Assembly: GCA_025353925.1 (NCBI GenBank)
Contig: JANXNV010000221.1
Span: 1 to 64,000 of the forward strand
Direction of reading: 5' to 3'
Length of the DNA stretch: 64,000 bases
Source: Armatimonadota bacterium
GTDB taxonomy: Bacteria; Armatimonadota; Armatimonadia; Armatimonadales; Capsulimonadaceae
Shown here: positions 1 to 64,000 of the stretch, piece by piece
How the letters are laid out: each line of letters starts with the position of its first letter
Numbering within the stretch: the first letter of the stretch is position 1
Notes under the pieces: model-generated
What the model was told of the DNA's origin: nothing
Seen by the model: the letters and a program-made list of their open reading frames with translations, nothing else
The model's database searches: none
Position numbers and translations under genes: made by a program

Positions 1-722
1 GCTCATCGGCGAACTTGTCGGACAGGTATGGCGCCATGCCATCGACAGTGTGGGCACGCAGGTACGCCTGCCACTGCTCGGCCGGCACGTCCTTGATCAT
101 CTTGTTGAACTCGACGAAGAACTTCGGCTGCGACAGCGAGAAGCCGTCGGTGGTTACGCCCTGCGCCTTGAGGAACTCCGACCATGAAAAGTTCGGCGAC
201 AGCTTGTCGGCGTCGGCGACCTTGACGAAGTGGTACTGGTTGAGCGGATCACGCTGTTCGATAGGCGACAGCGAAGCCTTCGCCAACCGCGTCTCGAACG
301 CCAACACGTCCTTGGACTGCTTGTCGGCATCGGCTGGCGCGAGGCCGGCGTTCTGCAACTGCTTGCTGACGTGGGCGACGTAGGCGTCGCGGATCTTCTT
401 GTAGCTGTCGTCGCCGGCCTTGGGGCCGTCGCTGAGGTAGTACGCCTTTTCCGGCAACGCCAGCCCGCCCTGGTCGGCGTAGGCGATCACCATCTGCGAG
501 TTCTTGAAGTCGGCGTTGGAATAGAGGTTGAAGACGTCACCCCGACCGGCGGCGAATTCGTCGCGCAGGTACTGGGTGATGTCGGCAGGTGTCTTTAGCG
601 TGGCGATCTTGTCCAGCATCGGCTGGATCGGCGTCACCCCGGCGGCATTGATCTTCGCGTCTTCCATGCCGGTGGCATACATGTCGCCGACCAGCTTTTC
701 GAGGCCGGTTGCGGCAGGCATG
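1..722 (-). CDS. M13 family (PepO/neprilysin-like) metallopeptidase, internal fragment: cut by the window edge, and the N-terminal region is missing at about 722-745
   Basis: Reverse-strand translation is open to the window edge: MPAATGLEKLVGDMYATGMEDAKINAAGVTPIQPMLDKIATL...GLALPEKAYYLSDGPKAGDDSYKKIRDAYVAHVSKQL..., typical of the M13 peptidase N-terminal domain. It is absent from the ORF track because it has no stop in the window. Confidence 0.8.
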
Positions 723-744
723 GCGGCGGCGAAAGGAGGGCGAA

Positions 745-1107
745 GAAATGTTTCAACATAATATCTTGCATTCTTTAGCTAATGCGTCGTTAGCTCTTGG
801 GCTTATTTTCGCGGTAATTATGAGCATCATTCGTCAGCATCGCGGAGAAATTGGCCTCGTTCGCCAAAATCTTCCATTCTGTAGCGGGCTTACACTGATG
901 TTATTTGGAAGCCTTATGCGTGGTGGGCCTCACGATGATGCGGGTACATTGATAGAGTTTATTGGAAGTCTTATCCTATTAAGTAATCGTGCAAATGTAA
1001 TCAGGTATTTTCCTCAGTCCCGGAGGGGCTTTCTCCGTATAGCCCGGCCCTTCAGGGCCGGGTCAGAACACCGGGAAACATATGCACGACTACTTAATTC
1101 TTTTTGA
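745..1107 (+). CDS. hypothetical small membrane protein
   Basis: ORF with hydrophobic segments (LALGLIFAVIMSII, LIEFIGSLILL); AT-richer than flanks. Confidence 0.35.
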   Translation, partial: EMFQHNILHSLANASLALGLIFAVIMSIIRQHRGEIGLVRQNLPFCSGLTLMLFGSLMRGGPHDDAGTLIEFIGSLILLSNRANVIRYFPQSRRGFLRIARPFRAGSEHRETYARLLNSF

Positions 1108-1207
1108 TAAGCACCCACGGCTTGGCTCGCCTATTCAAGCATTGTTCGACTGACCCCCTGTATCTAAGTGGTTAAAAACGACCAAAAAGCGCCGTGTAGA
1201 AAATGTT

Positions 1208-4200
1208 TTAGTTCAGTGACCGTACTCCGTCCACCAGCAAACTCACGCCCTCGCCGCGCTTGTCGGCTCGGCCTGTCACGACTACCATTCCCGATCCATA
1301 AATAGCAGCGCCAATCCGCTGATAGGCGTCGGGCAGAACAGTGACGTGAACCAAAGCCGTTTCGTCTTCCAGGCTGAAGAAGACACACCCGCTCGCCGTG
1401 GGTGGCTTGTGCACTCGAATAATCAACCCCGCCAGCATCGCCTTCTCGCCAGCCTTGGTATCCTGAAGCGATGCGCACGTTCTTATTCCTTGCTCCGCCA
1501 GTGCATCCCGGACAAATTGCACAGGATGGCCGAGGGGCGAGAAGCCGAGCGCCGACCATTCTCTCCAGTACCGGTCATGAAACTCGAAATCTGCCAAACC
1601 GCTTGTAAGCGTCACCGGGATCGGCACGCCTAGTGCTGTCTGACCGTCGGCGTTTCGTTCATCCGCGCCGCGCCGTCCGCGTCGGCTTTCGCGGTGAAGG
1701 AGAGGTAGGCTCCAGAGCGTCTGTCGTCGATTTGAGGCCAGGCAATCCAAAGCGCCCGCCAGTGTCAGCCACTCGATTTGCTCACGAGACAAGAAGTGGC
1801 ACCGGGAGCAGAACTCTTCCAGGGACGCAAACGGGCCGCGCAGCAGCCGCTCTTCTACGACAGCGGCTCCTGCCCTAGCGAGTTCCTGAACATACGACAT
1901 CGAGCAGCGGATTGCCGTGCCATTCTCTTCTTCACTTTTTTCTTCCAGTGCCCATCGCTGCCACTCGGACCGGTTGACGCATGGGCCTTGAACTTTTACG
2001 CCGCGCCGCTGGGCTTCAGACACGACTGTGTTCACAGGCCAGAAGCCGCACGGTTCGACGGAAAGTACAGCGGCAAGGAATTCGGCAGGGTGATGGCACA
2101 GGAGCCAAGCCGTTCCCTGGGCATGATCGGCGAACGCCAGCGCGTGCCCCGCACAGAATCCGTAAGAACTGAACCCGACGATCTGCTTCCAAATACGCGC
2201 AAATGCTTTCTTGCTCATGCCCTTGGCTTTCACCCGCTCGTACAAGTCCAGCCCGAGCCGCGCCATCTCTTCTTTGTTCCGGGCGTGCGTAATTGCCTTC
2301 TGGAACTTATCGGCGTCGTCGGGCGCGAGGTCGCCGATGATCCGCACCACGTCCAGCACTTGGTCTTGGAACAGAATTCTTCCGTACGTCTCGGAAAGCA
2401 CTGGTTCCAGTTCTGGGAGTGGATATGTCACAGGTTCCTGGCCGTGTCGCCTCGCGATGTAGCGATCCACAGTTTTTCCCAGGAGAGGACCGGGCCTGAT
2501 CAGGGCGACGCTCGCCACGAGGTCATCGAACTTATCGGCTTTCAACCGCCATTGCAAGGCCATCTGCGCGGGCGACTCAAGCTGAAAGGCTGTCACCGTC
2601 TGCGCCGCCCGGATCATCGCCAGCGTCTCCGGGTCCTCACGGTCACGGCCTGCGTAGTCAAAGCCTTCACGGTCGGAGAGGCTTTCGGTGGCGATCTGGA
2701 TGGCAGTGAGGGCTCTCAGCGATAGTTGATCGATCTTCAGCAGGCCGATGTCCTCTGCGTCATCTTTGTCAGCGGCAACAACAGTGACGCCTTTCCCCGC
2801 CCACATGACCGGAATAACCTCGGCCAGCGGAGAATCAGACACGACAATACCGCTGCTGTGCGTTCCGAGGTGACGCGGCAATCCCGAAAGCTGGGCGCAC
2901 AAGGCAAACAGGTCCGCGTACTGGTCAACGTCGATGCCGATGTCGCGCAGTTCAGGCTTACGCTCAATCTCCTCCGCCAGTTCATCGCCGCGGCTGTAGC
3001 CTAAAAGTTCACGAAGACGATCAACTTCGCTGGTGTCGAAGCCCATCGCCTTGCCAAGATCGCGCAACAGGGACCGGGCGCGAAAGGTGACGTAGTTGCT
3101 GACATTGGCGACTTTGTTGTGGCCGTAGGTGTCCCGGACGTAGGTCATCATGTCATCCCGCAGATCATGCTGAAAGTCAATATCAATGTCAGGCGGCTTG
3201 GCGCGACCTTTTGAGAGAAACCGGTCGAAGGAGACGTTCCGGGCAATCGGATCATGCTCACTCATGCCGAGAACGTAGCAGGCGGCGGACCCTACGGCAG
3301 AGCCGCGCATGGCATGGCCGATGCCGCGCCGCCTCGCCTCATTGCAGATGTCCGCGCAGACTAGAAAGTAGTCGCAGTAGCCAAGGTCTCGGATCGTTTC
3401 CAACTCATGGACTAGGCGCGACTGAACTTCGCCGCTCATGCTTTTGTACCGCTTTTCCGCCCCGCCCCAGGCGCGGGCCGCTAGGAATGAGAAGGCGCTC
3501 TCGCCCGGAGGAATGTGAGGAAACTTGGGAAGGTGCCGAGCGCCCAGCTTGAGCGGCGGCTCCAGGCGCTCGGCCAGTGCCGCCGCGTTTTGCAGGGCAT
3601 CAGGACGGTCGGCAAACAGGCGAGCCATGGCTTGCTGGGTTTTGACGTATTGCTCCCCGTTGAAAGGCAGTTCAGGATGCTCCTCTTCGGGCGCAAGTCC
3701 CAGGCGGACGCGGCATAAAATTTCCCAGGCTGCCACGCCCAGCTTGCCCGCGTGATGCACAGGGTTTGTGGCGACGGCAAGAACGCCTAGATGTTCGGCC
3801 AGTTCCAGGAGGCGGCAGGAGACTTCATGCTCTCCCTCAGACAGTGTTCGCGTGACTTCAACAAAAAAGTTGCCCGTGCCGAACAGCGCGAGGCAGCGGC
3901 GGGCGTAGGCTTCCGCCTGATCATAGCGTTTGGCCCGCACCAGCGCGGCAGTTCTCCCGCGCTGGCTGCACCCGGACAGGCAGACGAGACCATCGTGGTG
4001 GGCCTCTAAATCTCCCCATTGCACCACCGCGCCTTGACGCTTGACGTCGCGCAAGCTGGCCGCCGTCAGGACTTGGCAAAGGGAGGTCCATCCGCTGGGG
4101 CCATCGGCCAGGAGCGTCAGGCGATGGCCGTCCAGAGCGACCTCGCAACCACCGATGGGCTTGATGCCAGCCTTCGCGCACAGTTTCGTGAGGCTTGGGA

Positions 4201-4342
4201 TGCCCGTGACGCTGTTCACGTCCGTAAGTGCGAGCGCAGCCTGACCGAGTTCGGCAGCACGCAGGACAAGGTCCTGAACTGTCGCCGACGAGTCCAGGAA
4301 GCTGAAGGCAGAATGAGCGTGCAAGTGTGAAAATGGCGTCAT
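1208..4342 (-). CDS. dnaE2: error-prone DNA polymerase III alpha subunit DnaE2 (ImuC)
   Basis: PHP N-terminus FSHLHAHSAFSFLDSS, catalytic PPDIDIDFQHDLRDD, SSYGFCAGHALAFA; start overlaps upstream stop (TGATG). Confidence 0.93.
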   Translation of the reverse strand: MTPFSHLHAHSAFSFLDSSATVQDLVLRAAELGQAALALTDVNSVTGIPSLTKLCAKAGIKPIGGCEVALDGHRLTLLADGPSGWTSLCQVLTAASLRDVKRQGAVVQWGDLEAHHDGLVCLSGCSQRGRTAALVRAKRYDQAEAYARRCLALFGTGNFFVEVTRTLSEGEHEVSCRLLELAEHLGVLAVATNPVHHAGKLGVAAWEILCRVRLGLAPEEEHPELPFNGEQYVKTQQAMARLFADRPDALQNAAALAERLEPPLKLGARHLPKFPHIPPGESAFSFLAARAWGGAEKRYKSMSGEVQSRLVHELETIRDLGYCDYFLVCADICNEARRRGIGHAMRGSAVGSAACYVLGMSEHDPIARNVSFDRFLSKGRAKPPDIDIDFQHDLRDDMMTYVRDTYGHNKVANVSNYVTFRARSLLRDLGKAMGFDTSEVDRLRELLGYSRGDELAEEIERKPELRDIGIDVDQYADLFALCAQLSGLPRHLGTHSSGIVVSDSPLAEVIPVMWAGKGVTVVAADKDDAEDIGLLKIDQLSLRALTAIQIATESLSDREGFDYAGRDREDPETLAMIRAAQTVTAFQLESPAQMALQWRLKADKFDDLVASVALIRPGPLLGKTVDRYIARRHGQEPVTYPLPELEPVLSETYGRILFQDQVLDVVRIIGDLAPDDADKFQKAITHARNKEEMARLGLDLYERVKAKGMSKKAFARIWKQIVGFSSYGFCAGHALAFADHAQGTAWLLCHHPAEFLAAVLSVEPCGFWPVNTVVSEAQRRGVKVQGPCVNRSEWQRWALEEKSEEENGTAIRCSMSYVQELARAGAAVVEERLLRGPFASLEEFCSRCHFLSREQIEWLTLAGALDCLASNRRQTLWSLPLLHRESRRGRRGADERNADGQTALGVPIPVTLTSGLADFEFHDRYWREWSALGFSPLGHPVQFVRDALAEQGIRTCASLQDTKAGEKAMLAGLIIRVHKPPTASGCVFFSLEDETALVHVTVLPDAYQRIGAAIYGSGMVVVTGRADKRGEGVSLLVDGVRSLN

Positions 4343-4617
4343 CAGTCTTCCCTCCGAAACAGCACCCACTCGCAGTCTCCCTCGTCGTCATCGGACTTAG
4401 GATGGCTGAGGCGGTGGAGTTCACAGACGCCCCGGTTAGTTGCCACAAGCCAAACATCGCGCTGTGCTTCGCCGTCCAAGACGCCGATCCACTCGCGGTG
4501 GTGGGATGCCCAGCCCTGAACGGTAACTTCCTGATGGCTGCCACTGGCGATGAATTGTATCGGTCTACCCAAAGAGTCCGTATGAACATTGGCATAGCGT
4601 CCATCCAGGCGACTCAT
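4342..4617 (-). CDS. small protein between imuB and dnaE2 (DUF6504-like position)
   Basis: ORF MSRLDGRYANVHTDSLGRPIQFIASG...; ATGA overlap with imuB stop and TGATG overlap with dnaE2 start. Confidence 0.6.
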   Translation of the reverse strand: MSRLDGRYANVHTDSLGRPIQFIASGSHQEVTVQGWASHHREWIGVLDGEAQRDVWLVATNRGVCELHRLSHPKSDDDEGDCEWVLFRRED

Positions 4618-5783
4618 ACTCTTACTCCCTGCCACTGCTCGCTGAGGGCCGCCCGACGCTTTTGCCGAGAACTACGCGGCCACTGCGAGGGCGTAGTGAG
4701 TGTGGTGAGGCCGAAGCGGGCGGCAAGCCTTTGCCGCACCGCTGCCAGGGCTACGGGATCGGCTCCAGGTCCCGGACAGAATAAATCGGGAGTACGCGCC
4801 GTCGGGGGCGACACGTCCAGGACAGTGATGCCGACAGCGGTGATCGGGGCCGCGAGGCGCATCTGTGCCAGAAGCCGTTTGACGGCCAGAGAAACGTCCT
4901 GAGCCGTTCGCACGGGTGCGGGCACCACCCACTCTTGTCTGGCCTGCCCTCGTTCGGTGTCTACGTATAAGGCCACACGCCGTCCGTGACCGCCCAGATC
5001 ACGAAGCTGCTCCTCCACATCTGCACTCATCTGCGTCAGCACCACGTCCAGCCGCTCTCGGTTGTTGATCGCGTCATCAAACTTCTCACAAACTTCGACA
5101 CAGGGCGGCGGCCAGAGAGGCCGCACCGGGGTAAGATCAACACCCTGCGACCGTCGATGGAGAAATGGCGCGATTTTTCCGAAGTGGAGCCGCAGGCTTT
5201 CTTCAGGTGTGGAGGCCACTGCACCGAAATTAGACAGACCGAGCCGCTGGAGCCGACCAAGAACAGCGTCCTCGGGCCAGAGCCATTCCACCGACGCATC
5301 AGAAAGGCGATCCGCAGGCAGGTCGCACTCGGCGCAGGCGCGGGCGGCAAGGCGCGACACGCCCATGCCGATTACGGGAGTCACGCCGAAACTAGCAACG
5401 ATTGTCTTGTGGAGGCTGCGTTGAGTGACTTCAGGCGGAAGGCCCGTGATGTCGGCGAAACCGCCGTCGGCATCGTCTGGTTCGACCACGGGTGAGAGGT
5501 CAGCCAAGATGTCCCAGAACTGCTTGCTGAGTGCCTCGGCATTTAGTTCCTCCCGTGGCACGGCGAGGAGGCTTGGACATAGACGCCGCGCCTGGACCAA
5601 AGTCATCCCAACGCGCGCCCCTTGGGCTAAGGCCAACGGGCATCCATCTCTTACAACGCGTCCTGAGACCACAACGACCGGAGAGGCTATTGCTTGAGGG
5701 CGTAGGCGATGGGCTGCCTGAGCCAGTAGTCCGGGGAGGCGAGCGTAAAGGATTCGAGTGATGCGTGGTGTTGCCATGTCCAT
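4614..5783 (-). CDS. imuB: ImuB-like inactive Y-family DNA polymerase homologue
   Basis: Y-family fold signature (ILYARLPGLLAQA..., GMTLVQARRLCP, GVTPVIGMGVSRLAARACAE) without the usual D-x-D and S-x-D-E catalytic motifs; operon with dnaE2. Confidence 0.85.
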   Translation of the reverse strand: MDMATPRITRILYARLPGLLAQAAHRLRPQAIASPVVVVSGRVVRDGCPLALAQGARVGMTLVQARRLCPSLLAVPREELNAEALSKQFWDILADLSPVVEPDDADGGFADITGLPPEVTQRSLHKTIVASFGVTPVIGMGVSRLAARACAECDLPADRLSDASVEWLWPEDAVLGRLQRLGLSNFGAVASTPEESLRLHFGKIAPFLHRRSQGVDLTPVRPLWPPPCVEVCEKFDDAINNRERLDVVLTQMSADVEEQLRDLGGHGRRVALYVDTERGQARQEWVVPAPVRTAQDVSLAVKRLLAQMRLAAPITAVGITVLDVSPPTARTPDLFCPGPGADPVALAAVRQRLAARFGLTTLTTPSQWPRSSRQKRRAALSEQWQGVRV

Positions 5784-5804
5784 TTGTTTGCGTGATTCGG
5801 CTAT

Positions 5805-5820
5805 GCAAACAATTGTTTGC
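5805..5820. repeat. perfect 16-bp palindrome GCAAACAATTGTTTGC upstream of imuB
   Basis: Direct reading. Confidence 0.9.
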
Positions 5821-5833
5821 TCTGCCCAGAATC

Positions 5834-5863
5834 AGGATAGCATAATAGTAGACAAATAGTCAA
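5834..5863 (-). promoter_or_regulatory. imuB promoter with candidate LexA operator in the spacer
   Basis: Minus strand TTGACT-18 bp-TATCCT; spacer contains ATTTGTCTACTAT, matching elements upstream of lexA and dinB. Confidence 0.55.
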
Positions 5864-5932
5864 TGCGTGGAATTGAGTGAGGAAATAGATTTTAAGGTGG
5901 GTGCTTGAGTCTTGCGCCGCGATAATCGATGG

Positions 5933-5975
5933 ATTATCGTAATCCTGGACAGATATTATCGTAATCCTGGACAGA
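5933..5975. repeat. two direct copies of ATTATCGTAATCCTGGACAGA, 22-bp period
   Basis: Copies at 5933-5953 and 5955-5975. Confidence 0.9.
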
Positions 5976-6240
5976 ACTGGTGGTAGAAGACGTGAGTCTT
6001 CGGGATCGGCGTGATCTCCGAACGCCTGCCGTTGATCCGTCGTTAATGGTTTCGTGTTTCTCGATACTGTTAAAGAGGCAGCTATCTCTGGAACCAATTT
6101 CAGGTGTACGCCACGGTCCCCTCGCTAAGCAACAGCCTGTAGATTGAATGAGCAACTTTATAGTACGCACGGCTAAAGGAAACAATGAAACTTTTTGCCA
6201 AGCTGCTGTGAGGATGGAACAGTAGTAAACCAATTGGAAA

Positions 6241-6285
6241 GATTCGCGACACCCGTGTAATATGAAGGATTCGCGACATCGATGT
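6241..6285. repeat. two direct copies of GATTCGCGACAyCsrTGTA, 27-bp period
   Basis: gattcgcgacacccgtgta / gattcgcgacatcgatgta at 6241 and 6268. Confidence 0.85.
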
Positions 6286-6364
6286 AGAATTATGATTTAG
6301 CTAACGGTGAGTTATATAGCCGAAGGCGGCTACTATGAATCCAGTCGTCGAAAGGACGCTTCCT

Positions 6365-7198
6365 ATGCCGTATAACGCCGAAATCAGCCGTGGTAAACCT
6401 TCTTGCTTTCTTTTTCTCATTGATCAGTCAGGCTCTATGCAAGATGAAATTAACGGCAGAACGAAGGCACAGGGCGTGGCCGATGCCATCAATCGCCTCC
6501 TTCAAAACCTAGTCATCAAGTGCGCCAAGTCGGAAGGCGTACGCGACTACTACGATGTAGGTGTCATCGGATACGGGGCTAAGACTGGCCCAGCTTTCAG
6601 CGGGGAACTCGCTGGTCGCGGCCTTGTACCGATCAGCGGCATCGCCAACGCCCCTGCCCGGATTGAGCAGCGAACCAAGAAGGTGGACGACGGGGCGGGC
6701 GGACTGGTAGACCAAACTATCAAGTTTCCCATATGGTTTGATCCCACCGCAAACGGCGGCACGCCTATGTGCGAGGCATTGCGTCGCGCCCACGATACTC
6801 TTACAACCTGGATCACGCTGAACGGAGACAACTTTCCGCCCGTAGTCATCCACATCACCGACGGTGAGTCGACGGATGGTAATCCTACCGAAGCCATGAA
6901 CAAGTTGAAGTCGCTCGCGACTAGCGACGGAGCTATTCTTCTCTTCAACCTGCACCTCTCAAATAACCCGAATGCACATACAATCTTATTCGCCGACTCG
7001 CCAGCTTCCCTTCCCGACGAATATGCCCGTGTACTCTGGGACGGAGCGAGTCCACTGACGCCGTTTATGCGATCCGTTGCCCAGCAGGAACATGAGCTTG
7101 ACCTCTCCGACGGTGCAAAGGGCTTTGTTCTGAACGGCGATATGGTTTCGATCATCCAAGCCCTGGATATTGGCACTCGCCCCAGCAACCTCCGATAG
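6365..7198 (+). CDS. vWA domain protein (TerY-like)
   Basis: CFLFLIDQSGSMQDE (MIDAS DxSxS), TANGGTPMCEALRRA, VIHITDGEST; SD-like gaaagga before ATG. Confidence 0.85.
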   Translation: MPYNAEISRGKPSCFLFLIDQSGSMQDEINGRTKAQGVADAINRLLQNLVIKCAKSEGVRDYYDVGVIGYGAKTGPAFSGELAGRGLVPISGIANAPARIEQRTKKVDDGAGGLVDQTIKFPIWFDPTANGGTPMCEALRRAHDTLTTWITLNGDNFPPVVIHITDGESTDGNPTEAMNKLKSLATSDGAILLFNLHLSNNPNAHTILFADSPASLPDEYARVLWDGASPLTPFMRSVAQQEHELDLSDGAKGFVLNGDMVSIIQALDIGTRPSNLR

Positions 7199-7253
7199 TG
7201 GAGGTCAGCTCAGACGAATGATAAAGCATTGTCTGAATGTACAAGGGGATACT

Positions 7254-8027
7254 ATGCGCGTCACTACCCAGATGTTTTGGCTGCCGAAGGCGGGCAACTC
7301 AGTCGCCGAATATGAGGATGCCTTCTGGCCCAATGAGGCTGCCGACACTTTGCCACTGAACGGCTTCTGTTGCGCCATCGCCGACGGCGCAACAGAGACA
7401 TCGTTCTCGGGGGCCTGGGCAAACCTCTTGACGCGCCAGTGGTGTAGCGAAAACGGTGATCTCGCGCAATTTCTCGCCGCCTTGCCTACCCTACAAGTGC
7501 AATGGGGGAGTGAGATAGATTCCGTAGCTATGCCCTGGTATGCGGAGGAGAAGGCACGCGCTGGTGCCTTTTCTTCTCTTCTTGGCTTGCGCCTCTTTGA
7601 CGTGATCCCGGATAATGACTGGCCTGCACGCTGGGAAGCAGTGGCCGTCGGTGATAGCTGCCTGTTCCAAATCAGAAATGACATCGCCGTCGCCTTTCCA
7701 CTCAGCCGCGCTGCGGACTTCAACAACAGCCCATATCTGCTGAGTACAGTGTCGCAGAACGGTGAAGATGCGAGTGAGCATTTGATGATTGTCGGCGGAA
7801 AATGTTATCCAGGTGATGTGTTCTACCTCATGACGGACGCACTCGCCTGCTGGTTTCTGCGCCGCCATGAGGAGGGGAAAGAAATTATAGAGAGCCTGTT
7901 CGACCTCGATGGTCATGAGAAGTTCCAAAGAGTCGTCGAGGGACAGCGTGCTGGCAAAGATGCCGAGGGACAGCCCTATCTACGTAACGACGATGTCACA
8001 TTATACCGAGTGGAAATTCACGAGTGA
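7254..8027 (+). CDS. PP2C-like serine/threonine phosphatase
   Basis: YEDAFW...GFCCAIADGATETSFSGAWANLL, VAVGDSCLF, YLMTDALACW; position between vWA and kinase. Confidence 0.75.
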   Translation: MRVTTQMFWLPKAGNSVAEYEDAFWPNEAADTLPLNGFCCAIADGATETSFSGAWANLLTRQWCSENGDLAQFLAALPTLQVQWGSEIDSVAMPWYAEEKARAGAFSSLLGLRLFDVIPDNDWPARWEAVAVGDSCLFQIRNDIAVAFPLSRAADFNNSPYLLSTVSQNGEDASEHLMIVGGKCYPGDVFYLMTDALACWFLRRHEEGKEIIESLFDLDGHEKFQRVVEGQRAGKDAEGQPYLRNDDVTLYRVEIHE

Positions 8028-8033
8028 TGCAGT

Positions 8034-10337
8034 ATGGCATGGCCGACTCCCCAAGATTATAACGAAGCCGTCCAATCCCCGCACACCAGCTTCCTTGACC
8101 CTGAACTGAAGTCAGGAGAAGTCGAGAAGGATAAGCTCGGTCTTCCACGCCCGATCTCAGGCCGATTCGCCGTCGTGTATAATATGCGTTGCGGGCGTCG
8201 CAACTACGCCATTCGCTGCTTCCAAAGCCACGTGCCAGATCAACAGGAGCGGTATGCGGCGATCAGTGCCCACCTAAAAAAAGCGAGTCTGGCCTATACT
8301 GTGGGCTTCGACTTCCTGCCAGAGGGCATCCGCATCCGAGGCCAGTGGTATCCCGTCCTCAAAATGGAATGGATTGCGGGCCAGCCGCTCCATACCTACG
8401 TCGAAAATCACCTGCGGGACTCTGCTACCCTTATCCACCTTGCCACTAGCTGGATCACGATGACAGAGGCTCTCCAGAAGGTCTCACTCGCGCATGGCGA
8501 CCTCCAAGATGGCAACGTGCTAGTGTCGGGCGACGATTTGAAGTTGATTGATTACGATGGTATGTTCGTTCCTGCTTTGACGGGCAGAACGAGCAACGAG
8601 AGCGGACATCGCAACTACCAGCACCCGAACCGGACGGCCATGGATTATGGCCTCTTTCTGGACAACTTCTCCAACTGGGTGATATACATTTCTTTGGTTG
8701 CCCTCGCCATTGACCCGAGCCTGTGGACGCGCCTTAAAGGCGGTGATGAATGCTTACTGTTTCGCAAAGCCGACTTCATTCCAAACAATAGTTCTCAGGC
8801 ACTGACAGCACTTTCCGGGCACAATGATTCTCGCCTGCGTTCTCTTGCCACCATTTTCGAATCGCTGCTTTACCTAATGCCTGCGCAGGTTCCAGCACTC
8901 GCCACGAATGTGGCAATGGACCCTGCTTCTCTCCGCCAACAGGCCGCACCACCCCCAACTGCTTCGAATGGCCCAAGCTGGCTGAATGACCATGTGAAAC
9001 TGTCGCCCCAGTCGGGAAAAGCAGGTGCAAGCATGGCCTCGCTTTCCGACCCGTCAGCAACAATGTTACCTACTGCCAGTCCGACATGGATTCTGGATTT
9101 TATTACACCTGTGACGGTGCGTAGGTCTTTCGATCAACCTCTGCTCAAGCTGCGATTGATTCTGGCAACCCTTTTGCTATTTATCTTCACCCTACCCCTT
9201 CTCGGCAATGTTTCTGTGGACCTCGTCGGGGAATCCATACTGGTCACGTTCTTGGCAGCTTTGCCATTATTGTACTATCGCCGTGAACCCTTTGCCATGG
9301 AGCGTGCCGTATGCCTCAAACGGGAGCATGACCAGCAAGCGGTGATAACGGATTTACAGAGCCGTATTCGCGATCAGGATCGTAAAGTTACACAAATCCG
9401 CCATGAAGAGAAGAAAGCGAAGTTGGCAGTGGAGCAGGAGCGAGAAACGACGCGCCATAATGAGCAGAGGGCGAGTCAACGTGCCTCCGCGGAACTCAAG
9501 CCCAAAATGGATGCCCTCACCACAAGGCAGCAGCAGATTGCCCGCCCGATCCAGAAATTACAAGCCGACTATCAGGCGGTTCTGGCCCGCACTAATACGC
9601 AAACGGCAGAGTGCAATCAGCGGCAAGTACAAGAAATCAACACGGCACTTCAGCCATTGCAGCGTCAATTTGTTCAGGATTACTTGCACAGCGCACGAAT
9701 CGATACAGCACGCATTTCGGGCATCGGCCAAAAGATGGCGGCGAACTTGCGAGCATCGGGCTATACCACCGCCGCTGACGTAACATGGGGTGTGCAGAAC
9801 GTCAGCGGCATCGGCAACAATAAAGCAAGTGCATTAATGAGTTGGCGTCAGACGGTGGACACGGAAGCGAGAAGAAAGATGCCAACGAATCTGAGTAAGA
9901 TGCAGGTGGATACCATCGTCGCTAAGTATGAGGCACAGCGAAAAGGCCTCGAACAAACAGCGGCACTTGCGAAGATTCAATTCGAGGTGCAGGAACGGAC
10001 GCTGAAACAACAGAGTACTGCTACTCGAGCGGCAATTGACCGCGAACGCGCCGCCGCGCAGCAGCAGTTTAGTCATCGAACTATTGAGATCACCGCACAG
10101 TTTCAGCCCCAATATAAATTGCTATCCCAGAAAGACGTGGCAATCACGACGGAGTACAGCGAAAAGGTCGCAGAGGTGGAGCGGCAAACGGCAGTCATAC
10201 GAAAGAGCATTTACGACCAGAACTGGCAACTGGCGAAGGCGCGGCAGGAACTGGAGGTGTACCAGGCAGTGACTTTCGCGGCTTACCTTACCGCATTGGT
10301 ACGAGTCCGCCGAGCCGCTGCAGCCAAAAAGCCTTGA
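8034..10337 (+). CDS. Protein-kinase-like domain + TM + coiled coil + helix-hairpin-helix protein
   Basis: Catalytic loop HGDLQDGNVLV and LIDYDGMF; TM helices LRLILATLLLFIFTLPLLG; HhH ISGIGQKMAANLRASGYTTAADV...VSGIGNNKASAL. Confidence 0.8.
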   Translation: MAWPTPQDYNEAVQSPHTSFLDPELKSGEVEKDKLGLPRPISGRFAVVYNMRCGRRNYAIRCFQSHVPDQQERYAAISAHLKKASLAYTVGFDFLPEGIRIRGQWYPVLKMEWIAGQPLHTYVENHLRDSATLIHLATSWITMTEALQKVSLAHGDLQDGNVLVSGDDLKLIDYDGMFVPALTGRTSNESGHRNYQHPNRTAMDYGLFLDNFSNWVIYISLVALAIDPSLWTRLKGGDECLLFRKADFIPNNSSQALTALSGHNDSRLRSLATIFESLLYLMPAQVPALATNVAMDPASLRQQAAPPPTASNGPSWLNDHVKLSPQSGKAGASMASLSDPSATMLPTASPTWILDFITPVTVRRSFDQPLLKLRLILATLLLFIFTLPLLGNVSVDLVGESILVTFLAALPLLYYRREPFAMERAVCLKREHDQQAVITDLQSRIRDQDRKVTQIRHEEKKAKLAVEQERETTRHNEQRASQRASAELKPKMDALTTRQQQIARPIQKLQADYQAVLARTNTQTAECNQRQVQEINTALQPLQRQFVQDYLHSARIDTARISGIGQKMAANLRASGYTTAADVTWGVQNVSGIGNNKASALMSWRQTVDTEARRKMPTNLSKMQVDTIVAKYEAQRKGLEQTAALAKIQFEVQERTLKQQSTATRAAIDRERAAAQQQFSHRTIEITAQFQPQYKLLSQKDVAITTEYSEKVAEVERQTAVIRKSIYDQNWQLAKARQELEVYQAVTFAAYLTALVRVRRAAAAKKP

Positions 10338-10410
10338 AACCGGTTCGCCATTCACGCCGACCTAAATCGTACGGGGAAACAACGATTGGGCACGACAAAC
10401 AAAAAGAACA

Positions 10411-10446
10411 GGGGCCGCAGGGGAAACTTTTTCCCTGCGGCCCCTA
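10411..10446. terminator. bidirectional hairpin terminator
   Basis: AGGGGCCGCAGGGGAAACTTTTTCCCTGCGGCCCCT between convergent genes. Confidence 0.75.
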
Positions 10447-10501
10447 ATGCTGTCGGAATAAACCTCTAACTCGTAGAGAAGCTCCGAATCCAACCTCATT
10501 C

Positions 10502-11599
10502 CTACGGGGCGGATTTTTCACCCGAAAACAATTGCTGCGCCGCCGCATACTCTTGAGACAGATCAAAGCCGATGTCTGTGCCTATTTTGATTCTTTGAAA
10601 CCCGACATACATCAGACTAAGAATTCCAAGGCCACTGAACGTGCCAGGCAGAGAGCGCAGTGTGTACTGCGAGGACGGGTCATTCACCGAAAACCCATTC
10701 TGACCCAATAAGGCAGCCTCGAAGGCGATGCCCTGCACCTGCTGGTTGTCTTTGTCGGCGTACCGTTCCAATGCCGACAGGCAGTACATCACCGCATCCA
10801 TGCGTAGGCCAGGCACATGGCGAAATCTTCGCTCGGCGTACTCCCTACGCGCGGTCCGGGCCAACTCCCCAAACTGACCATCTGAGTCCAATTCGATCAC
10901 TCGTCGGTAAAGCTGGTCCGCTTCGCGGATTTTCGCCTCGTCCTCCGATTGTCTCAAGGCGTGGGCCAAACCAAGCACCGACTTTGGATCGTCAGGCAAT
11001 AGTCGCGCGGCCTCACGAAAATGCGACAGGGCATCATTCAGGCGACCTTGATTACCGAGGATGGCCCCGAAGTTGCGGTGCGCATTCCCATTTTCCGGGT
11101 CCCGTACTACGGCACGAGCCAAGTTTCCAGTGGCAGCTTCTTCCTGCCCATCCCGCTGCTGTGCCAGGGCCAGTGCGATGAGCGCGTCGACGTTCGTCGG
11201 GTCATTTTCTACGGCGCGGCTCAGATGATGAAGAGCAGGCGCGTGGTCACCAAGTTCGCTCTCGGCCACGCCGAGATTGTACAGTATCAATGCGTCATCG
11301 GGGTGGGACGACAGTAGCATTCCGAGGAGCGGGACGGCTTCGTCAAACTGCCCCGCGCGGAGTAGCGAGAGGGCGAAGGCCATCGGGCTTGTGGTCGCGC
11401 CGCCAGGCACCCACGACACTCGTATCTGTTCAGCGTCAACTATCACTATGGTGCGACCAAGCATCGGCGCGAACTGCGCTTCGAAGTGTGCCACTACTGC
11501 CTGACCGAACTCTTCGGTGCCAGGGTCGCGGTTGCTCTCCGGGAGCAAATGCAGGTCGAAGTCGCGGGTGGCTATAGTAAACTCAAGGGGCTGTTCCAT
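10502..11599 (-). CDS. TPR-repeat protein
   Basis: Repeats such as ALILYNLGVAESELGDHAPALHHLSRAVENDPTNVDALIALALAQQ and GNAHRNFGAILGNQGRLNDALSHFREAARLLPDD. Confidence 0.75.
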   Translation of the reverse strand: MEQPLEFTIATRDFDLHLLPESNRDPGTEEFGQAVVAHFEAQFAPMLGRTIVIVDAEQIRVSWVPGGATTSPMAFALSLLRAGQFDEAVPLLGMLLSSHPDDALILYNLGVAESELGDHAPALHHLSRAVENDPTNVDALIALALAQQRDGQEEAATGNLARAVVRDPENGNAHRNFGAILGNQGRLNDALSHFREAARLLPDDPKSVLGLAHALRQSEDEAKIREADQLYRRVIELDSDGQFGELARTARREYAERRFRHVPGLRMDAVMYCLSALERYADKDNQQVQGIAFEAALLGQNGFSVNDPSSQYTLRSLPGTFSGLGILSLMYVGFQRIKIGTDIGFDLSQEYAAAQQLFSGEKSAP

Positions 11600-11672
11600 G
11601 TAAATGTTCCGTATTCGTTCATCCGTCAAATTAGTTCAATCGGCAGGCAACGCCTCTAGACAACCATGATCT

Positions 11673-12620
11673 CTATGTCATCGGCACCCATTGGTACCAG
11701 TCAGACAGACCTAGATCGTTTCCCCAAGCGTCAACCAAATCCCGGTCGTGAGCCGCGTCCGCAGGAGTGCGCTCCCAAAGGTCGAGAAGAGAGTGGCCTC
11801 GGTCTAGGAGGCCGACAGAGCGGTATGGGATGCTATACAGCTGTGTGGAAAGCAGACGATCTGCGAAGAGTGCGTAGGCGGCGTTCATGGCGGCATTCGC
11901 GGAGAACAGAGTCGTAGGCATCATGTCCCTGATATTCGGCCCGAGTGCCAGTGCGTTAGTCGATTGCTGCACGGCCATGGACTCACTCTGTGCAGCACGA
12001 AGCCTCGGATAATCGTCCCAAAGCCAGGCGTCTATCCGCATCCCTATCGGAACCGACCTGAGCTGCGTCAATAGGCCACCGTAGACCTGGTCCGTCACCT
12101 CGCAGAGAGCGGCTTCGGGCAGATTGTGCCGCTCAAGTGTGCCGTTCGGTCCAGATAAAAGTTGCCGTACGTCGGCTCGCCCTTCTTGCGTGTCGCCGAA
12201 GCCAAACCGGGCGTTGGGCGGATTTTCATGCAGCCTGATGACGAAACCACATTGATAGGCAATATGATAATCGACACCGGGGGCGTTCGGCTTGTACACG
12301 ATTATGTGGACAGGAATGCTTTCATAGGCCGCCGTCACTTTAGCCAAAGTCGGCAAATCGGGTTTGGCGATGAGCTGGACTGGCTTGCCAGTCAGCCGCT
12401 CTACGGTCTCCATGATGCGCCGTGTATCTGGACTCAAATTCATACGCCCATAATACCTCACAGGAGCAAGCTTTGCCGACGCTGCCATTTCCTCACTACC
12501 TACCGCAAAATCGACACCGCGTCGACGCCCTTCCCTCACCATCGGAGTAACAATGTTGTCCGTTACTTCGACGCTACCCAGCTCCGGGGCCAGTTTGCCG
12601 ATTTCCACAGTTGTGAGCAC
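11673..12620 (-). CDS. hypothetical protein paired with the TPR gene
   Basis: 315-aa ORF on the same strand just upstream of the TPR gene; HIAYQCGFVIRLHENPPNARFGF segment; no confident family. Confidence 0.5.
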   Translation of the reverse strand: MLTTVEIGKLAPELGSVEVTDNIVTPMVREGRRRGVDFAVGSEEMAASAKLAPVRYYGRMNLSPDTRRIMETVERLTGKPVQLIAKPDLPTLAKVTAAYESIPVHIIVYKPNAPGVDYHIAYQCGFVIRLHENPPNARFGFGDTQEGRADVRQLLSGPNGTLERHNLPEAALCEVTDQVYGGLLTQLRSVPIGMRIDAWLWDDYPRLRAAQSESMAVQQSTNALALGPNIRDMMPTTLFSANAAMNAAYALFADRLLSTQLYSIPYRSVGLLDRGHSLLDLWERTPADAAHDRDLVDAWGNDLGLSDWYQWVPMT

Positions 12621-13205
12621 TTGCCGCAGGGCGGACGCGATCTGCCCCGTGGGCGGATTTGAACTGCCTCATGCGCCCTCCGCTATCTCTAAGGTCAGCA
12701 GGATGTCCATCATCGCGCCGTACAGGTTGTTGTTGAGGTCCGAGAGCGACTTTTCCAAAGCCTCGCGTCCTTGCATAACCAGGCTCGGATAGCCCGGTCG
12801 GCGACAATGAGCCGTAGATGCTCCAGGATCGCGTAGGCTAGGTCCAGGTGGTCCTCAGCCTCTCCCCCACCCTTTGCCGCCGAAAGCAGGCCTCGAGCAT
12901 CCCCAATGGCGCATCACCACCAGCCCCACAAAGTTCCGTTGTCGCGTGCCTCGCACCTAGCTTCACTGCCGATTATAGTTGGTCCAGAGCCTGACAAAAC
13001 TATTTCCCGTCCGTTTATGTCCATCGGCACTATCATCAACCACTGCCAGACAATCCCCGACCGACAGTTATTCGCTGCGGTCTGATTACCCACAGCGTCC
13101 AGGTGGCGACAATCTCGCCTTGGGACAGACGCCGTGACTAATCAGCATGGCCGAGGCCCGACCATGCAGTTGCCGCTGCAAAGTCAGCTCCATTATTTTA
13201 AGGAA

Positions 13206-14615
13206 GACACCATGAAATTCTACGACCGTACCGTATCAGGAGAGTTCCGCGAGGAGCTGGCAAAAATCTTGCCAGCCCTAGCGGACAATCAGGCGTACTG
13301 GCGGATGACCCAACATCTACTCTTCGGCACGCTCAAAGACACGGATACCGACTGTTTGGCCCTGCCCAGCGTCCTGATCGCGGCCATAGAGGAAAAGAAA
13401 TACGACAGTCATTATGTAGCCCATCATTTTTTGAATGCATATCGCCGAGACGTCATGGATTTCAAAATCGCCGCCCACGTCTTTTCCGACAATTCGGGTG
13501 AAGGCCGTTGCCGAACAGTCGAGGAATTCATGCCACCTGCCGCTGTCCAGGGTCTGGCTGATGGCGAGCGGATGCATTACCAAGCCAAAGATCGAGTGTG
13601 GATGTCTACCGGAAACGTCTACCTGCGCAAACACGCCAGCGCGCAGCGCAAAGCCGACCGCGACGAGGCCCAGGAATATGCCAAGCAGGATTCTGTCTGT
13701 GCCGAAACCAAGCTTTTGTTGAACTATCTCAACGCTCTGCCACCTCATCGATTCACGATTGCGCTCAAACATCTCCCTGAGGCTAGGGAAGCGGCGTCGA
13801 GGCTAAAGGATGCCGATTCTCAGCTTAACTTACTCAAAGCCATCGGGGATTACGCCCAGCCCATGTACAAGCCCGCCGACAAAACCACCCGCGTCTTCAC
13901 GCTTCGGGAGTCGGTCCTGCGACTACATCGGGACCTACGCAAAATTATGACCCGAGACTGGGTAACCGCCGACTTACGGAGCGCGCAACTTGCCATTGTG
14001 GCCCAGGTGTGGGGGATCCCTACACTCACCGACTACCTGCAATCACGACGGAGTATATGGTCTGATTTATGCCAGCACATGGGCATGGAATTCACGGCAG
14101 ACAATAAAGCAAACATGAAGGCTGTACTTTACAGCCTGATTTTTGGGGCTGGTCGGAAAAGCCTGACTGCAAAGCTAGGCAGGTCGTTTCCGTGCGGGAG
14201 AGAGGCCTACGAAAGATTTAAGTCGGATCGTGTCATTCGCAGCCTAATCCTCGCTCGGCATCGCGAGAAGCAGAAGATTCGCAGAGACCAGGGGGCTTTT
14301 GACGCTTTCGGCAACTTCACCGAGTTAGAGGTGACATCAAGTGAACGGTACGAATATGATCGGGACAACTGCTTGTCAATCTTGGCCTGCGTCGCCCAAT
14401 CGTATGAGTTGATGCTGCTCCTGCCAGTGATTCGGCTTGCTGTCGCTGAACAGTCCGGTCATCATGGATTCGCGGTGACAACCTGGTTGCACGACGGATT
14501 CACCTTTACCGCGAATGATCCTCGTGATATGACCACTTGGAAGGACAGAATCACCGCGGCAGTCAAGGCTGAAGCAGAGAGGCTTGGGATCATTACCGAA
14601 CTGGAGTTTGAGTGA
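13206..14615 (+). CDS. stand-alone family-A (PolA-type) DNA polymerase palm-domain protein, divergent
   Basis: Motif A-like DWVTADLRSAQLAIVAQVWG, motif B-like KANMKAVLYSLIFGAGRKSLT, motif C-like TTWLHDGFTFT in correct order and spacing. Start chosen at KEDT-MKFYDRT; an upstream start at 13134 is also possible. Confidence 0.65.
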   Translation, partial: DTMKFYDRTVSGEFREELAKILPALADNQAYWRMTQHLLFGTLKDTDTDCLALPSVLIAAIEEKKYDSHYVAHHFLNAYRRDVMDFKIAAHVFSDNSGEGRCRTVEEFMPPAAVQGLADGERMHYQAKDRVWMSTGNVYLRKHASAQRKADRDEAQEYAKQDSVCAETKLLLNYLNALPPHRFTIALKHLPEAREAASRLKDADSQLNLLKAIGDYAQPMYKPADKTTRVFTLRESVLRLHRDLRKIMTRDWVTADLRSAQLAIVAQVWGIPTLTDYLQSRRSIWSDLCQHMGMEFTADNKANMKAVLYSLIFGAGRKSLTAKLGRSFPCGREAYERFKSDRVIRSLILARHREKQKIRRDQGAFDAFGNFTELEVTSSERYEYDRDNCLSILACVAQSYELMLLLPVIRLAVAEQSGHHGFAVTTWLHDGFTFTANDPRDMTTWKDRITAAVKAEAERLGIITELEFE

Positions 14616-15261
14616 TCGGGCCATCGTCCGTCTTGGTACTCGGCTGCGTGCGGCTCATTTGGGACCCTCGCACTTGGGGCTTCGCTCACACAGTTTACAC
14701 AAAGGGATTCTCCCTCTCTAAATTTATCGTTCCTCCAGGCACCTTTAAATTCAAATAATAAATTCAAATAAAAAAATATAGGGGGGGAAGAGGAGACGGC
14801 TGAGGTTCTTATTCCCCTTCTGACGAGGTAAAGCAGGTACAACCTCCCCGCTCGCGCATTAAGATGCTTCGCCCGCTGTGTTAAGCGTTCACCTTCCCGC
14901 AACAGTGCGCCAATGCCGCTGCGGCCCACCCAGGCATCGGCCTAAATCGGGGCGTGAGAATGGCTAGACGGCGTTCTTAGGGGGACTTGCGTACGAACCT
15001 CGTAGGCGGTCCTAGAAAGAGCGTAAAATGCGTCTTGGCGAGGACAACCATCACCACGCCGCTGATACTGCCCATGGACTGCGGGAGGCTGCCAGAGTTG
15101 GGGATGCGGGAGCGAAGCCCGCAAATGGACCGAGGTCTGAGAGCCAAGCAGGTCTTTCGCTGCTTGGTGAGTAAGCAGTGATACCCAATGGAGCAGGAAA
15201 TAGTTCCCAGCAGGCTCAAGCCGCTGGGTGCTCTTTGGATTTCGCTCAGGTTGATCTGGCC

Positions 15262-15498
15262 TTAAGAACAGGTGACCTTAGGGTTGTTTGGATCGCTACA
15301 GTCACACGTGTTACCCTCATGGGGGCAATTTTTCGTTGTCGACTTTCCAGTCGAATTGCAGGTGCAGGTCACGGTCGTGCTGAGCACCGTGTTGTGCCCA
15401 TCGATGACTGTCTGCGTCAGATGGATGCCACGGTGAGTGCTCTCGTCGATTTCCACGATGAGCCTCATGTCGTTCCCCAGTTTGTACTCGTGCTTCAT
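15262..15498 (-). CDS. small Cys-rich protein (78 aa)
   Basis: MKHEYKLGNDMRLIVEIDESTHRGIHLTQTVIDGHNTVLSTTVTCTCNSTGKSTTKNCPHEGNTCDCSDPNNPKVTCS; SD AGAGGAGG before ATG. Confidence 0.55.
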   Translation of the reverse strand: MKHEYKLGNDMRLIVEIDESTHRGIHLTQTVIDGHNTVLSTTVTCTCNSTGKSTTKNCPHEGNTCDCSDPNNPKVTCS

Positions 15499-15836
15499 AT
15501 TGCCGCCTCCTCTGAAGATGTGGTCTTGCGGGTATTGCAGGTCGTAGTGGTATCCCGACCAGGCTGATTCAGGGTGCGGGTGATGACGTAGGTAAGACTG
15601 ACGGGTGAGGCACACGGAGTCTTGGCTATATGTGACTCTGAGCCTTCTTCAGGTTACCTCACGGATTCTCTAACGATTCATAACATAGAATTTAATTGTA
15701 GACCACAAATACGGCGAGAAAGAGGGGAGGAAAGAGAAAACAAGAATAACTCTCTGGGTTCCATGACTTTACCTGATTCCAGTTTTGGATAGGCGGCGTA
15801 GGTACTCCGAATGTACCCAAATGGAACGGCGCGTAC

Positions 15837-15879
15837 GATCCAACCAATACGCTCCCCTTCGGAGCGTATTGGTTGGATC
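15837..15879. repeat. perfect 19-bp-stem hairpin
   Basis: GATCCAACCAATACGCTCC-CCTTC-GGAGCGTATTGGTTGGATC. Confidence 0.9.
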
Positions 15880-16134
15880 ATACACGAACTGGTACACCAA
15901 GCTGCCCTGCTCGCGGGCACGCCAGCCATCCGCCATGATCCCGTTGAGCGCGGTGAACGTGGCCGACGTACCATTGATCTCTCCTCGGCAATCGGAGTGC
16001 CCCCATCGTCTACAAAGTAGGTGGTAGCACCGCAAGCCTTCACCTGCAGCCTGAGTTGCGGGGTCGTCGAGATAACGGATGAGGCCGTTTCCCTCGCCCT
16101 GCAGGAATAAAAGATAAAGGGCGGCGTCTTAGAT

Positions 16135-16359
16135 ATGATAGAAGACGCAGACATCCTGCTCGAAGACGGATGCTACCACCTAGCATATCTCGGCTTCGAC
16201 CAAAGCGAGGGGGCTCCCGATGCCACACTTGAGGAAGCTACCCTTATCGTCGGCCAGATCGCACTGGAAACGCTTCGTCGGCATGGAGTCAAGGCGGAAT
16301 GGGACATAACCGTGGGGCGTCGCATTGGCATCGACCTCACCTGCAAAGACTTGGTTTAG
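16135..16359 (+). CDS. hypothetical 74-aa protein
   Basis: ORF MIEDADILLEDGCYHLAYLGFDQSEGAPDATLEEATLIVGQIALETLRRHGVKAEWD... Confidence 0.35.
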   Translation: MIEDADILLEDGCYHLAYLGFDQSEGAPDATLEEATLIVGQIALETLRRHGVKAEWDITVGRRIGIDLTCKDLV

Positions 16360-16510
16360 CCATCTTAATCGCCGTTCGAACTCCGGTGCTGACCGCCTGA
16401 AGGCTCAGGCGGTCATCAGAAACACATGATCTTGGCTCCTATAGTACGTTGCAGTGGGTATTGGCGTCCAAGGTACAGGGAGGTAATTGGAAGATGCCTG
16501 TCTGGGCGTC

Positions 16511-17188
16511 CTACGCCTGCTCCACAGCCTTTTTCAGAATGGCAGCGATGTACGCACAGTCCCCCGCACTGAGTCGCCCGGTGTCGTCGCCAAACCCAGC
16601 TATAATCGGGTTGTTGTTCAGGAACGTCTGCGAACGATCCTTGAACATTTCCATGATCTTCCTCAACCGCTCGGGGTCAATGTCATAGGTAGCCAACTGA
16701 GAATAGGCTGCCGTCTGAGCGTCGAGACCAAGCCTTTCCGTCAACTGTCCTTGCCCACCCATCATTTCCACCGACAGGGCAGAGCCATCGTGGGTGACAT
16801 AGGTTATGGCGCCCACCGGTTCCTCTACGACAATTGGTTCCTTCACGACAATCCGCTCTTGCTTCTCGGAAACACCTACCTCACGCTCGCTGACGGTGAT
16901 GCAGGCGTCGACGTCCAGGGCATTGAGAAACCCTAACAGTCGGTCAAAGGTCATTTTCATGACTTTGGCATTATAGAGTTCAGAGATGCGGGCCTGCGTG
17001 GTATTCAGTAGTTCCGCCGCCTGCGTTTGGTTCAGGCCCTTTTGCTCGATGCGTTTGCGGATTGCCAGGGCAAGTTCCGCCTTCGCGATCAAGTCGGCGG
17101 CGTCCTCCAGGCCAAAGTCAGCGAAACCCTTACCGCTGGACTTGCGGAAGGTGATCTTTTCCGTGATGGTAATCTTTTCCGTGTTCAT
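16511..17188 (-). CDS. XRE-family HTH antitoxin (HigA2-like N-terminus) with C-terminal extension
   Basis: RIEQKGLNQTQAAELLNTTQARISELYNAKVMKMTFDRLLGFLNALD. Confidence 0.8.
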   Translation of the reverse strand: MNTEKITITEKITFRKSSGKGFADFGLEDAADLIAKAELALAIRKRIEQKGLNQTQAAELLNTTQARISELYNAKVMKMTFDRLLGFLNALDVDACITVSEREVGVSEKQERIVVKEPIVVEEPVGAITYVTHDGSALSVEMMGGQGQLTERLGLDAQTAAYSQLATYDIDPERLRKIMEMFKDRSQTFLNNNPIIAGFGDDTGRLSAGDCAYIAAILKKAVEQA

Positions 17189-17541
17189 GCTTTATTTCTC
17201 CTTGCTAAAACGCTCTTCGTAGTCGTCTTTTGCCGCCGCCAGACGCGTGTACACAAGGTTGATTCCTTTCGCGGGGTGGCGATCCCGGAATTGCTCTTCC
17301 TCTGAAACACGTGGAGGACATATACGGCTTTCTCGAACTTGGCGGTGTAAACACAGCGGTAAATATCGCCGTCGTGTTGTTCGTTTAGCTTCATAATCTC
17401 ATTGGCGCGGCTTCCCTCAAACGGGAATGCGCGCTCGGGCATCTGGCCTTCCTGCACTGTGCGGAGGTCAAAGCCAAAGCCTCGCTTGACTTTCTCTGGT
17501 ACGGCAGTGATGTCATCCTCGGCGTCGGAGACAAAGATCAT
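17185..17541 (-). pseudogene. HigB/Gp49-like toxin, apparently -1 frameshifted near its C-terminus
   Basis: KPMIFVSDAEDDITAVPEKVKRGFG...KAVYVLHVFQRKSNSGIATPRK is family-like; the -1 frame continues GINLVYTRLAAAKDDYEERFSKEK*, as expected for the family. Confidence 0.65.
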
Positions 17542-17571
17542 TGGCTTGCCCGACTTCGCGAAGTTTCTTTC

Positions 17572-17603
17572 GACATATTATGCACTAAATTGCATAATAT
17601 GTC
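17572..17603. promoter_or_regulatory. operator-like inverted repeat upstream of the TA pair
   Basis: GACATATTATGCA-CTAAAT-TGCATAATATGTC (13-bp perfect arms). Confidence 0.75.
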
Positions 17604-17798
17604 AAGTCCCAAATTTGACTTTACAATTTGGAAAAGAATGATGTATACTTGAGCAGTTGCAGTAATAGAAATAGCGGAAAACAATAGCAGGAAGAAACTT
17701 GAATAAAAAGCAAACTGAATCTGTCAAGATCAGCGAATTCTCGTTGACAAACTCTGGGTTGACGGTTTAAGTTGAGAGTTTCAATGAAGGAATAGGTT

Positions 17799-18005
17799 AT
17801 GTCAGAAGAAACCGAAAAGCAAATAGAGCACACTCTTGAACGGCTCGAGGAAAAAGTCGACAGGCTTGAAAAAAGCGTCGAGCAAGTCCAAGACGCGACA
17901 AAACACTACGAAAGTCCGGGACCACCCTCTACGGCCAATCGGCCTGCGGGAGAACCGACCACGCATTCAACAGGAGTTAAAATTAGGTCGGAGGACGACA
18001 AATAG
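17799..18005 (+). CDS. short coiled-coil protein
   Basis: MSEETEKQIEHTLERLEEKVDRLEKSVEQVQDATK. Confidence 0.45.
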   Translation: MSEETEKQIEHTLERLEEKVDRLEKSVEQVQDATKHYESPGPPSTANRPAGEPTTHSTGVKIRSEDDK

Positions 18006-18014
18006 GTAGCCTTT

Positions 18015-18407
18015 ATGTTTGGTGAGTTACCCAAACTTTTCGACCGTGATTTCGCAATTGGATACTTTCTGCCAGTTGCTTGCTTCCTTAGCACGCTTTA
18101 TGGGCTATTATTAATTTTCCACCTAACAGCCCTAGTCCCATTTATAACTCAAACGAACCCCGAAGCCAAGCTACTTATTGGAACTACCGTAATTGGACTT
18201 TCTACTTGGCTAATCAGCGTATTTCTCTTGGCTCTAAATCGCACCATTTATCAGTTATTCGAGGGATATTTATGGCCGCGGCGGGGTTGGATCGGTTGTT
18301 TTTGGGAATGGTCGAAATGGCTTGAAAGGCAGCGTTACGAGGGTATTTGGAAAGAATCGGCTGAGAACGAAAAAAACAAAAGCGTCTTATCGACAATGGC
18401 AAAATAG
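18015..18407 (+). CDS. membrane protein, N-terminal half of a gene split by a -1 shift at about 18369-18375
   Basis: MFGELPKLFDRDFAIGYFLPVACFLSTLYGLLLIF...; the -1 frame joins directly to the next ORF. Confidence 0.7.
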   Translation: MFGELPKLFDRDFAIGYFLPVACFLSTLYGLLLIFHLTALVPFITQTNPEAKLLIGTTVIGLSTWLISVFLLALNRTIYQLFEGYLWPRRGWIGCFWEWSKWLERQRYEGIWKESAENEKNKSVLSTMAK

Positions 18408-19081
18408 TGACATCAGAATTGATTGCGGAGCAGGACCGCATAAACCGTGAACTCGCCGAGCGTTTCCCGGATCGCAAATCATATGTGTTGCCAACGCGTT
18501 TCGGGAATACCATTCGCGCCTTTGAGCAATACCCAATGGTCGTATATAAATGCGACACTATTGAGGGCTGGGGGCGGTTGTTAGCTGTAGTTCCTAAAGA
18601 ATACCGCGCTCTTATTGACTCAGCTAAGGCGCAGACGGATTTCTGGTTAAACTTTTGCTGTCTTAGTTGCTTTATATTCCTATTTTACATAACCCAGGCA
18701 ATTAGAATAGGATGCTTTCGTTCCCCGTGGATTGCAGTTCTGGCAGTGGGGATGGCATACATAACGTATGGGGGTGCGATTTCAGCAGCCAAAGAGTGGG
18801 GATCACTCTTTAAGTCTGCATTTGACGTGTTTCTACCAGCCTTGCAAGACAAGCTCCATTTTTCTCCACCAACCAGTAAGACTTCAGAGCAGCAAATGTG
18901 GAATAAGTTCAGTCAGGTAATAATATACCGCGACCCATCGGTACTTCCACCAAGGGTAGGGCAGCAGAGTGATAATAAGCTCAAGGAACCCGAGAATGAG
19001 GAACCCGAGAATGAAGAACCCGAGACGGGTAGTTTAGATCAGACTTCAACCCAAATCGAAAGCAGTAACGCCATCACATGA
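18407..19081 (+). CDS. membrane protein, C-terminal half (see 18015)
   Basis: ERFPDRKSYVLPTRFGNTIRAFEQYPMVVY...TDFWLNFCCLSCFIFLFY; frame is open upstream through KKQKRLIDNGKIVTSELIAEQ. Confidence 0.7.
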   Translation: MTSELIAEQDRINRELAERFPDRKSYVLPTRFGNTIRAFEQYPMVVYKCDTIEGWGRLLAVVPKEYRALIDSAKAQTDFWLNFCCLSCFIFLFYITQAIRIGCFRSPWIAVLAVGMAYITYGGAISAAKEWGSLFKSAFDVFLPALQDKLHFSPPTSKTSEQQMWNKFSQVIIYRDPSVLPPRVGQQSDNKLKEPENEEPENEEPETGSLDQTSTQIESSNAIT

Positions 19082-19132
19082 TCCGCTAATTTTTTCGACG
19101 TACCAAGCCCGAACCTCCAGGCTATTTACAAA

Positions 19133-19171
19133 AAGAGCGGGTCGCAGCGAGTCTCTGCGACCCGCTCTTTC
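19133..19171. terminator. hairpin terminator
   Basis: AAAGAGCGGGTCGCAG-CGAGTCT-CTGCGACCCGCTCTTT. Confidence 0.8.
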
Positions 19172-19606
19172 CATGCCCCACGCCGTGTCCGCCCGGACCA
19201 TCGCGTATGAATTAGTGCGTTCACTCATTAATGGTCGATGACCTTCGATGTTCTATATGCTTTGGAATACGCCGAGCCTGGAGAATACAGCAAGGCTGCG
19301 TTCGCTATCGCCCCCCTTCCCCGTTATGTTGCCGATGTTATCAATTTCCATGACGCGATTCGACTCTACCTGGATGCCGAGCCATTCCGCTCCGCGGCAG
19401 AGGAGCGGCTCCATACTCTTCCAGGGTCACACCGAAGAATTCGACACCGTCTACCAAACGGGCAAAAATAGAAACTGCGGCCTTCCCACGAGCACTAGGT
19501 GCCCCCATAAAAAATACAGAAATAAGAATTATTACAATACGATCTGAGGCTAATTTTGACATTGTTAGGCTTTGTTGTTCAAAGCTAATGACGCACGTTT
19601 ATACTT

Positions 19607-21670
19607 GTGAATACAAAAGCCTGTAAAAATGTGCTATACTCAAGGAAGCAGCCTCAGACACGAAGGAAAACGACAGTGTACGATCTGAATTTCGATCTTA
19701 ACCCCGATGTTAATAAGACACCCCCCGACCCCCGAAACCTCAAACCGGGACAAAAAATGGAATACGGAAGGAAGTCTACGGCGAATGAACGTTCTCAAAA
19801 AAGTTTAGCAGACCAGAAGAAATGCACGGAAGCCACTTCCGCACGATACGGTCTTCCTTCCACTGAGAATGATTGGATGGAAGAGCCAAAAGGATATTCT
19901 GGGTCGCTCTGGTGGGAGAATGGAGGATCAAATGGCTTGGAAGAGCCTGATCAAAAGCAAAAAGTGCGTCCAACCTTCACAAAAGTCATGCGGAGTATTG
20001 TCAGCGGCCAAACAAAGTGCTTGGTGGTCTGGAATTTAGATCGTTGCTTCAGGTCGGTTTCGATCTGCCAGGCGATGATTATGCTTATGTTTAAGTATGA
20101 TTGTTTGCTTTACGATTTTAACGGCATCGTTAATATCTGGACTTTCGAAGGGCGAAATTCGGTTTTGCAGAACGCGATTGCGAGCCAAGCTGTCTCGGAG
20201 TCAGCACGTATTTCCAGTCCCAGAGGTGTCTTTGAGAGTCTGAAAGCAGGAAGTTTAGCTACGTCTCCGAATCTTCCTGGATTTAGAACGGCTGGCCGCG
20301 GCACAAAAGCCGTCAGGCACATCGATGACGAACAGGCTCTCGTCAACCGCCTCTATTGGCTCTCCGATGCGGGCCACAGCGACGGGCAGATCGCCCACCT
20401 CCTGATGGCCGAGGGCATCCAGCCGTACTCCGGGAGCGGGGGGAAACACCCGAGCGGTCACGACAGAGCTAAGGGCAATGAGATGGTGTGGAGGACTGAT
20501 AATATCCATGATATTCTCTGTTGCCCAAAATATGTCGGGATGCAGCGGCACCGGACCAAAGCGCAGAAAGAGCGCGGCGAGAAAGGCACCGACTACCCCT
20601 GCGCCGCTTTTCTGCGCGAGGTGGAACGTGATGGTAAGACCGTTTTGGAAACGGTGGTGCCTCTTGCCCTTTGGGAGCGGGTGCAGGCTAAGAAGGACGC
20701 CCAGGCCCGGATCGGGCACCGGGGTGTCAATTTCCGCGCCCTTTCAAGCCTGGTTCGTTGTGGCCTGGATGGGGATGCGCTCACTGCCCAGGAAAACAAA
20801 GCCACCGACGGAAGCGGAAAAAAGGTAGGTTTTTGGATCATGCGAAAGACCCGCCCTGGGATGCGGTGCACGCATAGCGTCCCAAGCGTCCGCGAGGCCA
20901 CCCTGACTGACTACATCTACGACGTTCTCGGCCCGCTCTTACATTCGCAGATCATGGAACGGCTGGATGGAGATGCTTATGATCCACACGCGCCGAAACG
21001 GGCCAAGCTGAAGCAGGACCTCGATAAGGAGATCAAGTTTCGGAATGGCCGTCTTCGGGAGATGATGCGCGATGAGGAAATGGATCAAACCATCGTGCGT
21101 GACGAAGCCAGCCAAAACAGGCTCAACATTGAGCGGCTTGAGCGCGAGATTGGGGTGCTGTCGGTGAGCAAGCCGACGGTGGTGGAACTCGAAACCCTGA
21201 ATGTTCTGGCCGACCTCCGCAGCGCAGAACCCGGTGCCGTCCGGGATGCGGTGCGGCAGTGCCTGTGCTGGGTGGCGGTGCTGCCCGTTGACGGAGAGCG
21301 CGAGCCGAAGCCTGGGTATTTGCTAGGGCAGACAGACATCCGGTATTCCTACGCGCCGACGGTGGTCGCGAAGCTGGTGTTTCTCTCCAATCTCGGACTT
21401 TATCATACGGCGGTGCTATTTCGAGAGCGGGACGGCAAGCTGAGCGGTTATCCGCCGTTCAAGTTGCGACCAGCGCGGCCTGACGAGGTCATTGGCGGGG
21501 TGGCGAACTTTCCGCAGCCTCAGTGCTTTATTGACGGGTTGACCAGGGCCTGGGCTGGCCGAGCCTATGATTGGTGCCCGGAGAAATTTGCTCCGGGCTG
21601 GTCTGCCGCCGAGTCTACGCCGATGCCTATCGCTGAGTTCGAATGGACTGGCCCAGAGGCAGCAGGATAA
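19607..21670 (+). CDS. large serine recombinase
   Basis: EYGRKSTANERSQKSLADQKKC, KCLVVWNLDRCFRSV (LDRxxR-like), recombinase middle domain (RHIDDEQALVNRLYWLSDAGHSDGQIAHLLMAEGI...WRTDNIHDILCCPKYVGMQRH), long coiled-coil C-terminus. Confidence 0.8.
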   Translation: MNTKACKNVLYSRKQPQTRRKTTVYDLNFDLNPDVNKTPPDPRNLKPGQKMEYGRKSTANERSQKSLADQKKCTEATSARYGLPSTENDWMEEPKGYSGSLWWENGGSNGLEEPDQKQKVRPTFTKVMRSIVSGQTKCLVVWNLDRCFRSVSICQAMIMLMFKYDCLLYDFNGIVNIWTFEGRNSVLQNAIASQAVSESARISSPRGVFESLKAGSLATSPNLPGFRTAGRGTKAVRHIDDEQALVNRLYWLSDAGHSDGQIAHLLMAEGIQPYSGSGGKHPSGHDRAKGNEMVWRTDNIHDILCCPKYVGMQRHRTKAQKERGEKGTDYPCAAFLREVERDGKTVLETVVPLALWERVQAKKDAQARIGHRGVNFRALSSLVRCGLDGDALTAQENKATDGSGKKVGFWIMRKTRPGMRCTHSVPSVREATLTDYIYDVLGPLLHSQIMERLDGDAYDPHAPKRAKLKQDLDKEIKFRNGRLREMMRDEEMDQTIVRDEASQNRLNIERLEREIGVLSVSKPTVVELETLNVLADLRSAEPGAVRDAVRQCLCWVAVLPVDGEREPKPGYLLGQTDIRYSYAPTVVAKLVFLSNLGLYHTAVLFRERDGKLSGYPPFKLRPARPDEVIGGVANFPQPQCFIDGLTRAWAGRAYDWCPEKFAPGWSAAESTPMPIAEFEWTGPEAAG

Positions 21671-21769
21671 GTTCACGCTTCATTTTTCGCACTTTATTCG
21701 CTGCACTTCTAACCGAACGACACTGGCGGCGGGGGCGCTCGTCCCCCGCCGCCCAAAGGAAACAAAGAC

Positions 21770-22150
21770 ATGGATCAGCTTGATCGAAAACAACTCTGCG
21801 CGTTTTATCGTCGCAGCCGCTACGACCTTATCCAGGCCCGCCAGGGCGACACATGGGGGCCACTCTTCACCTTCTCGCCCTGCGACGCCCGCGCCGCGCA
21901 GGGGGCGGCCCAGATGATGCGGCGGATGCACCGCGGGGAGCCGCTCCGAGTGCGGCACGCTCGCCGCGCTCGGCTCCGTGATCGGCAGCATCATGTCGAC
22001 ACCGACGTGGTGGTGGTGACGGAGCTACCGGAGCGGTCGCAGGAGGTATTCGGGCTGGAGGATGCGGTCGTTCTGCGGGTGGCCGCCTTCCTTGAGGACG
22101 ATGCTCAGGTTGCTCTCGAAGCAGCCCTCGCGTCGATGCCGCGTCCGTAA
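21770..22150 (+). CDS. hypothetical protein
   Basis: 126-aa ORF between the two recombinase genes. Confidence 0.35.
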   Translation: MDQLDRKQLCAFYRRSRYDLIQARQGDTWGPLFTFSPCDARAAQGAAQMMRRMHRGEPLRVRHARRARLRDRQHHVDTDVVVVTELPERSQEVFGLEDAVVLRVAAFLEDDAQVALEAALASMPRP

Positions 22151-22198
22151 TCGGCGCGCCACCGATCTTGTATAAGATAGGAAATAAAGGAGATCAAA

Positions 22199-22624
22199 AT
22201 GAAAGAGATCGAAGACATTACGGGCGCGGGGACAACGCCAGAGCCAGCACACGCCACCTATGTCCGCTGTGCCGCCTACGCCCACTCCACCACGAGCGTC
22301 GGGGACCAACTGGAAACCGTTCTTGAAACTGCTCGTCGTTACGGGCTGGATGTGGCGCAGGACGACTGCATCGCCGAACACGGCTCCGGGGCGAACATCG
22401 TCGGGAGACCGGGCCTCCAGCGCATACTGGAAATGGCCGAACGCGGCGAGATCAGCCACCTAGTACATCGTGACTGGTCACGGCTCTCGCGGAACTATCG
22501 CGATCTGCGGCATATACTGGCTACTCTAGCCGAGGCGGACGTTACAGTCGTCACCGAGGCTGGAGAAAATTTATCCTATGTAGAACACTCAGTGGCGACA
22601 GAGATGCAGGCTGCGCGGCGATAA
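22199..22624 (+). CDS. resolvase N-terminal-domain-only serine recombinase-like protein
   Basis: YVRCAAYAHSTTSVGDQLETVLETARRYGLDV...GRPGLQRILEMAERGEISHLVHRDWSRLSRNYRDL; SD aaaggaga. Confidence 0.7.
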   Translation: MKEIEDITGAGTTPEPAHATYVRCAAYAHSTTSVGDQLETVLETARRYGLDVAQDDCIAEHGSGANIVGRPGLQRILEMAERGEISHLVHRDWSRLSRNYRDLRHILATLAEADVTVVTEAGENLSYVEHSVATEMQAARR

Positions 22625-22650
22625 GCCGAAAAGTCAACTAGCGAGTTTTG

Positions 22651-22684
22651 CATGGCCCCGGTCGAGACCTCGACCGGGGCCATG
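22651..22684. terminator. 15-bp-stem GC-rich hairpin
   Basis: CATGGCCCCGGTCGA-GACC-TCGACCGGGGCCATG. Confidence 0.6.
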
Positions 22685-23442
22685 CCGATTCTGCCGAGTG
22701 CCAAAAGTCATTCGTTTTCAGTCACCCTTCTTAAAGGCAGTTAAGAATCATGTAGTAGGAGCACAACTGAAATCGACTCATAGCGGGGATGAAAGGTATT
22801 TTAAGGACACGGTACAGGAAGCAGATTCTCATTGGGAATAAATTTAACTTGGAGAACGCCTGACCGAGAATGAGTCTTGGGCTTAACCCGTTAGCTATGG
22901 ATACTGGGCACCAATATGGCCTAGCCCGGACCCGATGCGGTCGTACCTACCCAGAGTCAACGGCAGCAGCCTTAGACAGCAGTATGTAGCCCGCGCCCTA
23001 ACCCGGTGCAGCGACGGCTCTGCAGCAAGGATCGACGTCAAGGCCACTTCCAACCCCTTAGAAGGCGTTGCGCGAGGAGCTAACGTCTAGGAGACAGAGG
23101 GCCCGCAGGGAATAGCCCATAACGTGTCTTAGCGCAGGCTTCAACGCGGCGACGCACTCAAGGTGATGCGTCCGAAGTCGCAGCAGCACGTTGCTTGAGT
23201 TCAGACAGTGCCTGATCCGAGACCCGCCTATCGATTCCGGTGACAACCTGTCACCGCACCCCTAGGTGGAGTTTTTCATACCTACACATCGCCCGACATT
23301 GTTCATGTACCGATGGCTTTCAACGCAAAAAAGCCCAGCCTGTGCTTTCTTAAGACGACGGGCATCTTGAAGGAATCCAGGCTCTCGGCGCTGAACGAGA
23401 GTTCGATTAAGCAGAAAATTACAGCATTCAACAGGAGGGGCT

Positions 23443-24630
23443 ATGATTCTCGACAAGCCACTGGACCAGATCACCGAAGCTGACCTTCAGGTTCTGAAAG
23501 ACAATGCTGTCTCCGAGGGCCGAACTCTGGATTACAAACTGGAACTTACAAAAAACAGCGACGACGCCAAAAAGGAGTTTTTGTTCGACGTTACGTCCTT
23601 CGCGAATGCGGCGGGCGGCTACATGATTTTCGGCATAGGTGAACAGAATGGTGTTCCGGTGGAGGTGACTGGGCTGACAGCGGCCAACCCTGATGCTGAA
23701 ATCCTGCGCTTGGTAAACATGATGCGCGACACCATTCAGCCAAGGCTACGTCCAGTTGGGACGCAGATTGTAAGACTGGCGAATGGTCATTGGTGCCTTG
23801 TGATGCACATTCCGCGGAGTTGGTCGCGGCCTCATGCAGTCCTTAACAAGAAATACTTGGTCTTTTACTCTCGCAACTCAGCGGGGAAATATCCTCTCGA
23901 CGTTCCCGAGGTTCGGGATGCCTTTTTGTCCGCGGGGAGCGAAGCTGAGAGAATTCGGAACTTCCGGGCTGCCCGTATTGGGGACATTGTTGCAGGTCAG
24001 ACCCCAGTTCCCGTTCCAGAAACAGCCAAAATCGTATTTCATCTTGTTCCTATTGGAGCATTCGGCGGCGATACTATTGATGCCAGCCAGCTTGATGGAT
24101 TGCAGCGCAGGATGCACGAAATGAACATCTGGGGTCCGTATAAGCGTCATAATTTTGACGGCTTGCTTTTCAGTACGTTGATGCACCCAGTGGCCCCTGG
24201 ACAAGTAGCCTTAAATTATGCCCAAGTATACCGGAACGGGATCATTGAGGCAGTTGACAGCTTCAACCTGAGTAACGGAGGCGGGCCGAGCGCCATCAAC
24301 GGGCCGTTTTTGGAGGATCGTCTCCTGCCAAAATTGCCACCTTTGCTTCAGGTGATAGAAGTGCTTGAAATCGAACCACCTGTACTACTGTTTGTCACCT
24401 TCCTGGGAGTGTCAGGTTGTACTATATCAGCAACCCCTGGACATTTCATAGACTACCAGCCTTATCCGATTGACCGCGACGCCCTACTGATGCCCGATGT
24501 ACTGATCGAAACGCTGGCCGACGACCCACGCCAGATTATGAAGCCTGTGTTTGACGTGCTGTGGAACTCAGGCGGAAAGTCCGGGTCGCCGAGCTACAAC
24601 GAACTGGGCGAATGGACTCGGCAACAGTAA
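23443..24630 (+). CDS. AlbA_2 (Schlafen-like) domain protein
   Basis: EGRTLDYKLELTKNSDDAKKEFLFDVTSFANAAGGYMIFGIGE; SD acaggagg. Confidence 0.8.
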   Translation: MILDKPLDQITEADLQVLKDNAVSEGRTLDYKLELTKNSDDAKKEFLFDVTSFANAAGGYMIFGIGEQNGVPVEVTGLTAANPDAEILRLVNMMRDTIQPRLRPVGTQIVRLANGHWCLVMHIPRSWSRPHAVLNKKYLVFYSRNSAGKYPLDVPEVRDAFLSAGSEAERIRNFRAARIGDIVAGQTPVPVPETAKIVFHLVPIGAFGGDTIDASQLDGLQRRMHEMNIWGPYKRHNFDGLLFSTLMHPVAPGQVALNYAQVYRNGIIEAVDSFNLSNGGGPSAINGPFLEDRLLPKLPPLLQVIEVLEIEPPVLLFVTFLGVSGCTISATPGHFIDYQPYPIDRDALLMPDVLIETLADDPRQIMKPVFDVLWNSGGKSGSPSYNELGEWTRQQ

Positions 24631-25073
24631 TATCCCGTTCTACTGTCGATACTTGTACTGGCCTCACTCCCAACCGCTCCCAAATCTCTTCACCACCTGT
24701 AAGTTCGATCTTGAAGGTGGCTTCGGTTATCGCGCCCAAAATGCCAACCAGCGAACGATCCAACCGCCTCCGACGATCAGTGCCGCAGCGATGATCCATA
24801 TCAGGGTGAAGCCTCGGCAAATAACATTCGCCACAATGATCAAGTCGGCGAGGATGCCAATGTAGAGCGCAAGTCGCGCAATGCTGACAGAAACTTGTTT
24901 TATGCCAAAGTATATCACCATTCGGTGGGCCGAGCAAGGCCGAGCAGCTTTTGAGGCCCTCGGTAGGGCACAGGTGTCCTAGCACCAATGATTTCGGGGG
25001 GAACGCGTCCTGGCAAGTTTCGGCGCGCGGCACTCAACTTGCCTGTTACAAGGGCAATAGACTCTCTGGTAGG

Positions 25074-25601
25074 CTACCTCAACGGCTTCCCCTCGCCTAT
25101 CCTCTCCCCGCTGTCCGGTTCCATAATCGCAATGGTACGGCTGAGGATGTCGTGAACACGCGGATTAGGCAAAAAATAGTTCTCGAAGAAATCCGCTTCC
25201 TCACCGTTTAACCACTCGGACAATGCCGCAGCAACAGCCGCGCTTCGTGAAACCCCTGCATGGCAATGAACCACAATCCCGCCGATCTCATGGCGGTGCG
25301 AGAGCACGAAGCGCACAATCTGTCTGGCGTGATGTTCAACAAAGGGCTGGCAGCCGTCTAGCGCATCTTCGGGATCATCAATGTCGTCAAACCGCAGGCG
25401 CAGGATGCCGCGCTGCATGGCAGATGGAGCAATGACAGCGTCTGGAAAGCTATCATGGGATTCAGTAATGCTAATCACCACGTATGGCACACTTAGAGTG
25501 CGGGTTGCAGCTAAACGATGGTCTAAGATCAGAAACTGCACTATCGGCCCGTGGTACACCTGCCGCGATTGGTAGCCCTGCAAATGCGCTTCGCTTGTCA
25601 T
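25074..25601 (-). CDS. dual-specificity/tyrosine phosphatase family protein
   Basis: Cx5R active site IVVHCHAGVSRSAAVAAAL. Confidence 0.8.
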   Translation of the reverse strand: MTSEAHLQGYQSRQVYHGPIVQFLILDHRLAATRTLSVPYVVISITESHDSFPDAVIAPSAMQRGILRLRFDDIDDPEDALDGCQPFVEHHARQIVRFVLSHRHEIGGIVVHCHAGVSRSAAVAAALSEWLNGEEADFFENYFLPNPRVHDILSRTIAIMEPDSGERIGEGKPLR

Positions 25602-25814
25602 CGCTTCTCCTTATGGTATGCGCTACTTGGGCCGACTGAGCCGTCAAGGACTCTAACCCTTCTACGCTGGCCCGCCACTTTTTTGCACCCGGTCGCCGAT
25701 CAATCCCAAGATATTCTCTCGATCATCCAGAAAGTCGGTCTTCCATACACCCTGTGGCAGCAGGCCGACCAAAAGAACTCTTACTGGGGATTTTCACTGC
25801 GCGGCGACTATCCG

Positions 25815-27605
25815 TTAGGACGCTGCCTTTGGGCGGGGCGGGGTCAGGAACGCCGCCCAAGCCAAAGGCCCCTTTTGCCACGCCGCCTGCGCCTCGTCTC
25901 GCATCGCTCCCACCCGCTCTGCCGCCATGTACCAGGCATAGTCTTCCGCCGACAAGTGAGACTTCATATATGCGTGCTCGGCGGACTGGAACGGCGCGGC
26001 CCGGTGAAGTTGCTGGGGACGCTTTTGCGGGTCGTGTTCCAAATTCGGCAACCATAAGTCTGTTGACCGTAAGGCGGCCTCCCACGCATTGGGACCATCC
26101 ACCCATGCCTGCTGGAGATCAAGCGGCAGGGCAAGCAGGTCCGCGTCGCTCCAAGACAGCCATGCGAGGACTTCCTCCGCCAGTCTCTCGAACCTCACTA
26201 AGATCGCTGCTCGCACTTGCTCCGTGGGCCTCGGCGGAGACGGTTGCTCTTTGCGCCACCAGATGATCTTCTGCGCCTCTTGCCGCTCCAAATCTTTGCG
26301 AACAAGTTTCTCAGCGGCTCTCCGCTTATCGGGATCGACCTTCTCCAAAACTTCCATGATCTGCGGGTCTGACAACACTCTGATCGCCTTCCGCGGTTGA
26401 TCATTTCCTTCGGCCTCCTGCAGGACGTACGGAGCGACGATGTCTAGCCAGCGTGCCTTGCGGCCTGCATCCCTGCTGGTGAGCGCAAACAAGACGCTGG
26501 ACGCTCGCAGCCGACTGCCGTCTGAAAGCGGCCTGCCCTCAAGTGCTTGGCGGAGGTATTCGGCGGTTCCCTCGCCATCAGGAAGGGCATCGGCGGCGGC
26601 CTCGCAGACGTGGCATCCTTGATCATCGTTCCCAATGTCTGATAGAAGCGGTAGCAGAAGATCGGTCCGTCCCGGAACATCTAGGCAACCAAGCACCTGC
26701 ACAGCGGAGAGGCGTACGGCACCCGATCCGTCCTTGAGGCAGGCAATAGCGCGAGCAATAGTCCGCTCCCGCCGTCCCTCACCCTCTGGGTTCTCCTCTA
26801 CGGCGGCGTTCATCAAAGCGCGGAGCGCGAGGGACCGGACCTCGGCTTTTCGGTTCTCGGTTGCGGCCAGCAGCGGCTCGAACGCCTGAGAACCCATCTT
26901 CCCAATAGCACGCAAGCGGGCTTTCTGGTCTTCGGCCACGGCAAGCCCTGTGTTGAACGCCGCCCCTAACGCTACAATCCCCTCTGAGATCGTCCAGGGC
27001 CATGATTGTGCGGGGAGGCTGGCTTCGAGCGTGGGGACGACGGCCCGCGGGTCCCCGCCGAGGGCAACTACGGCCTCAATCGCGGCCTCGCTCGTCCACT
27101 CGTCGCAGGTGCCGATGGCTGCCACCAGCGCGTCCAGAGCGTCCGGTCCAGTCTTCCCAAGGGCGTTTGCGGCAGCGATGGCGGCGTCGGGATCGCCCCC
27201 GGTGAGGATGGCAGTAAGGCGTTTGACGTAATCAGAGACAGGCTCCGCCGCGCCCTGCTCAAAGTCCTCTGCCTCATCCTCGTCCTCGATCACACTCAGA
27301 AGATCGAGCGCTTGACGGGCCGTCTCTCCGCCGATCTCCGAGAGCACCCGCCGAACCAGCGGAATGTTCAAGTAACCGCCTAGGCGTTTCTCATCAATGC
27401 TGACCTCGAGGTCTTTGAGGATGAGTCTCGCAGCGATTTCTCCATGCTGTACTATTTCCTCGGCGGCATCCTCATTGGCGCGGTAAAACTGGTCACGGTA
27501 ACCGCCCGTGAGCGTGCCCCATAGTCGCTCAACCTCGCCATAATAACGCAGACCAGTTTCTTCGCACTCATAAACATAATTCGAGGCATTGTCGTGACTG
27601 CTCAT
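25815..27605 (-). CDS. HEAT-repeat protein
   Basis: Repeats such as AAIAAANALGKTGPDALDALVAAIG, AVRLSAVQVLGCLDVPGRTDLLLPLLSD. Confidence 0.65.
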   Translation of the reverse strand: MSSHDNASNYVYECEETGLRYYGEVERLWGTLTGGYRDQFYRANEDAAEEIVQHGEIAARLILKDLEVSIDEKRLGGYLNIPLVRRVLSEIGGETARQALDLLSVIEDEDEAEDFEQGAAEPVSDYVKRLTAILTGGDPDAAIAAANALGKTGPDALDALVAAIGTCDEWTSEAAIEAVVALGGDPRAVVPTLEASLPAQSWPWTISEGIVALGAAFNTGLAVAEDQKARLRAIGKMGSQAFEPLLAATENRKAEVRSLALRALMNAAVEENPEGEGRRERTIARAIACLKDGSGAVRLSAVQVLGCLDVPGRTDLLLPLLSDIGNDDQGCHVCEAAADALPDGEGTAEYLRQALEGRPLSDGSRLRASSVLFALTSRDAGRKARWLDIVAPYVLQEAEGNDQPRKAIRVLSDPQIMEVLEKVDPDKRRAAEKLVRKDLERQEAQKIIWWRKEQPSPPRPTEQVRAAILVRFERLAEEVLAWLSWSDADLLALPLDLQQAWVDGPNAWEAALRSTDLWLPNLEHDPQKRPQQLHRAAPFQSAEHAYMKSHLSAEDYAWYMAAERVGAMRDEAQAAWQKGPLAWAAFLTPPRPKAAS

Positions 27606-27683
27606 CTTTGTTCCTTTTCCTTGCTGCCGCAGGGCGCGTTACCCCCATTCATCACTTGGAAACAGCGCAGGTCATGTCTCTTC

Positions 27684-28328
27684 CTACTGCGGCATCACGT
27701 GCACATAGAAGGCACTCCGGTCCGAGGGTCGGTATACATACAGCGCGATGGGCTGTGTCAATGATGAGGCTGGATGGTCTCTCTCGAAGCTGTCGAGCGC
27801 GTATTGCGGACTGAGTAGCTTATGTTCCGAGAACCCATCCGTTGCCGCCGAGATGAGTATGTCCCCCGCCCGTAATCCCTTGGCTTCAGCGGGAGAACCC
27901 GCTGCCACAGCAAGTATTAGGTCGCCTGCCCCAGTAAGTGCGAACGACGCTAAGTCCTCCGGTCTAGGAAAACCGCCGTCAACGATTCCGATTTTCGGCG
28001 TCGCCGCCACCGGGGAAGCGTAGGCCGTACCCGAGTTCCCGCTGGAGGCCCCAGCCGTTCCGTAGGAAGTCCCCGCCGTGTTGTACGGCGACGGGGCGGG
28101 TGCGGCGGTGTTATAGTTGTTATGGTAGGTCTGCATATCCACGGTCCCGACGTGGGACGGGGCAGTGAAGTAGCCATAGATCAGCGGCGAGAGCAGGAGC
28201 AGTAGGATACCGATGCCGAGTAGGACGAGCGTCCCCGTGCCGAGGACGAAAAGCTGGCCGATCCCCTTGCCGAAGATGCACGAGAGGAGCGCACCTACGA
28301 TGAGGATCACGACGATGAATGGGAGCAT
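27684..28328 (-). CDS. membrane protein with PDZ-like domain
   Basis: N-terminal TM helices; AVAAGSPAEAKGLRAGDILISA. Confidence 0.6.
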   Translation of the reverse strand: MLPFIVVILIVGALLSCIFGKGIGQLFVLGTGTLVLLGIGILLLLLSPLIYGYFTAPSHVGTVDMQTYHNNYNTAAPAPSPYNTAGTSYGTAGASSGNSGTAYASPVAATPKIGIVDGGFPRPEDLASFALTGAGDLILAVAAGSPAEAKGLRAGDILISAATDGFSEHKLLSPQYALDSFERDHPASSLTQPIALYVYRPSDRSAFYVHVMPQ

Positions 28329-28364
28329 TGTGTTACCTTTCTTTCTTACTTTGAGGTTGGACGC

Positions 28365-28718
28365 TCAGTGGGTCTGACCGGGGAGCGGAGGCGGCCCGAG
28401 GCCGCTCGTGTCCTGCGTGGGCGGCGGAGCCTGAACCACCGGGGCGACCTGCACCACCGGGGCGGCCTGGGGCGGCGGGGTGGCCTGGGGCTGGAACGGA
28501 ATGAACTGCTCCAGCCGCTGCATCTCGGCGGGGGAGATGGTGGACGCCTGCTCCTGGGCGGGCGGTCTGCCGATTGGCGGCAGCCAAGTGCTCCCCCAGA
28601 GGCCGTAGGCGATCTGCGCGAGGGCGAAGTACACCAGGACCGACGCCAGCGAGTAACTGGCGGCGAAGAGGGCTTTCCCCCAGGACGTGCGCCAGAGGCG
28701 CGTCAGTGTCTGTTTCAA
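28365..28718 (-). CDS. Pro-rich membrane protein
   Basis: TM SLASVLVYFALAQIAYGLWG followed by a Pro/Gln-rich tail. Confidence 0.4.
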   Translation of the reverse strand: MKQTLTRLWRTSWGKALFAASYSLASVLVYFALAQIAYGLWGSTWLPPIGRPPAQEQASTISPAEMQRLEQFIPFQPQATPPPQAAPVVQVAPVVQAPPPTQDTSGLGPPPLPGQTH

Positions 28719-28807
28719 TAGTCTTTCCTTTCGTTGCAGAAGGGGATTTCGGCCCCGTTAGAGTTCCGTCTGAGCGACGTCAGATCGCCCGGTACGCACC
28801 TTCGCAA

Positions 28808-29305
28808 CTACCGGACCTTCTGCCGCGTACGATACCAGCCGACGCCCGCGCCGATCAGCAGACCGACGAACGCCCACCCCCATGTCGCCGCGAACATCTG
28901 GTTGAGGGTCTGGTTGAGGATGTCGGAGTACGTCCCAGTGCGGCCCTGGACTTTAGTGGCGATCTCGTTGTCGACGGCCTGCAGCACGACGGCAGGGAGC
29001 GCGGCCAGGTACAGAGTCACGCCCATCACCCAGCCGAGCGCCGCTGCCCCTACCAGAGCGGCGACGATGATCCTCACCAAGCGTCGACGCGGCGACTCCA
29101 CGATCTCCCTGCCGTAGGACTGGGCCACGGACGGTCGGCCCACGACGGCAGAAGGAGACAGCAGAACTGTATTCGGCGTCGGGTTCGGTCGGGGAGCTAA
29201 CGGAATGTTGGGCTGAGCCATCCTTGCGGGCAGGCGCGTGCCGCAGCGGGAGCAGAAATCGGCTTGGGTGTCGGTGATGGTGATTGAGCAATGGGGACAG
29301 TGCAT
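28808..29305 (-). CDS. zinc-ribbon membrane protein
   Basis: MHCPHCSITITDTQADFCSRCGTRLPAR (CxxC...CxxC) plus two TM helices. Confidence 0.6.
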   Translation of the reverse strand: MHCPHCSITITDTQADFCSRCGTRLPARMAQPNIPLAPRPNPTPNTVLLSPSAVVGRPSVAQSYGREIVESPRRRLVRIIVAALVGAAALGWVMGVTLYLAALPAVVLQAVDNEIATKVQGRTGTYSDILNQTLNQMFAATWGWAFVGLLIGAGVGWYRTRQKVR

Positions 29306-29420
29306 AGTAGGCAGCTCCTGGCCGTGTTAGAGCAGGCGAACACTCCATTATAACTCAGTCCAGTCGAAATGTCAATAAGTGTATTTCCAATCATAATGGC
29401 TGTCAACTGCACAATGGGTA

Positions 29421-29690
29421 GTGCAGAAGAGCGTCCGTCCATTAAAAAAGAGTGTTCACACCCCGCAGCAACGTCAGCTTCAGGCGTTGCTGCGGCAAAT
29501 CCGTGAGCAGGCAAACCTCACCCAACGTGGCCTCGCTGAGCGGCTGGGTGTGCCGCAAAGCCGAGTCAGCGATTATGAACGCGGGGAGAGCCTACCAGAC
29601 ATTCTGGTGCTGCGGCAGTACCTGGCGGCGATGGACGTAAGTTTGGCGGATTTCGTGGCGAGGCTTGAGAAACTGATTGCGGAACAGTAG
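29421..29690 (+). CDS. XRE-family HTH regulator
   Basis: LRQIREQANLTQRGLAERLGVPQSRVSDYERGESLPDILVLRQYLAAM. Confidence 0.8.
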   Translation: MQKSVRPLKKSVHTPQQRQLQALLRQIREQANLTQRGLAERLGVPQSRVSDYERGESLPDILVLRQYLAAMDVSLADFVARLEKLIAEQ

Positions 29691-29716
29691 CCTCAGTCAT
29701 GAAGTTGACATCGACC

Positions 29717-29756
29717 AGACCAAGGCCCCGGTGCAGACGCACCGGGGCCTTGGTCT
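29717..29756. terminator. 18-bp-stem hairpin terminator
   Basis: AGACCAAGGCCCCGGTGC-AGAC-GCACCGGGGCCTTGGTCT. Confidence 0.75.
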
Positions 29757-29941
29757 TAGCTTGATTCTCACAAAATAGGCAGTGATACTATTCACTGCGG
29801 AGGGATTCGATTACACAGCAGGAGACCATCTGTGAGGCGCTCCGCCCGCTCGTCCCCCGGTACGGGGCGCGGGGTACGGGGTACGGGGCGCGGGGTGCGG
29901 GACGCCGATGATGTAGTCGCCACGGGCAAGGAGACGAACTA

Positions 29942-30115
29942 ATGGTACTCGTATTCACACGCCGCCAGGACCAGACCATCACCATCGGCAACCCGGACTC
30001 GGCCCGCCCGCCTATAGAGGTGACGATCATCGAAGTGCGCGGCGACCAGATGCGGCTGGGGCGTCGGCATCCAGGGACGTCCCCGTTCATCGGGAGGAAA
30101 TATATCTTCAGGTGA
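29942..30115 (+). CDS. csrA: CsrA-like RNA-binding regulator (57 aa)
   Basis: MVLVFTRRQDQTITIGNPDSARPPIEVTIIEVRGDQMRLGRRHPGTSPFIGRKYIFR; CsrA pattern MLVLTR..GE.I.IG...I.V..I.GDQVRLG; SD aaggag. Below the ORF-track length cutoff. Confidence 0.75.
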   Translation: MVLVFTRRQDQTITIGNPDSARPPIEVTIIEVRGDQMRLGRRHPGTSPFIGRKYIFR

Positions 30116-30198
30116 AGGCGGTGCGGGGCGAGGGAGACGCGGCGGGGAAATGATTCGCCAAGTCCATCTGGGGCCTACGACCGTGTTGTAGCTCGTCG

Positions 30199-30238
30199 GG
30201 CAGGCGAATGGGCAGAAGCCTCTGCCCATTCGCCTGCC
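30199..30238. terminator. 18-bp-stem hairpin terminator
   Basis: GGCAGGCGAATGGGCAGA-AGCC-TCTGCCCATTCGCCTGCC. Confidence 0.75.
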
Positions 30239-30281
30239 AGCCATAGGATGGGTGCTCAGGCCGTCGGGCGGATCGGAACGC

Positions 30282-30470
30282 TCAGGCAGACGACTCCGAC
30301 GGTTTCCGGGGTGGCGGCGGCCACACCCGCTCCGGGTCCACTGGCTGCTCCGGGCGGCGGACATGGCGACGCCAATAGTCCCATATCATACAGAAGACCA
30401 TGTACATGGCGAGGACGCACAGAGCCAGGAATGCCAGCACCAACGATCCGAGATGGATTCTGCGCGTCAC
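30282..30470 (-). CDS. small single-TM protein
   Basis: MTRRIHLGSLVLAFLALCVLAMYMVFCMIWDYW... Confidence 0.4.
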   Translation of the reverse strand: MTRRIHLGSLVLAFLALCVLAMYMVFCMIWDYWRRHVRRPEQPVDPERVWPPPPRKPSESSA

Positions 30471-30728
30471 TGAGGTGGAAGAGATCAGTCAGTTTCTGGA
30501 CCGCAGTCCAACCATAGCTTCGTGCTGTCGCGCTCAGAGCGAGCGGAAATCCCGTCTTGTCTATTGGTTCGTCTGTTCCAACGACAACCGCAGTCTAAGA
30601 TTAGAGATGTTCTTACCTGCCTGTTGCTCCTCATTACTTCTCCGGTTTCAGAGCCACTGGCCTGAATCGGTCAAGTCGGCTTGACAGATACAACCCATCG
30701 GTGGGATAATGGGGCAGGAGAAGCCAAC

Positions 30729-30983
30729 ATGGGAGACCAGCAGGCGAGCGCCACCGCGCTCGAGGGCGACGATCTGGCCGCACGCCGCGAGGCGGCGAGG
30801 CTCATGGGTCAGGTCCGTACGGACGCGAAGGCGACGGCGGCGCGGGAGAACGGCAAACGCGGGGGCAGGCCGAAGGGCATCCCCATGAGCGACGAGACTC
30901 GCCGAAAGATCAGTGAGGCTAAGCGTGCCCGTGCCGTAGGCCAGGTCCCGCAGGCACACGCACGTATCGAGACCAACCCCTGA
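30729..30983 (+). CDS. hypothetical basic protein
   Basis: SD aggag + ATG; ...GKRGGRPKGIPMSDETRRKISEAKRARA. Confidence 0.45.
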   Translation: MGDQQASATALEGDDLAARREAARLMGQVRTDAKATAARENGKRGGRPKGIPMSDETRRKISEAKRARAVGQVPQAHARIETNP

Positions 30984-31095
30984 ACGCAGGCTCGCGCCGA
31001 GGAGAGGGACAGACCGGTTCCTCCCTCTTTTTTAACGCCGCGCTATCAAGCACAATTTTTTCCGACACACCGAATCGACTGAGTAATAACGACGA

Positions 31096-34000
31096 ATGAA
31101 AACCCTACGCCAAGCCTGTACGCCCCGCGCCACCGTCTTCGACAGCACCAAGCGCGACACGGTGCCCGACATCCTCGACCTCGCCAAGGGCAGAATTGAT
31201 CCCGCCGAGTTTTTCAGCGAGAACTACGCGACCCAGGGCATGAGGACCCTGCTTTCGGAGGCGTTCAAGCGACTCGATGGCGGCGCGCAGGCGCAGGGCA
31301 TCTTCCGCCTAAGTCAGTCAATGGGGGGCGGCAAGACGCACAACCTGATCGCGCTCGGCCTCCTGGCGCAGCACCCCGAGTGGCGCACACAGGTCATGGG
31401 GTCATTCTACACGCCGAAAGCCGCGCTCGGCCCCGTCCGCGTCGCTGCTTTTTCGGGACGGCAGACAGACGCCCCTTTTGGCGTCTGGGGCGAGATCGCG
31501 CGTCAACTCGGTAAGGAACAAGAATTCGCACCGTATTATACGCCGCTGGCTGCGCCAGGACAGGAAGCGTGGATCAGGCTGCTCGCGGGTGAGCCACTGG
31601 TGATCCTGCTGGACGAACTGCCGCCCTACTTCGCCTACGCGAGTACCCGCGAGATCGGGATGGGAACGCTCGCCGATGTCACCACGACGGCGCTGGCGAA
31701 TCTCATGGTCGCGGTCGGTGACAACAAGTTGGAAAACGTTGTTCTGGTAATGACGGACCTATCGGGCGCATCATACCAACAGGCGCAGAGCGCCATCCAG
31801 CAGATGATCGGGACGGCGCTTAACGACTTGGGCAACGAGGCGATCCGCCTATCCATGCCGATTGACCCCGTTCGGATCAACACCGACGAGTTCTACCACA
31901 TCCTGCGGACGCGGCTCTTCGACGGTCTGCCCGACGAGGCGGACATCACTGAAATCGCCCAGGGCTACGCGCAGGCTCTCAAGCACGCCAAGTTGATGGA
32001 CATCACGAGCGCCTCCCCCGAGCAGTTTGCCGCCGACATCGGGAGCAGTTATCCGTTCCACCCAGCGATCCGCGACCTGTACGCCCGCTTCAAGGAGAAT
32101 CAAGGATTCCAGCAGACACGCGCGCTCATCCGCATCATGCGGGTCATCGCCGCGCGGATGTGGGGCGGCTCCGAAGGCGGCAGGGGCAAGGCCGACACCG
32201 CGTACCTGATCGGCGCACATGACATTGACCTGACCGACGCCGAGATGGTCAGCGAAATCAAGCAGATCAACAGCAAACTGGAAACCGCCATCGCGCACGA
32301 CATCGAGACCACGGGCGGGAGCGCCGTCGCCCAGGTGCTCGACCGCGACGCCGCCGCACCCGATGCCGAAGACGTGAGCCGTCTGCTCTTCCTGTCCTCG
32401 CTAACGACCTCGATGAACCAACTGGTCGGCCTGAACCGCTCCGAAGTCGTCGCGTACCTGGCCGCGCCAGGCAGGGATGTGTCCCATCTGTCGAAGGACA
32501 CCATTGATCGACTTCAGACGAGCGCCTGGTACCTGCACGCCTCCCGCGACGGGCGGCTGTACTTTAAGGACACCCAGAACATCAACGCGAAGCTGGAGAC
32601 CTACACGCGCTCCATGCTCCGCGACAGCACGGAGAAGGAACTCCGCGCCCAACTCGACACCATTTTTGCGCCGAAGATGAAGGACTGCTACCAGCGGCTC
32701 CTGTGCCTGCCCGCCCTGGACGAGATACAACTCACACAGGACGTCGTTACCCTGGTCGTCTTCCGACCGTCTGAGGGGGCGCTGGCGACGATCCGTCAAT
32801 TCCAGGAGCAGACGACCTATAAGAACCGCGTCTGCTTCGTCACGGGCGACGCCCACACCTACGAGCGGGTACTGGACGCGGCCTCGCGCATCAAAGCCAT
32901 CACTGCGATCCTGGAAGAACTCCGCACCGAAGGCAGGCCCGACGGCGACCCGCAGGTGCAGGAGGCGCTGGCGATCCGCGATAACCTGATTTCAAAGCTC
33001 TACATGGCGGTCAAGTCCACGTTCCTGACGCTGTACTACCCTACAAAAGACGGGCTGACGAAGGCCGATATGGACTTCATCTACGACGCACACAAGTTCG
33101 AGGCCGAAGACCAAATCCGTCGTGTGCTGGCCGATGCCTACAAGTACACCAGCGACATCGGTGCGGACGGCTCGTTCCGCACTCGGGTGGAAAAGAAACT
33201 GTGGCCGCACGGACAGCAGGAGGCTCCATGGTCCCAGATTAAGGCCAACGCCGCCCAGGATGGCTCCTGGAATTGGCACTTGCCGAATGCGCTGGATCAA
33301 CTCAAAGCGATCCTCGTTCAGCGCGGCCAGTGGCACGAAGGCGAGGGGTATGTGGACAAAGGTCCGTTCCCCCAGCCGAAGACCAATGTGCTGGTGCAGC
33401 AGATCAGCCGCGACGACGTGACGGGCAAGGTGCGCCTGAAAGTGACTCCGATCCATGGGAATCGCGTGTACATGGAGACGGGCGGGGCACAGGCCACGAC
33501 CGCGTCCCGCATGGTCGAGGGCGACACGATTGAGGTAGACGGCTTGGACTACTCATTCGTCGCTGTGGACACCGAGAAGGTCCACGAGGCGGGGGCGGCA
33601 ACAACCTGGACGAACACCGTGACGATCAGGCACCGCTTCTTCCAGGACGGTGACCGAATGAAGTGTGAACTGAAGGCTGCGCCGCACGTCGCCCTCAAGT
33701 TCACGACCGACGGCTCTAACCCCACCGTGAACGGCGGCGCGTACAGCGAGCCGTTCACTGTCCCCAAAGGGGCGCGGTTCGTGCAGGCCGCTCCCGCCAG
33801 CGGCAAGGGCAAAACGGAGCGATTCGATGTGCCCGCCGAGCCTGAAAAGGTCGTCATTGACGCGGAAAAGTCGTACTTCTGGCTGCGGCCATTCCAGCGC
33901 GACGCCACGATGGAGACTTTCAATTTCCTGGGCCAGTGCCGCAAGTACAACGCCTACCTGGGCGGCGTTCATGTGACCATTGCCCGTGAGCGCCGCTGGG

Positions 34001-34212
34001 CGGAATTGGTTATGGACGCCGATTCGTATCACAGCGCCGATGATATGATGAGGGCCATCGAGACTCTTCAGGGGCTGCTGCCACAGGGATCGATCTCGCT
34101 CAAAGCGGAGGCGCTCAACGTGGATACGGGGCAGAACCTTTTGGACATCGTGGCCGAACTGAAGACGGAGATCAAGCAAGGCGAGGCCAAGATCGCTGAG
34201 CCGCGCAAATAA
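31096..34212 (+). CDS. DUF499-type ATPase of anti-phage-associated operon
   Basis: IFRLSQSMGGGKTHNLIALGLLA (Walker A), PLVILLDELPPYF (Walker B); gene context. Confidence 0.85.
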   Translation: MKTLRQACTPRATVFDSTKRDTVPDILDLAKGRIDPAEFFSENYATQGMRTLLSEAFKRLDGGAQAQGIFRLSQSMGGGKTHNLIALGLLAQHPEWRTQVMGSFYTPKAALGPVRVAAFSGRQTDAPFGVWGEIARQLGKEQEFAPYYTPLAAPGQEAWIRLLAGEPLVILLDELPPYFAYASTREIGMGTLADVTTTALANLMVAVGDNKLENVVLVMTDLSGASYQQAQSAIQQMIGTALNDLGNEAIRLSMPIDPVRINTDEFYHILRTRLFDGLPDEADITEIAQGYAQALKHAKLMDITSASPEQFAADIGSSYPFHPAIRDLYARFKENQGFQQTRALIRIMRVIAARMWGGSEGGRGKADTAYLIGAHDIDLTDAEMVSEIKQINSKLETAIAHDIETTGGSAVAQVLDRDAAAPDAEDVSRLLFLSSLTTSMNQLVGLNRSEVVAYLAAPGRDVSHLSKDTIDRLQTSAWYLHASRDGRLYFKDTQNINAKLETYTRSMLRDSTEKELRAQLDTIFAPKMKDCYQRLLCLPALDEIQLTQDVVTLVVFRPSEGALATIRQFQEQTTYKNRVCFVTGDAHTYERVLDAASRIKAITAILEELRTEGRPDGDPQVQEALAIRDNLISKLYMAVKSTFLTLYYPTKDGLTKADMDFIYDAHKFEAEDQIRRVLADAYKYTSDIGADGSFRTRVEKKLWPHGQQEAPWSQIKANAAQDGSWNWHLPNALDQLKAILVQRGQWHEGEGYVDKGPFPQPKTNVLVQQISRDDVTGKVRLKVTPIHGNRVYMETGGAQATTASRMVEGDTIEVDGLDYSFVAVDTEKVHEAGAATTWTNTVTIRHRFFQDGDRMKCELKAAPHVALKFTTDGSNPTVNGGAYSEPFTVPKGARFVQAAPASGKGKTERFDVPAEPEKVVIDAEKSYFWLRPFQRDATMETFNFLGQCRKYNAYLGGVHVTIARERRWAELVMDADSYHSADDMMRAIETLQGLLPQGSISLKAEALNVDTGQNLLDIVAELKTEIKQGEAKIAEPRK

Positions 34213-34216
34213 CCCG

Positions 34217-35020
34217 ATGGCAACTGAACGAACAAAAACTGAACCGCCCAAAACAGAGACCATCGGGTTCGGCTTCGAGCCGTCCAAGACGGCCTACCAT
34301 TTTGTCGTCACCATCCCGCGCGGTCAGGACGGCTCAGTGGAGGTCAGCGAGCATTTCGTTTATGGCGAAGACTACGAAGACGCCGCCGCACGCGCGCGTC
34401 TTTCCGACGAGGTGCCTTCGTTCCCAATCCGCCCTCCTCAGCCGAAGGTCGTGGTTTCCCTGCACCAATGGCGGTATGTCGCCGACGATGTGCGGACGGA
34501 GTTCAACCGCACCCTTCGCACGGCGGGTTACAAGCCCAGTGCCTGGAAGATCGGACCGAACTGTCTGTCGGCGCATCTGGGCAAGGAACTGACCCTGCTC
34601 CTGTGGGCCGTCGAGGACATTGACCCGTCATTGATCCCGAACGCGGTCGCGAACTGGTCAGGGCTGGCCCCCGAAGAACGCTGGTGGCTCTACACCACTA
34701 TCAACGCCGCGACGGGGCACGTCACGGAGGGGCGCGGGCGCGGCTGGCGTCAGGCCATTGGCATCGCCTTTCGGGACAACCCCGTCACCCCGCGCTACTT
34801 CTCCCAGAATGGGGCCGCACCAAGCGCCAAACCGTCCATCAACGGGAGCGGCGGCAGGAACGGGACAAAGGCCAATGGTACCGGGCACAACGGCACCAAG
34901 AATGGCAAGGGCCAGAAGACCAGTGACGACGATCCCGACCGCCAACTCTCGCTCCTCGTGCTGGACGAACTGCCGACAACCGTCGGGCCGCCACCGGAAG
35001 AATTAGAAACGAACGCATGA
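34217..35020 (+). CDS. DUF3780-type protein
   Basis: GFGFEPSKTAYHFVVTIPRG...LSAHLGKELTLLLWAVEDIDPSLIPNAVANWSGLAPEERWWLYTTINAATG; ATGA overlap with next gene. Confidence 0.75.
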   Translation: MATERTKTEPPKTETIGFGFEPSKTAYHFVVTIPRGQDGSVEVSEHFVYGEDYEDAAARARLSDEVPSFPIRPPQPKVVVSLHQWRYVADDVRTEFNRTLRTAGYKPSAWKIGPNCLSAHLGKELTLLLWAVEDIDPSLIPNAVANWSGLAPEERWWLYTTINAATGHVTEGRGRGWRQAIGIAFRDNPVTPRYFSQNGAAPSAKPSINGSGGRNGTKANGTGHNGTKNGKGQKTSDDDPDRQLSLLVLDELPTTVGPPPEELETNA

Positions 35021-38000
35021 ATCAGACCAAGACTTTTATCGAAACCCAGTTTCCCGTTTCCAAACTCAGCAAGGAGAGTTACAAAGAGCGCAAAGCCAAT
35101 CACGGACAGACTCTGACAGGTCTGGGCAAGTGGTGGGGGCGGAAGCCGCTGATCCTGGTCCGCGCGGCCATTCTTGGCCTGCTCTTGCCCGCCACGGAAG
35201 ACCCCCAGAAAGATCGTGAGACGTTTCTGCGTATCCTGACCATGGATGAGGAAGGACTGTGGGCGCGCAAGACCAAAACGCTGTCCGCCGCCGAAGCCTA
35301 CGAACTTCTGACACCGACGGAGCAGACCGACTGGTTTGAGGTTCGTGGCGATAAGATCGGCTTCAAGCGCGGTCTGAGGCCCGAAGATAAAGAAAGCATC
35401 CAGCGGCGTGCTTTCGACCGCCTGAACTACGATGTGAAGCTGGAATACTGCGCTCGGCCCGAGGAAATCGGCGGGCCGAGCGTCGAGTCCTGGGCAGTGA
35501 TCAACACGCACCTCGGGACGAAGGCAAACACCCTGGCCGAACTGGTCCAGGAACTCGGCCAGCGACAGTTCGGCCACACGCCGCGCGTCGGCGACGCTTT
35601 TTGTGGCGGCGGGAGCATCCCGTTCGAGGCAGCGCGGATTGGCTGCGAGGCGTTCGGCTCTGACCTGTCCCCTGTCGCGGCCCTGCTCACCTGGTCTGCC
35701 CTGAACATCGTTGGCGGCGGTCCTGAAGTCGCCACCGATGTCCGCCACGCCCTGGAAGTTGTTTACGACGCAGTCAAGCAGCAGATAGAAGCGTGGGGCA
35801 TTGAGCGTAATGCCGTCGGCTGGGTCGCCGACGCCTACCTGTATTGCCACGAGGTGTACGACAATGGTTGGATGCTACCGCTCGCCCCTTCCTGGGTGAT
35901 TGGGGAGCGCACCCGCACCGTCGCCCGCCTCATCCCGCGCACCGAGTCGAAGACCTTCCGCATCGCCATCGAGCAAGGCGTGGATGATCGCATGATGGCG
36001 TCCGCGAAGGAAGAAGGCACTTGGGCGAACGGCGTCAAGTGTCCTGTGGACGCGGACGGCAATCTCATCCCGCCAACCCAGCGCCGCGCCACAAGCGCGG
36101 ACAGTCTGCGCGGACGCGGCGGGCTGCGCCGCTGGGAGAATGACGACCTCGTCCCGCGCACCGAGGACGTGTTCCAGGAACGCCTGTACTGCATTCGCTG
36201 GCGTCTGCCCAAACTCAGCGCCCTGCTCTGGGAAGAGCAGCGGGCCGATACAGACCGCCCATTGGATACAGTGCGCCGCGAGATTGAAGGCTTGATGGCA
36301 TTCCTCACCCCCGTTGAGCAGGAACGCCTGGCGGCTCTGCGGGGCCGTGATTGGGCGGCGGAGGATTGCGACGCTCAGACGAAGTTCATCGACCTGGAAC
36401 GCCTGCGAGCACTGGGGCCGAAAGGCACAACCCGCGAGGCGGTACTGGCGGCCAGAGAATGCTGGGATCAGGCTCGGGAGATCGTTCGTCAACGCGAGGC
36501 CGCCGTCGCCGTGCTGTCGGGACAAGTTCCCGAGACGCGATACGCCGCACCCGAAGCCGAAGATGTGGAGCGGGAAAAACTCGTCTTGTCCCGCCTGCGG
36601 GGGAAGTTTGCCGACTGGCAGGCGAAGGGTTACATCCCATCCATGCCAATCGAAGGTGGATATAATCAAGACCAGCCAATACGTGAACGCGGCTACACCC
36701 ATTGGCATCACCTATTCAATCCGCGTCAACTGCTGACACTGGGCCTGTTCGCTGAACTGTGCGACCAGATGCAGTTGAAGGGTACAGCAGCGGTGGGATG
36801 TATGCTTGTTCTTGGGAAACTTACCAACTACAACTCGCGGTTGAGCCTCTGGCATCCTGCTGCCGCAAATGAGAACACTGAACGTGTCTTCACAAATCAA
36901 TCACTGAATACACTGGCGAACTATGCTGCTCGCACGGTCGCCTCGTTACCTTCCATTATATTCTCCAGAGAGAAACAGGCGTTCATCAACGGTGCGGGGC
37001 AAATTGAAGCCAACGACGCGCGGATAATGAGCCACGAATGCGATTTGTGGATCACCGACCCTGCTTATGCCGACGCTATCAACTATGATGAACTTTCTGA
37101 GTTTTTTCTGTCTTGGTACTCGAAAAGATTGCACACTTTGTTCCCCGAATGGTACACGGATAGCAAGCGTGCACTTTCCGTTCGCGGCTCCGATGAACCA
37201 TTCCGCTTGGCGATGGTCGAGTGCTACCGTAACTTTGCCCAGCATATGCCCGACAATGGCCTCCAAGTCGTCATGTTTACACACACCGACGCTGAGGTAT
37301 GGGCCGACCTCGCCTTGATTCTTTGGGCGGCGGGCCTGCGCGTTACGACAGCTTGGACCATTGCCACAGAAACCAGTGTCTCAGGGTTGAAGCAGGGCAA
37401 CTACGTCCAAGGAACGGTCCTGCTCGTCCTCCGCAAGCAGACGGGAGATGAGTGGGGCGACTTATCCGACATCTTTCCCGAGGTCACACGCGAGGTGGAG
37501 TGCCAGATGGAGTCCATGACCGCCCTGGACGACCGCGACGATCCCAACTTCAGCGACTCGGATTACCAACTCGCCGCCTACGCCGCCGCCCTGCGCGTCA
37601 TCACAGGTTACAAGACTATCGCCGAGATCAACGTGGATCGCGAAATAGGGCGCGTGCGCGGCAAGGGAGAGAAGTCGCCCCTGGCCGACGTGATCGAGAA
37701 GGCCGTCAAGATCGCCTCCGACTATCTGGTCCCGCGAAGCGTGGATAGGCTGGTGTGGCGCACACTGACCGCCGATGAACGGCTCTACGTCAAGGGGATC
37801 GAGGTTGAGTCTCACGGCGACTACCGAAGCGGGGTGTACATGGAATTCGCCCGTGGCTACGGCGTCCGTGACTACCGCGTCCTGCTCGGCTCCTCCGAGG
37901 CCAACAAGACCCGCCTGAAAACTCCCTCCGAGTTCAAAGGCGCGGGCCTGTCGGGGGATGGCTTTGCTCAGACCAACTTGCGCCAAATCCTGTTCGCCGT

Positions 38001-38205
38001 CTACAAGACGGGGGAGACGGGTGACCCCAGCGTCGGGCGCGACTGGCTTCTCCGCGAGGTCAAGGGCTATTGGGACCGCCGCACGGTCATCGTGGAGATG
38101 CTGCGCTACCTCGCCCACGCGCCCAGCCCCGCCATGACCCATTGGGCGAAGGACCAGGAAGCCGCCGAACTTCTGGCGGGCCTGATCGCCAACGACACAC
38201 CGTAG
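35017..38205 (+). CDS. DUF1156-type DNA methyltransferase
   Basis: Start FIETQFPVSKLSKESYKERKANHGQTLTGLGKWWGRKPL; DAFCGGGSIPFEAARIGCEAFGSDLSPVA; DLWITDPAYADAINYDELSEFFLSWY. Confidence 0.88.
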   Translation: MNQTKTFIETQFPVSKLSKESYKERKANHGQTLTGLGKWWGRKPLILVRAAILGLLLPATEDPQKDRETFLRILTMDEEGLWARKTKTLSAAEAYELLTPTEQTDWFEVRGDKIGFKRGLRPEDKESIQRRAFDRLNYDVKLEYCARPEEIGGPSVESWAVINTHLGTKANTLAELVQELGQRQFGHTPRVGDAFCGGGSIPFEAARIGCEAFGSDLSPVAALLTWSALNIVGGGPEVATDVRHALEVVYDAVKQQIEAWGIERNAVGWVADAYLYCHEVYDNGWMLPLAPSWVIGERTRTVARLIPRTESKTFRIAIEQGVDDRMMASAKEEGTWANGVKCPVDADGNLIPPTQRRATSADSLRGRGGLRRWENDDLVPRTEDVFQERLYCIRWRLPKLSALLWEEQRADTDRPLDTVRREIEGLMAFLTPVEQERLAALRGRDWAAEDCDAQTKFIDLERLRALGPKGTTREAVLAARECWDQAREIVRQREAAVAVLSGQVPETRYAAPEAEDVEREKLVLSRLRGKFADWQAKGYIPSMPIEGGYNQDQPIRERGYTHWHHLFNPRQLLTLGLFAELCDQMQLKGTAAVGCMLVLGKLTNYNSRLSLWHPAAANENTERVFTNQSLNTLANYAARTVASLPSIIFSREKQAFINGAGQIEANDARIMSHECDLWITDPAYADAINYDELSEFFLSWYSKRLHTLFPEWYTDSKRALSVRGSDEPFRLAMVECYRNFAQHMPDNGLQVVMFTHTDAEVWADLALILWAAGLRVTTAWTIATETSVSGLKQGNYVQGTVLLVLRKQTGDEWGDLSDIFPEVTREVECQMESMTALDDRDDPNFSDSDYQLAAYAAALRVITGYKTIAEINVDREIGRVRGKGEKSPLADVIEKAVKIASDYLVPRSVDRLVWRTLTADERLYVKGIEVESHGDYRSGVYMEFARGYGVRDYRVLLGSSEANKTRLKTPSEFKGAGLSGDGFAQTNLRQILFAVYKTGETGDPSVGRDWLLREVKGYWDRRTVIVEMLRYLAHAPSPAMTHWAKDQEAAELLAGLIANDTP

Positions 38206-38251
38206 CGGTTCAAGGCCGCCCGTTTCCAACGGACGGGAGGCGAGCATACTC

Positions 38252-39337
38252 ATGGACGTTTTGCATTTAACTGGGACCGGTTTGACGATCTTGCTTCTTT
38301 TGGTCGCCGCCGTGATCGCCGTCCGTGTTTACCGATCACGGTCCGAGGCCCTGAAATTATCGTTGCCCGTCCTGAGCGGTTCAGCCGCCGCCAGGGGGAC
38401 GCGGGTCGCCATCAACCCGTTGCAGGGGGTGTCTTTTCAGGAGTCCCTTCAGCCAGAAGTGTTCGCAGAGGCGACCCGTCAAAACGTGATCGGTGCCATG
38501 CTCGTGAGCTATGGTGCCGACACCGCCAGTACCGGGTTGCAGATCGCGGCGAGCCACACGGGGAGCCTCCTGGTCAGTTTCAAGGATCAAAACTATGAGA
38601 TGGTGCAGTCCACCAATGGCGTTTACAAGGCGATGACGCGCGCCGCCAACGGCGACTTTCATGAGATCGCCAACGTTGACAAGTTTGGCACCTGGCTGAA
38701 CAATGTCTCGCACGCCTCCGCCGCCGTGGTCGCTGTCGCGCACCTGATCAGCAACGCTGATATGTCCAGGAGGCTCGGCGAGGTTCAGAAGAACACCGAT
38801 AAGTTACTGGACTACCGCCAGATTGATACTCTTGCAAAGATTCAGACCACCTACGAGTCGCTCCGTGAGGAGATCGGCAAAGTGGAGCCGCGACGAGACG
38901 CCATTGCTCGTTACCGCGAGACCTTTCGCGAGAACCGTCATCGCTTGTTTCGCGAGGCGGAGAATGACATTGGTCAAATGCCATCCATGCTCAGATTCAA
39001 TCCCGCACTGGTGAGAAAGGCCGAGCAACTGGTCAAGACGCCACAGTTTAATAAGCGCAAGCGCGACCTGAGCGAAGTGATGACCAAGTTACAGACAGCT
39101 TCGTATTGCTTTCAGATGGAGACGTTGGCGGCTTCCTTTTGTGGTTCCGAGCAGGACCAGCAACATCTACTCCATGAGGCTGCAGCTTCATGGAGCACGC
39201 TTGCCTCCAAGGTTACTCACCTGGAAGACGAGATTCGCGAGCACGATCAATGTGGTAAGCAGTTGCAGGAGACGGCTAACATCATACGGCAGAATATGAC
39301 ACGCCGCCCCCACAGGCCGCAAAGAGATGGGTTCTGA
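38252..39337 (+). CDS. unknown membrane-anchored coiled-coil protein inside the defence operon
   Basis: N-terminal TM (LTILLLLVAAVIAVRVY); stop/start TGATG overlap with the helicase gene. Confidence 0.65.
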   Translation: MDVLHLTGTGLTILLLLVAAVIAVRVYRSRSEALKLSLPVLSGSAAARGTRVAINPLQGVSFQESLQPEVFAEATRQNVIGAMLVSYGADTASTGLQIAASHTGSLLVSFKDQNYEMVQSTNGVYKAMTRAANGDFHEIANVDKFGTWLNNVSHASAAVVAVAHLISNADMSRRLGEVQKNTDKLLDYRQIDTLAKIQTTYESLREEIGKVEPRRDAIARYRETFRENRHRLFREAENDIGQMPSMLRFNPALVRKAEQLVKTPQFNKRKRDLSEVMTKLQTASYCFQMETLAASFCGSEQDQQHLLHEAAASWSTLASKVTHLEDEIREHDQCGKQLQETANIIRQNMTRRPHRPQRDGF

Positions 39338-42021
39338 TGCGGCGCTATTCCTCACGACGAGCACCTCTGGACGGCTTTCTGGCCGACGCCCTTCTGGGGG
39401 CAACCGCCTACGACCGCATCGCGGGCTATTTCTCCTCGTCCGTGCTGGAACTGGCGGGAGAGGCCATCGAACAGGTTGAGGGCCAGGTACGGGTCATCTG
39501 CAACTCCCAACTCGATCCCACAGATGTGTCCACCGCCCGCGCCGCCCACCTCGCCCAGCGCCGCGAGTGGGCAGGGTCTCTGCCCGAGGACGTGCCGCCC
39601 CCGATGCAGAGACGGCTCGCCCGCCTGTACGACTTCCTGAAGAGCGGCAAACTCCGCGTTAGGGTCCTCCCCGACACCCGCTTCGGCCTGATTCACGGCA
39701 AGGCGGGCGTCATCACGCGGGAGAACGGGGTGCGCTTCTCCTTCCTTGGGAGCGCCAACGAGTCCCGTAGCGCCTGGACCCGCAACTACGAGATCGTCTG
39801 GGTGGACGAGAGCGCCGAGGGCACGACCTGGGTGCAGGAAGAGTTTGACGCCCTCTGGTGCGACCCCTACGCCGTTGACCTCGCCGATGCTGTAGTCGAG
39901 GACGTCGGGCGGCTCTCGCGGCGGGTGGTATGGGCGACTGTGGGCGACTGGCGGGACGCCGTCGCCCCCGACCCTGCTGCCCCCGCAATCGAACTGCCCG
40001 TGTACCGCCGAGAGAACGGGCTTTGGGCGCACCAGAAGGCGTTCGTCCAGATGGCATTCGAGGCGCATCAGGGTGGCGGGGCACGCTTCGTGCTTGCCGA
40101 TCAGGTCGGCCTGGGCAAGACGGTCCAGCTTGGTCTTGCTGCAAAACTCATGGCACTGGTCGGCGAGAAACCTATCCTGATCCTGGCCCCGCGCCCGCTA
40201 ATGGAGCAGTGGCAGGGCGAACTATGGTCGCTCCTCGCGTTCCCTACGGCCCGATGGAACGGGCGGCAGTGGGTAGATGAGAATGGCGTCGTCTACCCCG
40301 ACAGCGGCCCCGAAGGTCTGCGCCGCTGCCCTCGCCGTGCGGGGATCGTCTCGACCGGACTGATCAAGCGCAAGGGCGACGGGATCGCCGTCCTGGAAGG
40401 GATGGAGTTTGAGTGCGTGATCCTGGACGAAGCGCACCACGCCAGGCGAACGAACCTCGGCCCCAACCATCGGGGCGAACCCGCCAAGCCGACCAACCTG
40501 CTCCGCTTCCTCCACACCGTAGCCCGCCGCACTCGGAGTATCCTCCTGGCGACGGCGACGCCCGTCCAACTCGACCCGATTGAAGCCTGGGATATGCTCT
40601 CGGTACTGGCCGAGGGGAACGACTCTGTGTTGGGCGACCAGTTCAGCCTGTGGCGGCGGGACCCGTGGCGAGCGATTGACCTGGTGACAGGCCGTGAGGT
40701 TCTGGGGGTGGACGCGGGTCCGACCACGCTCTGGGAGTGGGTACGCAATCCTCTCCCGCCCTCCCGTGAGGGCATTGACTTCGCGGTCCTACGCCGCAGC
40801 CTGGACGTGCCCGAGGACGCCCAGGTCGTCGTTGGGAGCCGCTACCGCGATCTGCGTCCCGCCGACCAGCGCCGCCTTAACGGGCTTCAGACGGGCCTCT
40901 TCCAGAGCCACAACCCATTCATCCGCCACATCGTCCGCCGCACCCGTGCGTATCTGGAAGACACCCTCGACCCGACCACGGGGGAGTCCTACCTGAAGCC
41001 CGTCCGGGTGCGTCTCCACGGCGAAGGTGACAGCGAGGCGATCATTCTGCCCGCGTTTTTGGAACGCGCTTACCAGTTCGCGGAGGATTTCTGCCGCGAG
41101 ATCGGCCAGCGCCCTAACCTAAGTTCAGGCTTCCTGAAGACGATGCTCCTGCGGCGGGTGGGGAGTTCGATTGAGGCGGGCCGCGTCACTGCGGAGCGGA
41201 TGCTGGGGGCGGTCGGCGAGGACGAGGAGGAGGGTGAGGACGACGATGTGCGCGAATCTGCCCTGTACCCTCTGACCCCTGGAGAACGGGCGCATCTGGA
41301 AGCCTTCGCTGCCGCCCTGCGGACCAATACGGAGGACGACCCGAAGTTCGCGGCTATTTTGGAGAAACTCGCCTCGGGCTGGCGGGAGGCGGGGTGCATC
41401 CTGTTCAGCCAGTATTACGACTCCGCGTCCTGGCTGGCACGTGCCCTATCGGGCCACTTCCCTAATGAGACGGTCGCGCTCTACACGGGCGCGTCACGCT
41501 CGGGCCTCCTGCGGGGCGGACAGTTCACCCCCATCAGTCGCGATGAGATCAAGCGCCAGGTGCAGGCAGGGGAAGTGCGGCTCATCTGCGGCACGGACGC
41601 CGCCAGCGAGGGACTGAACTTGCAGCGGCTGGGGTGCCTGATCAACTTGGACCTCCCCTGGAACCCGACCCGCCTCGAACAGCGCAAGGGCCGCATCCAA
41701 CGGATCGGGCAGACGCGGGAAATCGTGGACATCTACAATATGCGCTACCGCGGGTCGGTGGAAGACCGCGTCCACCAACTCCTGTCGTCCCGCCTTCAGA
41801 ACATCGCCGATATGTTCGGCCAACTCCCCGACACCTTGGAAGACGTATGGGTGAGCGTGGCCCTTGCCGATGACGCACGTGCCCGCCGCGTCATAGACGC
41901 CGTGCCCGCGTCCCATCCGTTTGAAATTCGGTACGACCGCATTGAGAACATCCCATGGGAACAGTGCGCCGAGGTCCTGACGGCGACGAGTCAGTTGGAG
42001 ACCCTGCGGAGACCCTGGTAA
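39337..42021 (+). CDS. PLD-like nuclease domain + SNF2-type helicase
   Basis: HGKAGVITRENGVRFSFLGSANESRSAW (HxK...N), ADQVGLGKTVQLGLAAKL, VILDEAHHARR, GTDAASEGLNLQ, NLDLPWNPTRLEQRKGRIQRIGQ. Confidence 0.9.
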   Translation: MRRYSSRRAPLDGFLADALLGATAYDRIAGYFSSSVLELAGEAIEQVEGQVRVICNSQLDPTDVSTARAAHLAQRREWAGSLPEDVPPPMQRRLARLYDFLKSGKLRVRVLPDTRFGLIHGKAGVITRENGVRFSFLGSANESRSAWTRNYEIVWVDESAEGTTWVQEEFDALWCDPYAVDLADAVVEDVGRLSRRVVWATVGDWRDAVAPDPAAPAIELPVYRRENGLWAHQKAFVQMAFEAHQGGGARFVLADQVGLGKTVQLGLAAKLMALVGEKPILILAPRPLMEQWQGELWSLLAFPTARWNGRQWVDENGVVYPDSGPEGLRRCPRRAGIVSTGLIKRKGDGIAVLEGMEFECVILDEAHHARRTNLGPNHRGEPAKPTNLLRFLHTVARRTRSILLATATPVQLDPIEAWDMLSVLAEGNDSVLGDQFSLWRRDPWRAIDLVTGREVLGVDAGPTTLWEWVRNPLPPSREGIDFAVLRRSLDVPEDAQVVVGSRYRDLRPADQRRLNGLQTGLFQSHNPFIRHIVRRTRAYLEDTLDPTTGESYLKPVRVRLHGEGDSEAIILPAFLERAYQFAEDFCREIGQRPNLSSGFLKTMLLRRVGSSIEAGRVTAERMLGAVGEDEEEGEDDDVRESALYPLTPGERAHLEAFAAALRTNTEDDPKFAAILEKLASGWREAGCILFSQYYDSASWLARALSGHFPNETVALYTGASRSGLLRGGQFTPISRDEIKRQVQAGEVRLICGTDAASEGLNLQRLGCLINLDLPWNPTRLEQRKGRIQRIGQTREIVDIYNMRYRGSVEDRVHQLLSSRLQNIADMFGQLPDTLEDVWVSVALADDARARRVIDAVPASHPFEIRYDRIENIPWEQCAEVLTATSQLETLRRPW

Positions 42022-42146
42022 TTATAAATTGCTCACGCTTAACTGGGTATTGGCGTTGCTCATCGAGACAATGAGAGGCTGTTTGAGGCACTGGAATTCG
42101 AACGAGCCTGAGCTAACGGCGGGACCGGACGGCAGGTGAAACAATA

Positions 42147-42180
42147 GGGCCAGCGCCGAGACTTTCGGTGCTGGCTCTGT
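42147..42180. terminator. hairpin terminator between convergent genes
   Basis: AGGGCCAGCGCCGAGACTTTCGGTGCTGGCTCT. Confidence 0.55.
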
Positions 42181-42195
42181 GCGTCCCCGCAGATG

Positions 42196-42747
42196 TCAGA
42201 AATTCGTCATCGCGAACTGTCCGTGGTGTCGGCGGGCGGCCTCATCATAGGCACGGGCCGCCTCCACCGGACAGGTGTATCGGCCAAGACGCAGAGTCAC
42301 ACCATTGACCTTGATCTCCGCCGTGTACCTGCCGCTCCGTGGGTCCCGCGAGACGCCCTTGTACCCACTCGTATTGGTTATCGGGCGCGGGCAGTTCCAT
42401 GCGTTTTCCGTCCGAGAGGCGACCCGGAGGTTCGCCCGTCGGTTGTCCAAGCCATCCAGACTCCGGTGGTCCACGAGCACCTCCGGGTCGGTGACGCCCA
42501 TGACCAGACGGTGCATCCGCAGGCTCTGCTGTCGGTCCCGTCCGTCCCGCACCTGTGTGATCGCATACGTCCGCCAGCGGAAAGTCGCGGCACACCAGCG
42601 GTGCGGAGCCACCAGCTGTAGGTCAGCAACGTCGATGACGGCGTACTCACCTTGGCTCAGTTCGATTCGGATGGTATCGCCGATGATCTCGAACCAATTC
42701 CGCGTGACGATGTGGGGAAGGTTGGGGTGGACATAGCGGAAGTTCAT
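42196..42747 (-). CDS. HNH endonuclease with AP2-like domain
   Basis: LRMHRLVMG...VLVDHRSLDGLDNRRANLRVASRTENAWN + GYKGVSRDPRSGRYTAEIKVNGVTLRLGRYTCPVEAARAYDEAA. Confidence 0.85.
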   Translation of the reverse strand: MNFRYVHPNLPHIVTRNWFEIIGDTIRIELSQGEYAVIDVADLQLVAPHRWCAATFRWRTYAITQVRDGRDRQQSLRMHRLVMGVTDPEVLVDHRSLDGLDNRRANLRVASRTENAWNCPRPITNTSGYKGVSRDPRSGRYTAEIKVNGVTLRLGRYTCPVEAARAYDEAARRHHGQFAMTNF

Positions 42748-43553
42748 GCGTGGTTCTCCTGGAACGCGTCTACACGGAAGTCGATTCCCGTGCTCTCTCG
42801 GGACTCGCAGCCGTCCCGGAGCGGGCACCATTGGCAATGCTCGCCCGGTTCTTGGGGGTGGGCGTCGCCGAGCAACACCCGCTGGAGCCTGTCCATCACC
42901 GCCGCGTGCTGGCCCCGGACGTCCGCGACGGTGATTGTCTCCCTGTCCACACGACCGCCCTCGTCCACCCAGTCCAACTCAGACAAATAGTTGTCGTATC
43001 CGGGGAATCCCAACTTCAGCAGCCAGAGGTTTGTGAAAGCGGCTTCCAGGTCCGTCTTGGGCCGCCCCAGCTTGTAGTCGCGGCCCACCACCGTCACCGG
43101 ACCGGTCCCGGACGCGTCGGCACGCACGATCACCCGATCCAGGCGACCCGACAGAACAAAAAACGGCTGCCCGTCACGAGTGATCGGCTTCTCTACCCAA
43201 TGCTCGACGGATAATGTGTTCACGGCGTCATCAAGATCGTCGTTGGCGATATAACCTTCAAGCATCCGCAAGCATCGCAAACGATCTTCGTCCCGCGCCG
43301 CTTCGGAGTCGTACCGCTGTCCGCGAAACGCCTGGCGGCTCCACGCTTCCAGGTGGGTGACGTTCGGGGGCGTACCGTTGCGCGGATTATAGACCTTGCC
43401 CGCCAACTCATGCCAGGCGATCCCGAAGCTGGCGTTCGTGATCGCGGGTCGGGGCGGCCACTGCTTGAGCACGCGTAGGGTGTGAAACCGGTAATTACAA
43501 TGGGTATCGACGAGGCTAGACGGAGAAATTCGAGCAGTAAGATTAGTTGACAC
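42744..43553 (-). CDS. PD-(D/E)XK (RecB/Cas4-like) nuclease with candidate Fe-S cysteines
   Basis: HCNYRFHTLR ... LSGRLDRV ... VVGRDYKLGR ... HCQWCPLRDGC; 4-nt overlap with HNH gene. Confidence 0.8.
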   Translation of the reverse strand: MSTNLTARISPSSLVDTHCNYRFHTLRVLKQWPPRPAITNASFGIAWHELAGKVYNPRNGTPPNVTHLEAWSRQAFRGQRYDSEAARDEDRLRCLRMLEGYIANDDLDDAVNTLSVEHWVEKPITRDGQPFFVLSGRLDRVIVRADASGTGPVTVVGRDYKLGRPKTDLEAAFTNLWLLKLGFPGYDNYLSELDWVDEGGRVDRETITVADVRGQHAAVMDRLQRVLLGDAHPQEPGEHCQWCPLRDGCESRESTGIDFRVDAFQENHA

Positions 43554-43566
43554 GATGAGATTTCCT

Positions 43567-43617
43567 GACTTTTAACAACGTTATGTTGTATAATATATCA
43601 TAACGTTGTCAAAAGTC
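43567..43617. promoter_or_regulatory. operator-like inverted repeat
   Basis: GACTTTTAACAACGTTATG-13 nt-CATAACGTTGTCAAAAGTC (one mismatch). Confidence 0.8.
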
Positions 43618-43650
43618 AAGTCTTATTGCGGGTTGCGGTAAAATATCCTT

Positions 43651-43884
43651 GTGCAACCGCCCCACGACGACATGATAATCGCACAGATGGTGCGACGGAT
43701 GCGGCGCGACCGCGAATTATCCCAGGACGCACTCGCGTTGCACTTGGGCGTCGCCCAGAATGTAATCAGCCGCATGGAGCAAAGTGAGCGGCGCATCACC
43801 CTGCCCGAGCTCCGAAACATTTGCGACTTTTGTGAGTTTCCGCTATTGGACTTCGTTGCAGAGTATCTCGTGCGCCGTAAGTAA
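43651..43884 (+). CDS. XRE-family HTH regulator
   Basis: MRRDRELSQDALALHLGVAQNVISRMEQSERRITLPELRNIC. Confidence 0.8.
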   Translation: MQPPHDDMIIAQMVRRMRRDRELSQDALALHLGVAQNVISRMEQSERRITLPELRNICDFCEFPLLDFVAEYLVRRK

Positions 43885-43990
43885 TGAACATGAGTTTCTG
43901 GATTCGCTCTTTCTTTCGCGCTGTCTGAACGCTTGGTAGGCTTGGGCCGAGTTCCTGCCTGGCAGGTCATTCCCTAACCGGGCTGCCCGC

Positions 43991-45607
43991 CTAAGGTTGC
44001 TTTCGGATCGCTGAAAGTAGGCGTTTGACGGCTGGCAAAACTGGCAGAAGCAGACTAGTTTTTGTCATCGACCCCACACCTGAAGCGACAGGCTTCGCGG
44101 GTAGAATGGGGGTTTTTTCTGTTTCGGCCTGCACTTCGCGCTCCTTGGTCTCGCGGAAAGCCGCGATTTCCGATCTTTTCGTATATACCGTCTTATCAGC
44201 AGCAAGCGCGTGCTCGAGCGCAAGGAACATCGCAGGCTTTATTCGGGCCATCAGCGTATGATACAAGGTGTCTGGAATGGCCCTGTACGCAGCTTCGCTC
44301 CCAGCCGCGTCCCGAAGGAGCAACGACGCCTTACGCGAGACCTCTTTTTTTGCCTCCACAGCCAACGCCTGAAACCGCCCCCGAATGGCATCAAGATCAG
44401 CAGCGTGAACGGGGGGTAGGGTTGCCAGCTTGTCATCGATCTTGGCTTCCAGGCTGACCTCGGGGTGAGCGATGGCCTGGGCGCGGCGGGCCTCGATTTT
44501 GCGCTCGAGGGTTATCCGCGCCCAGCCTTGTGGGTTTCCGGGCGGCGGTGACTTCTTCGCAAGCGCAGCCGAGGTCTCTGCCAGTATCTGGGCGATGTCC
44601 TGGTCGCCCAGGCCGCAGGCTCGCCACTCTGACACGTAGCCGTCCAGGATTTCTAGGCCCAGGCCCGACGCCCCTGACAGTTCAGCGGCGGCCCGGTCGG
44701 AGTCGACGGCAAGGGCAGGCAGCGCAAGGGCTTGGGGCGGGGCTGGCGCAGGGTTTTGCGTTGGTTCCTGGATAGGCGCTGGCACTGGTTTCGGAACATC
44801 TTCTGAGACCATGATCTCAGCTTCAAGTTTCAGCGCCTCCATGACCGCGGCTTCGTCCTGATCCTCATTATTTAAAGAATTCAAAGAATCAACAGCAGAA
44901 ACATAATCATGCGAGTCTGCGCCCGCCTGCGTGGACTGCTCTTGTTTTGTTTGTTTTTCTTCAAATTCTTTTTCTGGACTCTCATTAGTGCCGCAACCCT
45001 GCGGCATGGCTGGAGCCTGTTTTGCGGTGTGGACAGCGGCCTTTTTTCGGCATGGCCGTACCGTAAAACTGCCGCGCCGCAGCCTTGCGGTATGGCTTTT
45101 ATTACGGGCTTTCCCATCTGACGTGCCGCAAGGCTGCGGTATGGGTACAGGCGCTGAATACTTGGGCCGTGTTTGCGGGTGATCCTGGTAGTAGCATTCG
45201 TTCAGGGCGGCCCGAAGCGCACTGAAATCGTAGGTGATGTGGCTAAAGTGACCGAGTTCGTTGCGGCCCCGAGTTGCTGCCAGCAATTCCTTTGCACTCA
45301 TGCTGTTGGTAACGCGCTGAACCGTGTCGACGCTACGACCGTACTTGGCAGCCAGGGCATCTTGGCTGGGGAAAGGGTCAGCCGACGTGAACTTGTAGGA
45401 CAAAATGCAGGTGATGAGCCAGCATTCATCGGGGGCAAGACCGAGCCGCGCCCCGTATGCCAGCAGAGCGTTTGGCACCTGGGTATGGCCCAGGGCCGTA
45501 AACGGGTCGTCTCCCCATTTTTGAGCAAACGTGCATTTGACGGCAGTTTTGTCGTCCGAAACTGTTGCAGGGTTGACAGGAGTCACCCCTCTCGGGTATG
45601 GTTGCAT
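43991..45607 (-). CDS. wHTH replication-initiator-like protein
   Basis: FTALGHTQVPNALLAYGARLGLAPDECWLITCILSYKFTSADPFPSQDALAAKYGRSVDTVQRVTNSM; long low-complexity middle. Confidence 0.55.
   Translation of the reverse strand: MQPYPRGVTPVNPATVSDDKTAVKCTFAQKWGDDPFTALGHTQVPNALLAYGARLGLAPDECWLITCILSYKFTSADPFPSQDALAAKYGRSVDTVQRVTNSMSAKELLAATRGRNELGHFSHITYDFSALRAALNECYYQDHPQTRPKYSAPVPIPQPCGTSDGKARNKSHTARLRRGSFTVRPCRKKAAVHTAKQAPAMPQGCGTNESPEKEFEEKQTKQEQSTQAGADSHDYVSAVDSLNSLNNEDQDEAAVMEALKLEAEIMVSEDVPKPVPAPIQEPTQNPAPAPPQALALPALAVDSDRAAAELSGASGLGLEILDGYVSEWRACGLGDQDIAQILAETSAALAKKSPPPGNPQGWARITLERKIEARRAQAIAHPEVSLEAKIDDKLATLPPVHAADLDAIRGRFQALAVEAKKEVSRKASLLLRDAAGSEAAYRAIPDTLYHTLMARIKPAMFLALEHALAADKTVYTKRSEIAAFRETKEREVQAETEKTPILPAKPVASGVGSMTKTSLLLPVLPAVKRLLSAIRKQP
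44988..45144. repeat. three 22-bp repeats, each with CCGCA-N4-TGCGG, inside the rep-like gene
   Basis: gtgccgcaaccctgcggcatgg (44988), gcgccgcagccttgcggtatgg (45074), gtgccgcaaggctgcggtatgg (45123). Confidence 0.85.
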
Positions 45608-45775
45608 TGATCTTAGCCGATCAGGTCCAGCGCGCCCTGACCAAAGTTTGCGCTGAGCCATTCCTTTCAAATTTAATTGGGAGTAGCGTGAGCCGCCTGA
45701 CAGGGCGGTTCACGCTATTTTTGTGTGTGGTTGCACCCTGCGACTTCCACCCGGTCGCCAGGTTTGAGATCGGCG

Positions 45776-46993
45776 TTAAGAGTGCGTTCGCTGGCGACGC
45801 GGCATCCGAGGCGGAAGCTGCGGCGCGGGTTCCGGTGGCGGAGAGAGCGCAGGCTCTGCCTGCGCTGGCTTTGACATAACTTGCTCAAATACGTCAGTCT
45901 GCTTGTGCGTTTTTCGGACATCCTCCGAAACCGTGTGGCCGTAAATTTGATGCGTTGTTACGACACTCTTGTGGCCCGCCATTTCTCTCGCGTGTTCGGG
46001 GTTGACCTGTAGCGCCGCAGATATGGCCCTGTGGCGCAGTGAATGCAAAGTGAACCTATCGGGTAGGTCCATTCCTTGCGAGCGACCCCAGGCAAAGTAC
46101 CGCTGCAACTGGCGAAGCATACTTGGCCCATCGACCTGTTCGCCCCAACTGTTTTTGAACAGCCAGTCGCCTTTTGGCTTAGGCTTACGCGTCCCGCCTG
46201 CACCAAGCACTGGCTTTGGCCCACGCTTGGTCGGGCGCACGGCAGAAAGTGCTAAGCGGGCAGCGTCCATGTCCATAATGGCAGCCGCGACCCGGTCGCT
46301 AAGGGGCAATCCACGCGTCTTTCTGGACTTCGTGTTTTTGGCGGCAAACTTAACGACTCTTTGATCATAGTCGATGTCCGAAGTTCGCAGTTTACACATT
46401 TCGCCGCGCCGTGCCCCAATCGACAGAGCCATCGCAAACCATGCTTTGGCCCGCGTCTCAAGCACTTTGGCTTCTTCTCGTAACCAAGTATCAGCGATCT
46501 CGGGGTGGAGTTCGGGGTCCCAATGGGCGCTGATGCACTTAATGCCGAGTTCGAGTTTGTCAAGGCCCCAGACGGGAATGTCAGCATCATCGTCGCTCCG
46601 GTGCAGTTTCAGAGCATAATAGTGGTCGCGGCGCAAATAACGGCGCATATAAGCATCCCCGCACCATGTTTTCAGCCTAATCGAGAACGTTCGCGTAGAT
46701 GAGTCAGCGTTTTCGAGGCCCGTGTTAGGATTGCGACGACCCTTGTAAAGCGTGATGACATCATTCAGCACGTCAAGCGTGATCTGACCAGTTGTCGTTG
46801 CACCCGCAACCTCAAAAAGGGGGGCGGCTGTTCGCGAAAAAATCTTTCGGTTTGCCACCGACGCGGGGCGCTGCCCGCCGCGTTCGGCCTCCTGCACCCA
46901 CTTCGCGAACGCGTCTGGAATCGGTACATCGTAAATTACATCTGCCGTGTCCACTATTATTACACCTCCGCTCGCTTGTGTTCTGAAATACAT
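45776..46993 (-). CDS. tyrosine-type site-specific integrase
   Basis: IGARRGEMCKLRTSDID ... HSLRHRAISAALQVNPEHAREMAGHKSVVTTHQIYGH (R..HxxR..H..Y). Start at MYFRTQ because the longer ORF runs through a terminator hairpin and a tRNA-like sequence. Confidence 0.88.
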   Translation of the reverse strand: MYFRTQASGGVIIVDTADVIYDVPIPDAFAKWVQEAERGGQRPASVANRKIFSRTAAPLFEVAGATTTGQITLDVLNDVITLYKGRRNPNTGLENADSSTRTFSIRLKTWCGDAYMRRYLRRDHYYALKLHRSDDDADIPVWGLDKLELGIKCISAHWDPELHPEIADTWLREEAKVLETRAKAWFAMALSIGARRGEMCKLRTSDIDYDQRVVKFAAKNTKSRKTRGLPLSDRVAAAIMDMDAARLALSAVRPTKRGPKPVLGAGGTRKPKPKGDWLFKNSWGEQVDGPSMLRQLQRYFAWGRSQGMDLPDRFTLHSLRHRAISAALQVNPEHAREMAGHKSVVTTHQIYGHTVSEDVRKTHKQTDVFEQVMSKPAQAEPALSPPPEPAPQLPPRMPRRQRTHS

Positions 46994-47032
46994 CTCGTGT
47001 TTACAAACACATAATACCCCAAAATCGCCAAA

Positions 47033-47067
47033 AAAAGCGTCTTCTGAATTTTTCAGAAGACGCTTTT
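47033..47067 (-). terminator. 16-bp-stem Rho-independent terminator
   Basis: AAAAGCGTCTTCTGAA-TTT-TTCAGAAGACGCTTTT. Confidence 0.8.
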
Positions 47068-47085
47068 CGCCTTGAAATCTTATGT

Positions 47086-47148
47086 TGCGCCCGGTCCACG
47101 ACCTCTTCTTTACCAAAGAAGTGCTCTACCACTGAGCTACTTGGGCGC
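47086..47148 (-). tRNA. tRNA-Thr(GGT)-like sequence lacking a normal T-arm (truncated or att-site remnant)
   Basis: GCGCCCAAGTAGCTCAGTGGTAGAGCACTTCTTTGGTAAAGAAGAGGTCGTGGACCGGGCGCA: normal D-arm and anticodon arm, GCGCCC/GGGCGC acceptor pairing, no TTCRANY T-loop. Confidence 0.65.
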
Positions 47149-47210
47149 GTCTGGCTTGGGATTATAGCACAGTCCTAATCAGTTTTGCAAGGGTGCGGGC
47201 AAAAAGACAA

Positions 47211-48356
47211 TCACGCCTCTGTGATCTCCCCGTGTTCATTGATGACGATGTGCGGTGTCGGCCGAATAGGCACTTTCAGGAAATAGCGTGTGCCTTTCAA
47301 TTCGCCTTGCCTAGTCAGTGCTTCTTTCTCGGTGAGATCAGCCAGGTCGCGTGTGGCCGTGGCATGAGGTGCGCCGGTAATCGCCATGTATTTTGCGGCA
47401 GTTAAGCCGCCCAGGAAGCCACCTGGTCCAGCACGGAACATTCGAAGAAGAGCTTTTTCCTGACGCTCGTTCAATCGCCCACGCAGAAGGTCCAGCATTC
47501 TGACCTTATCCTGAATAAACGCCACCTCGCTCAGTGTGCGTGTCTGTGCTTCGAGAACGGTGCCGGCAAACCAGAGAAGCCATGCCGTGATCTCATTCGA
47601 CTTGTTTGCCGCTTCCAGGGCATCGTAGTACTGCTTTCGGCGAATAAGGATAGTCGGCGAGAGCGCAAGAAGCAGCGGCTGTCCGATTGCCTGCCGCAGG
47701 GCCTTTTCCGCCAGTGCCCGGGAGATGCGGCCATTCCCATCTTCGAAGGGGTGGACAGACGCAAAGTAAAGATGGGCAATCCCGGCACGTGCCAAGGCAG
47801 ACATTGTTTTTTCCGAAGCATTGAACCACTCAACAAACTGTGTCATCTCGGCGGGAACGAGTGCAGAGGGAGGGGCTTCGAAGTAGACTTTCGGTTTATC
47901 GGCTCGCCCGGAGACTACCTGCATTGGCTCTATGTGAGTTCGGTATTGCCCGATGCTGGACAAGTCGCGCCGACCATTCATGAGCATTTTGTGCCAATCA
48001 AACAATGTCTCCTCTCTCAAAAGGCCCGCGTAATCGTTCAAAGCATAGACCGTCATCTCGGCGATGCCATACTCGCGCGACTCGACATTCCGATTGTCAA
48101 AGGTTAGACCAAGCCGCTGCCTGATCGACGATTGAACGCTCAGGCGGTCAAGAGTCTCCCCCTCGATTTCCGATGTCGTGAGGGCTTCGGAAAGCAGCAG
48201 CTCGACCTCGATCTGTTTGCGATCCCCGTCTTCAAGAGGGTCAAGCGAACCCAGAAGCAAGCCCCCGCCCAGCAGAAACCTTTGCTCTGCGAGCCGCAGG
48301 CGATCACTGTTCCAGACAAAGTCTCGCCAATTTTGTTTCTGCCAGTTCCAGAGCAT
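47211..48356 (-). CDS. Fic family protein with DUF4172-like N-terminus
   Basis: HPFEDGNGRISRALAEKAL (Fic motif); inhibitory-helix-like TSEIEGE. Confidence 0.92.
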   Translation of the reverse strand: MLWNWQKQNWRDFVWNSDRLRLAEQRFLLGGGLLLGSLDPLEDGDRKQIEVELLLSEALTTSEIEGETLDRLSVQSSIRQRLGLTFDNRNVESREYGIAEMTVYALNDYAGLLREETLFDWHKMLMNGRRDLSSIGQYRTHIEPMQVVSGRADKPKVYFEAPPSALVPAEMTQFVEWFNASEKTMSALARAGIAHLYFASVHPFEDGNGRISRALAEKALRQAIGQPLLLALSPTILIRRKQYYDALEAANKSNEITAWLLWFAGTVLEAQTRTLSEVAFIQDKVRMLDLLRGRLNERQEKALLRMFRAGPGGFLGGLTAAKYMAITGAPHATATRDLADLTEKEALTRQGELKGTRYFLKVPIRPTPHIVINEHGEITEA

Positions 48357-48418
48357 GAGTAATAAAACCCTCTTTTATTACTCATATTATGGCATAAACT
48401 GAGTAATAAAACTGAGGG
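48357..48418. promoter_or_regulatory. operator-like repeats abutting the fic start codon
   Basis: GAGTAATAAAA-CCCTC-TTTTATTACTC plus third copy GAGTAATAAAA at 48401-48411. Confidence 0.75.
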
Positions 48419-48477
48419 TTGACTCTTCTCACCCTCCCCTGCTATACTCGATTTCACAACTTCATCGTGTCAACGCC

Positions 48478-48643
48478 TTCGGTGCTCCGCGGTCAACGCG
48501 GGGCTTAATTGGGGAAGCCGGTAAGTCCTAACCTGAAAAGTTTGGATAAATCCGGCGCTGTCCCGCAACTGTGTTAGGTCTTTCCCTAGAAAGCCTTCAG
48601 CCAGAATGCCAGCCGTCGGTACAAAGTGATTGGGATCACTTTG
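48478..48643 (+). ncRNA. cobalamin riboswitch, with a downstream hairpin (48622-48643)
   Basis: TTGGGGAAGCCGGTAAGTCC...TCCGGCGCTGTCCCGCAACTGTG...AAGCCTTCAGCCAGAATGCCAGCC; then CAAAGTGAT-TGGG-ATCACTTTG. Confidence 0.88.
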
Positions 48644-48684
48644 ATTTCCCTGCCTGCGCGCGACAGGCGGAAAGAACCCTTACC

Positions 48685-49488
48685 ATGTCTCGTCACGCCT
48701 CCGGCACGTCCCCCCCTGGACGCTGCCACTGTCCTGCCCGCAATCCTTGCCGGGCCTTTACCCTGATCGAACTGCTCGTAGTCATCGCGATCATTTCCAT
48801 CCTCGCGGCGATCCTTTTTCCCGTCTTCCAAAAAGTACGCGAGAATGCCCGCCGCGCCGTCTGCACCAGTAATCTGAAGCAGCTGGGGCTGGCATGGGAA
48901 ATGTATGCCGAGGATTACGATGAAAAAGCGTGTCCCTCGTACAACAACAGCAATGCGAACGATGCTTGGGATTTCAAGCAGGACCTCATTACTCACGTCT
49001 GGACGACCGGTTTTTTGGGCGTTTACACAAAAGACGGAGAGATACACGGGTGTCCCGATAATCCGTTTCAGCCCGGTCCCCACGCCAGACCTTACAACGG
49101 ATACGGCTATAATGCGACTTATCTCGGAGGCGATTTCTTTGGTGCCGTCAATGGCTCCGGGGATCGACCTTCCGCTGTTCTAAGTCGAGTGGTCTCGCCC
49201 GCCGAAACGCCGGTCTTCTCCGATGCAGGTTATGGACCGAAGCAGTCCAGCAATTTCCTGCGTGCTCCCAGCGAGTTCCTGTCGTACGCAAATTCTGGGA
49301 ACACGGACTTCCGGCACCATTTTACAGCGAATGTTTGCTACTGTGACGGACACGTCAAGTCGGTTCTAGATACAGCACCCTATTCTGGTCCACGTAGTTT
49401 GCACAAGACACAATGGGGAGAATTATCGCAGGATGATTCGGGATACGGACCAGGAATGCTTCCCTGCTCCGCTTATCAAATTCCTTGA
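48685..49488 (+). CDS. type II secretion/prepilin-like protein (DUF1559/H-X9-DG type)
   Basis: [57 protein letters not shown]-terminal [16 protein letters not shown]. Confidence 0.88.
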
Positions 49489-49539
49489 TGTCACTATTCG
49501 TGCGATCAGCACACACCCGCCTCCCGAAAGGAAGCAGCA

Positions 49540-51012
49540 TTGAAATTCACACCTATTCTCATTCCCGCAGTCTTCGGACTGCTCTGCGTTGCACCGTTAA
49601 CAGCCTCAGCGCAAAACTTTGGCGGTTCCGTGGTGTCTTCCAGCCATCTCTCGACAAATGCGCTTTTCAGCGCCCCTTCCGCCGCCCTCGGGCAGCCGAC
49701 GACACTGGTCAATGACACGTTCGGCGATCTTTATCATGCTTCGATGGTGGAACCCGCCTTCGGCAAAGACCAAGCGACCGCGAAAAATCTGCTGACGGGC
49801 TTCGACAGCTCCGGGACCGGCCAATTAACGGTACAGATGTCCGCCCCGATCACACACTCGGCAACTTCCTGGTATGGACAGGACTTTATCCTGTTCAGCA
49901 ACCAGGGTTTTATCGGCAAATCTGGCTTCGCGTCAGACGGCACTGATATGTCCACTTATCAGATCGCTGATGGCTCAGCGTTCGGGACGCTGCCCCAGGT
50001 GAGTGTCAGTGCCGACGGAGTGACGTTCTACAGCGTCGCACGCTCGAACTCAGTCCTGTTCCCGGAAAATCCTTACCACTGGGATGGCCTGACGGCGACT
50101 TCCACCGCCGCCGCCGGATGGGGTGCTCTGAATGATTTCACCAAGCCGGTCGACCCGACACTCACCGCTGCCGACTTTGGTGGCAAAACAGTCGCGTTCG
50201 CGGATAACACGCTTTACAACGGCTCCGCCGGTGGAAGCTCCTACTCGTTCTTCGGACAGACACCGCTGACCACCATCAGCTACATTCGATTCTTGGCAAA
50301 CCCCACCGGATCGGGCGGCATCATCGACGCCATCTCCGCTGTCGGCTCCGCTCCGATGCCGGAGGCCAGCACGCTCGCGATATTCCTGATCGGTCTCATC
50401 GGACTTGCGGCCGTTGTCATCCGGCGTCGTAAGCTCACGGCATCCGTGTCCGCTGTGGTCGTCGGCGTACTTTGTTTACTGCCGGGGACGGCGCGTGCGA
50501 TTTCGTTTACTCCTCAGATCACGCAAACTGTCGGGACCGGCAGCAGCGAGTCTTTTTTGACCCTGGATTTCCAGGACGGGACTGCGGATCACAATTATGC
50601 CTACGGTTACTTCTACGACGGCGCGAAGACCGGGGCGGATATGATCGCGGCCCTCACAGCGGGGACGAGCCTGAGTGTCGGCTATTATCCGGGTTACGGT
50701 CCCGGCGACCCCTCCGGAATCTTCGTCAAAAGCTTCAGCTTTAACGGCCATTCGCAGGTAGGTGAGGGCAACGACTACTGGGGCTACTGGACCGGCTCGA
50801 ACGGGCAGACCTGGGAGTTTTCGGGGGTAGGAGCCAGTGGCCGCTCGCTCACCAATGGGTCCTGGGACGGATGGAGCTGGAGTGCCAGTGGCGTGAGTTC
50901 GCCGCCGGTTACCCCGACTGCCGTACCGGAAGCTGGTACCTTCTGCCTATTTTCGCTAGGTCTCGCCGGGTTAACAGTCACACTTGTCCGAAAGCGCGTT
51001 GTTCAGGCATAA
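49540..51012 (+). CDS. secreted protein with two PEP-CTERM sorting signals
   Basis: Internal MPEASTLAIFLIGLIGLAAVVIRRRK and terminal VPEAGTFCLFSLGLAGLTVTLVRKRVV; signal-peptide-like stretches at the N-terminus and after the first sorting signal. Confidence 0.8.
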   Translation: MKFTPILIPAVFGLLCVAPLTASAQNFGGSVVSSSHLSTNALFSAPSAALGQPTTLVNDTFGDLYHASMVEPAFGKDQATAKNLLTGFDSSGTGQLTVQMSAPITHSATSWYGQDFILFSNQGFIGKSGFASDGTDMSTYQIADGSAFGTLPQVSVSADGVTFYSVARSNSVLFPENPYHWDGLTATSTAAAGWGALNDFTKPVDPTLTAADFGGKTVAFADNTLYNGSAGGSSYSFFGQTPLTTISYIRFLANPTGSGGIIDAISAVGSAPMPEASTLAIFLIGLIGLAAVVIRRRKLTASVSAVVVGVLCLLPGTARAISFTPQITQTVGTGSSESFLTLDFQDGTADHNYAYGYFYDGAKTGADMIAALTAGTSLSVGYYPGYGPGDPSGIFVKSFSFNGHSQVGEGNDYWGYWTGSNGQTWEFSGVGASGRSLTNGSWDGWSWSASGVSSPPVTPTAVPEAGTFCLFSLGLAGLTVTLVRKRVVQA

Positions 51013-51026
51013 GCGCAATTAGGACC

Positions 51027-51059
51027 AAAGGGAGACAGGCCACTGGCCTGTCTCCCTTT
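51027..51059 (+). terminator. Rho-independent terminator
   Basis: AAAGGGAGACAGGCCACTGGCCTGTCTCCCTTTGGCTTTTT. Confidence 0.85.
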
Positions 51060-51242
51060 GGCTTTTTCGCTTTTCTTGTTAGATAGGCAAGAATACGAGT
51101 TTGCACAGGAGGAAACTACGGCTAAGAAAAGGTATTCCCCTGCGGCCCCTCACGAAGAGTTGCAGCGGAACCGATAACGTAAAATACAATGCCGTTGGAA
51201 ACTTAGTCGTGACAAGTTAATTTTTGGAAGTAGGATCGCCGC

Positions 51243-52550
51243 GTGGATAATTTAGCTGTACTCGATATGCCCCGACCGTCTCTGACCACTCTCACGGTCC
51301 TGCCGCATACCGTCCGCGAATTCGGCGTGGAGGCGCGTAAAGCCGGAAAAGCCTGGGAAGCCGCCTTTAACGGACCCATTCAGTCATTCGAGGACCCGCA
51401 GAGCGGCACAATCACTTATGCCGTCACAGTCCGGCTGTCCCGACTCAAAGATCCCATCTCACGCGAGCTGTACTCTACCAACCTGCTATTTTATCTCACA
51501 CCCGACGAAATGTACGGCATGCATAATGTCTACGACATGGCCCGTGAGTTTACGTTTACGCGTATTCGCGGGCCACGCACTGCCGTTCCGCACTGTCCGC
51601 CGCGTGAAGGCCGCCTCTGGTACGACGCCAACCCGGAAGGAGTCATCATGGAAGACCTGCGTCTGGATCCCGCGATCCTGCCCGATGGCCGTGCCGGCTT
51701 CTTCGTGACCGGCCAGGGCTATCGCGGCAAAGTGATGCTTCCGAGCGGGTTGTTCATCCATGATGTCGGTGTCTACGGCGGTTACCTCGATCCACTGGAA
51801 CGTCCCGGGCAACTCGAGCTGCAACACCTCTTCGGCGGGATTGAGTTCGTGGAAGGCAAGACCGGCACCGTCGACGATCTCTTCTTGCAGGAGCTGGGTG
51901 ACGGAATTTGGGCGAAGGGGATCATCGGTAACGCGGTCGATGAAGTACATGTCGAATCGTACAAAAACTCCGTCCGTCTGCCTTCTCCCAATGGCAAGAC
52001 GCTCATCGGGGCACGCTCGATGAGCGAAACTAAGCTCTTGCCCTACTTCGGAAGCGAGTCGGCGGACGGCCTGGGCGACTATGGCCTGTGCGGCTTTATC
52101 GAGCGTTTGCCCCATGCCATCGGCCCGGAGCTATGGGAGCGCGTCCACCGAGTCGGCCTCGGCAGCAACTTCGTGGAATGCCGCGAGCTGGGCGGATACC
52201 TGGGGCTAATTCATGTTGTTTTGGAGAAGAACAATCCTGATTATCCGGAGACGCTGGATCCGGCCCATCCAGGCATCGAGGAGCAGTACGAGGGCTGGCT
52301 GGTCTGGCTGGACTTTGACTCCAATGGCGGCCCGACCGTAAAATCCTGCCTGCGGGCGATCACGCCCGACGATGTCCCCCACTGCTACCAAGGAGCCGGC
52401 GAACTGTTCGACACGAAGCGTGTCGCCTTCCCGATTTCCCTGTACCGCTCCGGCGACCATCTGGAAGCGGGCTACGGCTGGGGCGACCGCGCCCTATTTC
52501 AAGCCTTCTTCGATTATGAAACCGTGCTGGAAAGATTGATGCGGAATTAG
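51243..52550 (+). CDS. conserved hypothetical, possibly GH130/DUF1861-like beta-propeller
   Basis: GLGSNFVECRELGGYLGLIHVV...YEGWLVWLDFD pattern; weak assignment. Confidence 0.45.
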   Translation: MDNLAVLDMPRPSLTTLTVLPHTVREFGVEARKAGKAWEAAFNGPIQSFEDPQSGTITYAVTVRLSRLKDPISRELYSTNLLFYLTPDEMYGMHNVYDMAREFTFTRIRGPRTAVPHCPPREGRLWYDANPEGVIMEDLRLDPAILPDGRAGFFVTGQGYRGKVMLPSGLFIHDVGVYGGYLDPLERPGQLELQHLFGGIEFVEGKTGTVDDLFLQELGDGIWAKGIIGNAVDEVHVESYKNSVRLPSPNGKTLIGARSMSETKLLPYFGSESADGLGDYGLCGFIERLPHAIGPELWERVHRVGLGSNFVECRELGGYLGLIHVVLEKNNPDYPETLDPAHPGIEEQYEGWLVWLDFDSNGGPTVKSCLRAITPDDVPHCYQGAGELFDTKRVAFPISLYRSGDHLEAGYGWGDRALFQAFFDYETVLERLMRN

Positions 52551-52564
52551 AGATTGGTGCGGAA

Positions 52565-52996
52565 TTAGGGTTTAGGAGAAACGGAAGAGAGTTGACGAGC
52601 CGGTTCGATAAGGACCGGTTTTCCTGATTCATAGAACGTCGTACGCAGATCGGCAAACTTCGGCGGGAGCGGACCGCTCGCCCGGAACTCCGCCTCGGCT
52701 CCCGGCAGGAGGGGGCTGACGGTCAAATAGCCGCTGACTTTGTAGACGCAATGCCCCGCCGCATCCACGAGGATCGGGGTCACCTGCGTGTAGGTGAGTG
52801 CTTCGCTGCCCGTGTTCGTGATCTTGCCGCGAACCGTCAGCCCACCGGCAACCCGATTCGCCTTCTGCCACTCCATCCGAACCCGGTACAGCGGCACAAC
52901 GACCGACTGCGCCTGCACGGTCGGCACGACGGATTGACTCACGGCAAGGGTCGCCGCGCAGGCGGCAGCGGCCAGGGCAAACGGGGAAATATTCAT
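52565..52996 (-). CDS. secreted hypothetical protein
   Basis: Signal peptide MNISPFALAAAACAATLAVSQSVVPTVQAQS. The upstream ORF extension runs toward tRNA-Pro and is rejected. Confidence 0.55.
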   Translation of the reverse strand: MNISPFALAAAACAATLAVSQSVVPTVQAQSVVVPLYRVRMEWQKANRVAGGLTVRGKITNTGSEALTYTQVTPILVDAAGHCVYKVSGYLTVSPLLPGAEAEFRASGPLPPKFADLRTTFYESGKPVLIEPARQLSSVSPKP

Positions 52997-53128
52997 CGGG
53001 GCGGTACTCCTCCTTATCCTATCGGCGGATTTTGCCCAGATCTTCAATTTTCCTCCGCAAAGCCTTGACAGACAGTCGTCAAATCGGCTATGATATGACA
53101 TCTGCGGAGAGAGCTTTGCAGTGTATAA

Positions 53129-53202
53129 CGGGGTGTAGCTCAGCTTGGTAGAGTGCTCGGTTCGGGTCCGAGAGGCCGCAGGTTCAAGTCCTGTCACCCC
53201 GA
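53129..53202 (+). tRNA. tRNA-Pro(CGG)
   Basis: CGGGGTGTAGCTCAGCTTGGTAGAGTGCTCGGTTCGGGTCCGAGAGGCCGCAGGTTCAAGTCCTGTCACCCCGA; full cloverleaf, anticodon CGG. Confidence 0.95.
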
Positions 53203-53260
53203 TGTTATTTGGAACGGCAGCCCAGGATTCTCCTGGGCTGTTCTTGTTTGTGGAGCAAAA

Positions 53261-54529
53261 ATGCGCCTATTCTCACTTCTAACCCTACTCCTAACTCTCC
53301 CGCTTGCCGCGGCCCACGCAGATAGTCCCCACCCCGCAGCGCTGCGAATCGGACTAGACCACTCCTACCGGCACTCCGCAACATTGCTGATCTCCTGCGA
53401 CCAGCAGTTCACCCTCAGCAATCCGCTTTCCAATCGCTCCATCGCACACGGTGGCAAGGGGGTCATTTACAAGCTGACTGCCCTGCCGACCGGCATCACT
53501 TTGGCCCGGGTGGATGACCTGAAAGATACGCCAATCGCGGAAAAGCTCTCGGCACTCAATGCACTGTCCGGCGGCGCGGGCTTTGTCAAGATCGCACGTC
53601 TCGACAGCCGTCCGTTTGGCTCGAAGGGCCTGCCCTGGCATCGCTATCGCGGGTTCCTGACGGTCCGGCGCGAGCCGGACAGCACGCTCCGGGTCATTAA
53701 TACCATTCAATTGGAGCCATATCTTTACGGCGTTATCCCTGCCGAAATCGGCTCTCGCGTCCCGATTGAGGCCATGAAGGCCCAGGCAGTCGCCGCACGG
53801 ACTTACGCGCTCAAAAACCGGGGAAAGTGCAAAGTGGATGGGTTTGATCTCGACGACACCACGCGCTGCGAAGGCTATTACGGAGTGGATGGCGAAACGG
53901 CCCTCTGCAATGCCGCCGTAGACGACACGCGTGGACAGGTGATGGTTTACAAAGGACACTTAATTGATGCGCCCTATTCCACCGACAGCGGCGGCGTCAC
54001 CGCCTGCGATACGAACGGCGACTGCCCCTATCTCTGCGCCGTGCGCGATGCAGACCCCGGCGACGGACGCGAGTACGCCGACACCGGGAAATATCACACC
54101 TGGTCACAGACATTTACCACCGTGCAAATCCAAGCACTTCTGGCGAAAGACCCCCGAACATATGTCGAGAAATTCGTCTCATTAAGTTTGGACGGGCTGG
54201 ACGCTTCCGGGAGGGTAGTACGGGCCACAGTAACGGGAGCGGATGGGACGCTCCGCACAGTCACCGGGCCGCAGCTTCGGCAGATATTGGGGTATGACGT
54301 TCTTCGGAGTACGCGCTTGACGCTCACGCGGACAACCGACGGAAGTTACCGGTTCGATGGCCGGGGCTGGGGGCACGGGCTGGGGATGTCTCAGGACGGG
54401 GCGGTCGCGATGGCCGGGCCGCGTTATCATAAAACGTACCTAGAGATATTACGCCACTATTATACAGGAATCGCGCTTGTCTCAGTCGGTACGCTCACGC
54501 CGGAGCAGACTGCTCGGCGCGGCTCTTGA
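53261..54529 (+). CDS. SpoIID/LytB domain protein
   Basis: LEPYLYGVIPAEIGSRVPIEAMKAQAVAARTYAL ... GRGWGHGLGMSQDGA. Confidence 0.9.
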   Translation: MRLFSLLTLLLTLPLAAAHADSPHPAALRIGLDHSYRHSATLLISCDQQFTLSNPLSNRSIAHGGKGVIYKLTALPTGITLARVDDLKDTPIAEKLSALNALSGGAGFVKIARLDSRPFGSKGLPWHRYRGFLTVRREPDSTLRVINTIQLEPYLYGVIPAEIGSRVPIEAMKAQAVAARTYALKNRGKCKVDGFDLDDTTRCEGYYGVDGETALCNAAVDDTRGQVMVYKGHLIDAPYSTDSGGVTACDTNGDCPYLCAVRDADPGDGREYADTGKYHTWSQTFTTVQIQALLAKDPRTYVEKFVSLSLDGLDASGRVVRATVTGADGTLRTVTGPQLRQILGYDVLRSTRLTLTRTTDGSYRFDGRGWGHGLGMSQDGAVAMAGPRYHKTYLEILRHYYTGIALVSVGTLTPEQTARRGS

Positions 54530-54956
54530 TCGCTTCCAAAATCTTCTGCGTGTTGCTCTGCATCAGCCGGGCGACGACCGCCTTCAGCAGCGGTCCGATC
54601 AGCGGGATGTCAAGCTCGTAGTCGATGGCGGAGCTGAAGACCGTCGCCTTGCCGCCATTCGCCGTGAATGTCCACACCCCGCCATAAGCCGTATAATCGC
54701 CCTTGAGCTGAGTGAAGCGGCAGGTATGCGCCGCCTCATCCCACAGGTCCTCTTCCGTCCAGCGCACCTTCAGCTTGAAGTCCGACGCCACCGCGACCCA
54801 ATCCGTCACCGTCCGGCTGCCGTCAGGGCTGCGCTCGCTGACCGAGACGCTCTCCACATCCGGCATGAACTGCGGGAACGACTCGGCATCCCGCGCCAGA
54901 GCAAACACCTTGTCCAGCGGGGCGTTGATCGAAACACTGTTTTCTATATGCGGCAT
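54495..54956 (-). CDS. SRPBCC/START-like (cyclase/dehydrase) protein
   Basis: IENSVSINAPLDKVFALARDAESFPQFMPDVESVSVSE. Confidence 0.8.
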   Translation of the reverse strand: MPHIENSVSINAPLDKVFALARDAESFPQFMPDVESVSVSERSPDGSRTVTDWVAVASDFKLKVRWTEEDLWDEAAHTCRFTQLKGDYTAYGGVWTFTANGGKATVFSSAIDYELDIPLIGPLLKAVVARLMQSNTQKILEAIKSRAEQSAPA

Positions 54957-54973
54957 GATTTCTGGATGCTCTC

Positions 54974-55600
54974 TTAGAACGCCATCTGCCGGACTAATCC
55001 CACGACCTTGCCGACGATCTCCACATTGTCATGGTACATCGGCTTCATCCGCTTATTGGCGGGCTGCAGGCGAATCCGTGCTTTCTCTTTGTAGAAACGC
55101 TTGACAGTCGCTTCGTTGTCGATCATCGCCACCACGGTTTCGCCGTTGTTGGCCGTCGGCTGGCGGCGTACCACCACCAAATCGCCTTCGTGAATACCAT
55201 CCTCGATCATGCTGTCTCCGACGACGCGCAGCATAAACCCTTCCCCCTTGATAAAATCCGAGGGCAGGGGGAAAACATCTTCCACATCTTCCACCGCCAG
55301 GCGCGGCTTACCGGCGGCCACCGTCCCGATAATTGGCATCTGGATCACAGGCCGGCTTCGCGGGCGGTTATCTTCGCTGTCCATGCCGGCTACCAGCTTG
55401 ATCGCCCGGGTCAGCACCGCGTCACGCAGAATATGCCCCTGCTCTTCCAAGCTCTTCAAATGTGCATGCACCGTCGAGGACGACGACAAATTGACCGCCG
55501 TCCCGATCTCGCGCACCGTCGGCGGGTAGCCATGCGCGTTCATGTGGTGCTGAATGCAGTCCAAAATCTGCTTCTGACGCACGGAGATTGGTTTTGACAT
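54974..55600 (-). CDS. lexA: LexA repressor
   Basis: ISVRQKQILDCIQHHMNAHGYPPTVREIGTAVNLSSSSTVHAHLKSLEEQGHI ... VVGDSMIEDGIHEGDLVVVR. Confidence 0.96.
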   Translation of the reverse strand: MSKPISVRQKQILDCIQHHMNAHGYPPTVREIGTAVNLSSSSTVHAHLKSLEEQGHILRDAVLTRAIKLVAGMDSEDNRPRSRPVIQMPIIGTVAAGKPRLAVEDVEDVFPLPSDFIKGEGFMLRVVGDSMIEDGIHEGDLVVVRRQPTANNGETVVAMIDNEATVKRFYKEKARIRLQPANKRMKPMYHDNVEIVGKVVGLVRQMAF

Positions 55601-55679
55601 TGTATATTCCCTCTAGAGAAACCAGTATCGGCACGAACAAAAACAGGCGTTCGGCAACGGATGTTCGGCTTACACGGTC

Positions 55680-55708
55680 ATTATAGCACGAGAATAGACA
55701 TTTGACAA
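55680..55708 (-). promoter_or_regulatory. lexA promoter with candidate LexA operator
   Basis: Minus strand TTGTCA-17 bp-TATAAT with CAAATGTCTATTCT overlapping -35/spacer. Confidence 0.65.
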
Positions 55709-55728
55709 GTGGTTATCCCCAAAAGTGA

Positions 55729-56517
55729 TTAGTCGCGGCCCATAAACTCCTGCTGCTTTCGGAAAAAGAAGTCGACTGCCGCCTGCCCCTCCGGCCCGAC
55801 ATCTTCCGAAAAGCTGTTTACATAAAGGGCAATATGGGCGCGAACGACCTCCGGGTTTAAGTCCGACGCGTACTCGCGGCAGAGCGCAAACGCCTCCAGG
55901 TCATGCGTCTGTGCCCAGCGCAGGCTCGCCCGGACCACCTCCGCCAGCTGACCCTGATCCAGTCCCTTCCGCGCGGCAATCGCCCCCAGCGGAATGGCAT
56001 AACCTGTCCCGCTTTCCCAAAAGTCGCCTAAATCCTGAAGCAAATGCAGCCCGTCGACAGCGTAGGTAAACCGCTTTTCATGGATCACCACCCCCTGCGC
56101 TCCCGGAGTCTTCAGAAGCTCCGCATACAGCGCATCGAACGGCAAAAATCGTTTGCGCAGTGGCCGATTCGCATAGAAGTCCAGCAGAAAGTTAGCCGTC
56201 GTATATTCCCCCGGAACCAGCACCTCGCCGTCCGGGTCCCAGCCGCCCCCGTTCGAGAGCAGCAGCGGCCCGACCCCGCGCCCCAAGGCCCCGCCGTTCG
56301 GAAGCAAATCATAGCTGTCCCGGCAGTGAACAAAGTTCGCGTAGCTGATCTTCACGACATCCATCGCTCCGGCCTGCGCCCGAGAATTCAGCGTTTCGAC
56401 GTCCTGAAAGTCAACACGAAACTCCAAACCCTCGGTTTGGATTTTCCCCAGCAACAGCCCGCTAAAGATATACACATCGTTCGGACAGGGCGAAATGCCC
56501 AAAGTCAATTCCGTCAT
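55729..56517 (-). CDS. mqnD: 1,4-dihydroxy-6-naphthoate synthase (futalosine pathway)
   Basis: LTLGISPCPNDVYIFSGLLLGKI...DVETLNSRAQAGAMDVVKISYANF...LPNGGALGRGVGPLL. Confidence 0.9.
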   Translation of the reverse strand: MTELTLGISPCPNDVYIFSGLLLGKIQTEGLEFRVDFQDVETLNSRAQAGAMDVVKISYANFVHCRDSYDLLPNGGALGRGVGPLLLSNGGGWDPDGEVLVPGEYTTANFLLDFYANRPLRKRFLPFDALYAELLKTPGAQGVVIHEKRFTYAVDGLHLLQDLGDFWESGTGYAIPLGAIAARKGLDQGQLAEVVRASLRWAQTHDLEAFALCREYASDLNPEVVRAHIALYVNSFSEDVGPEGQAAVDFFFRKQQEFMGRD

Positions 56518-56603
56518 GGAAGATTCTCTCGTTCTATTTCCGCACAGCATTGTTGCATAATTCTGGGCGGATGCTACCCAGTACCACAGCCCCACAGGAG
56601 TAA

Positions 56604-56754
56604 CCGGCATTAAAATGCCGGTCTACCCGGAGAAAGTCACTCCGTGATTGGGATGGGCTGACCCGTAGGGTGCGCTGCTAGACGCGCCCTCTTTGTCTTT
56701 ACTTCTTCAGTGTCGGAGACACTTTCTCCGGGTAGACCGGCATTTTAATGCCGG
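56604..56754. repeat. 151-bp element with 34-bp perfect inverted repeats
   Basis: CCGGCATTAAAATGCCGGTCTACCCGGAGAAAGT (56604-56637) and its exact reverse complement (56721-56754). Confidence 0.9.
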
Positions 56755-57401
56755 GTCTTGTTGCCGACCACAATGCCGGTTCCGAAATGAAAATACTCAC
56801 GCAGGCGATCCAGTGCCAGTGTTATATTTTCAGGCCGCATATCCCGCCGCGACGCAAAATTGCTGATCGCCCGTATCTCGCACACGGGAATCCCGTAGAC
56901 CGTGCCTGCCTGTGCGACCGCGGCCCCCTCCATCGTCTCGAAAGCCGCCCCGAACAGATTTTCCCGCAGCCGCCCCGTCGCCTCCGTGCCCGTGCACGAA
57001 TTCACCGTGCAGCCGGACCGGATCGGCAGACCGCCGAACTCGGCAAACCGGTTCAGCCGCAACGGCTCCCGGTAGAACGCCCCCCACTCCGCCTCGCCGA
57101 CAAAGCGGAACCCCGGCGGCTCCGGCAGCTCGAATCCGACATCGCCGTACACTTCGGATGCACCCATCACGACATCGCCGATCCCCAGCCCGCTGCCCGG
57201 ATACGCCCCGGCAATGCCGATATTCAGAACACGCGTTGGACGCAAACGTCCGAATATTTCCAAGGTCCGGGCCAGTGCCTGCGGGATGCCGACACCGGTC
57301 ACGAAAAGCTCCACTCCGGCAGTCGGCCCGCCGAAGGCGGCCAGCTCCATCTCCGTCGCCGCGCAGACGAGCAGGCCGGTTTTCGCAGTCAAATCACCCA
57401 A
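56745..57401 (-). CDS. mqnB: futalosine hydrolase
   Basis: VCAATEMELAAFG...VTGVGIPQALARTLE...RVLNIGIAGAYPGSGLGIGDVV...FETMEGAAVAQAG. Confidence 0.88.
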   Translation of the reverse strand: MGDLTAKTGLLVCAATEMELAAFGGPTAGVELFVTGVGIPQALARTLEIFGRLRPTRVLNIGIAGAYPGSGLGIGDVVMGASEVYGDVGFELPEPPGFRFVGEAEWGAFYREPLRLNRFAEFGGLPIRSGCTVNSCTGTEATGRLRENLFGAAFETMEGAAVAQAGTVYGIPVCEIRAISNFASRRDMRPENITLALDRLREYFHFGTGIVVGNKTRH

Positions 57402-57951
57402 CTAGCTCTCCCTCCAGCACTCCATACACATGCTGATCCCGCCACCCGCGCTCCGGGTGATGGACCACGTGCCGCAGGGTTCCCTCGTGCCGGAAGCCCA
57501 GCCGAGACAGAACGCGCTGGCTGCCGATATTCTCCACATCGACATAAGCCGAGAGCCGGTGCAGGCCGCCGGGACCAAGGGCATGGGACGCCAGTGTGTA
57601 CGCCGCCTCCGTCATCAAGCCCTGCCCCTCGAAATCTGTTCGCAGCATATACCCTAGCTCCGCACACCGTGCCGCCGTGTCGATCTCCATCAGCCCGACC
57701 CGACCGACCAGGCTGTGGGCACGGGTCAAAATCACATACTCCGAAGCCGTTCCGACCGCCATGGCCTCTTCCAGTCGGCGGCTGTGTTCCCGCACAGAGT
57801 CTAAATTGGAATCGCTTGACCAGGTAAACCACCGGGAAAATGCCTCTCGGGAAACGGCGATCATCCGGTACACGGCCTCGCTGTCCCCGACCGTCATCGG
57901 ACGCAGAATAAGACGCGGGGTTTGCAGCACGGGTAGCAGCGGCGAAGTCAT
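57394..57951 (-). CDS. GNAT family N-acetyltransferase
   Basis: LQTPRLILRPMTVGDSEAVYRM ... GYMLRTDFEGQGLMTEAAYTLASHAL ... SQRVLSRLGFRHEG. Confidence 0.92.
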   Translation of the reverse strand: MTSPLLPVLQTPRLILRPMTVGDSEAVYRMIAVSREAFSRWFTWSSDSNLDSVREHSRRLEEAMAVGTASEYVILTRAHSLVGRVGLMEIDTAARCAELGYMLRTDFEGQGLMTEAAYTLASHALGPGGLHRLSAYVDVENIGSQRVLSRLGFRHEGTLRHVVHHPERGWRDQHVYGVLEGELVG

Positions 57952-57955
57952 GGGC

Positions 57956-58744
57956 TTATTGTACCCTGTCTTCAGTGTGCCCAGCTTTAGCTCGCCGAAC
58001 CGGAACCACGACATAGCCGTGCGTCATGTCCCCGATCACCTCGGCCCCTTGTGCTCCGCGCTGCCAGTACCAGAGGGCGATACACGCGCAGCTCAGTGCA
58101 TCCAGCCCGTCTTCCAGCCGCTTCAGGCCGCCCCCGATGCGGCCTGTGAAGTCCGCTGGAGGCCAGTCACTCGGCAGATCGAGTGTCAACTCTTCCGCCA
58201 AAAGTCGCAGGTGCCGTGCATATTCCGCAAACGCCGCCCAGCGGCCCGGATAGTCCCGCCCCGGCTTGCTTTTGTACTTCAAAGTCCGCGTCAAACCGAA
58301 CAGCTCGATATGCGCCGGGTGCGGGAATACCTCCATCGCCTGACGTACCCCCACCCGCCCCGGCTGATGGAGATACGGGTCATGCACGACGCCCAATTCG
58401 GCCAGCCGCGCTACCAGCCGCTCCCCGCGTACGTCGCCGCCGAAGATCGTTCGGTTTGCCGGATGCGCCCCCGCCTGAAACCGCGCATACCGCCGCCCCA
58501 GCTCCGTCTCGCAGGGCCGTTTGCCGGCTTCATTCGGGACCAGCAGGGGTGCATCGATTCCGAGCAGCAGACCTTCCGCCCCCGCTTCTGCGTCCCACCG
58601 CTGCACCCACGCCAAAATATCCGAATCGTCTCCCAGCGTCTCGGTGAAATCTAGGACGCCTCCTCGCCGTCCGCTCCAAACCAAAGCGCACCCACCGCTC
58701 GTATTCTTCGGCCCCCAGGCCAGATCCAATCCCAAAAACAACAT
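57956..58744 (-). CDS. DUF429-type protein
   Basis: MLFLGLDLAWGPKNTSGGCAL...LLLGIDAPLLVPNEAGKRPCETELGRRYARFQAGAHPANR. Confidence 0.75.
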   Translation of the reverse strand: MLFLGLDLAWGPKNTSGGCALVWSGRRGGVLDFTETLGDDSDILAWVQRWDAEAGAEGLLLGIDAPLLVPNEAGKRPCETELGRRYARFQAGAHPANRTIFGGDVRGERLVARLAELGVVHDPYLHQPGRVGVRQAMEVFPHPAHIELFGLTRTLKYKSKPGRDYPGRWAAFAEYARHLRLLAEELTLDLPSDWPPADFTGRIGGGLKRLEDGLDALSCACIALWYWQRGAQGAEVIGDMTHGYVVVPVRRAKAGHTEDRVQ

Positions 58745-58763
58745 AAACACACTATACCCAACC

Positions 58764-59963
58764 CTAGTCCATCTCCCCAATCTTCTTAAACGCGATCTTA
58801 TCCTCCGCCGTGTAGCTCACCGGCTTCACCGAGGCCATCGAGACCGTGCCGCGCCCGTAGCGGGCGTTGATGCCGTCCACTGCCCGGGCCGCCTCCAGAC
58901 GCTTTTGATCCTCCCCGAACAGCGGCAAAGTCACGGCGGCATCCGGCAGCAGGTCATACAGCACCACGCCCACCTGCTTCGGGATTGGGAACGGATGTTC
59001 TTCTAGCTTTCGAAGCGCAGTCAGCAGAGTCCAGGTATCCGCACAGGCCGTCAGGCGACGTTTCGCCGCCCAGGTCCGGCCGTCGATACTTCGCACATAC
59101 AGAGAGATGCCCCGTGCCTGATACCCATGATGCCGCAGCCGCTCGGCGGCCTTCTCCAGCAGCCGCCCGATTACCGCCTCCGCCCCGCCCCGGGTCCGCA
59201 GCTCGGGCGGCAGCACATGAGAATGCCCAACACTTCGCCGATCCGTCGGCGGCAAAGCGACATTGTGCCCGCGAAGCTGATACCACCACCGCTCGCCCCC
59301 TACCCCGCCCCAGATCGCCCGCATCTGCGGCAGGGACAGATCGTACATCTGTTCCGTCGTGAAAACTCCCGCGGCCTTCAGCCGGGCTTCCATGCCCCGG
59401 CTGATTCCCGGAAAGTCGGTCAGCTTCATGCGGAACAGCTTGTGCGGCAGATCGTCGTCGTCGAGCACCACTAGGCCGTTTGGTTTCTGCAGCTCGGCGG
59501 CGACCTTCGCCAGAAACGGATTCGGCCCCAGCCCGACCGAGCAGTGCATACACTCCCCGACCTCAGATTTGATCCGGCTCTTAACTAGCTCTCCCAGCGT
59601 GATCGCATCCAGAAGGCAGTGCTCATTCGCCCACAGTTTGCAGACCATTTCATCCACCGACCACACTTCCGAGATCGGCAGACAGCTTTCCACGGTCCGA
59701 ATAATCCGTGCCCCGTACTCCCGGTACGGCCCGTGCTTTGCCTCGATGAGATGGATATTCGGGCACAGACGCTTCGCCTCCGCCACTCCCGTCCCCGTTT
59801 TGATGCCGTAAGCTTTTGCCTCATAGGACGCCGCAATACAGCAGGTCGTATCCGTCAGCATCGGAACCACCGCCACCGGCTTCCCACGCAGCTCCGGGTG
59901 CTCCTGCTGTTCCACTGACGCAAAAAACGCATTCATATCCAGAAAAAGCCAGCCGATCGCCAT
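58764..59963 (-). CDS. dinB: Y-family DNA polymerase (DinB/UmuC-like)
   Basis: FLDMNAFFASVEQQEHPELRGKPVAV ... SVDEM ... DFPGISRGMEARLKAAGV. Confidence 0.9.
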   Translation of the reverse strand: MAIGWLFLDMNAFFASVEQQEHPELRGKPVAVVPMLTDTTCCIAASYEAKAYGIKTGTGVAEAKRLCPNIHLIEAKHGPYREYGARIIRTVESCLPISEVWSVDEMVCKLWANEHCLLDAITLGELVKSRIKSEVGECMHCSVGLGPNPFLAKVAAELQKPNGLVVLDDDDLPHKLFRMKLTDFPGISRGMEARLKAAGVFTTEQMYDLSLPQMRAIWGGVGGERWWYQLRGHNVALPPTDRRSVGHSHVLPPELRTRGGAEAVIGRLLEKAAERLRHHGYQARGISLYVRSIDGRTWAAKRRLTACADTWTLLTALRKLEEHPFPIPKQVGVVLYDLLPDAAVTLPLFGEDQKRLEAARAVDGINARYGRGTVSMASVKPVSYTAEDKIAFKKIGEMD

Positions 59964-59997
59964 GGGGGTAGACTTCCTTCTACTACTGCTCTGCCGG

Positions 59998-60027
59998 AGT
60001 ATAGCAAATGTCTACTATCCCTGTCAA
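59998..60027 (-). promoter_or_regulatory. dinB promoter with candidate LexA operator
   Basis: Minus strand TTGACA-18 bp-TATACT; plus-strand CAAATGTCTACTAT in the spacer. Confidence 0.65.
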
Positions 60028-60108
60028 GTGCCTGCCTGCTTATTTGTGGGGATGTGGAGGGTATACTAAGAGCAAGTGAGAAGGTATCAAATCCAGAGGA
60101 GCCAGGCC

Positions 60109-60276
60109 ATGACAATCATACTGACACCGGAAATCGAACGTGCCCTGAAGGCAAGAGCCGACAAGCAGAGCACGACACCCGAGGTGCTGGCTCTGCATGA
60201 ACTCAGCAAGATTTGTCTAGAAACGGTAACACCTGACCCATTCGAGGGCAAAACCCTTACCGATGTACTTGCATGA
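60109..60276 (+). CDS. small antitoxin-like protein
   Basis: MTIILTPEIERALKARADKQSTTPEVLALHELSKICL... Confidence 0.45.
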   Translation: MTIILTPEIERALKARADKQSTTPEVLALHELSKICLETVTPDPFEGKTLTDVLA

Positions 60277-60371
60277 ATGACCGGAACTGTTCGTAGCAGT
60301 GAAAATACCGGTATTAAGCCTTCCAATCTTTCTACCGACAAAACGAGGAATTGAGACATGGGGGCAGTAAA

Positions 60372-60623
60372 ATGAGCATCCTGGAAATAGAGCTAAAGCT
60401 CGAAACGCGGCAGCGGCTGAACCGAGTGGCTGCAAGGCGCGGAGTGCCGACATCGGAGCTAGTACAGGCCGCCGTCGAGAAGCTGCTGGAAGCGGAAGAA
60501 GTGGCGGAGAAGCCCAAGCACAGCATTATGGAGCTGCATGGCATTGGTAAGGGCACCTGGGAAGGGGTCAATGTGCAGGATTACATTAATGAGATGCGCG
60601 ATGAGTGGGACAAACCCGAATGA
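60372..60623 (+). CDS. RHH-like antitoxin
   Basis: LELKLETRQRLNRVAARRGVPTSELVQAAVEKLL-type sequence overlapping the PIN toxin gene. Confidence 0.65.
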   Translation: MSILEIELKLETRQRLNRVAARRGVPTSELVQAAVEKLLEAEEVAEKPKHSIMELHGIGKGTWEGVNVQDYINEMRDEWDKPE

Positions 60624-61066
60624 GGCGAATTGCAGACGCCTTATCAGGCATACGAAGTCTTGGAGTTGACTCGGATTGCATTATTTACTTCGTTGATCCC
60701 AATCCTGCTTTTGAGCAGAAGATGGTTGCGGTCTTTCAGGCAATCACTTCCGGCCAGCTTCGCGGGCAGACTTTGACATTGACGGAAGGATTAGTTGGCC
60801 CCCTGCGAAAAGGAGATAGGGAAACAGCACAGCGTTATCGCGATCTTTTGCTGAATAGTTTTGACTTCCAAGTTCTGCCGATTGATGCGGCAGTTGCAGA
60901 GCGTGCTGCCGATATGCGTGTTCGATACAATATGCGGACGCCAGATGCGGTTCAAGCAGCATCCGCCATCCACAGCGGATGTGACGCCTTTTTGACAAAC
61001 AACGGGTCGCACTTTCGCCGGATCACCGAATTGCAAATTCTAGTACTGGATGAGTTGGAACTCTAA
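60620..61066 (+). CDS. PIN-domain toxin (VapC-like)
   Basis: VDSDCIIYFVD...LPIDAAVAERAADMRVRYNMRTPDAVQAASAIHSGCDAFLTNNGSHFRRI. Confidence 0.85.
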   Translation: MRRIADALSGIRSLGVDSDCIIYFVDPNPAFEQKMVAVFQAITSGQLRGQTLTLTEGLVGPLRKGDRETAQRYRDLLLNSFDFQVLPIDAAVAERAADMRVRYNMRTPDAVQAASAIHSGCDAFLTNNGSHFRRITELQILVLDELEL

Positions 61067-61540
61067 ATGCCTGACCTCACCCACATTGACGAACACGGGA
61101 AAGCCCGTATGGTAGACGTTTCTGGGAAGGAAGCTACCCGGCGGGTCGCGACGGCCCAAGCGATTATCACGATGCAGCCGGAAACGGCGCACAAAATTTG
61201 TCAAAACGAACTCGCCAAAGGCGATGCTTTAGGGGTCGCCCGCATCGCCGGGATACTGGCCGCGAAGCGTGTCGATGAGCTGATCCCCCTCTGCCACTCC
61301 CTGCCCCTGTCGGATGTCTCGGTAGACTTTAAGGTGGGGGACGGGCAGATCACCATCACGACCTCAGCGACGACTTTTGCCCCGACGGGGGTTGAAATGG
61401 AAGCCCTCACGGCGGCGACTGTCGCTGCGCTGACGATTTACGATATGGCGAAGGCCGCCGACAAGCGCATGAGCATCGGCGGCGTGCATCTGGTCTCGAA
61501 GACCGGGGGAAAGAGTGGGGATTTTGTATGGGAGAAGTAG
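61067..61540 (+). CDS. moaC: cyclic pyranopterin monophosphate synthase
   Basis: LTHIDEHGKARMVDVSGKEATRRVATA ... IPLCHSLPLSDVSVDF ... GVEMEALTAATVAALTIYDMAKA. Confidence 0.96.
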   Translation: MPDLTHIDEHGKARMVDVSGKEATRRVATAQAIITMQPETAHKICQNELAKGDALGVARIAGILAAKRVDELIPLCHSLPLSDVSVDFKVGDGQITITTSATTFAPTGVEMEALTAATVAALTIYDMAKAADKRMSIGGVHLVSKTGGKSGDFVWEK

Positions 61541-62031
61541 TCAGAGTCGGCGTCCTGACCATCAGTGACCGGAGCAGCCGGGGCGAGCGCGAAGACCTCT
61601 CCGGCCCGGCGATCAAAGCCGCGCTTTCCGCGGAGAACTTCGTGATCGCCCTGGAAGCCGTCGTGCCGGATGACAAGAAAACCATCACCGACACCCTCCG
61701 CCGCTGGTGCGACGAGTACGGCTGCGATGTCATTTTGACCACCGGCGGCACCGGCTTTAGCCCGCGCGATGTCACGCCCGAGGCCACGCGCAAGGCCCTG
61801 GACCGGGATGCCCCCAATATCAGCCAGTTTCTGCTCTTCGAAGGTCTCAAGCACAACCCCTTCGCCGCCCTCTCGCGCGGGATAGCCGGAGTGCGCGGCG
61901 CGACCTTGATCGTCAATCTCCCCGGTAGCCCCTCCGGAGCCAAAGACGGTGCAGAAAGCCTTGCCCCCCTCCTGCCCCACGCCGTGGATGTCCTGAGAGT
62001 CCGCGAGACCGAGCATCCGAGCGGAACCTAA
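61528..62031 (+). CDS. mogA: molybdopterin adenylyltransferase (MogA/MoaB-like)
   Basis: VGVLTISDRSSRGEREDLSGPAI ... DVILTTGGTGFSPRDVTPEAT ... LPGSPSGAKDG. Confidence 0.92.
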   Translation: MGEVVRVGVLTISDRSSRGEREDLSGPAIKAALSAENFVIALEAVVPDDKKTITDTLRRWCDEYGCDVILTTGGTGFSPRDVTPEATRKALDRDAPNISQFLLFEGLKHNPFAALSRGIAGVRGATLIVNLPGSPSGAKDGAESLAPLLPHAVDVLRVRETEHPSGT

Positions 62032-62179
62032 CCCCGCCGCTTCGCGTCGACCCTTCCCTAAGAGGGAAGGGTTAAGAGTAGAGAGGACAGGAGCAGACGG
62101 CCCCTCTTCACTCTTCTCCTAACTCCTCACCCTTCCTTCCTAGGGAAGGGTCGACGCGAAGCGGCGGGGTTAGGTTCCG
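62022..62179. repeat. 158-bp element with 39-bp perfect inverted repeats between mogA and moeA
   Basis: CGGAACCTAACCCCGCCGCTTCGCGTCGACCCTTCCCTA (62022-62060) and its reverse complement (62141-62179). Confidence 0.9.
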
Positions 62180-62213
62180 AAAGGCCGTGATGAGTTTCAG
62201 GAGCTGGATTACT

Positions 62214-63407
62214 ATGCTTACCTACAACGAAGCACTCACCCGAATTCTCGCTCAGGTCACGCCCCTGCCCGCCGCCGAAACGCAGCTGGAAGAGGCCCTC
62301 GGATTGATCCTCGGCGAGGCTATCGTTTCGCCGATCGATTTGCCGCCGTTCGCCAACAGCAGCATGGACGGCTTCGCTGTCCGCGCCTCCGAGGTGCAGT
62401 CGCCCCCCACGACTCTCCCCGTCGCCGGGGATATTCCCGCCGGGGCATTGTCCATTCCTGCCCTGCGGCCTGGAACCACCCTGCGGATTATGACCGGCGC
62501 ACCGCTGCCGGAAGGAGCTGATGCCGTCGTTCCCGTCGAGGAGACGGAGACGCAGCCAAGCGGCAGCGTCACTTTCCTGACGGCAGCCATTTCCGGCGAC
62601 TGCATCCGGCCCGCCGGGGAGGATGTTGCCGCCGGAAGCGTTGTCCTGACAGCGGGAACCCGTCTGCGCCCGGCGGGCATCGGCCTGTGCGCCGCGGTGG
62701 GGCGTTCCACCGTACGGGTTAATCCAAGGCCGCGTGTCGCGATTATCAGCACCGGGGATGAGCTGGTTTCGCCGGGTCAGCCCCTGGAGCAAGGCCAAAT
62801 CTACAATTCCAATGCCTACTCGCTTGCCGCCCAGGTCAAAGAGGCCGGCGGCATCGTAACCCATCGCCTGTCGGCGCGAGACACGCCGGAGTCCCTGCGC
62901 GAAGCCTTCGATCAATGTGCTGGAGCCGACCTGCTGCTGACCAGCGGCGGCGTCTCCGTCGGCGATTTCGACTACGTAAAAGCCGTCTTTGCCGAGCGCG
63001 GCACCGTCGACTTCTGGCGCGTTGCCATCCGCCCCGGCAAGCCGCTCGCCTTCGGTCACTGGGGCAGCACCCTCTTTTTCGGCCTGCCCGGGAACCCTGT
63101 GTCGTCCCTGGTGACATTCGAATTATTCGTCCGCCCCGCCCTCCGCCGCCTCCTCGGCCACTCCGACACTTCCCGCCCCCTCATCTCCGCCCGTCTGACC
63201 GAGGATGCCGTCCACAACCCCGGCCGTCAGAGCTTCCTCCGCGCCGTCGCCACGCAAACCGCCGGTGGAACCACCGTTCGCCCCCTCTCCCGTCAAGGCT
63301 CGGGAATGCTCGGTGCCGCCGCCGAAGCCAATGCGCTGCTGATCATGCCCACCGATTTGAGCGTTCTTTCCGCAGGCACAACTGCCGATGTTTTGCTGCT
63401 CGACTAA
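62214..63407 (+). CDS. moeA: molybdopterin molybdenumtransferase
   Basis: LPPFANSSMDGFAVRA ... IMTGAPLPEGADAVVPVE ... IISTGDELVSPG ... TSGGVSVGDFDYV ... FGLPGNPVSSLVTFE. Confidence 0.95.
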   Translation: MLTYNEALTRILAQVTPLPAAETQLEEALGLILGEAIVSPIDLPPFANSSMDGFAVRASEVQSPPTTLPVAGDIPAGALSIPALRPGTTLRIMTGAPLPEGADAVVPVEETETQPSGSVTFLTAAISGDCIRPAGEDVAAGSVVLTAGTRLRPAGIGLCAAVGRSTVRVNPRPRVAIISTGDELVSPGQPLEQGQIYNSNAYSLAAQVKEAGGIVTHRLSARDTPESLREAFDQCAGADLLLTSGGVSVGDFDYVKAVFAERGTVDFWRVAIRPGKPLAFGHWGSTLFFGLPGNPVSSLVTFELFVRPALRRLLGHSDTSRPLISARLTEDAVHNPGRQSFLRAVATQTAGGTTVRPLSRQGSGMLGAAAEANALLIMPTDLSVLSAGTTADVLLLD

Positions 63408-63478
63408 ACGCGCGAACCGATTCCCTTTCATTTTGCGTTGTAGAGAAGACAACCTTCTTCCGTTCCGAGGCACATATC

Positions 63479-64000
63479 ATGCGTTTTCAAGCACTATTTC
63501 TTTTCCTTCTCTCCTTCCCGACTTTGATGTCTTCGGCGGCCAACCCGCCCCCAGCACCGCCTACCCTCGCCTGGGCTTTGCTCACCGCACCCCCGCCAGC
63601 ACATGGCCTTCTTCTCACCGTCGGCGCGGAGCGCGTCCCGCTCCCCCTAGGCACTGAAATGCCCGCCGCCGATGCGTCTCTCGCAGACATCGCCACGGCG
63701 TTCGGCCAGCGCACCGATACCTTCGGCAGCGTCTCCGTGATCGCTCCAGCCACCAAAGTCGCCCTTAATGAAGACCCCGGCCCCCCGGACATCTTCGCCG
63801 ACTTGAACAGATACGAAGCATTCAAGGCACTGACGGCAAGCCTCGACGATCCGCAGTGGAAAGCATTGACCTCGGAGATCGGCCTAGGTCTGACCGATTT
63901 GACCGACGACACGCAGAAAGCACTGTTTCACGGATTGTTCCTACAAGGCCGACTCTGGGTGGCGTCGTCAGACCCGGAGCTTTCGAAGATACCCGATGAG
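63479..64000 (+). CDS. secreted hypothetical protein, truncated by the window edge
   Basis: Signal peptide MRFQALFLFLLSFPTLMSSAANPP; open to the window end. Confidence 0.6.
   Translation, partial: MRFQALFLFLLSFPTLMSSAANPPPAPPTLAWALLTAPPPAHGLLLTVGAERVPLPLGTEMPAADASLADIATAFGQRTDTFGSVSVIAPATKVALNEDPGPPDIFADLNRYEAFKALTASLDDPQWKALTSEIGLGLTDLTDDTQKALFHGLFLQGRLWVASSDPELSKIPDE

Follow-up and report, generated by a model that had tools for sequence, protein, structure and literature searches.

Of the systems already described, the closest to the locus reported here was classified only in 2026, when Rakesh & Krishnan (NAR 2026; PMC12839542) named a four-protein core set found in 1120 taxa the Type-2 BREX-related (BR) system and proposed for it a restriction-modification-like mode of action. 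As defined there, the set comprises a DUF499 protein with Fn3-like domains (in 53%), a DUF3780 protein that is standalone in 98%, a DUF1156 methyltransferase (MTase), and an HKD-helicase without a Tudor domain; in about half of Type-2 BR systems, an Fn3-like beta-sandwich precedes a C-terminal RRM (PMC12839542). The Hma system, which derives from PADLOC 2021 (PMC8565338), is Type-1 BR in the same scheme, homologous yet of a different type (PMC12839542).

The window that we analyzed is a 64,000-nucleotide stretch of an Armatimonadota contig (JANXNV010000221.1, assembly GCA_025353925.1, forward strand). A first-pass annotation had placed five collinear genes at positions 31096-42021, and an open reading frame (ORF) check found every one of them at the claimed coordinates and strand. 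All on the + strand, they encode a DUF499 (BrxC-like) AAA+ ATPase (31096..34212; 1038 aa), a DUF3780 protein (34217..35020; 267 aa), a DUF1156-type DNA methyltransferase (35017..38205; 1062 aa), a helical ORFan with a single transmembrane (TM) segment that we call g4 (38252..39337; 361 aa), and an HKD/PLD nuclease fused to an SNF2/SF2 helicase (39337..42021; 894 aa). When the junctions were read from the sequence, the 4-nt ATGA overlap between the DUF3780 and MTase genes and the 1-nt TGATG overlap between g4 and the helicase gene were as the annotation had them; the gap between the ATPase and DUF3780 genes is 4 nt, not the 5 nt given, and the 46-nt gap between the MTase gene and g4, which contains a Shine-Dalgarno-like GGAGG run, had gone unmentioned. 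GC3 is 0.70 to 0.81 across all five genes, so that g4 looks like a coding gene. The description as a five-gene operon holds in that five genes are present; since no comparable relative has a homolog of g4, the unit is a system of four genes with a single lineage-specific gene inserted.

The annotation had also taken DUF499, DUF3780, DUF1156 methylase, and PLD-SNF2 helicase to be a known anti-phage-associated set, which is indeed curated as NCBIfam NF042961-NF042964 and PADLOC PDLC02189-02193. The PADLOC check that it suggested was run, and all four core proteins matched dedicated models (E-values: DUF499, 1.5e-206; DUF3780, 8.7e-35; DUF1156_MTase, 1.1e-259; PLD_Helicase, 5.5e-227). Two of the four NCBIfam "antiphage" models exceeded their equivalog cut-off (DUF1156 and PLD), the DUF499 and DUF3780 matches lying below it, and Pfam matched DUF499, DUF3780, DUF1156, PLDc_2, SNF2, and Helicase_C in the core. 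None of the four core genes is missing or broken; they are collinear and encode family-typical proteins in which the ATPase, helicase, and HKD residues are conserved. Their order recurs in the loci from viral contigs, GTDB, and plasmids that we compared. Because this is exactly the set defined as Type-2 BR (PMC12839542), the core of the locus is not new. Judging by sequence, the locus is likely to be a complete anti-phage system of Type-2 BR that carries an accessory gene in addition.

With the described Type-2 BR systems, the locus shares the four core proteins and their order, the Fn3-like domain of DUF499, and a helicase without Tudor. It differs in having an ORFan membrane gene between the MTase and helicase genes, an MTase with motif IV DPAY and inserts of ~100 residues, and a DUF3780 protein with a low-complexity tail. 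What turns an otherwise known core into a variant is g4 together with the motif IV clade; the TerY-P and SoFic genes in its island further distinguish this copy. The comparison with Hma-type systems in the first-pass annotation gives way to one with the sister type, Type-2 BR, which is nearest: the ATPase matches HmaC at 1.1e-43 versus 1.5e-206 for DUF499 (PADLOC). The MTase and helicase are likewise homologous to HmaB (2e-26) and HmaA (3.2e-32), all of these scores being far under the Type-2 model scores for the locus proteins. Hma is a three-gene helicase-methylase-ATPase set that has no DUF3780, which this locus does have, and the Hma helicase carries a C-terminal REase, in place of which Pfam finds an N-terminal HKD nuclease here. 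BREX type 3 shares common ancestry of the ATPase, MTase, and BrxHII helicase (PMC12839542). The hallmarks of BREX are PglZ, a BrxC-type ATPase (DUF6079), BrxA, and BrxB; Pfam, NCBIfam, and PADLOC gave no match to PglZ, BrxA, or BrxB in any of the five proteins, and the presumed effector here is the HKD nuclease. The SNF2-like helicase of the locus also resembles DrmD of DISARM (PADLOC), but this match is partial and far below cut-off, and no DrmA, DrmB, or DrmMI/MII genes are present. A PLD domain is present in DrmC of DISARM.

Core proteins and a proposed mode of action

The DUF499 ATPase (Pfam DUF499, 3.1e-19) has a Walker A motif, SMGGGKTH, at residues 75-82 and a Walker B region, LVILLDELPPY, and the residues of both are invariant in an alignment of 75 relatives. 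An Fn3/chitobiase-C-like beta-sandwich lies at residues 859-902 (CHB_HEX_C_1, Fn3_assoc), so that the Fn3-like feature of Type-2 BR is present, with one sandwich matched. The DUF3780 protein (Pfam PF12635, 4.8e-42) stands alone in the core locus and ends in a low-complexity tail (residues ~190-267). Its motifs GKEL..LLW.E, PEERWWLY, and GWR are near-invariant in 75 sequences, from which AlphaFold2 modeled an alpha+beta fold (pLDDT 88, pTM 0.81). A fold search with this model returned no structural neighbor in the PDB (no E-value under 0.9) or among viral models (none under 0.08), in agreement with the published statement that DUF3780 has no known homolog. An apparent DUF3780 fusion in one related locus (L071, 1120-aa ORF) is probably an overlapping-frame artifact of high-GC DNA and was set aside.

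The helicase scores 1186.1 bits against NCBIfam NF042964, over the cut-off. Pfam places PLDc_2 at residues 45-174, SNF2 (SNF2-rel_dom) at 232-428, and Helicase_C at 687-791 and finds no other domain; the HKD nuclease is thus N-terminal to SNF2, and both Tudor and a C-terminal REase are absent. The motifs H120-x-K122, GLGKT (258-262), DEAH (364-367), and QRKGRIQRIGQ (782-792) consist of residues that are invariant in at least 95% of 51 relatives. The position of the canonical HKD Asp holds T in 30 of these 51 and is variable in the remainder; this is a family-wide trait, and loss of the Asp as a defect of the window copy was therefore dropped as a concern. Because the position varies across the family, we regard the HKD nuclease activity as putative.

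From these protein families we infer the steps of Type-2 BR action, namely, marking, sensing, loading, and cutting. The DUF1156 N6-methyltransferase would mark host DNA. DUF3780 and the DUF499 ATPase, whose C-terminal beta-sandwich/RRM region would be the sensor, would assemble on DNA and interrogate it. Where the DNA is unmarked or bears the wrong mark, the HKD-SNF2 protein would be loaded by the complex and would translocate and cut.

The inserted gene g4 and the cargo slots of related loci

One strong TM segment spans residues ~6-24 of g4 (mean hydropathy up to 2.5), and Arg/Lys residues immediately past it predict a cytoplasmic C terminus. Beyond the TM segment, the protein is mostly helical with a weak heptad periodicity (p 0.01-0.04). 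A single-sequence AlphaFold2 model was helical with a pLDDT of 44, too poor for a fold search. The product of g4 is most likely a membrane-anchored cytoplasmic helical protein, which would be a lineage-specific cargo between MTase and helicase, translationally coupled to the helicase start.

No family match above cut-off was found for g4 in Pfam, PADLOC, or NCBIfam, and no homolog among 201 relatives, in plasmids or phages (tblastn), among the ORFs of related loci (phmmer), or in pattern scans of IMG/VR and GTDB, in which exact 8-mers reach close relatives only. The best match in 28 Type-2 BR-bearing genomes had an E-value of 0.04, and these short matches of 24-34% were judged to be noise. Candidate matches in the PDB (a CoA ligase) were at chance level, and those in PHROGs were of a weak coiled-coil type and not homologs. 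In the nearest relatives (L025, L032, L112, L136, and L138), the MTase and helicase genes abut with no insert, which places the arrival of g4 in the lineage of the window.

Among 62 related loci with both genes, the MTase and helicase genes are adjacent in 34, 22 have this slot filled with cargo, and 6 have an unexplained gap, a slot being counted as filled when same-strand cargo covers at least half of the gap. The helicase tree requires a minimum of 12 changes in the state of the slot. Its cargo includes Schlafen-type AlbA_2 proteins (seven, of which six were assigned by a Pfam test and L088 was read from sequence), ABC+TOPRIM-like pairs (L028:7143-8968 and L035:13608-15433), an ABC+RloB pair (L094:16771-18737), a 607/553-aa pair on a Deinococcus plasmid (L113:11885-15345), and HNH, DUF3800, ATP-grasp, and WD40 proteins. 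A second slot, at the DUF3780-MTase junction, holds VapBC, MNT/HEPN-like pairs, and ABC triads. Of all the cargo that we saw in the two slots, none but g4 has an N-terminal membrane anchor. In one Chloroflexota BR locus (L033), DUF499 and DUF3780 are separated by a zinc-ribbon/TM-like protein (8250-9968), and MTase and helicase by a WD40 protein (14334-16277).

The putative role of g4 is read from its position and its one TM helix. The protein might tether the complex at the inner membrane, the site of phage DNA entry, or, by analogy with what is thought of same-slot cargo in relatives, might act as a backup abortive effector. A rival to the tether would make g4 a membrane-damaging abortive-infection effector that oligomerizes and depolarizes the inner membrane once the complex is blocked. 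In relatives, this slot holds proteins that are known or presumed to be suicide effectors (Schlafen, ABC+TOPRIM-like, and ABC+RloB), which speaks for such a role, as does the predicted pairing of a single TM helix and a helical domain in the cytoplasm. However, g4 has no homology to known pores or abortive effectors, no regulator or antitoxin partner was seen, and an N-terminal TM segment followed by a large soluble region fits a tether or scaffold equally well; we hold this role to be possible, if on the unlikely side. It is quite improbable that g4 is a random nonfunctional ORF or a passenger from a recombination event. Its lack of homologs and its absence from relatives would fit this origin, but 361 uninterrupted codons, a coding-like GC3 of 0.70, the upstream GGAGG, the TGATG coupling to the helicase start, and the N-terminal TM segment argue against it.

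Motif IV of the methyltransferase

The MTase matches Pfam DUF1156 and scores 1264.6 bits against NCBIfam NF042963, above the cut-off. Its motif I region, DAFCGGGS, is retained, and its motif IV reads DPAY (residues 681-684) rather than DPPY, which makes methylation by this enzyme, and with it the step of marking self DNA, uncertain. Across 59 MTases, motif IV is DPPY in 50, DPGY in 5, DPAY in the window protein, and unreadable in 3. With the motif masked, the six DPAY/DPGY enzymes group with one other, L045, which keeps DPPY, in a supported clade (99% SH-aLRT); among its seven members is the enzyme of a Thermomicrobium roseum plasmid (L112). The window MTase also carries inserts at residues 340-348, 396-445, and 459-501, located between motifs I and IV and missing in more than 80% of relatives (54 aligned). 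The DPAY/DPGY change gives the impression of a trait that the clade has maintained, more than of decay.

Alternatively, the MTases of this clade could be catalytically altered or inactive, the system either reading the marks of other enzymes or discriminating self in some other, type IV-like way. The grouping of DPAY and the five DPGY enzymes in one supported clade, against DPPY in all 50 other readable MTases, is consistent with such a change, and the DUF3780 partners have been proposed as readers of modified bases (PMC12839542). Against it, the motif I region, D681, P682, and Y684 are retained, the second Pro of motif IV may be dispensable, and L045 is still DPPY; moreover, the change is common to several separate genomes and one plasmid, which suggests constraint over decay. 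We consider an altered enzyme unlikely.

Phage-borne fragments and genomic setting

The locus offers two handles, the conserved atypical motif IV clade and a cargo slot with the membrane protein g4; of more weight than either, and the most interesting lead from the locus, are fragments of Type-2 BR systems carried by phages. A search of a phage collection with the window DUF3780 picked out a single record, that of the temperate Proteus phage vB_PvuS_Pm34 (KY420199.1, complete), in which two intact ORFs, gp5 and gp4, occupy L111:11331-12476. A block of 1126 bp, running from DUF499 codon 851 to DUF3780 codon 169, is 92% identical to a complete Escherichia coli Type-2 BR operon (UMNK88, L141:8637-19921); the DUF3780 of the E. 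coli-type operon has a match in 17 of 5426 E. coli genomes. gp5 corresponds to the C-terminal 175 aa of DUF499 and is 93% identical to the E. coli protein, while gp4 comprises the DUF3780 domain but lacks the DUF4357 domain found at the C terminus of its E. coli counterpart, and it has its stop codon inside a 10-pair terminator-like hairpin. No MTase domain model matched in the Pm34 record, and no MTase or helicase was present in the stretches read.

Lone minimal DUF3780 genes also occur on IMG/VR tailed-phage contigs (L017:8555-9031, L018:931-1407, and L019:9773-10246), which carry Sak4, exonuclease, DnaB, replication initiation, tape-measure, or ParB/MTase genes. Each of the three lies behind a small RHH-like ORF; we considered these ORFs as possible DUF499 tails and rejected them as unrelated to DUF499. 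In one Chloroflexota metagenome-assembled genome, a BR operon (L133, G532:C118) and a lone DUF3780 gene (L137:696-1160, G532:C172) lie on separate contigs.

That a temperate phage keeps only the DUF499 C terminus and DUF3780, intact and closed by a hairpin, points to these two regions as the sensor or the assembly interface. The simplest functional reading of the phage fragments is counter-defense by subunit mimicry, with the fragments as candidate decoys of the sensor pair, that is, the DUF499 C-terminal region plus DUF3780, the two elements said to define the type. The alternative is chance capture. For both gp4 and gp5, pN/pS relative to E. coli is 0.07, though the selection behind this value may predate capture, in bacteria. 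For counter-defense by subunit mimicry, Pm34 gp4 and gp5 provide a direct route to testing. A further proposal would make the locus a membrane-anchored variant of Type-2 BR, with g4 linking the inner membrane and the restriction complex, and would have phages copy the sensor pair and carry it alone as dominant-negative decoys; this seems to us doubtful.

The surroundings of the operon bear out the defense island claimed in the first-pass annotation. A TerY-P triad lies at 6335-10337 (TerY, 1.9e-102; STK_OB, 9.6e-85; PP2C, 4.1e-26), a large serine recombinase (Resolvase, Recombinase, and zinc ribbon) upstream of the operon at 19607-21670, and a Schlafen-domain protein at 23443-24630; on the other side are a PD-(D/E)XK nuclease (42744-43553) and a tyrosine integrase (45776-47116) adjoined by a SoFic-type Fic protein (47211-48356; PADLOC SoFic, 5.5e-41). 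A search for att repeats flanking the island found none. Type-2 BR is rare in the host phylum (3 of 292 genomes), and searches with DUF499 and DUF3780 found a single copy in the genome of the window. In trees, the window system is nearest to Chloroflexota systems, and this position together with the rarity in the host phylum suggests horizontal acquisition. It is highly improbable that the operon is instead a non-defense module for DNA processing or epigenetic regulation on a mobile element, for although the literature that we searched held no direct phage assay of a Type-2 BR system and combinations of helicase, MTase, and AAA+ proteins are known in repair too, the distribution is patchy, related systems ride on plasmids and viral contigs, TerY-P, SoFic, and other defense genes are co-located, the cargo is of anti-phage type, and phages carry sensor fragments of Type-2 BR.

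Just before the operon, a small NUMOD3-like ORF (30729..30983, + strand; 84 aa) has a near-consensus sigma70-like promoter match at 30681 (region scan), and a terminator-like hairpin at 31004-31023 separates it from the ATPase gene, directly upstream of which the promoter scan found no promoter-like site; promoter and terminator counts around the operon start show no excess over shuffles. Given its own promoter-like site and the hairpin ahead of the operon, the ORF is probably a separate unit and probably lies outside the Type-2 BR system; it is also a possible regulator. Shortly upstream of the operon is a CsrA-like protein of 57 aa (29942-30115; Pfam CsrA, 2e-07). Farther away, at 1208-5783 of the window, a DnaE-type polymerase III alpha gene sits beside one for an ImuB-like Y-family polymerase, forming a mutasome-like pair.

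Follow-up and report, generated by a model that had tools for sequence, protein, structure and literature searches.

The junction between the methyltransferase and helicase genes of Type-2 DUF499-centred BREX-related (BR) operons is a cargo slot, and in the 64,000-nucleotide stretch of Armatimonadota DNA analysed here (the window) this slot is filled by an exchangeable guest, not by a core subunit of the system. The guest gene (38252-39337, plus strand) encodes a 361-residue accessory protein with a predicted membrane anchor, hereafter X. Tentatively, X can be regarded as a membrane-tethered backup effector carried as accessory cargo of the operon, a reading that falls somewhat short of probable. 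In any case, X probably adds an optional weapon or a helper rather than a part of the core machine.

According to their profile matches, the genes surrounding X form an operon of a known kind, the DUF499/DUF3780/DUF1156/PLD-helicase anti-phage system (NCBIfam NF042961-NF042964; PADLOC). The name Type-2 BR for a system made of these four genes is taken from a 2026 paper (PMC12839542); a literature search for DUF1156 together with DUF499, or with DUF3780, returned this paper alone. The first core gene (31096-34212, plus strand) encodes the DUF499 AAA+ ATPase (PADLOC DUF499, E=1.5e-206), which scores 827 bits with NF042962, under the cut-off of 1200. It carries an Fn3-like match (Fn3_assoc/CHB_HEX_C_1) at 859-902, and Fn3-like domains are reported for about half of the Type-2 BR ATPases (PMC12839542). 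The DUF3780 protein (34217-35020, plus strand; PF12635, E=4.8e-42) also stays under its cut-off (NF042961, 133 bits for 200 required). The scores of the two other core genes, both on the plus strand, exceed the cut-offs, with 1264.6 bits for 1000 in the case of the DUF1156 adenine methyltransferase (35017-38205; NF042963) and 1186 bits for 1100 in that of the PLD-SNF2 helicase (39337-42021; NF042964), the presumed nuclease effector. The helicase comprises PLDc_2 (E=4e-12, 45-174), Helicase_C and SNF2 domains, and the alignment of its N-terminus begins at position 3 of the PLD-helicase model; the absence of an N-terminal TUDOR domain from the helicase is used to define Type-2 BR (PMC12839542). 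Thus, a DUF499 ATPase, a standalone DUF3780 protein, a DUF1156 methyltransferase and a helicase with an N-terminal HKD/PLD domain are all found, in the usual order and with intact reading frames, as in Type-2 BR systems (PMC12839542). The operon differs from these by the presence of X between methyltransferase and helicase and by the divergence of its DUF499 and DUF3780 proteins, which score under the NCBIfam cut-offs.

The slot of the window spans 38206-39336 on the plus strand. The X reading frame runs from ATG to TGA over 361 codons. It begins 46 bp after the methyltransferase stop (38205) and is preceded by a GGGAGG-type ribosome binding site, and its TGA (39335-39337) has one base in common with the helicase ATG (39337). 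Because X lies so close to the methyltransferase gene and its stop overlaps the helicase start, transcription, and probably translation, is common to the operon, so that X is probably translated within the same operon as the core genes. The position of the gene and the stop-start overlap had been given in an earlier note on this DNA and proved exact. The same holds for its statements that X has one N-terminal transmembrane helix, here predicted at residues 6-25, that it resembles none of the usual partners, no significant family match being found, and that it lies inside a defence operon, the four core genes all matching PADLOC/NCBIfam anti-phage models.

The evidence for the slot comes from 80 related operons of bacteria and archaea collected by a helicase scan, which are the best-scoring matches and not a random sample, and which include near-duplicates (L055/L057, L087/L101). 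Both the methyltransferase end and the helicase start could be read in 71 of these loci. The distribution of the gap between them is bimodal, with at most 200 bp in 34 loci and more than 200 bp in 37, and in 34 of the latter half or more of the interval is taken up by plus-strand ORFs. At the two remaining junctions of the operon, distances above 400 bp are rare (7 of 48 and 7 of 47 loci). Examples of the related operons are L030, L038, L039, L043, L045, L059, L077, L081 and L090. Toxin- and nuclease-type genes are prominent among the identifiable cargo. Pfam-identified cargo comprises SLFN_AlbA_2 (Schlafen), PIN, ParA with RelA/SpoT, AAA_21 with RloB, OLD AAA with TOPRIM, DUF3800, Mrr, Fic and a ParE-like toxin; YaaC with an AbiGi-like protein, an Eco57I-type methylase and a WD40 protein also occur. 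Other cargo matches no Pfam family (for instance in L045, L059, L062, L071, L077 and the first ORF of L090). At least one slot besides that of the window, in L077, holds a predicted multi-TM protein.

X was searched for in the 80 sampled operons with tblastn and with the family profile and is absent from all of them; a 362-aa ORF preceding the helicase in L014 was rejected as a relative, being the C-terminus of the methyltransferase. This absence argues that X is an accessory protein rather than a subunit. X lies inside the locus, in a slot used by other accessory genes, as is the case for auxiliary cargo, and it does not show the presence in most members of the system that characterises a core subunit. 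The earlier proposal was therefore right in placing a predicted membrane protein within the defence operon, but the idea of an integral subunit that makes the operon a variant system is not supported, with X missing from 80 of 80 operons and about half of the slots empty. The same counts bear on the possibility that X serves in immunity or regulation and restrains the core, for example by holding the helicase nuclease inactive. The overlap of its stop with the helicase start would favour matched amounts of the two proteins. However, the helicase is the same in roughly one half of the related operons that lack any extra gene at the junction; such a role is highly unlikely. Alternatively, X may be a non-toxic membrane tether by which the complex of ATPase and helicase is held at the inner membrane, at the site of phage DNA entry, thereby speeding up restriction. 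A single transmembrane helix followed by a long helical tail would suit an adaptor, the X stop is coupled to the helicase start, and Chloroflexota relatives also adjoin an ATPase-type (Hsp70-like) protein. Nevertheless, X is found in none of the 80 operons, the slot is often empty, and the relative in genome G191 (see below) is intact though the Type-2 core to be tethered is gone. A tethering function is rather unlikely.

Among 291 genomes of Armatimonadota, the phylum of X, one full-length relative was found, in G191 (locus L121). It shows 26% identity to X over about 290 aa (E=3e-21), and on this ground X is to be considered a real gene rather than a chance ORF. Directly upstream of the relative, and ending at its start, lies a frameshifted remnant of the C-terminus of a DUF1156 methyltransferase; in a frameshift-tolerant profile alignment, this remnant scored 94.8, compared with 27.9 +/- 3.9 for 150 dinucleotide shuffles, none of which reached its score. 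The remnant is joined to an N-terminal DUF499 fragment 59% identical to the ATPase of the window. A PLD-helicase remnant was looked for 3' of the relative and was not found. These remains indicate that in G191 X was retained in the same slot after decay of the Type-2 operon, and the intact state of the relative despite this decay suggests that it has a function of its own. In both family members found in the phylum, the gene comes right after a DUF1156 methyltransferase belonging to this system, and the link is hence not accidental. The G191 relative is also adjoined by a complete HmaABC set (Hma, a Type-1 BR system whose core is homologous to that of Type-2 BR) with an RmuC-like gene. The relative is, however, separated from Hma by a 1.2-kb gap and follows the Type-2 remnant instead. 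The RmuC-like gene (L121:7037-8746; PADLOC RTasRmuC, E=6e-34), located upstream of HmaA, encodes a TM/coiled-coil protein.

These observations weigh on the idea that X is a passenger, or a cellular gene of other origin inserted here by chance, with no role in phage defence. The slot does accept many kinds of inserts, WD40 proteins included, and the Chloroflexota homologues have an ordinary chromosomal context. On the other hand, this slot is also the site of X in another lineage that has diverged strongly (26% identity for X, as against 59% for the DUF499 fragment), and in the window the X frame is intact, with its stop-start overlap and a conserved core. We therefore consider a mere passenger unlikely.

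The predicted organisation of X is that of an anchored cytoplasmic protein. Residues 6-25 (38267-38326, plus strand) form the putative transmembrane anchor (Kyte-Doolittle hydrophobicity, KD, 2.47). No K/R precedes this helix and three follow it, hence the predicted N-out/C-in topology. The N-terminal helix is also present in the relatives L121 (KD 1.97), which starts with it, and L143 from Chloroflexota (KD 3.38). The anchor is predicted in three members from two phyla, and in the two whose charges were compared, positive charge is on the predicted cytoplasmic side. Residues 104-171 (38561-38764, plus strand) constitute a conserved core, with the pattern LLVSF..D..Y...Q..G..KA.TR..G.FHEI.NVD ... 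AHLIS.AD. Identity between X and the G191 protein is 44% in this region and 14-21% elsewhere, which points to the core and its hydrophobic helix as the constrained part of the protein. This second helix (residues 148-166; 38693-38749, plus strand) has a KD of 1.16 in X, weaker than that of the anchor and only moderately hydrophobic, and the values across the family are 1.2-2.1. It bears H164, from which a polar H-S-D pattern extends to S167 and D170. In the family alignment (A5), A163 and D170 are invariant, and H164 and S167 are replaced in some members. Residues 172-350 (38765-39301, plus strand) would form a long helical or coiled-coil tail, helices being predicted at low confidence by single-sequence AlphaFold (pLDDT mostly 50-70). 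The two AlphaFold predictions of X made without alignment had pLDDT values of 44-50 and bring no fold-based support; they leave the C-terminal half helical at low confidence.

No significant match of X to a Pfam, NCBIfam, PADLOC, PHROG or PDB family was found beyond coiled-coil noise. In particular, no nuclease domain was recognised in X or its relatives with Pfam, NCBIfam, PADLOC or PDB. The only nuclease-type match, to a PHROG 'exonuclease' (E=0.0012), was set aside, as were NCBIfam SMC-like matches, because they are confined to the coiled coil. No catalytic-type motif was seen in X. X was not found in phage or plasmid records, and exact 8-mer scans of viral and genome contigs with the single X sequence, which have a low sensitivity, gave no match.

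In the absence of a catalytic-type motif and of a nuclease family match, a membrane role appears likelier for X than an enzymatic one. The preferred guess is a backup effector acting on the membrane, since toxins, RNases and restriction modules abound among the identifiable cargo of the slot, X shows no enzymatic motif, and a hydrophobic helix with the polar residues H164, S167 and D170 is retained in the family. It can be proposed that the N-terminal helix anchors X in the inner membrane, so that the conserved core and the helical tail face the cytoplasm. When a phage engages or defeats the core complex, X would change state via its cytoplasmic core. The second conserved hydrophobic helix would then act on the membrane, and this action would stop the infected cell. 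We infer each of the three elements of this scheme, namely the effector role of X, its sensing of the phage or of failure of the core, and its action on the membrane. The predicted anchor shared by three members from two phyla counts in favour of an effector; the moderate hydrophobicity of the second helix and the occurrence of X in only two slots, within one phylum, count against it.

By sequence comparison, X belongs to an unnamed protein family present in Armatimonadota and Chloroflexota. More distant relatives were found in eight Chloroflexota genomes (L122-L127, L142, L143). Like X, they retain the core, the hydrophobic helix and the helical tail; an N-terminal transmembrane helix is called in one of them (L143), and most lack it as called. 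Unlike X, they are chromosomal and lie outside BR operons, mostly downstream of an Hsp70-like gene: no BR operon or other defence context was seen among the surroundings read. In six of the eight (L123, L124, L125, L127, L142 and L143), the gene directly follows the Hsp70-like gene on the same strand, forming a conserved pair. As most of these relatives lack the anchor and sit beside an Hsp70-like gene, the basic role of the family need not be toxicity. A predominance of homologues outside such operons had been named beforehand as a finding that would speak against a part in the system. Such a predominance is seen in raw numbers, with the eight Chloroflexota genomes, but in the phylum of X both members lie inside.

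The rarity of the family is provisional, given the limited sampling. Single-sequence queries in a sample of the phylum of L037 and profile searches in samples of the phyla of L025, L034, L035 and L045 gave no convincing members. Weak matches (L002-L012, L109-L111 and L120) were discarded, being due to chance, to coiled coils or to unrelated proteins, with L111 reading as an RlpA/SPOR-type protein. A match in L131 (E=1.1e-5), a frame of 826 aa, is limited to the coil region.

The novelty is modest, consisting of a membrane-anchored accessory in a known system and of a quantified cargo slot, not of a new system. The auxiliary or backup effectors listed for BREX and BR loci are described as nucleases (PMC12839542, section 35). 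X resembles these effectors in being an additional gene next to or within the core locus, but differs from those catalogued there in having no nuclease family match and in its predicted membrane anchor. With X, the accessories of DUF499/BREX-related systems, whose published extra effectors are described as nucleases (PMC12839542, section 35), would come to include a membrane-anchored type. More generally, Type-2 BR operons might carry a replaceable effector cassette, X being a non-nuclease backup that damages the membrane when restriction fails; this broader proposal is possible but doubtful. A simple rule for finding more cargo is to look at what is encoded between DUF1156 methyltransferase and PLD helicase genes, as half of the sampled operons have something in the slot, genes without a family name included.

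The operon is flanked by a large serine recombinase gene (19607-21670) and a tyrosine integrase gene (45776-47116), which suggests that the region is a mobile island. A DUF4172-Fic gene (47211-48356) comes after the integrase. Just downstream of the operon, on the minus strand, an AP2-HNH homing-type endonuclease gene (42196-42837) overlaps a PD-(D/E)XK (Cas4-like) gene (42744-43553). Directly upstream of the DUF499 gene is a small ORF (30681-30983) that matches NUMOD3 below the threshold, and an SLFN_AlbA_2 (Schlafen-like) gene lies nearby (23443-24630). Finally, a vWA/PP2C/serine-threonine kinase triad at 6335-10337, with PADLOC PP2C and STK_OB matches, is a candidate defence module.
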